IMG/VR virus record: IMGVR_UViG_3300030012_001754
Location: 1-31,771 of that record
Length of the DNA stretch: 31,771 bases
Direction: 5' to 3' (one strand)
Origin: a virus
Within the stretch, counting starts at the first letter, position 1. Every line of letters begins with the position of its first letter. The notes under the pieces were generated by a model, which did not search any database, had not been told where the DNA came from, and was given only the letters and a program-made list of their open reading frames with translations. Shown here piece by piece: positions 1 to 31,771 of this stretch. Position numbers and translations under genes: made by a program.

Positions 1-143
1 AATCCGTAGATGATCCTTGGAATCATTTAGATTGGTCAGAACTTTGTGGGTTAATCATGAGAAATATGGAGGAAAATCTCTTAGAAGACATGGTTAAAGT
101 AAAGTCAAAAGAATTATTAAGCAAGTTAGATTTATTAAGTTAG
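1..143 (+). CDS. 3' end of a gene cut by the left window edge, function unknown
   Basis: A reading frame is open from the left edge (first full codon at position 3) and closes at TAG 141-143, giving 46 visible residues. The visible part is acidic at first (SVDDPWNHLDWSEL) and then forms an amphipathic Lys/Leu-rich helix ending KELLSKLDLLS. It is followed within 5 bases by the next plus-strand start, as expected of the compact gene cluster that follows. The true start is outside the window, although an internal ATG near 57 cannot be excluded. No function can be assigned from this fragment. Confidence 0.6.
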   Translation, partial: SVDDPWNHLDWSELCGLIMRNMEENLLEDMVKVKSKELLSKLDLLS

Positions 144-148
144 AAATT

Positions 149-526
149 ATGGGATATACAAGCGAGGTACATATAGCAGTACCAAAGAAAGCAGAGAAAG
201 AAATGGAGGCACTTTTAACTAAACATAATCTTCTAGCAGATGATGAGTATAGTTATAAGTTTAAAAAGAAACACCACACACAGAGGTGGAAAGAACATAC
301 TAATGGTGTTACTACAGATAAGTCTAAAGATATTATCCTATATCAAGCACTTAGTCTTAAGTGGTATGAAGAATATAAAGATGTTCAATCAATTAGAAGA
401 TTAGTAGAAGAATACGAACCAAGTGGTGCTTGTATTGTATGTGTTGGAGAAGATGATGCAGTACATTCAGCTATAGGAGATTACTATGATGTATTTAATA
501 TATATATGACAGTAGAATTAGTTTAA
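149..526 (+). CDS. Conserved phage-type small protein beginning MGYTSEV, function unknown
   Basis: A 125-residue soluble, mildly acidic protein. Its layout, an MGYTSEVHIAV start, a central LKWYEEYKDVQSI segment and a CVGEDDAVHSAIGDYYDVF segment near the end, reminds me of a family of small phage proteins of unknown role that share an MGY start, a WYE-Y--VQ segment and a VGED segment. That resemblance is from memory and not from a search. There is no signal peptide, membrane segment or catalytic motif. The start lies 5 bases after the preceding stop and has an A/T-rich leader without a Shine-Dalgarno sequence. It is the first complete gene of a run of small early-type genes. Confidence 0.8.
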   Translation: MGYTSEVHIAVPKKAEKEMEALLTKHNLLADDEYSYKFKKKHHTQRWKEHTNGVTTDKSKDIILYQALSLKWYEEYKDVQSIRRLVEEYEPSGACIVCVGEDDAVHSAIGDYYDVFNIYMTVELV

Positions 527-543
527 ACTTAAATTAAATAAAA

Positions 544-1002
544 ATGGAAAACAAGACAATAGATTGGGGTTTTAACGAGAGAGAGCCTCTAAACATAAGA
601 AGTAAGGGGCATCAAGAGTTTCTTATAAATCAATACAATCGCAATAGACCTATTGATGAACAAGTCAAGTCTATGCCAGAATATATTAAAGCCTTAGAGA
701 ATAATGATGTTAAGTATCATGGTATGCGTAGCGTTACAATAACTGAACGCAGAGTATATCATAAGGTAGGTAAGATAACAATTGAACTACCTAAAGACTT
801 ACCATTAGATGAAACTGATGAGTGGCTAGACAATAATAAAGGTAAGTGGGAACAAACATTAGATAATGAGTTTAATGGTGCTACACTTGAGTATGGCTTA
901 GGGTGGAATAACCCATCTTGCGATAATATGTGTGATGAAAGTGCAGACAGAGAAACAAGGTTTTCTATTGATGGAGAAAATTATGGAGGGCATATATTAT
1001 GA
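544..1002 (+). CDS. Acidic hypothetical protein, 152 residues
   Basis: Unrecognised protein with no membrane segment. It has a charged N-terminal half (FNEREPLNIRSKGHQEF) and an Asp/Glu-rich C-terminal half with a short cysteine pair (NPSCDNMCDES) that could bind a metal but is too small to call a zinc finger. The start follows an A-rich leader (AATTAAATAAAA), the usual Bacteroidota pattern. Its stop overlaps the next start by four bases (ATGA at 999-1002), so the two genes are probably translationally coupled. Part of the unknown early-type cluster; a host-takeover role is possible but unsupported by motif. Confidence 0.78.
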   Translation: MENKTIDWGFNEREPLNIRSKGHQEFLINQYNRNRPIDEQVKSMPEYIKALENNDVKYHGMRSVTITERRVYHKVGKITIELPKDLPLDETDEWLDNNKGKWEQTLDNEFNGATLEYGLGWNNPSCDNMCDESADRETRFSIDGENYGGHIL

Positions 1003-1280
1003 GTAAAGTAAAGACAGGAATTTACGATAAACTACAAGGAAAGATGTTCTCATCAGAGATTGATGGTGCTATCAAGTTACACCTTAAAGAGAATGGTTAC
1101 TATACAGATAACCTATGGCATATAAATGATGTAAGGGATAGGTTTGATTGTACTGATGAAGAAGCATATAAAATACTTGATAGAGTTTTATCAAGTGAGT
1201 ACGCAGTAAGTGGTATACATGAGAGTATATCTCAAGTGGCACAAGATGAGTTTAATTTAAAATTTAAAGACAATGAATAA
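999..1280 (+). CDS. Acidic hypothetical protein, 93 residues
   Basis: Unrecognised. The predicted character is helical, with an acidic centre (HINDVRDRFDCTDEEAYKIL) that could be a winged-helix-like or small helical fold; this is only a composition-based guess. By my count there are 18 acidic and 12 basic residues. The ATG overlaps the previous stop (ATGA) and the 3' end overlaps the following gene by 8 bases, so it belongs to a polycistronic block. No catalytic residues, signal peptide or membrane segment are visible. Confidence 0.75.
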   Translation: MSKVKTGIYDKLQGKMFSSEIDGAIKLHLKENGYYTDNLWHINDVRDRFDCTDEEAYKILDRVLSSEYAVSGIHESISQVAQDEFNLKFKDNE

Positions 1281-1563
1281 AACACAATATAAACCAAGCA
1301 GTACAACTTTATCAAAAGGAAATGTGTATATAGATAACTCAATCTTTATGGAGTTTGTAGATGAGATAGCTACTCAGATGACAGAGATAGCATACAAAGG
1401 CAAGGCTACAATAGAGATACAAGATGGTCTATCTGATGACACTTGCATTGTATTCACAGAAGAAGCACAAGACTTTTATAACGAGAGGTACGATGAGGTT
1501 GAGACAATGTTAAACAACACTCTTAGAGTATGTAGTAATAACGAACTAATAAATGACAACTAA
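1273..1563 (+). CDS. Strongly acidic hypothetical protein, 96 residues
   Basis: Unrecognised. By my count it has 18 Asp/Glu against 7 Lys/Arg, a net charge near -11, spread along the chain rather than in one tail. A central stretch (TQMTEIAYKGKATIEIQDG) suggests a mixed helix/strand domain. It overlaps the preceding gene by 8 bases and the next by 11, arguing for coupled translation. The acidity would fit a nucleic-acid-mimic or other host-factor-binding role, which is inference only. Confidence 0.73.
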   Translation: MNKTQYKPSSTTLSKGNVYIDNSIFMEFVDEIATQMTEIAYKGKATIEIQDGLSDDTCIVFTEEAQDFYNERYDEVETMLNNTLRVCSNNELINDN

Positions 1564-1756
1564 CATGGCACTATACGAGGTAGACATAAAATGGTGGGAT
1601 GATCTTTGTGTAGAAACAAAGATAGTCTCTACAAACCCAGCATCTATTAATGATGACACCATCTTTTACACATTTAAAGATGAGGATGAAATAGAAGCGT
1701 TCATGCTTGAAGACCCTATTGGAGAGTTTCGAGTCCTTTCATACCTTGAACTTTAA
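1553..1756 (+). CDS. Very acidic small hypothetical protein, 67 residues
   Basis: Unrecognised. By my count it has 16 acidic and 4 basic residues, net about -12 in 67 residues, with aromatic-rich flanks (YEVDIKWWDDL and IGEFRVLSYLEL). The centre is almost purely acidic (FKDEDEIEAFMLEDP). It overlaps the preceding gene by 11 bases. A second in-frame ATG at codon 5 (MALYEVDIK) is an equally good start. Size and charge resemble small phage proteins that imitate DNA, but no specific family is recognised. Confidence 0.68.
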   Translation: MTTNMALYEVDIKWWDDLCVETKIVSTNPASINDDTIFYTFKDEDEIEAFMLEDPIGEFRVLSYLEL

Positions 1757-2003
1757 GGGTATGATAGTGAACTTTGACAAACACCCTTGGGTACATCAAG
1801 GAAATATTAACAAAGTAAAAAAACTAATTATGAGTAGTGAAGAATTTAACCTAGCAAGGATAGAAACCTTAGAGAAAGAAATGAAAAGACTTAAAGATTT
1901 GATAAAAGAAAAAGAAGACACCTTAGCCTTAGAGAGGCAAAGAAATAGGGAGATGGTAACTGAAATGGAAGTAGAACTAGATAAATTTAGAGAAGATGAT
2001 TAG
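1707..2003 (+). CDS. Coiled-coil hypothetical protein, start uncertain
   Basis: The C-terminal half is a clear charged heptad-type coiled coil (for example RIETLEKEMKRLKDLIKEK), so this is probably an oligomerising or adaptor protein; no family is recognised. Three starts are possible. The ATG at 1707 overlaps the previous gene by 50 bases and makes 98 residues. The ATG at 1761 starts just after the previous stop and makes 80 residues. The ATG at 1830 has the most typical A-rich leader (AAAAAAACTAATT) and makes 57 residues, covering exactly the coiled coil. I favour 1761 or 1830. The 3' end overlaps the next gene by 8 bases. Confidence 0.65.
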   Translation: MKTLLESFESFHTLNFKGMIVNFDKHPWVHQGNINKVKKLIMSSEEFNLARIETLEKEMKRLKDLIKEKEDTLALERQRNREMVTEMEVELDKFREDD

Positions 2004-2397
2004 AGTTAATGGAGTTGTACAGATTGGAAGTATAGACATAAATGATATGTGGATTGATGGTAAGCAAGATTGTTGTACTGAGTATAAACACTATATGAGG
2101 TTGGAAAGAAAATATATAAGAAAACTATACGAAGATCTTAGACAAGTAGCTTTAGATATAAAAGGTAAAGATGGATTTAAAGGAGGTCCTGATCAGATTG
2201 AGGGAAGAATTGACTATCTTGTACAGACAATACAAAGTAATTTTAGTGTCAAAGACTTAAAAGAGTTAATGGTAGGTAAACATTCTTTGGTGGAATTTAT
2301 TATAAAAGCAAATGCAATACGAAAAAGAAATATTGAACAATCTCCTCAAGGAATTAGGCTTAGTTCAAAAAATAAACGACAGAATAAAGCCAAATAA
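1996..2397 (+). CDS. Hypothetical protein, 133 residues
   Basis: Unrecognised. A short N-terminal strand region is followed by a long helical, Arg/Lys/Glu-rich central part (YMRLERKYIRKLYEDLRQVA) and a basic tail. The last ~29 codons (from about 2312) overlap the next gene in another frame, and that part is low in complexity and basic (RLSSKNKRQNKAK), which suggests either a genuinely overprinted disordered tail or a C-terminus extended by drift. It overlaps the preceding gene by 8 bases. No catalytic motif or membrane segment. Confidence 0.68.
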   Translation: MIRVNGVVQIGSIDINDMWIDGKQDCCTEYKHYMRLERKYIRKLYEDLRQVALDIKGKDGFKGGPDQIEGRIDYLVQTIQSNFSVKDLKELMVGKHSLVEFIIKANAIRKRNIEQSPQGIRLSSKNKRQNKAK

Positions 2398-2674
2398 ACA
2401 CCCATACATGAAGATTCTTGAGAAGTCTTTAAAAAGGAATAAGGTAAACTACGCTTACTTTCCTTGGACTGATAGCCTTGCTATAACTCAAGTAGATTTT
2501 GGGGAACATATATCTTTATCTCACACACTTATGATGCCATCTAAGAATGGTATAAGTGTTGTAATGATGATGAATAATAAAGATAAAGCAGAAGAAATAA
2601 TGAGTGAGATGTGTGATAGCCTAGATTACATAATACCTGATCATATACCTTATGACATAATGGGCATCATGTAA
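2312..2674 (+). CDS. Hypothetical protein, 120 residues
   Basis: Unrecognised. It has an N-terminal helical stretch (EKEILNNLLKELGLVQKIND) and a second half with hydrophobic strands and Met-rich segments (TLMMPSKNGISVVMMMNN) ending in an acidic stretch. Starting at 2312 it overlaps the preceding gene by 86 bases, unusually long for this cluster. An internal ATG at 2408 would remove the overlap, but the N-terminal 32 residues look like real protein, so I keep the longer form. It is the last gene before the intergenic promoter of the recombination module. Confidence 0.65.
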   Translation: MQYEKEILNNLLKELGLVQKINDRIKPNKHPYMKILEKSLKRNKVNYAYFPWTDSLAITQVDFGEHISLSHTLMMPSKNGISVVMMMNNKDKAEEIMSEMCDSLDYIIPDHIPYDIMGIM

Positions 2675-2717
2675 AATAATAATAAAAAAAATTAGCAGAT
2701 TATATAAAATAATTTAC

Positions 2718-2725
2718 TATATTTG
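2718..2725 (+). promoter_or_regulatory. Bacteroidota-type -7 promoter motif TATATTTG
   Basis: A perfect TAnnTTTG motif lies in the 85-base AT-rich gap before the erf-like gene, 34 bases from its ATG. A weak upstream partner (TTAG at 2692-2695) stands where the -33 box would be, with 22 bases between. The following leader ends in AACCAAAAAAATG, a typical Bacteroidota start context. It would drive the recombination and replication genes. Motif occurrence by chance in AT-rich DNA is common, so its intergenic position is the main support. Confidence 0.6.
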
Positions 2726-2759
2726 TATCAGAAATTTAATTTAATCAAAAACCAAAAAA

Positions 2760-3332
2760 ATGGAAAAGTCAGAAACTATTGGCAAGTTAACCCTTGCCTT
2801 ATCAAAGGTGCAGTCTCAATTAAGACCTGCTAAAGAAAACTCAAAGAACCCTTTTTTCAAGTCAAGCTATGCCGATCTAGGATCAGTATGGGACTCTGTT
2901 CGTAAGCTACTAGCAGAAAATGAACTTGCTATAATTCAGATGCCTACAGATGTGGGTGGTGTAACAACGATATTATCTCACTCTAGTGGAGAGTATCTAG
3001 CGTCTACTTGCTATATACCAGCAAAGGAAGACGCTCATGGTGTTGGTTCTGCTATATCTTACGCTAGAAGATACGCACTAGCATCGTTTGTAGGTGTTAT
3101 AACAGGAGATGATGATGATGGTAATATGGCAGTGAAGGGTAAATCTAATAAAGTTACTGCTAAAACTACATCTAAGCCTAAGCTAACTGACTCTCAGTAT
3201 AAGGGTATGATGAAGGCTATTGAAGATGGTAAAGGTAGTGTTGTTGAGCAGAAGATGGGTGGCTACACTCTAACTAAAACTCAACAAGATAACCTTAATA
3301 AAGTCCTTAAGTTATCTAAAACTTTAATGTAA
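2760..3332 (+). CDS. erf: ERF-family single-strand annealing protein
   Basis: Phage recombinase that would anneal complementary single strands, in the same functional class as P22 Erf and lambda Beta. Visible ERF hallmarks are an N-terminal helical region (about 1-25), a PFFKSSYADLGSVWDSV block (31-47), the strand-rich middle with LSHSSGEYL (72-80), and the diagnostic GSAISYARRYALASF (96-110) followed by GDDDDGN (116-122). The C-terminal part (from ~125) is a Lys/Thr linker and a small helical segment, as in other ERF proteins. At 190 residues it is close to the usual family length. The gene is followed after one base by a RecE-like exonuclease, the classical exonuclease/annealing pair, in the order annealing protein then exonuclease. 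The promoter at 2718 is directly upstream. Confidence 0.93.
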   Translation: MEKSETIGKLTLALSKVQSQLRPAKENSKNPFFKSSYADLGSVWDSVRKLLAENELAIIQMPTDVGGVTTILSHSSGEYLASTCYIPAKEDAHGVGSAISYARRYALASFVGVITGDDDDGNMAVKGKSNKVTAKTTSKPKLTDSQYKGMMKAIEDGKGSVVEQKMGGYTLTKTQQDNLNKVLKLSKTLM

Positions 3333-3333
3333 G

Positions 3334-4101
3334 ATGAGTTTAGATAATTTTATAAAGAAGTTAGTTGATGACTCTTTTTATTACTCTGACTACGAGTTTG
3401 TAACGAACTCGCAGTTGGGGTTAATAAAACAAGATGTCAGAACTTATAAGATGATGAGGGACAATCCTGACTTAAGAAAGGAAACGCTTCCTATGATATT
3501 TGGTAGGGCTTATCACGTTGCTATGCTTGAACCTAATGAGTTTAATCAGAAAGTAAAAGTATTTGACTCAACTACGAGGACTACTAAAGGTTTTAAAGAG
3601 TTTAAGGCTGATAACCCTAAAGCACCTACTATAATATTGCAGAAGGAGTATGATAAGATAATGAGGATGCAAGATGTTTTATTCTCTCATAGTGAGGTCA
3701 CTGATCTTCTTCAGTCTGAGGGTGAGAGGGAAATAGCTAACGCTTGGCAAGATGATGATACAGGAGTGTTTTGTAAGGGTAAAGCTGATTACAGAAATAG
3801 TAAGACTCTTATAGACCTTAAGACTACTGCAGATGGCAGTCATTGGGGGTTTTCTAACTCTTGTAAGAGATATGGGTACGATAGACAATCAGCCTTCTAT
3901 ATGGATGGGTTTGATTGTGATGAGTTTGTATTTATAACTCAAGAGAAAGAAGAGCCATACAATGTATCTATATTTTATGCTGGTCAAGATTTTTTAGATA
4001 GAGGAAGGGAAGAGTATAAGTACCTATTAGATACATACAGAAGATTCTTTATAGATAATGAGGAATCTATTGATGAACATTTAATTATGGAAACATTATG
4101 A
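3334..4101 (+). CDS. PD-(D/E)XK exonuclease, DUF3799/RecE-like
   Basis: Likely the 5'-3' exonuclease partner of the adjacent ERF protein, resecting DNA ends so that the annealing protein can load. It shows the order typical of the DUF3799 (exodeoxyribonuclease VIII-like) domain: FGRAYHVAMLEP (56-67) with a conserved His, SEGEREIANAW (128-138), GKADY (149-153) with Asp152, LIDLKTT (159-165) with Asp161 and Lys163 as the D-x-K active-site pair, and YDRQSAFYMDGF (182-193). The 255-residue length suits the isolated nuclease domain and not the much longer E. coli RecE. It overlaps the following HTH gene by four bases (ATGA). Confidence 0.9.
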   Translation: MSLDNFIKKLVDDSFYYSDYEFVTNSQLGLIKQDVRTYKMMRDNPDLRKETLPMIFGRAYHVAMLEPNEFNQKVKVFDSTTRTTKGFKEFKADNPKAPTIILQKEYDKIMRMQDVLFSHSEVTDLLQSEGEREIANAWQDDDTGVFCKGKADYRNSKTLIDLKTTADGSHWGFSNSCKRYGYDRQSAFYMDGFDCDEFVFITQEKEEPYNVSIFYAGQDFLDRGREEYKYLLDTYRRFFIDNEESIDEHLIMETL

Positions 4102-4307
4102 CATTAAAAGATAAGATGGAGGAGGAGCGTGTAAGCGTTAATTGGCTATCACAAAGACTAGGGTTAAGCAGATCTACCCTAATAAAGTATTTAAGATCTC
4201 CTGATGAGTTTAAGGTTAAACACGTCAAAAAGATTGCTAAATACTTACATATAACAGAAAGAGATGCAATAGTTAATTATTTTATTAAAAACCAAAATTA
4301 TGAGTAA
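4098..4307 (+). CDS. Small helix-turn-helix protein (Cro/C1-like)
   Basis: A 69-residue protein dominated by one helix-turn-helix: SVNWLSQRLGLSRSTLIKYL (13-32) has the Ala/Gly-turn-Ser-recognition-helix layout of the Cro/C1/XRE superfamily, followed by two short helices (FKVKHVKKIAKYLHITERDA). Such proteins bind operator DNA as dimers; here it could regulate the recombination genes or act as a replication accessory protein. It is coupled to the nuclease gene on its left (ATGA) and overlaps the SSB-like gene on its right by 8 bases. No operator palindrome is evident nearby. Confidence 0.82.
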   Translation: MTLKDKMEEERVSVNWLSQRLGLSRSTLIKYLRSPDEFKVKHVKKIAKYLHITERDAIVNYFIKNQNYE

Positions 4308-4569
4308 CAAGACAGAAAAAATCTACGTTGGAAATGGTGTAGAAAAATTTGATGGAGGCTTAGTAGAGTTTTCAGTAAACCTTACAAAGTTGAAGTCTCA
4401 AGCAGGGGAACACATATTTCCTGGGACAGATGGAGACAAGTACATTAAGTTGAAGGTTGTTAAGAAACGTGAGGCAGATCAGTATGGTAAAACTCACTAT
4501 GTCGAAGTTGATACCTTTAAACCTGAGTCTAAGAAGGTAGAGCCTGTAGGTGACGACTTACCATTTTAG
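4300..4569 (+). CDS. Small putative ssDNA-binding protein with SSB-type tail
   Basis: An 89-residue protein with strand-rich composition (VEFSVNLTKL, DKYIKLKVVKKREADQYGKT) and the C-terminus GDDLPF. The acidic tip ending Pro-Phe is the signature of bacterial SSB tails (DDDIPF in E. coli), which recruit replication and repair proteins. The body is shorter than a classical OB-fold SSB and shows no clear OB motif, so the single-strand-binding role is inferred from the tail and the position between the exonuclease/annealing genes and the helicase-loader/helicase genes. A strong hairpin terminator follows directly. Confidence 0.7.
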   Translation: MSNKTEKIYVGNGVEKFDGGLVEFSVNLTKLKSQAGEHIFPGTDGDKYIKLKVVKKREADQYGKTHYVEVDTFKPESKKVEPVGDDLPF

Positions 4570-4573
4570 TATT

Positions 4574-4603
4574 AAGGGAGGGGGAGTAATCCCCTCCTTT
4601 TTT
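4574..4603 (+). terminator. Rho-independent terminator after the SSB-like gene
   Basis: Stem GGAGGGG (4577-4583) pairs with CCCCTCC (4591-4597) around a seven-base loop, extended by weaker pairs to positions 4574/4600, and is followed by TTTTTT (4598-4603). It sits 5 bases after the stop codon. The genes on its right probably need readthrough or their own start, although no clear TAnnTTTG is present in the 57-base gap. Confidence 0.8.
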
Positions 4604-4622
4604 AACCTTAACCAAAAAAAAC
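4577..4622 (+). repeat. Hairpin-plus-leader cassette, copy 1
   Basis: The hairpin arm CCCCTCC, the T-run and the leader TTAACC followed by A-tract (4591-4622) recur with small indels at 10363-10391, where they again follow a GGAGGG hairpin arm. In this copy the cassette leads straight into a start codon at 4627. See the second copy. Confidence 0.6.
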
Positions 4623-4626
4623 TACC

Positions 4627-5121
4627 ATGAAGTATAGAATTTCAGACACAGATATAATAAACCTAGATAAGGTAGATTTCATAGAGGTAGATGCTAACTC
4701 TATAAAATTTCACGTAGGTTCTTCAGAGTACCAATCTTTTTATAATAACGAGATGGAGGCTGTGTGCGTTTTTAATAATATAAACGAACACGTATCATCA
4801 AAAGATATTAGGTTTTACAAAGGCAGTAAGCCTCAGACTGAAGCTGAAAGAAAAGAAAAAGCCTTCGAGATGTTTTGGAATCTTTATGATTACAGAAAGG
4901 ATATGGTAAAGACAAGGAAAACATTTATGAATCTTACCATTACTGAAATGGGTAAAGCTATAAATGGTGTTAAGGACTATGTTGAGTCAACTCCAGATAA
5001 AAGTTACAGAAAGTTTCCTAGAACTTGGCTTAACTCTAAGGGATGGGAAGATGAGGTTAAGGTAGATAAAAAGAAAACTAACAGGTACGTTAAACCAAAA
5101 TACATCACAGATGAAAGATAA
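4627..5121 (+). CDS. Putative replisome organizer / helicase loader
   Basis: The C-terminal half reads like the common domain of phage replication-initiation proteins and loaders: AFEMFWNLYDYRKDMVKTRK (79-98), MNLT (101-104), then YVESTPDKSYRKFPRTWLN (118-136) and GWEDE (139-143). Members of that group carry a [F-x-x-[FM]-W-x-x-Y-x-x-[RK]] start and an FP-T-(W/Y)LN end, and are usually encoded next to a replicative helicase, as here (10-base overlap with the DnaB-like gene). The N-terminal 65 residues are a separate strand-rich domain that I do not recognise. No Walker motif is present, so it is not a DnaC-type ATPase. Start ATG follows an A-tract leader (ACCAAAAAAAACTACC). Confidence 0.72.
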   Translation: MKYRISDTDIINLDKVDFIEVDANSIKFHVGSSEYQSFYNNEMEAVCVFNNINEHVSSKDIRFYKGSKPQTEAERKEKAFEMFWNLYDYRKDMVKTRKTFMNLTITEMGKAINGVKDYVESTPDKSYRKFPRTWLNSKGWEDEVKVDKKKTNRYVKPKYITDER

Positions 5122-6433
5122 TTCAGAGATGGAGCAGATGCTTCTTGGTCGTATAATGTCGTACCCTAAAGAGTACTACGATAACCATAGCCTCATATCT
5201 AAAGATATATTCAGAGATCCTTTAAATAAAAAAATCTACTCAATAGTATCAGATAGGTTAGATAAGGGTAACAAGTTAGATATAGTTGTTCTATCTTCTT
5301 TAATTAAAGACTCGTTAGCTGACTATAGGATTGCTGAGTGTTACGCTAAAGATTTTAGCCATCATGACACTAAGCATATGGTCTTATACTTATCTTCAGA
5401 GGAGAAGAAGGTGAGGCTCAAGAAGGTAGTGGAGATGACTAATAATAAGATAAACAAAGGGGATGATCTTTTTGAGACCTTAGAGTTTATAGAGTCAGAG
5501 ATAAAAATTATATCTGATGTTAGGGATAGCGATATGCCTGATATAAAGAAGCAGTTAAAGGTGTTGCATGACGATATACAGAGAAGGATGTCTTCAGATG
5601 ACATGGTTGGTCTACCTACAGGTTTTCAATCTGTAGATAAGTTTACAGGAGGATGGCAAGAGACAGACTTTATTGTGATAGGTGGTGCCTCATCTATGGG
5701 TAAGACATCACTTGGTTTATCTTTCTGTTATAACTGTGCTAAAGCTGGAGTCCCTTCTGCTATATTCTCATACGAGATGGGGGATACACAACTATTACAA
5801 AGGTTAGTATCCTTAGAGAGCCTTGTAAACAATAGATATATAATGAAGGGAACACTTCAAGATGATGAGCTTAAGAGGGTTGATATGGCTATTGGTAAAT
5901 TAGAAAACACAACATTATTTATAGATGAGTGTAAGGACTCTTCATTAAGGTACTTACTTAACAAAATTCGTCAGTACGTTATAACAAAACAGGTTAAGTT
6001 TGTATTGGTAGATTATCTTCAACTTGTTAAGGGTAGTGGTAGTTCTAGAGAGCAAGAGGTAGCGTTAGTGGCTCGTGAACTTAAGAATATAGCTAAAGAG
6101 CTTAACATTACTGTTGTTGCTCTATCTCAACTTAGTAGAGGTGTAGAGAGGAAGGAAGGGTGTAGACCTGGACTCTCAGATCTTAGAGAGAGTGGAGAGA
6201 TCGAACAAGCTTCAGATATTGTTATGCTCGTGTATAGACCAGAATACTATGGTATAATGCAGGATGATAGTGGAAATAATACTGAAGGCTTGGTAGACCT
6301 TATCTTTGCTAAGGGTAGAAATATAGGTACAGGAACGTTACCCCTTAAGTTTCAAAAGGAGTATACTAGGTTTAGTGACCCTAATGACTTTGATAGTAAG
6401 TTTACATCAGTCAATCCTAACTCAGCTTTCTAG
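5111..6433 (+). CDS. dnaB: DnaB-type replicative DNA helicase
   Basis: Hexameric 5'-3' replicative helicase. The N-terminal helical domain (about 1-130, beginning SEMEQMLLGRIM) resembles the DnaB primase-interaction domain; the RecA-like motor follows LPTGFQSVDKFTGGW (168-182). Walker A is GGASSMGKTS (191-200), Walker B is VLVDYLQLV (298-306), and the DnaB-specific motifs ALSQLSRGVERK (337-348) and SDLRESGEIEQASDIVML (356-373) are intact. The chain is 440 residues, slightly shorter than the ~470 of E. coli DnaB. No separate primase is seen in the window. The start overlaps the putative loader gene by 11 bases, indicating coupled production of loader and helicase. Confidence 0.96.
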   Translation: MKDNSEMEQMLLGRIMSYPKEYYDNHSLISKDIFRDPLNKKIYSIVSDRLDKGNKLDIVVLSSLIKDSLADYRIAECYAKDFSHHDTKHMVLYLSSEEKKVRLKKVVEMTNNKINKGDDLFETLEFIESEIKIISDVRDSDMPDIKKQLKVLHDDIQRRMSSDDMVGLPTGFQSVDKFTGGWQETDFIVIGGASSMGKTSLGLSFCYNCAKAGVPSAIFSYEMGDTQLLQRLVSLESLVNNRYIMKGTLQDDELKRVDMAIGKLENTTLFIDECKDSSLRYLLNKIRQYVITKQVKFVLVDYLQLVKGSGSSREQEVALVARELKNIAKELNITVVALSQLSRGVERKEGCRPGLSDLRESGEIEQASDIVMLVYRPEYYGIMQDDSGNNTEGLVDLIFAKGRNIGTGTLPLKFQKEYTRFSDPNDFDSKFTSVNPNSAF

Positions 6434-6437
6434 GGTT

Positions 6438-6524
6438 ATGGGTGTAACATTTATAGTAGAATTTTTAATAGGGGTTATTTTTATTATTTGGTTTATAGAG
6501 GAGGCAATAAATAGATTGTTATGA
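6438..6524 (+). CDS. 28-residue single-pass membrane microprotein
   Basis: An ATG at 6438, four bases after the helicase stop, opens a 28-codon frame ending at TGA 6522-6524, which overlaps the next ATG (6521) in an ATGA junction. The peptide starts MGVTFIVEFLIGVIFIIWF, an almost uninterrupted hydrophobic stretch, and ends with a short charged tail (IEEAINRLL). It is therefore predicted to be a one-pass inner-membrane peptide. Placement between replication genes suggests membrane tethering of the replisome or a role in lysis or superinfection exclusion; none is demonstrable. The precise fit into the gap with an ATGA junction supports real translation. Confidence 0.66.
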   Translation: MGVTFIVEFLIGVIFIIWFIEEAINRLL

Positions 6525-7000
6525 ATAAGATAGAAAAGAATAAAAAAGTAATATCAGATTTAATAAGGTACGCATACGAGAAGAAAGGTATTAACGCAAA
6601 GTTGCTTAAAAGTAGAAGAAGGTTTGTAGTTGATACAAATATAGCTTTAGCTAAATGTATTAAAGATAATATGTCTTTAACATTTCAAAATGTAGGGTTT
6701 ATTTTCAATAAAAGTCATTGCACAATAGTTTATTATATGAAACAACATGATCTTTTATTTAAAACAGATAGTAGTTACGTGAAAGATTATCAAGATTATA
6801 AAAATTATATTGAGGATTATTATCTAAAAAACAATAAAAGTAAAGAGTTTGTTAAAGAAGATTTATCTATTTATTTAAGTAAAATGAATCAGTTGAGAGA
6901 AGAAAATAAATTATTAACAAATGAACTTGACACCTATAAAAAAGAAAATGAAACAATAAAATACGAATTAAAGAGGTTGTCAAAATTTGCTAATTGGTAA
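6521..7000 (+). CDS. DnaA domain-IV-like DNA-binding protein with coiled coil
   Basis: Residues 28-80 match the pattern of the C-terminal DNA-binding domain of DnaA: LLKSRRRFVVDTNIALAKCI (28-47) corresponds to the basic K-S-x-R-R helix with R-x-I-A-M-x-L, and NVGFIFNKSHCTIVYYMK (57-74) to the I-G-x-x-F-x-x-R-x-H-x-T-V signature helix, in which the His and Thr contact the DnaA box in bacterial DnaA. The AAA+ ATPase domain is absent. Residues 116-155 form a coiled coil (NQLREENKLLTNELDTYKKE). The protein may bind a phage origin or host DnaA boxes without ATP switching, so it could initiate or block replication. Similar standalone domains are known in phage genomes. Confidence 0.75.
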   Translation: MNKIEKNKKVISDLIRYAYEKKGINAKLLKSRRRFVVDTNIALAKCIKDNMSLTFQNVGFIFNKSHCTIVYYMKQHDLLFKTDSSYVKDYQDYKNYIEDYYLKNNKSKEFVKEDLSIYLSKMNQLREENKLLTNELDTYKKENETIKYELKRLSKFANW

Positions 7001-7003
7001 TGT

Positions 7004-7267
7004 ATGAAGAAAAAAATATATCACGCAAAGGTTAACTATAAGTGGAGGGTGGTAAGATATGTTAAGGGTGTTAGAAAGCCTACAAAGACTTGGAAGACAT
7101 CTAGTATAAAGAGTTGCATAACAGATCTTGAACCTGAAGTTTTGAGTAATAATAAGGTGTTTATAAAAGGGTTAGAAATAAAACATAAGTCAACCCAAGA
7201 ATTAGAAATTAAAGTATTATCAGTAGTAGATTACGAATATTTATGTATGTCAAATGATGTTTATTAA
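7004..7267 (+). CDS. Basic hypothetical protein, 87 residues
   Basis: Unrecognised. The N-terminal half is rich in Lys, Arg and aromatic residues (KVNYKWRVVRYVKGVRKPTK) and strand-like, which would fit nucleic-acid binding; a resemblance to the small Arm-type or AP2-like DNA-binding sheet is possible but too weak to name. The C-terminal half is mixed. Its ATG is three bases after the previous stop. No signal peptide or membrane segment. Confidence 0.72.
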   Translation: MKKKIYHAKVNYKWRVVRYVKGVRKPTKTWKTSSIKSCITDLEPEVLSNNKVFIKGLEIKHKSTQELEIKVLSVVDYEYLCMSNDVY

Positions 7268-7282
7268 CTAAATTAAATTAAA

Positions 7283-7552
7283 ATGATTGAAGTATTAATT
7301 TTTGCTTTATGTGTAATAGGTGTATACATAACTTTAGAAATGATTAAGTATAACAAACAGTTAAAAGAAGATGAAAGGAATAATAACGAAGGTGCTCCAA
7401 GCATCAATCAAGAAAGGTATAACCTTAAACATAGTGCAGAGATACCTAAGGCTAAAATACAAAGTAAACGTAAGCCTGGTCGCCCTAAAAAAGAGACTAC
7501 TAAACCTAAAAAAGTAAAGAAAAATGCAAGAAAAGATAAGAAAAAAGTGTAA
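7283..7552 (+). CDS. Membrane-anchored AT-hook protein
   Basis: Residues 3-20 form one hydrophobic segment (EVLIFALCVIGVYITLEM) at the extreme N-terminus, then a polar linker (23-60) and a very basic tail. The tail contains KRKPGRPKK (62-70), a canonical AT-hook with the Gly-Arg-Pro core that inserts into the minor groove of AT-rich DNA, followed by a Lys-rich stretch (KPKKVKKNARKDKKKV). The combination would tether DNA to the cytoplasmic membrane with the basic tail inside the cell. The start has a textbook Bacteroidota leader (AAATTAAATTAAAATG). It overlaps the next gene by 29 bases. Function in replication, segregation or DNA condensation is inference. Confidence 0.75.
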   Translation: MIEVLIFALCVIGVYITLEMIKYNKQLKEDERNNNEGAPSINQERYNLKHSAEIPKAKIQSKRKPGRPKKETTKPKKVKKNARKDKKKV

Positions 7553-7856
7553 TGAGATTCGTGATCTCCTTATAGAAAAGAACATAGCTTATGGCAACTC
7601 CGTTTTCGATAAAGGTTTATTATTTGAGGTAGATCCTATGTACGCTATACAAGCTAGAATAAACGATAAACTCAATAGGATTAAGAGTAAAGAAACCTAC
7701 ATGAGTGAGAACGATCTTCTTGATGTAACTGGATACCTAATACTACTTCAGGTATACAAGGAGCATAAAGATGAGTGTAGGTATGATATACTATCTCAAA
7801 TAGACAAAGACTTTAGCTTAAAAAACAATCATTATAATAATGAGGAAGGAGCCTAG
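7524..7856 (+). CDS. Nmad1/DUF1599-like protein
   Basis: A 110-residue all-helical protein with the order of motifs of the nucleotide-modification-associated domain 1 (DUF1599) group: LLIEKNIAYGNSVF (15-28), DPMYAIQARINDKLNRI (38-54) with the conserved R-I-x-D-K-L-x-R segment, and DLLDVTGYLILL (64-75) with the Asp-x-x-Gly-Tyr helix. This group is often found in phages near nucleotide-metabolism or DNA-modification genes; its chemistry is not well established, but the Asp/Glu pattern resembles MazG-like nucleotide pyrophosphatases. It overlaps its neighbours on both sides (29 and 17 bases). Confidence 0.75.
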   Translation: MQEKIRKKCNEIRDLLIEKNIAYGNSVFDKGLLFEVDPMYAIQARINDKLNRIKSKETYMSENDLLDVTGYLILLQVYKEHKDECRYDILSQIDKDFSLKNNHYNNEEGA

Positions 7857-8283
7857 ATTTGAAAAAAATAGTGATAGAATCAGAGAAAAGGAAACTCTTC
7901 GTATCCTGCTAGAAGGTAAAGATTTAACCTTTACGCAGCTTGATAAGTTTGCTCCAGTAGACGCTGAAATTATAGATAACAAAACAATGGAGATCGTATC
8001 TCTATGTGAGGTAAAGACTATGAGCCTTAATATGTGTGACATAGAAAGAGCCAGAACATCTGTAAGGAAGATACAACATTGCCAAAAGGAAGCGTTGCAT
8101 AGAGACCTTCCATTATGTATAGCCTGGAGATTCTTAGATGGCATTGGTTATATATGGATGAGAGAAATAACAAAAGCCACAGTTGAGTGGGGTGGCATGA
8201 AAAACCCACGACCAGGATCTATATGGGATAGAGAGCTACTATTCTATATAGACCTAGATTTACTAACAATAATTAAATTTTAG
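7840..8283 (+). CDS. Putative PD-(D/E)XK nuclease, 147 residues
   Basis: The segment PVDAEIIDNKTMEIVSLCEVKTM (39-61, active residues Asp41, Glu57, Lys59) has the D-x(n)-E-x-K arrangement of the PD-(D/E)XK phosphodiesterase superfamily, with Glu16 or Glu20 as a possible upstream acidic residue and the core strand PLCIAWRFLDGIGYIWM (91-107) behind it. This would suit a structure-specific or Holliday-junction-type nuclease or a restriction-like enzyme. No family beyond the fold is recognised. It overlaps the Nmad1-like gene by 17 bases and lies in a block that also encodes a DUF1064-like nuclease. Confidence 0.65.
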   Translation: MRKEPRFEKNSDRIREKETLRILLEGKDLTFTQLDKFAPVDAEIIDNKTMEIVSLCEVKTMSLNMCDIERARTSVRKIQHCQKEALHRDLPLCIAWRFLDGIGYIWMREITKATVEWGGMKNPRPGSIWDRELLFYIDLDLLTIIKF

Positions 8284-8285
8284 AC

Positions 8286-8477
8286 ATGAACAAGCAACAA
8301 AAAGATGCAGAGCAAAAGTACAAGTACGCAAAGTTCGACTGCGAAATGAGAGCTAAATCTGTAGAGATAGCTTCAAAATTATCAACAAATAATAGTGTCG
8401 CTTCTTTGCTAAAAGATGCAGGGACGATAGCAAAGTATATCTTTGGTGTGGTAGAACAACCAAAAGAAGATAAATAA
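8286..8477 (+). CDS. Small hypothetical protein, 63 residues
   Basis: Unrecognised. The N-terminal third is a charged helix (KQQKDAEQKYKYAKFDCEMR) and the C-terminal part a more hydrophobic helix (SLLKDAGTIAKYIFGVVE) that is too short and polar to be a clear membrane span. It begins two bases after the nuclease gene's stop. Possibly a two-helix adaptor protein. A TATCTTTG sequence inside its 3' end (8438-8445) matches the promoter consensus but coincides with ordinary codons. Confidence 0.7.
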   Translation: MNKQQKDAEQKYKYAKFDCEMRAKSVEIASKLSTNNSVASLLKDAGTIAKYIFGVVEQPKEDK

Positions 8478-8509
8478 TTTGTATCTTGCCCTTTGTAATT
8501 TTATTAGAT

Positions 8510-8749
8510 ATGGCAAGTAAAAGTTCCAAGCATTATAAAAAGAATAAGGAGTCGTATGACAAAAAGAAAAAGTACGACTCCAAATATTCTTCATCAGAAG
8601 AGAGAAAAAAATATCGAGTTAAGCTAAACCTTTTTAATAGAAAGAATGGTAAAAAAGGTGATGGTAAAGATGCCTCTCATACTAAAGGTGGAAAGCTAGT
8701 TTTAGAAAGTCAATCTAAAAATAGAGCTAGGAATAGAGGAAAAAAGTAA
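8510..8749 (+). CDS. Very basic HNH-like small protein
   Basis: A 79-residue, Lys/Arg/Ser-rich protein. The first half is low in complexity (KHYKKNKESYDKKKKYDSKY). The second half has a conserved-looking block, FNRKNGKKGDGKDASHTKGG (about 43-62) and then LVLESQSKNRARNRGKK, which recalls phage proteins with a GDG-D-SH...S-x-NR pattern and loosely the HNH fold, without the full His-Asn-His set. I chose ATG at 8510 over a TTG at 8486 because the TTG would add eight hydrophobic residues unlike the rest and has no better leader. DNA or RNA binding is likely from charge alone. Confidence 0.7.
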   Translation: MASKSSKHYKKNKESYDKKKKYDSKYSSSEERKKYRVKLNLFNRKNGKKGDGKDASHTKGGKLVLESQSKNRARNRGKK

Positions 8750-8770
8750 ATTATTTCTTACCTTTCCAGG

Positions 8771-9229
8771 ATGCGATTCAAGAGAAGGAAGGGCAGAAAG
8801 ATAACTAAAGCTAAGAAACATATTGCAGATGGTATTACATTTGCCTCAGGTCTAGAGCTTTACTGTTATAGAGCCTTAATAAAAGCAAAAATCCCCCACC
8901 AATACGAAGGAAGATCCTTCGAGCTTGTAGAAAAATTCAAGTTCGATGGTCTCCTAATGGATAAAGGGAAGACAAAAGGTAAGACAGTTTATAAGGAGAA
9001 GACAGGTAAGGTTAGAAACATATCTTACACTCCAGACTTTATAAACTTAGATAAAGGTTTTATAATAGAAACCAAAGGATTAAGAACTGCTGAATTTAAA
9101 ATGAGGTTTAAGTTGTTTTTAAAGTATCTATACGATACAAACCAACACTTAGACGTATACGTCCCATCAAATCAAAAGGAAGTTGACGCAACTATAGATC
9201 TCATTTTAAGCAGGGGTTCTTTTAATTAA
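8771..9229 (+). CDS. DUF1064-like PD-(D/E)XK endonuclease (Holliday-junction-resolvase type)
   Basis: A 152-residue protein with the three-block active site of the DUF1064/phage-endonuclease group: GITFASGLELYCYRAL (21-36) with Glu29, ISYTPDFI (84-91) with Asp89, and GFIIETKG (96-103) with Glu100 and Lys102. In this superfamily these residues bind the metal and cleave DNA. Residues 42-80 hold a family-typical insertion with LVEKFKFDGLL and a Lys-rich loop. Likely roles are branched-DNA resolution before packaging or host DNA degradation. Its strongly basic N-terminus (MRFKRRKGRKITKAKK) fits DNA binding. A weak terminator follows at 9236-9265. Confidence 0.82.
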   Translation: MRFKRRKGRKITKAKKHIADGITFASGLELYCYRALIKAKIPHQYEGRSFELVEKFKFDGLLMDKGKTKGKTVYKEKTGKVRNISYTPDFINLDKGFIIETKGLRTAEFKMRFKLFLKYLYDTNQHLDVYVPSNQKEVDATIDLILSRGSFN

Positions 9230-9235
9230 CGTTGA

Positions 9236-9265
9236 GCAAGCTACGTGAGTGCTGCATATTTTTTT
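9236..9265 (+). terminator. Weak terminator-like hairpin with T-run
   Basis: GC(A)AGC (9236-9241) can pair with GCTGC (9251-9255) around a nine-base loop with one bulge, followed by ATATTTTTTT to 9265. It is six bases beyond the nuclease stop. The five-pair stem is short, so termination may be partial. Confidence 0.4.
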
Positions 9266-9388
9266 GTAGGGTAGAACTACTTTTAATTTCAGATTTAAAT
9301 TTGAGGTTTTATCCTACGAGTTCTTTGTATAGAGGGGGTTAAAGATTTGATCGTCAGCAGCCCCCTCTATTACTATAAAATATAGTAA
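9266..9388 (+). ncRNA. Structured intergenic region with three stems
   Basis: Three potential stems occur in series. GTAGGGT (9266-9272) pairs with ATCCTAC (9311-9317) with one G-U pair. ATAGAGGGGG (9329-9338) pairs perfectly with CCCCCTCTAT (9361-9370) around a 22-base loop. TTACTATA (9370-9377) pairs perfectly with TATAGTAA (9381-9388) around AAA, ending one base before the start codon at 9390. No coding frame of note lies here. It may be an mRNA leader that controls the downstream genes, a small RNA, or a DNA site such as an origin; the sequence alone does not decide. Confidence 0.5.
9296..9303 (+). promoter_or_regulatory. Candidate TAnnTTTG promoter motif (TAAATTTG)
   Basis: A perfect match to the Bacteroidota -7 motif lies in the intergenic region, upstream of the two perfect hairpins. 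If used, transcription would start near 9309 and the ~80-base leader would carry both. No good -33 TTG is found at the expected distance (the nearest TTTG is at 9263-9266, too far), so this is tentative. Confidence 0.4.
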
Positions 9389-9389
9389 G

Positions 9390-9548
9390 ATGAGTAAAGA
9401 AAAAGAAAAAGAATTAAGAGAAGCTCATATAAGATCAGAGCAGTCTAAAGTAGAAACCTTCGATTCTTGGATTATAGATTCTACAGGTGACGATCCTAAG
9501 TATGAGGATGACTGTGGTTGTGGTTGTGAAGATTCTTGTGATACATGA
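9390..9548 (+). CDS. 52-residue protein with Cys-rich C-terminus
   Basis: ATG at 9390 opens a 52-codon frame ending TGA 9546-9548, overlapping the phoH start (9545) in an ATGA junction. The N-terminal half is a charged helix (MSKEKEKELREAHIRSEQ). The C-terminal half is acidic and ends DDCGCGCEDSCDT, with four cysteines within nine residues. The CxCxC...C cluster suggests metal binding, or a redox or thiol switch; no family is recognised. The exact coupling to phoH and codon use like its neighbours support it as a real gene. Its start codon lies one base after a perfect hairpin. Confidence 0.7.
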   Translation: MSKEKEKELREAHIRSEQSKVETFDSWIIDSTGDDPKYEDDCGCGCEDSCDT

Positions 9549-10204
9549 TAGACAACAAACAAAAAAGAAAACCAAAAGGTAATATAAAATTTAATATAAC
9601 CTTATCTGAAGAACAAAAGAGGGCTAAAGAAAATATCATAAATCATGCCTTTAGTTTTATTATAGGTAAAGCAGGTTCTGGTAAGACCCTCCTTGCTGTT
9701 CAGGTAGCGTTAGATATGTTTTTTAAAAGGCAGTATAGTAAGATTATTATTACTAGACCTACCATAGCCACTGAAGATAATGGGTTCCTTCCAGGAACTG
9801 AAAAAGAAAAGCTAGAGCCCTGGCTTGTACCTATCATGTCTAACATGAGGAAGGTATATAATAAGGCTGATAAGATTCAGAAGATGGTAGATGATGGAGA
9901 CATAGAGCTTGTTTCTTTATCTCACTTCAGAGGTAGAACCTTTGATGACTCTGTAGTTATTGTAGATGAGTTTCAGAACTTAACTAAGTCACAACTTCGT
10001 ATGGCACTAGGTAGGTTAGGAAAAGACTCTATAATGATATTCTGTGGAGACAATCAACAGATAGATCTTAAGGATCAAAACTACTCAGCGATACAGGACG
10101 TATCAAAGATAAAAGATAGCGAGTTTGTGTTTAAGGTTGTATTACAAGACAACCACAGACATAAGGCTATAGATGACGTACTAGAGCTTCTATCTAGTTA
10201 CTAA
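9545..10204 (+). CDS. phoH: PhoH-like ATPase
   Basis: PhoH-family P-loop NTPase, common in marine phages. Walker A is IGKAGSGKTLL (40-50), followed by the PhoH-specific IIITRPTI (67-74) and DNGFLPGTEKEKLEPWLVPI (78-97). Walker B with the family's E-F-Q-N is SVVIVDEFQN (136-145), preceded by SLSHFRGRTFDD (124-135), and the C-terminal sensor-like motif is FCGDNQQIDL (166-175). At 219 residues it is the compact phage form without the PIN domain found in some relatives. The function is not settled; RNA helicase/RNase-associated roles are proposed for cellular PhoH2. It is the last plus-strand gene before the convergent junction. Confidence 0.95.
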   Translation: MIDNKQKRKPKGNIKFNITLSEEQKRAKENIINHAFSFIIGKAGSGKTLLAVQVALDMFFKRQYSKIIITRPTIATEDNGFLPGTEKEKLEPWLVPIMSNMRKVYNKADKIQKMVDDGDIELVSLSHFRGRTFDDSVVIVDEFQNLTKSQLRMALGRLGKDSIMIFCGDNQQIDLKDQNYSAIQDVSKIKDSEFVFKVVLQDNHRHKAIDDVLELLSSY

Positions 10205-10332
10205 TCCCAGGTTATATATAAACATATTGGACCGAAGAATATCTGAACTTCGTTGTAAGGGATCTTGTCTGTAGGGTTAAAGGTTCTTACACCTAGTATA
10301 AACCCCTGTATTAATTGTATTCCTACTTCCAT
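10201..10332 (-). CDS. 43-residue small phage protein on the minus strand
   Basis: A minus-strand frame from ATG at 10332-10330 to TAG at 10203-10201. The product starts MEVGIQLIQGFILGV and ends EVQIFFGPICLYITWD. Its layout, a short hydrophobic GIQ(L/F)I-GF--GV start and a hydrophobic strand ending in W-(D/E), resembles a group of ~45-residue proteins that I recall from many tailed phages, of unknown role. It overlaps the phoH stop codon by three bases and lies downstream, in the same direction, of the giant polyvalent gene, separated from it by the hairpin at 10350-10371. No own promoter is recognisable. Confidence 0.6.
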   Translation of the reverse strand: MEVGIQLIQGFILGVRTFNPTDKIPYNEVQIFFGPICLYITWD

Positions 10333-10349
10333 ATGTTTACGTAAAAGAA

Positions 10350-10371
10350 AAGGAGGGAACTACCCCTCCTT
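10350..10371. terminator. Terminator hairpin in the convergent gap
   Basis: AAGGAGGG (10350-10357) pairs perfectly with CCCTCCTT (10364-10371), loop AACTAC. On the minus strand it is followed by TTTTCTTTTAC, a usable T-tract; on the plus strand by CTTAAC, which is poor. It therefore most likely ends late transcription coming from the giant gene, and may also slow phoH transcripts. Confidence 0.7.
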
Positions 10372-10391
10372 CTTAACTAACCAAAAAAACC
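10352..10391 (+). repeat. Hairpin-plus-leader cassette, copy 2 (orphan)
   Basis: Second copy of the hairpin arm/T-rich/TTAAC...TAACCAAAAAAA cassette found at 4577-4622. Here the leader is followed by CCAAAACTATAG and no ATG, so on the plus strand it leads to no gene. It may be a displaced copy or a relic of a lost gene. Confidence 0.5.
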
Positions 10392-10426
10392 AAAACTATA
10401 GAAAGTCTTGAAGTGCTATAAAGGTA

Positions 10427-10445
10427 ATAATTAAATTTTAATTAT
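10427..10445. repeat. Perfect AT-only palindrome at the end of the giant gene
   Basis: ATAATTAAA and TTTAATTAT form a perfect 9-base inverted repeat around one T, covering the stop codon (10438-10440) of the polyvalent protein gene. It lacks G/C and is unlikely to terminate by itself; significance is uncertain in AT-rich DNA. Confidence 0.35.
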
Positions 10446-13400
10446 CATCTACATTTACAATATCTTCTCTATATCTATTAAAATATCTAATGTAAGCTTC
10501 CTCTATAACAGCTTTACTAACTCTAGAGTTGTATAATATAGCTTGTATGTCCTCTCCAGATACTCCATTTAATCTAGCACCAGCCATAAGATCAGCCATC
10601 TTGTTTAATTCCTCATCAAACTTAGGGTTATCTTTAGCTGACTGAATTACAGAGAATCTATCTTTAAGGTTTTCTTTACCCATTCTGTCAACCATATCTT
10701 TGTATAAGAAGTTACCTTTAATGGCTAAACCTTTATTAACGTTTACTCTACTAACTCTAAGACCAAAGAATGCTAAAGCTTCGTATCCTGGAACTAGTTC
10801 TGAGTCTGCATCAAATATAGCCTCTCCAGTTCTAGTAATACCTCTAGTAACTCCTGGTTGTAGTTTTTGTCCTACATATACAGCCATCTTCATAGCTTTT
10901 GTTGGTCCAGAATCTGTACTGTTATATATCTTACCACCTTTGTTGGATACAGCATCCTGCATTACAATTCTAGTCATCTCATCCCCAAGGAATGGTTGAT
11001 ACATTCTTTCAAGAACTCTCATTGCAGACTCTTCACCAAGCTTAGTGTCTATATCATTAAATGATAATCTTATCATATCTTTAATATAACCTACACCAGA
11101 TACACTAGAAAAGTTTATGTAATCAAAGTAATGATCTCCCTCTGTTTGACCTTCAAACTGTCTAGATTCTAACATACCTTGCTCCATATAAGATATATTC
11201 CCTGAAGCGTCCCACTCAGGAAGTAGTAAACGCATCTTTCTTTCTTCTACCTCTTCATCATCAGTATCTCCACCAAAACCTAACATAGATCCTAAGAACT
11301 GTGCTGTATAAAGTTGAAGACCTTCAAGTAGAGTCATAGTAGCTATAGTACCAGCAAGTCTAGTAGCACCAATCTTTTTGATTTTAGGATTATTACTACT
11401 AAGCTCATCAAAGCCTAGCACAACAGCATTCTTGGAATTACGCAAAGACTCAGCTTGAAACGCAACAAAGGAACCTATCAAAGGAGACCTACCAATAAGT
11501 CTAATTATTCTAGGAATCTCGTTGTAGTTAGGGTATAGACTTATTATATTTTTAGCAGCTAATTCCTCTGCTGTTTTAGTATCTATACCAGCTTTTATAT
11601 ATCTAGACTTTTCGTTTAAGTACCCAAATATTTTCCAAACATCATCCTCAGCTTGATAAGCTTTCATAAACTTTTCATCAAAATACTTTATTGGCTTTCC
11701 TATACTTCTTTTAGCTTTAGATATAAGCTTTTGAATGTTACCATTACTCTCGTCTAAGTACTCAGATAAATCAAACTTAGAGTTTCCTATATCCTCAGCT
11801 ATACCTCTTATTTCTTGAAGTGATGCTGACGAACTTACAACACCTAGACCTACTAACTTTTCATATAACTCTACAAAGTCTTGGCTTTTCATATTTTTAA
11901 AGACTTGTATAGAAGTTTTAGCGTCCTGATACATACCACCTCTAAATCCTATGTGACCATTCATCATAGCAAAGGCTGTGTTACCAATAAGGTTTTTAAC
12001 GTGAGTACCAGGATTCCATACAGTCTTCATCTTCTTATTTAAAAGAACTGTAGACATATATAGGTTGTAAAGTTTTTGAACTTGTCCAGAATCTAAGTTT
12101 TCAGAAACTTGATTCATCACAGTAAACATTTCTTCGTCTACAAATTTACCTTCAAGCGTACCCCATCTAGACCCCTCAAGCTTATAAAAATTATCAAGGG
12201 TTTGAACATCAGATATAAATGTCCCTTGACCAATATCATTAAGATCTTTATACATTCTCTCAGCAGATATTGTTCTAGCTATCTTACTTACAGTATTACT
12301 GTAGTTATATAGAGGGTTATCTATCTCTCCCCACAGGTCTCTAATCTCTTTAGGTACAGCTTTTTTCTCTTTAAATATAGAGGTGACTCTAGATAAGTTA
12401 TCTAAAGACCCACTCTTAGAGAGGCTACGAAGAATACCTTTTTCTTCTGTTAACTTTCTAAAAGCAACACCACTAATTTCTTCTAGTCTTTTCTCTGAAG
12501 CGTTAGGATTATCTTTCTTAGCTTCCTGATATAAGAAGTCTTTAGCCCTCTTTATTATGTCGTTATCTGTCTGCTCCCAACCTTTAACTTCAAACTGTTT
12601 GTATGACCTTCTTACGTAGACTTCCATATTAGCGTCTACAGTGAACATCGTCTGACCCTCTATAAGACCTTCTCTAATTAATGTCTTACTAAGTCTATCT
12701 ATGTGCATCCTCATATCTATAAGTGCAAACTTAAGCTCTGAGTCTTCCATAGATCTAATATCGTCCATGTTATGTAGTAGGTCGTTAACTTGCTCTGAAG
12801 TTAGGTCGCTACCTTCCATGGCTTCTTTTAGTTTTTTAGCGTTCTCAGATACTCTAAGAAGCTCTACGTTAAGATTACCCTTACTGCGAACCATTATCTC
12901 TTTTATCTCCTCGTTAGAGTGAGTACCAAATGGTTTAGCTAATAGGTTTGTTAACCTAGTATCGTAAGCCTTTCCTTTATCAAATCCTAAGCTAGATAGA
13001 GCTTGACTTACATAACCACCTGCAGTATAGTCAGCATTTACTAAAGCTTCAGATATATCAAAAGCTACACTTGCTAAACCTGAGGTGTACACGTTAGTCT
13101 CTCCTTCCTCTTGAGGGGCTTGAAACCTAAGTGGACCAACCTTATCAGTTGCAGCCTTAAGCTCTGGGGTTAGGTTTATTACTGCGTTAGGGTATTCTTT
13201 TTTAGGTAAAGTAAACCTTTCGTTAATAGACTTAAATAGAATAGCACTTGTCTTATTGTAAAAATACATTATAGCCATATCCTTTATCTTTTCAACACTA
13301 TCGTAGCTATCTTTATACTCATCAAATTTATTGTAAGTTTTTTCAAATAACTCTCCAGTATTAGGATCTGTAAACTCAGTTCTTATATATGTATTTCCGT

Positions 13401-16400
13401 CTTCGCTGTTAAAAACATTTAACTTGGGTTTGTAAGGCTTTAAAGCGTCAAAATCAAACGTGTGAACGTCAGTATCTCCAGCAGTTGCCCTAAAGGTATG
13501 TGAATATCTTCTAGATTCTAAGAAGGCATCAGATTTAAGTGATTGGAAATCAGAAATATCTATTATACTTTCAACCCCATACTTCATCCCCTTAACCAAC
13601 CTCTTAAGTTCGTTGTTGATATTTTTAGGAACGATCTTGTTATAGAACTCTGCTGTTCTACCATCGCTGTGTCCTTGAATAATATCAGATTGTTTCCCAT
13701 TAACAAAGGCTATCTGATCGTACCCCTCTTTAGAGGCTTGATTGATAAGTTTTCTAATAGTTAAACCAACCCATAGGTCTGTTTGACCCCAAGGCATATC
13801 CCTTAAAGCATCTATATTTCTAGCTTTTTTTATTTCTAATTGTAAATATCTCTGGTAATTTTTTAAATCCTCAGTTGGTTTTGAATTACTTATCCTTTCA
13901 TTAATTTTTTCAAGTGATTCAGAAATTCTATAACTTCCACTTTTTACAATAAAATCTTGAACCCAAGGGTCTTTTATTAATGAAGTTTCATGTATTAAAT
14001 TACCAGAAGCATCAGTATCTAATACTCCATATACCCTGCCAAGACTATCAAACTCATTCTGTTCTTCTGAAGTAAGTGGGGGGTAATCTTTCTTAAACCC
14101 AATTTTCACTCCAGTTTTTTTCTTATCAGCAGCCCTTTGAGCCCAATCAGACTGCATCTCTTGAACGAAGAGAACTTTCTCCCCGTTAGGACCAACTCTA
14201 TCATCTACCCTAGCAGAAGCTATTAAGTTTTGACCAAGCTCATAGTAGTGAGGAGCTTTAAATATATCATCAGGAGACTTATCCCTAATAAGGAACTCTC
14301 TGTAGTTTTTACCTCCAGGGAGAGTTACTTCAGGATACCTATAAGTATCTTCTTTTCCTAGATATTTATTTGCTAAAATCTTAGTCTCTATCTGAGCCAT
14401 ATTAGTAGCTATCAGTTGAGAGACAACCTCCTTAGGAACACTCTTAACCTTAGCGTCCTTTTTATAAGCTTTAAGGAGTTCTAATAACCCCATAGTGTCA
14501 ACATCCTTTGAAGCACCTTTAACGCCTTTACCTATCTCCTTAACCCACTGTTCTGGTTGTCTGTTATTATCAGATAACATAGATAGGGATACTAAAGAGT
14601 TAGGTGTATACTCCATTTCGTATGTAGGAGCTTGGAATCTTAATCCTGTTCTTCTATCTGTAAATCTCTCATCAGAAGGTGTGGTCTTCTCAGCGTTCTT
14701 AGCGTAAACTAACCCACCAATTTGAACAACCTGCTCTGCACCCACAACTGGCATACCATCTAATCTATCGTAGAAGTACGAATGTCTAAATGGATTCATA
14801 CCAATTTGCGACCATGAAGGGTCATTCATTACGTCAACAACAATCTGTTTAGCACTCTCACCTCTAGCTTTAGCATTAGCTCCCTCTAATGGACTCCAAC
14901 TACCTAGCATTCTAGCAATGGTAGACTTACTTAATTTACCTCTAGCTATTCCTAATGAGACACCAGGATTAGATATAAACTCAACGTTGTTTATTCTAGC
15001 AACGTTTGTGTAAGACATAGCCTTACCTCTACCATCTTCGTGCACTGTAATAGCCCATATATTTTTGTTTGTGTAAGCAGGAATATCTAATCTCAATCCT
15101 ACAGGTGTTCCCTCTTCTATAGGTACATCTAACCTACCTTCAACCTTTGATCCTACAGCAGTTTCAATATCTTCTAGACTTGCAGGGTCTATAAATTGAG
15201 TTATAGGCTTAATAGGGCTGTTCTCTTGAACGATTTCTAAATACTCCTCTTGGTTTATCTTACCATCGAAATAAGACTGTGCAGCCTCTCTTACCTCTTC
15301 TCTTCTATTAGTGATAGCTAAATCACCTCTACCTATCTTAGATTCTTGCCACTGCACCTCTTCTACTTGAGGAGCCTGCATTCTAATACCACCTACTTGA
15401 TCAGATTTTATATCATAAAGTACAGTACCGTAGGTTGAGTTGTCAGCATCTTTATTATACCTAGAATCTACACCTTCAAACCCTAAAGCCTTCATTATAA
15501 GAGTCGAAGGACTATCAATATTATTTGGATCGTTTAACTTTGAGTTAATATCATTAACAAATTGACTTCTTTGCTCTGAAGTTAAATTAACACCAGTAAT
15601 AGATTCTACTTCTTTTATCTCTCTTCCAAATATCTCATACTTATTAACATCTCTATCAAAGGAATTATTATTTATAGACTTAAGAGCATCATGCAATTTA
15701 ATAGTACCAGGAGCTAAATTATAACTGTTTAAGTTAATAACAGAAATTCTTCTGTCATCATAAGCCTTAGCTCTATTAAGGTCGCTGAAAAAATAAAAAC
15801 CTGTACCAAAATGCCCAGTACTCCTACCTTGTCTCATTTTAGATTTATATTCAGCCTTAGTTGTTAAATCTCCAGACCTAAAAGCTAAACCAGATTTAAT
15901 ATCTAATAGTGTTTGTAATTCTTTAGAGTTTCTCGTAGATTTAATTTTCTGATCTAAGTCATTTACATATTCTTCTGCTACTTCAGGAGCCTGCATTCTA
16001 ATCTTCTCAGATATTTTTAAAGGAGTAGTAGATACTCCAGCCATTGGTGGCATTATCTGACTTCTTCTTGAGCTTATCTTACCAACACTACTCTTACCTG
16101 TAGTTTCTCCAATAATAGTATTAGTCATTGGATCTTCAGCTACATCATACCAAAATTCTCTGTTATCCAACCTATGTATCTTAGCTCTATTCCCTTTTTC
16201 AGAAACTATAGTAGTACCATAGCTTTCATACTCATCAGTTTTAATAGCTTTTACAGGACCATCTATCTCAAGAACAGCATAAACTTTATCAGTAACTTCT
16301 TCACCTCTAAGTTCTGGCTCTGTAAGTACGTTAACTAAAGCCTTTTTCATGCTACCTACATTAGGTTCTCCCTTCTTATTAAATTTTACTAAACTTTCAT

Positions 16401-19400
16401 CACCCATTGTGGTTTTGATAAAGTTTACAAAATTAGTTTTACTAGATCCAGACTCAAGAGATGATTTAACATAAGTTAAAAATTTATCAGAAAATAATCC
16501 TCGATCTTTAAACTTACTTTTTTTATTATCTAACTTATCCCAAACCTTTTCAATAACACTTTGTTCAAATTTAGAACTTGCTCTGTAAGGTTTTAATCCT
16601 AATTTTAACCCATCTCCTTTAGGGTCAACTTCATTTGCTGCATCTATTAATGCTTTATATACTTTAGGCTTACTTAATCCTATTTTAGATATAAAGTTGG
16701 AGGATGTAAACAAGTTAATTAAACCTCTAGACATAGCTGTATTTGAAAGTAGCTTACCTTCTCTAGCTGTGGTTAAACCCATATATATCTTTCCACCATT
16801 AGCCTCCAACATAGAATTTAATTGTTTAGCCATTGAGTTTGCAGCATTATCTGTTGAAGCCCAGAAATAACCATCTTCGTTATGCTTAAAAGTGTAATAT
16901 ATGCCACCCTTACCTTCAACTAGTATAGTTCCATCCTTGTCAATTATAGATCCTGAAAATGTAGCATCAGGAGAGTGTATCATCATCGTTTTACCCTTAA
17001 AATCTTGTATAGTCATACCACTAGTGATAAGACCTTCACCCTCCATTTGAGAGAAAGCTTCAGAGTTAATATCGTAAGTATACTGAACTTGAGTTCTCCT
17101 ATCAATAGCATCTAATTGATACTTAGGTAAAACAGTCTCTTCTGTATCTCCAACCTCAAACTCTACCCCTCCAACAGTAATCTTTCTACCATCAACTAAA
17201 GCACTAGCTAAATCTGTTCTTAAGTCAGATAAAGACATAGTAGCAAGGTCTATAGCTTCAACATTCTCAGGGAATGATGTCACGCCAATCTTAGTTAGAA
17301 TAGCTTTTATAACTTCTCTAAGCCTATTAAGTCTAGAGCCTTTATTCTTAAAGTGACCATAAGCAGCATCACCCATCATCTCAGCAAAAGCTTCTTCTAT
17401 CTGACCTTCTTTAGATAATCCTTCGTAGTTAGCCTTAGCCCAATCAAGGTAAGATCCCTTCATTCTACGACCATCCTTCATCACTCTTCTCTTAATATTA
17501 CCCTCTGAAACTTCTGCCTCTATTCTTTTATACAACTCAGGATCAGACTTCTTAATAAAGTCAACCATTGGGTGAATAATCTCGTGGAATAAAGTATTAC
17601 CACGAACAGTTTCAAGGTTTACGTATATAGTTTTGTCAACAAAGAAAGAACCTCTTTTTCTTTCAGCAGCATACTTTTCAGCTTTAGCTTCAGCTTTTTC
17701 CTCTGAGACACCATCTTTAATATATCTATCTTTTTGAATAGATTTTATCTGACCCTCCATAGCCTTACTATTTCTAACTATGTTAACGTTAAGACCACCA
17801 ATAGAACTAAGAAGTTTTAAAGCGAAGCCTAAAGCTCTCTTACGATCTTCAGTAACTCCATCAAAAAGTTCACTATCATATTCTGAATGATTCTCATCTA
17901 ACTTATGAACATTCTCTGAGTTAAAGTTCTTACCATAACTTGTTTTAGAAAAGTCAAGACCTGTGTGCATAGATATCTTTCTACCACCAACACTCATTAT
18001 ACTTAGAGCGTCCATCTTTCTAGCTCCTGGACCTTTAATGTTGTTTTTAGGATTTAAAGGAACCACAGATCCATCACTATACATCAGACCATCCTTTGAT
18101 GAGAATATAGAATCTTGACCAAACTGTCTTCCAAGATCTAAAGCTTTAGCATTATTTATACCTGTAACTAATAAGCTCTCTTCAGCAACACCATTATACA
18201 CACCTTGAACAGTGTAGTAAGTAGCTCCTGCTTCGTCTAACATAGATTTAAGCTTATCCATTCTAGAACTTCTTTCTTCTACTGTTAAACCTTCCTTCTC
18301 TGAAGTTAAAACGTGATAATCATTATTATCTATAACCTCTTTAGGTATATCATCAAGAGATTCTTTCTTAGTCTGTATAAATAGTTTATTGTTAGCAGGA
18401 AATAATTCACTCTCTAACATCTCTCCTTCCTTAGCAGCATCTCTCTTAGCCTCGAAGTCTTTTAAAGCGTTCTTAGCCTCGTTAAGGTTTTTAAATTTAC
18501 CCTCAACAACTTTAGACTTCTGAACATTTTCTCCTTTTACAGAGATAGACTTTTGACTTTCAGATACTACTACCTTAGGATTCTTACTCTTATCTTTTAT
18601 TTGTTTTTTAACGCTATCGTACTGCTCTTTAGTTTCTATTTTAGAAACTTCTACAGTTTCAGTAACGTCAGATAAAGATGTATCTTGACTCTGTGTAGCG
18701 TCAGCTATCTCTATACCTTTTTCTTTTAGTATAGCCTTAGATTTTGCTCTTGTAGCTTTAGTACTTTCAGATATATTGTATATAGATTTCTTACCCTCAG
18801 ATTCCATCTCAGCTGTTGCTTCAGATAAAGTGTTTAAGTCTTCTGTAGAAACATCTTCAGATGCTTCAACCTTATCTAGTATATTTTGAACAGCCTTTTC
18901 TTTCTCGAACATAACCTCTCTAGAAGCTACAGCATCAGGAGCATAGAAACCATAAACAATTTCTTCTAACTGTTGCTTTGCTACATCATTCATAGAAGCT
19001 TCCATGTTGATAACACCTCTTCTTATTTGATCAGCAACCTCTGGGTCTTTAACAAATTTCAAAGCTTTAGCTCTACTCATTTCTTGTTTAGAACCATCCT
19101 CCATAGTAAATACTGTAGAGATATTTTCATCTAGTATTTTAAACTTATCTAAAGACTTAAATATATAAGGAGTTGTGTGCATACCACCACCCATTATACC
19201 ACCAACAAGGGTAGCATCAGATATTCTTACAGCTAATTCTTCAATACCTTTATACTCTGCTGATCCAGTAATTAAATCTGTCATAGCGTTACTAAGTTCT
19301 GTGGCCCCCTCTGATAAACCTTCCACTCTAGTGCTTCTACCAAGACCTTTTATGAATCCCTCTGCTATCTCTCCTGGCTTTATTTTACCTAAAGCAAAAA

Positions 19401-20811
19401 CTCCTCTACTAGCATTAACAGCATCTAAAGTGAACTTTTCAAAAAACATCTCAGCTCCACCAGTTAAGACAGAGTTTAGTAAAATCATAGTATCAGATAT
19501 ATCTATATCACCTTTTAACCTTTGTTCTTTAAGCTCTAAAGATTTAAGACCACCTGCAGAAACACCAGCCAAACCAAGAGTAGCTTCACCAAGGCCTAAA
19601 GGTGCTGCTCCATACATAGATAATATTAAGGGTGCAGACTCAGCCAAAGCGTTAGTTGTTTGAAAAAAAGCGTCACCAAAGTTTCCTTCAAGTAAAGATT
19701 TAGTCATTGAGTCTTCTGCGTATACCCTTGTTTTTTCACGAACTTTATTCGCTTTATCATGTACTTTTCTAGCTAAATTACCTCCAAGATTTTGATACAT
19801 CAATCTTTGATAAGGATTTGTAGCTGAACCCATACCTTCTAAAAACTCTAAAGGACCAGCAGCTAGCAGATCTAAAGCACCAGCATAAAAAGACTGTGCT
19901 ACATCTCCCCACTGTCCACCAGACTCAGCTTGTCTTTCAAATAAGTTTTGTAAAGATGTAAGTACTTCGTTAGCATCAGGATTTACCACTTTAACATTTA
20001 CCTCTCCACTCTGTATTTTATCTACAAAGTTTTGGTTATACATGTTTCTTTCAAACTCCTTAACGCTAACTGGCTCGTTATTAATCTGAAGAAATTCTAC
20101 AGGCATATATCCCATATCAACTCCTTGAGCCTTGAACTGTTCTTCCCTCTGATTTGGAGGGTAGTTTACCATTATAAGATCAGCCTTAGCATTGTTATAT
20201 TGTTTCTTAGCTTCAAAGATCTTATCATCATTATCGACCATAAACTGATTAGCCTTATCTACCTCTGTAGTAAAGTAATCCTCTTCTAAGTCTTCAGTAC
20301 TAGTGATGTTTTTATACATCTTTTCAAAGAAACCAAGCTCTTCATCAGCTTTCTTTTCTTCTACTTCTTCCTGTAAAGATTGTTGTTTGATTGCTTCAAA
20401 GTTTGCTACCTCATCGTAGTTTAAACCTTGAGCTTCATAGAATGGTCTTAGTTCTTCTGCTTTAACCTGAGTGGACTTATCCTCATCAGATAGGTTGGCT
20501 AACCTTTCTTCTACACTAGCTTGAGTGCTTTCGACCAAAGAAGACTGACCATCCACCAAGGGTGATGGAGTATCCTCTGTAACCTTGGAAGACATCGCAT
20601 TTTGTAATTCTGAAGAATCTTTTTTTTTTAACCCAAGTAACTCTTTATATTCGTCTTCAGAACCATTGTAACCAGATTCTTTAAACAAACCATAAGAGTC
20701 TGCAAAAGCCTCAGCGTTATCAGATAACAAACTATAAAACTCATTTATATCTCCATTATACCCTGTATTAGTAAACAGCGTATGTGCGTCTTGTAATGCT
20801 TCTTCGTTCAT
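10438..20811 (-). CDS. Giant polyvalent virion protein (3457 residues), gp16-like ejection protein
   Basis: Probably injected with the genome. Two 30-residue N-terminal repeats carry LF-(T/E)-(T/S)GYNG (12-20 and 42-50). A Gly/Ala-rich hydrophobic region (about 290-560) could cross membranes. A DUF3293-like domain lies near 830-930. A zincin motif HEIIH (1076-1080) is followed by EEAFAEMMGD (1139-1148). An ADP-ribosyltransferase-like domain (about 1660-1805) contains HFGTGFYFFSD (from 1667) and a late LGFEGVD and TYGTVLYD. A domain with MNPFRHSYFYDR precedes residue 2058. The EMQSDWAQ domain (from about 2165; motif at 2218) is typical of phage polyvalent proteins. The C-terminal LPD38-like part has WNPGTHVKNLIGN (2932-2944) and a later AEDDVWKIFGYL. 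(R)(M/F)QAP pentapeptides at 1605, 1810, 2058 and 2562 lie between domains. No RNA polymerase DxDGD or clear transglycosylase is seen. Confidence 0.88.
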   Translation of the reverse strand: MNEEALQDAHTLFTNTGYNGDINEFYSLLSDNAEAFADSYGLFKESGYNGSEDEYKELLGLKKKDSSELQNAMSSKVTEDTPSPLVDGQSSLVESTQASVEERLANLSDEDKSTQVKAEELRPFYEAQGLNYDEVANFEAIKQQSLQEEVEEKKADEELGFFEKMYKNITSTEDLEEDYFTTEVDKANQFMVDNDDKIFEAKKQYNNAKADLIMVNYPPNQREEQFKAQGVDMGYMPVEFLQINNEPVSVKEFERNMYNQNFVDKIQSGEVNVKVVNPDANEVLTSLQNLFERQAESGGQWGDVAQSFYAGALDLLAAGPLEFLEGMGSATNPYQRLMYQNLGGNLARKVHDKANKVREKTRVYAEDSMTKSLLEGNFGDAFFQTTNALAESAPLILSMYGAAPLGLGEATLGLAGVSAGGLKSLELKEQRLKGDIDISDTMILLNSVLTGGAEMFFEKFTLDAVNASRGVFALGKIKPGEIAEGFIKGLGRSTRVEGLSEGATELSNAMTDLITGSAEYKGIEELAVRISDATLVGGIMGGGMHTTPYIFKSLDKFKILDENISTVFTMEDGSKQEMSRAKALKFVKDPEVADQIRRGVINMEASMNDVAKQQLEEIVYGFYAPDAVASREVMFEKEKAVQNILDKVEASEDVSTEDLNTLSEATAEMESEGKKSIYNISESTKATRAKSKAILKEKGIEIADATQSQDTSLSDVTETVEVSKIETKEQYDSVKKQIKDKSKNPKVVVSESQKSISVKGENVQKSKVVEGKFKNLNEAKNALKDFEAKRDAAKEGEMLESELFPANNKLFIQTKKESLDDIPKEVIDNNDYHVLTSEKEGLTVEERSSRMDKLKSMLDEAGATYYTVQGVYNGVAEESLLVTGINNAKALDLGRQFGQDSIFSSKDGLMYSDGSVVPLNPKNNIKGPGARKMDALSIMSVGGRKISMHTGLDFSKTSYGKNFNSENVHKLDENHSEYDSELFDGVTEDRKRALGFALKLLSSIGGLNVNIVRNSKAMEGQIKSIQKDRYIKDGVSEEKAEAKAEKYAAERKRGSFFVDKTIYVNLETVRGNTLFHEIIHPMVDFIKKSDPELYKRIEAEVSEGNIKRRVMKDGRRMKGSYLDWAKANYEGLSKEGQIEEAFAEMMGDAAYGHFKNKGSRLNRLREVIKAILTKIGVTSFPENVEAIDLATMSLSDLRTDLASALVDGRKITVGGVEFEVGDTEETVLPKYQLDAIDRRTQVQYTYDINSEAFSQMEGEGLITSGMTIQDFKGKTMMIHSPDATFSGSIIDKDGTILVEGKGGIYYTFKHNEDGYFWASTDNAANSMAKQLNSMLEANGGKIYMGLTTAREGKLLSNTAMSRGLINLFTSSNFISKIGLSKPKVYKALIDAANEVDPKGDGLKLGLKPYRASSKFEQSVIEKVWDKLDNKKSKFKDRGLFSDKFLTYVKSSLESGSSKTNFVNFIKTTMGDESLVKFNKKGEPNVGSMKKALVNVLTEPELRGEEVTDKVYAVLEIDGPVKAIKTDEYESYGTTIVSEKGNRAKIHRLDNREFWYDVAEDPMTNTIIGETTGKSSVGKISSRRSQIMPPMAGVSTTPLKISEKIRMQAPEVAEEYVNDLDQKIKSTRNSKELQTLLDIKSGLAFRSGDLTTKAEYKSKMRQGRSTGHFGTGFYFFSDLNRAKAYDDRRISVINLNSYNLAPGTIKLHDALKSINNNSFDRDVNKYEIFGREIKEVESITGVNLTSEQRSQFVNDINSKLNDPNNIDSPSTLIMKALGFEGVDSRYNKDADNSTYGTVLYDIKSDQVGGIRMQAPQVEEVQWQESKIGRGDLAITNRREEVREAAQSYFDGKINQEEYLEIVQENSPIKPITQFIDPASLEDIETAVGSKVEGRLDVPIEEGTPVGLRLDIPAYTNKNIWAITVHEDGRGKAMSYTNVARINNVEFISNPGVSLGIARGKLSKSTIARMLGSWSPLEGANAKARGESAKQIVVDVMNDPSWSQIGMNPFRHSYFYDRLDGMPVVGAEQVVQIGGLVYAKNAEKTTPSDERFTDRRTGLRFQAPTYEMEYTPNSLVSLSMLSDNNRQPEQWVKEIGKGVKGASKDVDTMGLLELLKAYKKDAKVKSVPKEVVSQLIATNMAQIETKILANKYLGKEDTYRYPEVTLPGGKNYREFLIRDKSPDDIFKAPHYYELGQNLIASARVDDRVGPNGEKVLFVQEMQSDWAQRAADKKKTGVKIGFKKDYPPLTSEEQNEFDSLGRVYGVLDTDASGNLIHETSLIKDPWVQDFIVKSGSYRISESLEKINERISNSKPTEDLKNYQRYLQLEIKKARNIDALRDMPWGQTDLWVGLTIRKLINQASKEGYDQIAFVNGKQSDIIQGHSDGRTAEFYNKIVPKNINNELKRLVKGMKYGVESIIDISDFQSLKSDAFLESRRYSHTFRATAGDTDVHTFDFDALKPYKPKLNVFNSEDGNTYIRTEFTDPNTGELFEKTYNKFDEYKDSYDSVEKIKDMAIMYFYNKTSAILFKSINERFTLPKKEYPNAVINLTPELKAATDKVGPLRFQAPQEEGETNVYTSGLASVAFDISEALVNADYTAGGYVSQALSSLGFDKGKAYDTRLTNLLAKPFGTHSNEEIKEIMVRSKGNLNVELLRVSENAKKLKEAMEGSDLTSEQVNDLLHNMDDIRSMEDSELKFALIDMRMHIDRLSKTLIREGLIEGQTMFTVDANMEVYVRRSYKQFEVKGWEQTDNDIIKRAKDFLYQEAKKDNPNASEKRLEEISGVAFRKLTEEKGILRSLSKSGSLDNLSRVTSIFKEKKAVPKEIRDLWGEIDNPLYNYSNTVSKIARTISAERMYKDLNDIGQGTFISDVQTLDNFYKLEGSRWGTLEGKFVDEEMFTVMNQVSENLDSGQVQKLYNLYMSTVLLNKKMKTVWNPGTHVKNLIGNTAFAMMNGHIGFRGGMYQDAKTSIQVFKNMKSQDFVELYEKLVGLGVVSSSASLQEIRGIAEDIGNSKFDLSEYLDESNGNIQKLISKAKRSIGKPIKYFDEKFMKAYQAEDDVWKIFGYLNEKSRYIKAGIDTKTAEELAAKNIISLYPNYNEIPRIIRLIGRSPLIGSFVAFQAESLRNSKNAVVLGFDELSSNNPKIKKIGATRLAGTIATMTLLEGLQLYTAQFLGSMLGFGGDTDDEEVEERKMRLLLPEWDASGNISYMEQGMLESRQFEGQTEGDHYFDYINFSSVSGVGYIKDMIRLSFNDIDTKLGEESAMRVLERMYQPFLGDEMTRIVMQDAVSNKGGKIYNSTDSGPTKAMKMAVYVGQKLQPGVTRGITRTGEAIFDADSELVPGYEALAFFGLRVSRVNVNKGLAIKGNFLYKDMVDRMGKENLKDRFSVIQSAKDNPKFDEELNKMADLMAGARLNGVSGEDIQAILYNSRVSKAVIEEAYIRYFNRYREDIVNVDDN

Positions 20812-20816
20812 TATTA

Positions 20817-22244
20817 TTATTTATTGTATTTTGATCCTACTCCTTGACTTGATGACCCTTGAGCAGATCCTAATTGATATATTTTATAAGCCTTAGCGTT
20901 GTCTTTTAATTTTTCAGAAACACTACTTAATCTAGATATAGGTACTATAACTTCTACAGTATTAAAAGAAACTGCAGCAATAGGAACATTTCCTGTAGTT
21001 AAACCAACTCTAGTTACGTTACCTGTAACTGGTTTATTAGAGTCTTTTACTTGTTCTTTATAAAGAGTTTCAAAAGTATTTTGTAATTCTCCTTGACCTT
21101 CAATTAAGTACTCAGGTTTAAGACCTACTGTTAGTTTATTACCAACAACATCATCAATAAAATTAGGATCAGCCTTTACTTGAATATTACCAAAGCTTTC
21201 AATTTCAGTTGATGGAGCTGTAAGAAGGTTAATATCTTCCTGACTTAATCCATCTCCTTCTATTTCTTCGCCTTTGGTTTTTCTAGTCAGGAGAGTATTT
21301 CTATTTGCAGTCTCCCTACTCCATATTTTTTCACCAAGATATTTAACATAATCAGTGTGAAGTTTCTCATCAAAAAATTCAGACTTAGGGTTGAATCTCT
21401 CTCTTTCTTCTGGTTTAGGATCATCTTTAATACCTTCTTTTTCTAATAAATAAGCTCCTATACCATCATAAACATTACCACCTATCTCAAATCTTTCGTT
21501 AGTCATATAATCTTTCTCAGCTTGAGTAGATACAAAATTTTTTGTATTAGGATTTATTAAATGATTCTTTTCAAAAGTGTTTAAGAATTGAGTTTTATCT
21601 CCAGGATTTAAACCACTATAAGTATTACCATCAGCTCCAATAAAAGATACTGACTCCATACCTTCTAAATCTGCAAGATACCCAGGAGTAGTCTCATCAA
21701 CTATAACTTGACCATCAAAGTCATTAGAGAATGATGCTATTCTAGATTGTAAATCAAAAGTACCATCATTAATTTCTTGAAAGATATTATCTCTATTTAT
21801 ATCTATCATATTATTACCCTCCTCATCAGTCTGGTATCTTAAACTAGCAGCATCTTCATTTAAAGGGTTGTATAAAGCAAGCTTGGTATCAAGTCCACCT
21901 GCATAATCTACAAACAACTTTAAGTTGTCTTTCATCTCGTTAATCTTAGCCTGAACTTCAGGGTCTTGATTATCGTAATTATCTCCTACAAACTTGTTAA
22001 ATTCTCTTGTTCTGTTAGATATTGCTAACTTTAATCTAGGATCTGATACTCCTGAAAAATCTGAATCTACAGAAGACTTATTTAAATTATCTTTTCTAGC
22101 ATTTCTTCTTCTATCTGCAGCTTCTTGCTTTCTAAGCTCTAACATCTCTTGTTGCATAGCAAGTCTTTGCCTAGCATTCTCTTCCTGTAAAAGATTACGA
22201 TTGTTTTTAAGAACTTGTCCTGTAAAAAATAAAGCTTTACTCAT
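20817..22244 (-). CDS. Putative internal virion protein, 475 residues
   Basis: Not recognised by motif. The N-terminal 55 residues are a highly charged coiled coil (QEENARQRLAMQQEMLELRK), followed by a mostly acidic alpha/beta body (DNYDNQDPEVQAKINEMKDN, later LTVGLKPEYLIEGQG) and a Gly/Ser/Gln-rich tail (GSAQGSSSQGVGSKYNK). Size and place directly before the giant polyvalent gene parallel T7 gp15, so an ejectosome component is inferred from gene order alone. It starts 3 bases after the 381-residue gene's stop and its own stop is 5 bases before the next start, so all three form one transcription unit. No enzyme motif or membrane segment. Confidence 0.7.
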   Translation of the reverse strand: MSKALFFTGQVLKNNRNLLQEENARQRLAMQQEMLELRKQEAADRRRNARKDNLNKSSVDSDFSGVSDPRLKLAISNRTREFNKFVGDNYDNQDPEVQAKINEMKDNLKLFVDYAGGLDTKLALYNPLNEDAASLRYQTDEEGNNMIDINRDNIFQEINDGTFDLQSRIASFSNDFDGQVIVDETTPGYLADLEGMESVSFIGADGNTYSGLNPGDKTQFLNTFEKNHLINPNTKNFVSTQAEKDYMTNERFEIGGNVYDGIGAYLLEKEGIKDDPKPEERERFNPKSEFFDEKLHTDYVKYLGEKIWSRETANRNTLLTRKTKGEEIEGDGLSQEDINLLTAPSTEIESFGNIQVKADPNFIDDVVGNKLTVGLKPEYLIEGQGELQNTFETLYKEQVKDSNKPVTGNVTRVGLTTGNVPIAAVSFNTVEVIVPISRLSSVSEKLKDNAKAYKIYQLGSAQGSSSQGVGSKYNK

Positions 22245-22247
22245 GCC

Positions 22248-23393
22248 CTAGTATTTAGATTTCATGTAAGCACCCATTCTAGCTTTCACCTTGGCTAGGT
22301 AACCTCCTGCCATCATCTTTGGTGCGTCTGTTCGACCTTCTTCCTTAACCATAAAGTCTCTATACTTTCTTATAAAGTCTATCTCAGCTTTATTTGTCGA
22401 GTCTATGTCAAAAGATAGCCTGTTATTTATAAAATTTACTAAGCCTGCAGGGTTTGTTGGGTCCTCATCAAATGGAAGTTGACCTAAATTTCTAACCTCT
22501 TTAGAGCTAGCCTTCATAGCTTTTTCAATCTCTTGAGTTCTAGCCATGTCTAGTGGAGGTGTAGTTGGTTCTGTAACCTTACCACCTTCTTGAGCCATAT
22601 CTTGATTATCATCATCCCCTATAACGTTCTCGTCATACTTAGCAACCAAATCTTCCATAAGCTTAAAGGCAGCATCTTTATCTCCCTCTTGTAAAGCAGA
22701 CCTTACAGCTTCTACATCATCTGGAGGTAGGATTAACTCTCCCCCTGTAGCTTCACCAATCTTCTCACCATCTTGTACCATGTCAATAGGATTGTCTTTA
22801 TGGTCAAACTCTCCAGGGGTAACTCCACCCTCTTCAGCATCTATCTTACCACCTTTAGCCATAGAAGCTACTCCACTTAAAACATCTTCAGCTCCTCCAA
22901 ATATATTCTGAGTTCCAGCAGCCTTCTCACCTCTTATACCTTCAATCTCTTGTCCTGCTACAGCTAGCCTCTGACCCTCTACAGCTCTCTGCTCTTGAGA
23001 TAAGTTTTGCATAGCTCTACGTCTAGCCTCATCCTGCATACCCATAAGGTTTGTTCTCTGTCTAGCAGCTTGACCTTCTAAAGCCTGAACTCCTGCTAAA
23101 ACATTTCTAGGGTCTTTACTTAAAGCACCCATAGCAGAAGCTCTATCAGCAGCCTGCTGTTGTTGCATTCTTTCTATATAACTTTGGTCTATAGGCTCAT
23201 CAGCCATTTGCTGAGTGGCTTGACTTACTCCCATTTTTAATCTATCCTGATCGAAATCTTTCTGAGCTTTTCTAGCTCTACCAGCTTGGATAGCTCCGTA
23301 AGCCATCTTACCTAAACCTAAAGCTGCAGTAGCAGCACCAGCAAAAGCTTTCTTAGATTTCTTCTTTTTATTATACTTGGGGTAATATGCCAT
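22248..23393 (-). CDS. Putative internal virion / ejection protein, 381 residues
   Basis: The basic N-terminus (YYPKYNKKKKSKK) is followed by an Ala/Gly-rich hydrophobic segment (AFAGAATAALGLGKMAYGAI, 16-35), then a Gln/Arg/Ala-rich helical region (40-160). Next comes a characteristic block, KGGKIDAEEGGVTPGEFDHK (180-199), NPIDMVQDGEKIGEATGGEL (201-220), which I associate with structural proteins of Bacteroidota phages (GEF-HK-NPI-x-x-V...KIGE-TGGE). The A-x-GGK motif recurs near 270, and a MAGGYL occurs near the C-terminus. The hydrophobic N-terminus and position suggest a gp14-like ejection protein. A minus-strand promoter lies just upstream and the gene is nearly leaderless. Confidence 0.74.
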   Translation of the reverse strand: MAYYPKYNKKKKSKKAFAGAATAALGLGKMAYGAIQAGRARKAQKDFDQDRLKMGVSQATQQMADEPIDQSYIERMQQQQAADRASAMGALSKDPRNVLAGVQALEGQAARQRTNLMGMQDEARRRAMQNLSQEQRAVEGQRLAVAGQEIEGIRGEKAAGTQNIFGGAEDVLSGVASMAKGGKIDAEEGGVTPGEFDHKDNPIDMVQDGEKIGEATGGELILPPDDVEAVRSALQEGDKDAAFKLMEDLVAKYDENVIGDDDNQDMAQEGGKVTEPTTPPLDMARTQEIEKAMKASSKEVRNLGQLPFDEDPTNPAGLVNFINNRLSFDIDSTNKAEIDFIRKYRDFMVKEEGRTDAPKMMAGGYLAKVKARMGAYMKSKY

Positions 23394-23408
23394 AATTTTG
23401 AATTTTTA

Positions 23409-23416
23409 CAAATGTA
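23409..23416 (-). promoter_or_regulatory. TAnnTTTG promoter motif (TACATTTG) for the ejection-protein operon
   Basis: The only gap of note in the late module (37 bases between the large tail gene and the 381-residue gene) contains a perfect Bacteroidota -7 motif on the minus strand. Fifteen bases separate it from the ATG, so the mRNA would have a leader of only about 8-10 bases. A -33 element is not obvious (TTAG near 23436). It would let the three ejection genes be expressed apart from the tail gene. Confidence 0.6.
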
Positions 23417-23430
23417 CTAATTTTTTTTTA

Positions 23431-26400
23431 TTATTTATCACTAAGTTCGCTCTTGTCTACATCAACGCTAGCTCCATAAAGGTTATGCTTATACTTAGAC
23501 TTATAAGGAGTGTCTTTATCAGTAGATAAGGTTGTCATCATATAACTACCCTTCATCTTCTCTCCCTCTACCTTTCCATCTTTAACAACGAATAAGAATC
23601 CATTAAAGGTTTCCTCTGAATAGTTGTTTGATATAACAAAGCCAATAGAAGAATTAGAAATAGAGTATGGATAACCTAAGAATACAGTAGAGCCATCAAG
23701 TCTCTGAAGATATAATTTATAATCTGTTGGTAAAACAAGACCACTATCTATGTTTGTACTTTTTTCACAAATAAAAACATTTCCAATTGTGTATATTGAT
23801 GATGTTACATCAGATATAATATTACCATCTCCTTCATCATACATTAAATACTCAGCACCAACAATCATTTGATTTGGCTTAATTGTCTGTCTAATTGGTA
23901 CAACATCAAAAAATGTATCTGCAGTAAATGTTCTAGTAATTGATTGACTAGATCCTTGATAACTACCAATTTTACCAACACCAAAGAACTCAGATCCATC
24001 ACCACGATCTTCTCCTGAAAAAGTATACCCTGCACGTGTAGACTGTACTTCCTCCATAGACGATACAAAAGGAATGCTAGAGTAGTGAATACCTTCCTTA
24101 GTTTTGTAATCTAAAACCTCCATGTGAGTTTTGTCACATAACAAATTAATCTGATCATCTAAGTATAATATAGTATTAGATATTACAGACCTTACTATTC
24201 TTAAAACACCTAAGTAAGAGCCAAAATTATCAATACCATATATCTTTACAATATCACCCTTCTTAACATCTTTAAAAAACTTAGTGTTAACACCTTGAAT
24301 GATAGCTATATCTTGATTCTCATTAAGATTTTGAATGAGTCCGTCAACACGTCTATATCCAATTTCTGTGCTTATAGTATTCTCATAAGCTTCTTTAAAC
24401 CCATTAGTTGGACCTTGAACAGTCTGTCCTATGTTTGTATACATAGAAGTAAACCACTTACTATCACCCTCTAAAGTTATAGAGTTATAAGCCTTTACAG
24501 CTGAAGGTTCTGCGTTAAATGGAAACTGTATTGTAGAGGCGTACTGAGTGCTATACAAATTATTATATAAGTTCTGATAATTATTAGGGTTAGTCATAGA
24601 TAAATCTGTATAGTATCTATCAGTAAGGTTATGCTTAAATAATCTACCTTCTTCAAACCCTATAAACTGTCTTCCTACTCTACCATAAAACTCTGGGTAG
24701 AAAGTATAGAAAGATGTCCACCTATTAGTTCTCTCATTAAAAGCTATAGTCTTAGCGTCATATATTTTTGTAGATTCATTATTTTGAAACTTATCTCTAT
24801 ACGAGTCCCATAAAACAGACTCTTCAGACCACCTTCCTTTTGAACTAAATATATCAGGGAAGGTAACTATATACTCATCATACTTAGCATCATATCCAGC
24901 AACAATCTTAAATATACTTCCTCGTTGATTTTCAGGATCATTCATCACATAGACCTCTCCAATATCTCTAAAGTAATCTCTCATACCATTATCAGAAATT
25001 ACTGTAAGACCATCAGCAGATAACCTTAATACAGCACCCCTCTTAATGTCAACAAAGTAAAACTTGTTATTGAACTTAACTATACTTTCAGGCTGAATAC
25101 AACAACCATACTCTCCAGCATACAGACTAACATAATCATCTATAACATTTGTTGATAGAGATACTAAGCCCTCTCCAGAGGCAGTATTAAGTATATCTTT
25201 ACCTACAAGAACTCTACCTACCTTATTCTCATGGAATATAATCAAGTCAGTATCTTTTGTATTTAAAGACTGTATAGAACCAAAGTCCTTGTTGTAATCA
25301 TAGTAAGGACTATTAGCTAAGTTAAAGCTAGATAAACCATTTATAGACGCAGTGCTAGAGTATGTCTCTGAGTAGTATACAGAAGCTTCTAACCTTCTTT
25401 CTCTTGCGTTTGTACTTATAACATTTATTCTACCTTTACTATAGTGATTAGTCTGGTGGAAATCATTAAGGTAATAATCCTCAGGGAAGAAGGTCTCGTT
25501 AGACGCTCCATTATTAGTTGTACCCATATTTCTTGGCTTAAGGTAAACATCACCACCCTCTATTGTTAAGACAGCAGGAACTGAAGAAACTTCTAAATTC
25601 AATCCTTGATTGACAGAATAGTCAGAGTTTTGAGCAGAATCACCAGAGTGAGACCTATTGAATTTACCTGCGTTTATTATAGGTCTTTTATCTCCTATCT
25701 CGTAGTAAACCATACTATCTTCAGGTAAAGTTTTCTTAGGTCTATATATCTCAACGATAAGGTTTTCATAACCACTACCATCTAAAGAGAATCCTGTATG
25801 AGCTATACTTACTGTGCCACCTCCAGAATGATTTACTGCTGTTTGCTCAGGATCATTAACTCTAATATAAAATCCTGAAGTAAGATTAGTTATAGTTCCT
25901 ATAGGAGAATCCTCATCTCCATCAACATAAAGATCATCACCAGCTATTTCTAAATCTACATAATCTGTAAATTTTTGTCTTCCATTTCCAGAATCAAAAC
26001 TTATAAATCTTACTCTGTCTCCCTTAACAAAATTATATTCTAATTGAGAGTTAGTAGACTCATTATAACTCCAGTTTTCTCCTTTTAAAGACTGAAGACT
26101 CAAGTACATTTGTTTATCGTTATTATCACCAGCTATAACATTTACAACAGTCATCTGTATAAACTCATCAACAGTAGTATTACCTGTGTAATACATCTGA
26201 TAGTTTGTAGCCCATAAAGGTGGTTTGTTATATATTTCAAGAGTTAACCTAGAGCTAGTACTTAATTCAGGACCTTCAGTCTCTGTGTAAAATGGATTGT
26301 AAGGTCTAGTACCATTTATCTTTTGATTATTTATTTCTACACCATAATCAGGACCAGCATTAACAAATGAACATCTATTTGTCTCGTCAAAGTAAGCTAT

Positions 26401-29400
26401 ACCAAAATTATGGAAAGCTCCTGTCTTAAAGGAAGATAAACCTAAATCTCCAGATATGAGGTTTGATAAATTGTTAGGCTTAAAATCTGAATCTTTGTCC
26501 CATTCTATAAATCCCCAAGTAAGAGCTGATGTTTGATTTTGAGTATTATATATAAACGTTATTTGTAAAAGTTTTGTAGAACTATCATAAGCTGCATCCT
26601 CGACATGACCAGTACCTCCAATACCTCCTGGTGTAAACTGACGATTTAAAACGTGAGTTACTAAACTTTCTCCTATAAAGTCTACGTCAGTTATACCACT
26701 AGCATTATATGGAGGAGCGTTAAAAGTTCCATGTCTATCTATGTCTCCAGCTCCAAAAGTATCTTTCGTAAAAGTCCAAGAATAATCTATATTAATAACC
26801 TGATTTCTATCAGGTAGTAAGTTTAAGTTTCCTAAGTACCACTTTTGCGTGTGTTTGGTGTTACCATTTGCAGGACCAAAATCAAATAACTCATCATCAA
26901 TATCTGTCCACCCACCTACACTTGACTCATCAGAAGTTGGTAAACTTTGAGTAGAGCTTGTTAAAGAAGAATTATTATCTGATTTAAACTTAGAAAAAGC
27001 TACAATCTTAGTGTTATCATACCCCTCTAAAACGTTACCATAAGCTAATCTATTATTTGATAGTATAGTTTGTGCCTTAGCTAATTTTGGTACAGCATCA
27101 AACAACTTGTCTGAATCAGACTTATCAACAAAAGGATATATACCATTATTATAAAAAGGTATAACTGAGGTTGTATTTTCCTCACTATATTCAAAAGCAC
27201 TATCAGCTATAAGCTCATTCTTTAACTTTTTAAGGTGTTTTATAAAGTCATTCTGAATAGTATCTACTAAGAAGAACTCTCCATCATTACCTTTTCTAGC
27301 TACAATCTCTATAGTATCAACATCTGATATAGTATCATCGTAATGAACATTAAGCATGTTAGCCATAGAGTTATAATCCTCAGCATTTACAGCTGAGTTC
27401 AAAGCAAACATAGGATCTATATTAATGTCTGATATAGCACTATAAGAAGTCATTTCTTCGTCTACATGCAGATACCTGTACTTAAACTGGAATAGGTTGT
27501 CTAGTATGTTATTTGTAGCAAAGCTAGAATTTGAATCTGGAATAACTAGTGGTCTATGTTCAGGCTGATGTTTTATAACATCAAAATATTTACTCTTCTC
27601 GTGGTAAGAACCATAGCTAATAAGAGGTGAATAAGCTTTCTCTTCTCCTATAACATTTGATGGGTCAGCATAAAGTATCTTACCTCTAACAGCTGTTGAT
27701 GATCCTGCCCATGGACAATCAGTTATTATACCTACAGCATTTTGATCTCCAAACTTGACAGGGTTTCTTGTAACTGATGACACAGAATCCTCAACGTAGT
27801 TAGTCTCTAACTGAATGGTAGCACCACTTATAGAGTTTATCTGATAGTAGTAAGGAAAACCATTATCAGCTTGTATACCTATAAAGTCTCCTACAAAACT
27901 ATTTAAGCCATGATTTGTAGATGAGGCAGTAATAGTACTACTACCATCACTTACAGTAAAAGTAATTCCTGTAAATGGTTTTCTAACTATGCCAAGAACT
28001 TTAGAGTAACCATTTATACCTATAATATTTGGATTACCTATAGTCTGTGATACTTGAGCGTATATATGATCACCTGCCTTGAAAGGGTGATTATTTTGTC
28101 CAGTACCTATGAAGACAGTACTAACCTGACTCTTATAATAAAAGTCTTTAAATATAAACTTAGGATTAGTTATATTTCTTTCGTTCTGCTTTCCTAACTC
28201 AACGTTTATCTTTCTAGGTCTGTTAAGGTTATCTGTAAAGTATAAAATATCATCTACCTTGTCTACTCCTGTTATCAAGTGTGAAGCACTAAAGTTTAAT
28301 ATATTATTCTCTTCAAGGTTACTAGATGGTCTATCATCCTGATAAACTGTCTCTATAGAGTCTGACATTAAGTCGTACTCTAGTATGCAGTCGTATTTTT
28401 TAGTACCCTCTTGGTTAACTACAAAGTAGTAAAGCTTATTATTTGGCTTATCTTCATATGTACCTATACAGGTGTAACCTAAAGATAGTATTGGCTCTAC
28501 ATGACTTGCAGCCTTTAAAGGGTTTTTTACAATCCTTCTAGAGGCTCCAGTGTAAGCTCTTGAAGTATTTAAGAATGAAGATCTACCCTGCTCAGATGCT
28601 AAGGATGTTTTTTCCCCTAAAAGGTTTATCTCTACTGCTGGAGTTGATGAAGTTGCTAAGTTGACTTTTTTAATACTAACATTCCTAAGCCACCCTGAAA
28701 AACCATAAGCACTACCTGCTGTAGCTTGAGCTGCAGAAAATCTTATAATATTACTATTATATGATGATCCAGTTCTTATTCTTACTCTTAAAGGATTTCC
28801 TGAACCATAATCTAAATAATCATTATTAATATCTTCGTAAGTTACACTTTTGCTAAGCATTATATTCCCCTGCCCCCAAGATGTATCTATTACATTATTT
28901 TGCGTTAAAGGTCCTGTATTGTCTCCTAAATCAACCTTAATACCTTCAAGTTGAGGAATTTTAAACGAAGTTTCAAACTCTATCTCGTAGACAGTATTAG
29001 ACTCTAAAGTTACAGATTTTGTTAAAAAGTGATCATCTTCAACCTCATCGTTGGCTGAAGAAGAACCCCAACCAGTACTACTATTAAAATTCCAATTACC
29101 ATTTGAACTAAAACCACCATTATCAGTTGTAGTAATTCCAGTGCCAGGTAGTATGTCGCTTCCTATACTTTCATCTGTTCCTGGTTGTGAAGGTAAAGAT
29201 GCAATATTCCAGTAGGTTATCGAGTCAGAAAGAATATTACTTATATCATTAATATTATTATTTGCTGCAAACTCCCAGCCTGAAGATCCAGAAATGACTG
29301 TAACGGTAAATCTTAAACCATTATTTATATCATTATTTTGCTGATCTTGAAATTCAAAACTAGATATATCAGGATCATTAATATTAGTAAAAAAATTAAA

Positions 29401-31771
29401 ATTTTCTATTGTAAGCCTTAAAACTGAACCTCCTATGCTTATAAAGTGATTATGAGGCACTTCAGCATAATTCCCACTATGTGGCATACCTGAATCATCA
29501 AATTGATGACAGCTATTTAATATTACTCCTGAGTAATTGTAATATTCATTTGTACTGTCTGATAAGTTCACAACGTAGTTAGGTTCTTGAAATTCTTCGT
29601 AACCATCTACATTTTCATTTCTAAAATAAAGCTTAATATTATCGTCTAAACTAGAGCTAATATTAAAATTACCATAAACGACAAAGGTGTACGTATCATG
29701 AACTGTTTGAGTAGTAGTAGGATTATTAGCTAAATTTTCAGCTGCAAGTACCAATGCGTCTATCTGTTCTTGAATAGAGTTTGATGACTCAGTATAACCC
29801 TCTGTCTGATCCAAAACAGTTTGAGCAGTTGTATTAGCTATAGTGTTAATATCCTCTTGAGCATCTGCTACAGTACTTCCAGTAACCGTAGTAATAGTAC
29901 CAGTCAAATTTTCTATAATACCAAGAAGGTTTATAATATCCATTTGATAACCAACACTCTGATTAAAAAGATCGTCTATTACAGGAAGTGAAAAATTTTC
30001 AGCATATGAATAACCGTTTGAAAAACCTAGATCATAAGAAGTTTGATTATCTGATGTAATATCTACTGAAGCAATACCTTCATAATAAGCACTCAAAATT
30101 TGAGTTTGAGTTGAAGCTTGACCTGCGTTATAACCTTCTGCATAAGCTGCATCTGATACATCTTGGTTATCAGTTGTAATATCTAAAGTTAACACCTGAA
30201 GTAGTAAGTCGTTAATTTGAGATGCAAAATCAGAGAATATTCCTCCATTTATATTGACTCCATCAGGAACTTTTATTAGTGATATATTATCTATAATAGT
30301 TCCTCCAGGAGAATCATAAATACTTTGAAATCTTACTTGAATACTTTGAGACCCTACCATTCCTGTTAGGTTAACTTCTTGAGTGTAAAAACCACTTTCA
30401 GTAATTTCAATTAAAGGATTCCATGAACTTCCACCCCCTGATATTCCTTGTTGCCCAGATTTTTCAACTAAGACATCTACGTCATGAGCATGAACAACGC
30501 TAAAGGATAAAACGTATATACCATTAGTCTGAGCTCCATTAACACTAATCACAGCTCTAGAAGATCCTGGCGTTTGTTCAGAAACAAGAGATTCATCTTG
30601 AACTATCCAATTTTCTGAAATACTTACTGAATCATCTGCGTTACCAGTAAAATCACCATGAGTGATTAGGTTCGTAAGAGGAAAGGCAGTTTGTAAAGCA
30701 TCTAACGCTGAATTTGCGTCAGACAATTGAGATTCTAAATCAGAAATAGTATTAGTAGCAGCATTTAAATTTTCTTGAGTTGCGTTGGTATTTGATAATT
30801 GATTAGAGTAATTATTAGCACTATCAATTAAGCTATTAATATTATTTATCAAGTTACTAGCACTTACACTATTAAGAGTTAAATCAAGATTAGTAACAAG
30901 ATTATTGTAACTACCATCTTCATTTGATAGACTTAAAATATTAGTATTAAGGCTTGATATAAAGCTAACTAAACCTGTATACTCACTCTGAAGAGTTCCT
31001 AAAGCGTCTGAGTAATCTTGTATAGTATTAAAGACATCGTCTGTATCTAGTGCGTCTGCAGCAGATACTGCAGCCTGAATAAAACCTTCTAAAGATACAA
31101 TATCATTTTGAAGATCCTCTGTTAATTGTGAATCTGTAAGAGTAGCACTATTAATAGTTGTTATCATCCCCTGTGCAGAAGATACTAAACTATCTAAAAT
31201 ACTTGTAGCAGAGTTATAACCACTTATTAAATCTGTTAAACTTAATCCTGATCCTAAAATCTGATTTTCTAAGGCTTGCAAAGAATCCTCAGATGTTGAC
31301 AAAAGATCTTCAGCAGCTGCTAACTCATTCAAAAGAGACGCATAGTCTTCAGAAACCTCCTTTACTGATACGTTATCTATTGAACCTGCAAATGGATTTG
31401 ACAAGTCTGATTGAATAATTACATCAGTTCCAGAACCATTACCATTAAAAACTTCAGTATAAATACCTACTTTAGTGTAATACGAGTTAACTGAACTACC
31501 ATTAAGCCTTACACCACAACCACCTTCTGTTATAGAAGTAATCTCAAAAGATACAAGCCAATTTTTATTATTAGCAGTAGTAAATGTTTGTTTTAACTCG
31601 TTCCCAGATGATAGAGCTGTTCTATTAGCAGTTTCACCACTAATAGTCCAAGTACCTTCTTTTGTCCAGTCAAGACTGTCAGTATCAAAAGTACCATTAA
31701 CAACTAATTCACTTCCTATAGAATTATTTACAGAATCTTGAAGATTTGAAACTTGTTCGTTTAACTCAGCA
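23431..31771 (-). CDS. Giant tail protein with carbohydrate-binding modules and propeller-like region (5' end outside window)
   Basis: The frame stays open to the right edge, so the in-frame TTG at 31404-31402 is not the true start; 2779 residues are visible. From the N-terminus there is a jelly-roll/CBM-like module (about 31725-31350) ending in SIDNVSVKEV, a long coiled coil (about 31350-30690), a second module (30678-30273) ending in IIDNISLIKV, and two ITxDNQ...Y--G(Y/F) repeats (about 30050-30190). A third module (29130-28665) ends LRNVSIKKV. Then come a YTCIGTYE and ILYFTDNLNRPRKINVE region (28500-28200) of the type seen in phage stabilisation/tail proteins, and a propeller-like block with RGAVLRLSADGLTVISDNGM (about 25030-24970). 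Jelly rolls suggest glycan binding at the host surface; the propeller part suggests a tail hub or nozzle-type protein analogous to T7 gp12. It ends 37 bases before the ejection-protein operon. Confidence 0.85.
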   Translation of the reverse strand, partial: AELNEQVSNLQDSVNNSIGSELVVNGTFDTDSLDWTKEGTWTISGETANRTALSSGNELKQTFTTANNKNWLVSFEITSITEGGCGVRLNGSSVNSYYTKVGIYTEVFNGNGSGTDVIIQSDLSNPFAGSIDNVSVKEVSEDYASLLNELAAAEDLLSTSEDSLQALENQILGSGLSLTDLISGYNSATSILDSLVSSAQGMITTINSATLTDSQLTEDLQNDIVSLEGFIQAAVSAADALDTDDVFNTIQDYSDALGTLQSEYTGLVSFISSLNTNILSLSNEDGSYNNLVTNLDLTLNSVSASNLINNINSLIDSANNYSNQLSNTNATQENLNAATNTISDLESQLSDANSALDALQTAFPLTNLITHGDFTGNADDSVSISENWIVQDESLVSEQTPGSSRAVISVNGAQTNGIYVLSFSVVHAHDVDVLVEKSGQQGISGGGSSWNPLIEITESGFYTQEVNLTGMVGSQSIQVRFQSIYDSPGGTIIDNISLIKVPDGVNINGGIFSDFASQINDLLLQVLTLDITTDNQDVSDAAYAEGYNAGQASTQTQILSAYYEGIASVDITSDNQTSYDLGFSNGYSYAENFSLPVIDDLFNQSVGYQMDIINLLGIIENLTGTITTVTGSTVADAQEDINTIANTTAQTVLDQTEGYTESSNSIQEQIDALVLAAENLANNPTTTQTVHDTYTFVVYGNFNISSSLDDNIKLYFRNENVDGYEEFQEPNYVVNLSDSTNEYYNYSGVILNSCHQFDDSGMPHSGNYAEVPHNHFISIGGSVLRLTIENFNFFTNINDPDISSFEFQDQQNNDINNGLRFTVTVISGSSGWEFAANNNINDISNILSDSITYWNIASLPSQPGTDESIGSDILPGTGITTTDNGGFSSNGNWNFNSSTGWGSSSANDEVEDDHFLTKSVTLESNTVYEIEFETSFKIPQLEGIKVDLGDNTGPLTQNNVIDTSWGQGNIMLSKSVTYEDINNDYLDYGSGNPLRVRIRTGSSYNSNIIRFSAAQATAGSAYGFSGWLRNVSIKKVNLATSSTPAVEINLLGEKTSLASEQGRSSFLNTSRAYTGASRRIVKNPLKAASHVEPILSLGYTCIGTYEDKPNNKLYYFVVNQEGTKKYDCILEYDLMSDSIETVYQDDRPSSNLEENNILNFSASHLITGVDKVDDILYFTDNLNRPRKINVELGKQNERNITNPKFIFKDFYYKSQVSTVFIGTGQNNHPFKAGDHIYAQVSQTIGNPNIIGINGYSKVLGIVRKPFTGITFTVSDGSSTITASSTNHGLNSFVGDFIGIQADNGFPYYYQINSISGATIQLETNYVEDSVSSVTRNPVKFGDQNAVGIITDCPWAGSSTAVRGKILYADPSNVIGEEKAYSPLISYGSYHEKSKYFDVIKHQPEHRPLVIPDSNSSFATNNILDNLFQFKYRYLHVDEEMTSYSAISDINIDPMFALNSAVNAEDYNSMANMLNVHYDDTISDVDTIEIVARKGNDGEFFLVDTIQNDFIKHLKKLKNELIADSAFEYSEENTTSVIPFYNNGIYPFVDKSDSDKLFDAVPKLAKAQTILSNNRLAYGNVLEGYDNTKIVAFSKFKSDNNSSLTSSTQSLPTSDESSVGGWTDIDDELFDFGPANGNTKHTQKWYLGNLNLLPDRNQVINIDYSWTFTKDTFGAGDIDRHGTFNAPPYNASGITDVDFIGESLVTHVLNRQFTPGGIGGTGHVEDAAYDSSTKLLQITFIYNTQNQTSALTWGFIEWDKDSDFKPNNLSNLISGDLGLSSFKTGAFHNFGIAYFDETNRCSFVNAGPDYGVEINNQKINGTRPYNPFYTETEGPELSTSSRLTLEIYNKPPLWATNYQMYYTGNTTVDEFIQMTVVNVIAGDNNDKQMYLSLQSLKGENWSYNESTNSQLEYNFVKGDRVRFISFDSGNGRQKFTDYVDLEIAGDDLYVDGDEDSPIGTITNLTSGFYIRVNDPEQTAVNHSGGGTVSIAHTGFSLDGSGYENLIVEIYRPKKTLPEDSMVYYEIGDKRPIINAGKFNRSHSGDSAQNSDYSVNQGLNLEVSSVPAVLTIEGGDVYLKPRNMGTTNNGASNETFFPEDYYLNDFHQTNHYSKGRINVISTNARERRLEASVYYSETYSSTASINGLSSFNLANSPYYDYNKDFGSIQSLNTKDTDLIIFHENKVGRVLVGKDILNTASGEGLVSLSTNVIDDYVSLYAGEYGCCIQPESIVKFNNKFYFVDIKRGAVLRLSADGLTVISDNGMRDYFRDIGEVYVMNDPENQRGSIFKIVAGYDAKYDEYIVTFPDIFSSKGRWSEESVLWDSYRDKFQNNESTKIYDAKTIAFNERTNRWTSFYTFYPEFYGRVGRQFIGFEEGRLFKHNLTDRYYTDLSMTNPNNYQNLYNNLYSTQYASTIQFPFNAEPSAVKAYNSITLEGDSKWFTSMYTNIGQTVQGPTNGFKEAYENTISTEIGYRRVDGLIQNLNENQDIAIIQGVNTKFFKDVKKGDIVKIYGIDNFGSYLGVLRIVRSVISNTILYLDDQINLLCDKTHMEVLDYKTKEGIHYSSIPFVSSMEEVQSTRAGYTFSGEDRGDGSEFFGVGKIGSYQGSSQSITRTFTADTFFDVVPIRQTIKPNQMIVGAEYLMYDEGDGNIISDVTSSIYTIGNVFICEKSTNIDSGLVLPTDYKLYLQRLDGSTVFLGYPYSISNSSIGFVISNNYSEETFNGFLFVVKDGKVEGEKMKGSYMMTTLSTDKDTPYKSKYKHNLYGASVDVDKSELSDK

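Follow-up and report, generated by a model that had tools for sequence, protein, structure and literature searches.

Few phage weapons are as large or as poorly understood as polyvalent proteins, whose domains change too fast for ordinary annotation. The 31,771-nucleotide stretch of viral DNA analysed here (the window) encodes a giant protein of this kind, in which a pentapeptide, R(M/F)QAP, recurs where one domain ends and the next begins. The initial annotation read the repeat either as a site of processing by a protease or as a linker for modular exchange. Is the repeat real and, if so, does it serve exchange, processing or both? Our analysis leads us to regard the pentapeptide, with high confidence, as the joint of an array of exchangeable effector cassettes within a giant, probably virion-borne polyvalent protein.

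The giant protein and its repeated motif

The chain has a polyvalent, multidomain organization, in which N-terminal and C-terminal parts, a putative zincin and four separately bounded cassettes are recognized:

10438..20811, minus strand: giant polyvalent protein ORF, 3457 aa
17125..20811, minus strand: conserved N-terminal part (residues 1–1229), including a DUF3293-like stretch (residues 845–902) and the zincin
17572..17586, minus strand: putative zincin HEIIH motif (residues 1076–1080), a putative metallopeptidase assigned by motif
17116..17124, minus strand: degenerate fifth junction core KYQ (residues 1230–1232), RFQ in orthologues
16000..17115, minus strand: cassette A (residues 1233–1604), bounded by junctions
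15985..15999, minus strand: junction motif 1, RMQAP (R1605), from sequence
15385..15984, minus strand: ART-like cassette (residues 1610–1809), ART assigned by sequence pattern
15370..15384, minus strand: junction motif 2, RMQAP (R1810), from sequence
14641..15369, minus strand: cassette C (residues 1815–2057), bounded by junction motifs
14626..14640, minus strand: junction motif 3, RFQAP (R2058), from sequence
13129..14625, minus strand: EMQSDW cassette (residues 2063–2561), with a hypervariable interior and a 21-aa conserved tail ending in ...DKVGPLRFQ
13114..13128, minus strand: junction motif 4, RFQAP (R2562), from sequence
10438..13113, minus strand: C-terminal anchor (residues 2567–3457), conserved in homologues

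The C-terminal region matches phrog_22602, a 'virion structural protein' (E 4.5e-27), and the anchor is related to structural proteins of the Cellulophaga phages phi13:2, phi19:3 and phi18:3. These matches bear only indirectly on packaging and injection with the phage DNA, and the giant protein is probably virion-borne. The ART-like cassette had no useful match in Pfam or the PDB, the EMQSDW cassette had none among GenBank phages, and NCBIfam, PADLOC and PDB sequence searches returned nothing useful. LPD23 scored above the cut-off in the cassette array of relative L007; the cassettes of the window itself have pattern-based assignments only. In the putative zincin, H1076, E1077 and H1080 are invariant in alignments A4 and A6, and HEIIH with a conserved Glu is present in most relatives. 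The domain had no Pfam match and fold searches gave no zincin hit; Foldseek returned no confident match in the PDB and, among viral models, two hits at E < 0.001 that are uninformative for the zincin. The AlphaFold2 models (mean pLDDT 41 and 46) are of too low a quality to reveal any exposed linker, and the location of the motif copies in low-confidence stretches of the first proves nothing, as 73% of that model falls below 50.

All four copies of the pentapeptide (residues 1605, 1810, 2058 and 2562) are in frame within the ORF and flank the ART-like and EMQSDW modules on both sides, where the initial annotation had placed them. Its description of alike flanks holds roughly, except that copy 1 is preceded by SEKI and has no Gly. 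A fifth, degenerate junction had been overlooked: KYQLD at residues 1230–1234, which reads RFQLD in L002, L003, L006 and L008. The pattern R.QAP is expected 0.009 times in a protein of such composition, and [ILV][RK][FMYL]QAP is present at all in 2 of 2,000 shuffles, both patterns having been picked after the fact. Some four-letter gapped pattern occurs at least four times in 39% of shuffles, and at least two identical 6-mer pairs occur in about 7%. Taken within this single protein, the repeat is weak evidence on its own. Shuffling of the window protein leaves chance repetition open, and the significance of the motif therefore rests on the homologues, by which chance is ruled out.

Exchange of cassettes between related phages

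Comparison with some 20 giant homologues in IMG/VR revealed that cassettes form a combinatorial array between the putative zincin domain and the C-terminal anchor. A cassette comprises a single domain and, C-terminal to it, I/L-R-x-Q; the following cassette opens with A/V/T-P, and acidic residues often come next. [RKM]xQ is present at 66 of 69 catalogued junctions, mostly as I/L-R-F/M-Q-A-P, in a catalogue that was partly motif-guided and could under-count motif-free junctions; some junctions are degenerate (REK, RKK, REQ). All 43 occurrences of the strict motif in these proteins fall in cassette regions, which make up only one third of the residues. The 69 junctions join 19 tail classes to 18 head classes in 38 combinations; eight tails were seen with more than one head and eight heads with more than one tail, and the cassette A slot holds a different cassette (EFYPNFD...) in L001, L004, L005 and L007. 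The motif is not general to giant phage proteins: it is absent from those of H66, vB_Pun_Y3, Planktothrix Pag-Yong1 and phi13:2, the last a related, cassette-free Cellulophaga protein that also lacks HEXXH.

At the DNA level, the ART cassettes of the window and L024 are of equal length (630 nt) and 95.9% identical, and the 300 nt on either side are unrelated (24.7% identical upstream and 33% downstream). The identity begins at ATTAGAATGCAGGCT. L025 provides the matching empty site for L024, to which its 600-nt flanks are 94.5% and 94.3% identical. Cassette C has the same length and 85–89% DNA identity in L003, L007 and L009, with flanks that are unrelated between the window and L003 and L009, and an entire EMQSDW cassette between motif copies makes up the difference between L001 and L005. 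For DNA blocks of at least 80% identity, 65 of 241 ends lie no more than 21 nt from a motif, whereas 2,000 random placements gave 11.8 on average and 28 at most; the remaining 176 lie away from motifs, many of them within the variable EMQSDW cassette. Because DNA similarity starts and stops inside the 15–18 nt that encode the motif, each exchange is in frame at a module border. The sequence comparisons show that related phages have gained and lost cassettes and have traded them with one another, and the reading of the pentapeptide as a modular exchange linker is strongly supported by the base-resolved exchange, the occupied and empty pair and the 38 tail–head combinations.

Exchange would proceed by homologous or homeologous recombination through the short stretches of motif DNA that cassettes share. 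It would probably be carried out by two products of the phage itself, an ERF annealing protein and the adjoining PDDEXK nuclease:

2760..3332, plus strand: ERF-family single-strand annealing recombinase, candidate exchange agent (PF04404, E 4.2e-22)
3334..4101, plus strand: PDDEXK nuclease (DUF3799), candidate partner exonuclease (PF12684, E 1.6e-25)

We infer a partnership between the two from the adjacency of their genes. A length of 15–18 nt is short for homologous recombination.

Selection on the peptide and possible processing

That exchange maps onto the motif would also be expected of a DNA-only recombination scar, in which the motif has no peptide function and is merely a short homology where cassettes happen to recombine. 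Consistent with such a scar, ATTAGAATGCAGGCTCCT recurs behind unrelated tails, the DNA encoding IRMQAP is nearly identical at junctions with unrelated tails, and Pro is invariably encoded by CCT within proteins; given this near-identity and uniform codon, the conservation of the motif may in part be just copied DNA. Among motif copies within proteins, however, Arg codon identity is 19 of 46 (26.9 expected) and Gln codon identity is 20 of 52 (29.0 expected). Similarity at these codons does not exceed what codon usage predicts, which means that the copies are not just DNA repeats; for all the uniformity of the IRMQAP DNA, a simple DNA repeat is ruled out for the Arg and Gln codons within proteins. 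Divergent relatives also retain R/K-x-Q with a free middle residue (KAQ, RSQ, REQ), and a related peptide is found in other polyvalent proteins without homogenized Arg codons. A scar confined to DNA is quite unlikely, and the motif appears to be selected as a peptide.

In 91 LPD23 polyvalent proteins, [ILVM]R[FY][QRS] occurs 97 times, compared with 39 expected, and its last residue is concerted within proteins (74 of 114 pairs, 35 expected). Selection could instead act on folding, with h-R-F/M-Q forming the last strand of the upstream domain and neighbouring recombination merely tolerated. Whether the second position holds M or F mostly goes with the upstream tail class, the 21-residue conserved tail of the EMQSDW cassette ends in RFQ, and ...NDIRF ends many ART-like modules in the survey, all of which would fit a structural tail. 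Yet the 19 tail sequence classes have no evident similarity and belong to different domain types, and both the enrichment and the concerted variation survive removal of ART-like tails (72 versus 37 expected; 43 of 56 pairs versus 20.5). This persistence rules out the ART tail as the whole explanation, and we consider a structural origin improbable. The peptide would be selected as a required exposed linker or, less certainly, as a site for cleavage after Gln, by which effectors would be released in the host.

Cleavage at the motif is possible. A cut, most likely behind Gln, would be made by the putative zincin in the chain itself, by another phage protease or by a host protease, such that one gene yields several effectors. 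Conservation within proteins at the peptide rather than the DNA level, the conservative nature of the R/K and I/L substitutions and the presence of an HEXXH domain in the same chain would agree with processing, as would the Q/R/S variant of the wider motif, for which a given protein tends to keep to a single residue, a uniformity that a lineage-specific protease would demand. Iyer et al. (PMC5512222) put forward autoproteolysis by zincin-type domains, and DdrB and DarA of P1 are known to be processed (PMC5512222, PMC12810830). The VENN peptide of CDI, an exchange point, is also required for processing (PMC9424206). By contrast, the N4 virion RNA polymerase, which bears a zincin-type domain, is packaged uncut (PMC5512222). 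A search for a matching phage protease returned no Peptidase_S78 prohead protease in nine relatives, although divergent proteases could escape it, and the ten proteins surveyed in one relative included no recognized capsid protease. In five near-complete genomes, none of the other virion proteins carries the full motif. Given the missing S78 match in the nine relatives and the confinement of RxQAP to the giant proteins of the five genomes, we reject a prohead protease that cuts all virion proteins, short of a divergent one. L053 and L025, moreover, keep IRMQ/IKMQ despite replacement of the first zincin His (QEIIH and YEIIH, respectively). The pairing of this loss with motif decay in the two relatives is only anecdotal: a decayed junction is also seen in L024, the zincin of which is intact. 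On balance, we lean modestly against processing at the motif.

A wider proposal, which we find rather doubtful, is that polyvalent proteins in general are self-cleaving polyproteins, in which a lineage-specific junction peptide (h-R-[FYM]-Q here, h-R-[FY]-S or -R elsewhere) would double as the point of in-frame exchange and as the site cut by the embedded metallopeptidase. If true, a single gene would let phages put together, and then set free, interchangeable sets of effectors. As the joint of exchangeable cassettes, the peptide offers a simple rule for dividing polyvalent proteins into modules, names the point of effector exchange between phages and makes the long-standing guess of processing into separate effectors testable at defined residues. 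Because a similar motif varies in concert within other polyvalent proteins, the rule may hold more widely among them.

Relation to known systems

The protein shares with the polyvalent proteins of phages and conjugative elements its very large multidomain build, a putative zincin-like domain, putative effector-like modules and a structural gene context, as described in the available text of Iyer et al. 2017 (PMC5512222). That text contains neither a junction peptide nor motif-bounded exchange, and the word 'linker' is absent from it; relative to it, the junction motif and the base-resolved exchange are additional. The 'PLxRFG domain-containing' giant proteins of Pseudomonas phages (for example, H66, the record of which mentions virion mass spectrometry) are giant virion proteins and have an LPD23/zincin module type in common with relative L007. 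They differ in that the PLxRFG NCBIfam match is absent from the window protein and the repeated RxQAP is absent from H66.

The order of the genes, together with weak matches of the crAss muzzle-C and T7 gp14 kinds next to the giant gene, suggests that the giant protein may be ejected cargo comparable to gp45–gp50 of crassviruses (PMC10172136). The crassvirus cargo differs in that it includes an RNA polymerase, and neither cleavage nor a junction motif was found in the text of PMC10172136. The matches to crass virion modules are weak (crAss_MUZ_C, E 2e-4, below the cut-off; CrAss_Ring_1, E 0.018), the MCP matches SU10_MCP, and Cellulophaga phi13:2, which is placed in Pachyviridae, is among the closest named relatives; any affiliation with Crassvirales is tentative. 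A cultured relative would probably have a Bacteroidota host.

A short conserved peptide that marks the point of effector exchange is shared with CdiA-CT/VENN (PMC3150448, PMC9424206), and peptide-delimited exchange of effector ends is shared with Rhs-CT, at PxxxxDPxGL (PMC3150448). CdiA-CT/VENN has another motif and involves one C-terminal toxin of a secreted bacterial protein, whereas the phage protein has several tandem internal cassettes and no immunity gene was seen; Rhs-CT differs in its motif, in its protein class and in being C-terminal only. In the phage protein, the cassettes are internal and tandem, carry the motif RxQAP and are followed by a conserved C-terminal anchor. The phage array works like a CDI or Rhs system and is not a member of either.

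The motif in the giant protein and its relatives

The giant polyvalent protein was checked in frame, and all four pentapeptide copies reported in the initial annotation were confirmed in residue number and coordinates: RMQAP at residues 1605 and 1810, and RFQAP at residues 2058 and 2562.

10438-20811, minus strand: giant ORF, one unbroken frame, 3457 residues

When the window protein alone was shuffled, some four-letter gapped pattern occurred at least four times in 39% of shuffles and at least two identical 6-mer pairs in about 7%, so a repeat in a single protein proves little; the full hexamer form of the motif was very rare among the shuffles. IMG/VR was scanned with three queries (the motif region and the C- and N-terminal regions), yielding about 20 related giant proteins, part of them incomplete. 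In these proteins a variable region separates two conserved ones, an N-terminal part that bears a HEXXH-type motif and a C-terminal anchor. We divided the variable region into modules, recording every junction with 26 residues on each side. In this list, which was partly motif-guided and is discounted for it, [RKM]xQ occupies 66 of 69 junctions (commonest cores RFQ, n = 32, and RMQ, n = 14), preceded by Ile or Leu at 57/69 and followed directly by AP at 26/69. In its strict form the motif is confined to the cassette regions, with 43 occurrences there and none in the remaining two thirds of the homologous proteins. The related protein of Cellulophaga phi13:2 (1990 aa) contained neither HEXXH nor the motif, and the giant proteins of H66, Pag-Yong1 and vB_Pun_Y3 were without the repeated motif. 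The motif observation is right, and it is weightier than a single protein could show.

Exchange of cassettes

Across the 69 junctions, 19 upstream tail classes and 18 downstream head classes were seen in 38 combinations. Behind the tail ...TPLKISEKIRMQ, allowing for close variants, stand the ART cassette in the window and, among the IMG/VR relatives, cassette C in L003, the EMQSDW cassette in both L002 and L008, and a TLFNEPNPETAD cassette in L006. DNA was compared base by base, independently of the junction list. The ART cassettes of the window and relative L024 are equal in length (630 nt) and 95.9% identical, with identity beginning at ATT AGA ATG CAG GCT (I-R-M-Q-A), whereas the 300-nt flanks fall to about the random level (24.7% upstream, 33% downstream). 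In relative L025, which has a single junction without the ART cassette, the corresponding 600-nt flanks match those of L024 at 94.5% and 94.3% identity; judged from these alignments, L024 has an occupied site and L025 the empty one. Between the window and both L003 and L009, cassette C matches in a like pattern, and relatives L001 and L005 differ by an EMQSDW cassette between two motif copies. Of 241 ends of DNA blocks (at least 80% identity between homologs), 65 lie within 21 nt of a motif, against 11.8 expected and a maximum of 28 in 2000 random placements. As read from aligned DNA, whole cassettes are shown to be exchanged in frame at the motif. The modular exchange linker proposed in the initial annotation is thus strongly supported, by the swaps at base resolution, the occupied and empty pair, and the 38 combinations.

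Several cassettes deserve separate mention. The DUF3293-like cassette of L009 (10757-11338) has DKVGPLRFQAPQEE at its end, a tail that belongs to the unrelated EMQSDW cassette; some crossovers therefore fall upstream of the motif by several codons. The EMQSDW cassette itself (window 13129-14625; orthologs in L001, L002, L003, L006, L007 and L008) is hypervariable over a stretch of its alignment (columns about 455-598). A nearly invariant 21-residue tail ending DKVGPLRFQ follows immediately, and this cassette, too, seems to undergo mosaic exchange internally. Between the zincin and the C-terminal anchor, relatives L026 and L035 carry a pattern-assigned methyltransferase-like cassette (VLDIGGSENSWA...) bordered by IREQ and LREQ. 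ParB-like patterns (QGNHRLLAAKALG and VIDGYNRIHDA) appear in two different motif-bounded cassettes, L008:11348-12034 and L003:10796-11125, neither of which gave a convincing Pfam match.

Conservation of the peptide and its DNA

Both peptide and DNA contribute to the conservation of the motif. The DNA of RMQAP junctions is nearly uniform even behind unrelated tails (the second copy of L024 has CAA), as expected if recombination passes through the motif. Among within-protein copies, Pro is CCT in 36/36, and codons agree in 19/46 comparisons for Arg (26.9 expected from codon usage) and 20/52 for Gln (29.0 expected). Because Arg and Gln codons are not shared beyond codon usage and R/K-x-Q persists in more distant relatives while its middle residue varies freely (RSQ, RAQ, KAQ, REQ), the motif appears to be selected as a peptide as well.

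To assess whether the motif is peculiar to one family, we surveyed bacterial genomes and IMG/VR for polyvalent ORFs bearing LPD23, a module present in relative L007. In the 91 clusters, [ILVM]R[FY][QRS] was observed 97 times (39 expected) and [DN][IV]R[FY] 70 times (16 expected), and control patterns were not enriched. The motif often lies immediately upstream of LPD23 (NDIRFR|FIGEKGA, NDIRFS|LAGERGA, DDIRFQ|FAGEKGA). Within any one protein, its final residue tends not to vary: 74/114 pairs with non-homologous flanks agree (35 expected), and 30/54 (18 expected, p 0.0006) after removal of the four largest contributors, although these pair statistics ignore the tree and shared lineage could account for part of the concerted pattern. 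The survey pattern persists without ART-like tails. Arg codons at these sites are not homogenized (31/119, 33 expected), and the two positions after Arg show a moderate excess of codon sharing.

Possible cleavage, proposed mechanism and setting

The initial annotation had alternatively proposed a protease site, and cutting of the chain at the motif is a possibility. In its favour, the motif is conserved as a peptide and a HEXXH domain is embedded in the same protein; one source proposes autoproteolysis for such domains (PMC5512222), and P1 DarA and DdrB are described as processed (PMC5512222, PMC12810830). The CDI VENN peptide, at once an exchange point and a requirement for cleavage, offers a precedent (PMC9424206). 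However, IRMQ/IKMQ is kept in two relatives with a mutated zincin, L025 and L053, whose putative metallopeptidase is probably inactive because the first His of HEXXH is replaced (by Tyr and Gln, respectively). Moreover, no protease was recognized in the relatives searched (Peptidase_S78 in nine; ten proteins of one relative), the full motif is absent from other virion proteins of five near-complete genomes, and N4 RNAP is packaged uncut (PMC5512222). AlphaFold2 models were too weak for reading motif exposure.

Exchange would run through the short shared motif DNA, and its probable catalyst is an annealing system encoded by the phage itself. In the window, the gene for an ERF-family protein adjoins one for a PDDEXK nuclease; on diverged sequences, an Erf/Exo pair from phage D3 reaches roughly the recombination efficiency of lambda Red (PMC3945230).

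7840-8283, plus strand: PDDEXK_14 phage endonuclease (E 1.4e-11)
23431-31770, minus strand: a second giant ORF, open-ended where the window stops; it matches virion structural protein phrog_14478 and, weakly, the crAss muzzle C-terminal domain

Less certainly, the giant protein may be carried in the virion, since its C-terminal region matches phrog_22602 and Cellulophaga structural proteins, and its cassettes may act in the host. Separately, relative L061 encodes (7810-10221, minus strand) a protein of 803 aa in which a Por secretion-system C-terminal sorting domain was recognized (E 1.7e-11). This points to a host among the Bacteroidota and raises the possibility that type IX secretion exports a phage protein.

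The description that fits the pentapeptide best is that of a joint in a polyvalent protein where effector cassettes are exchanged, with selection acting at the peptide level.
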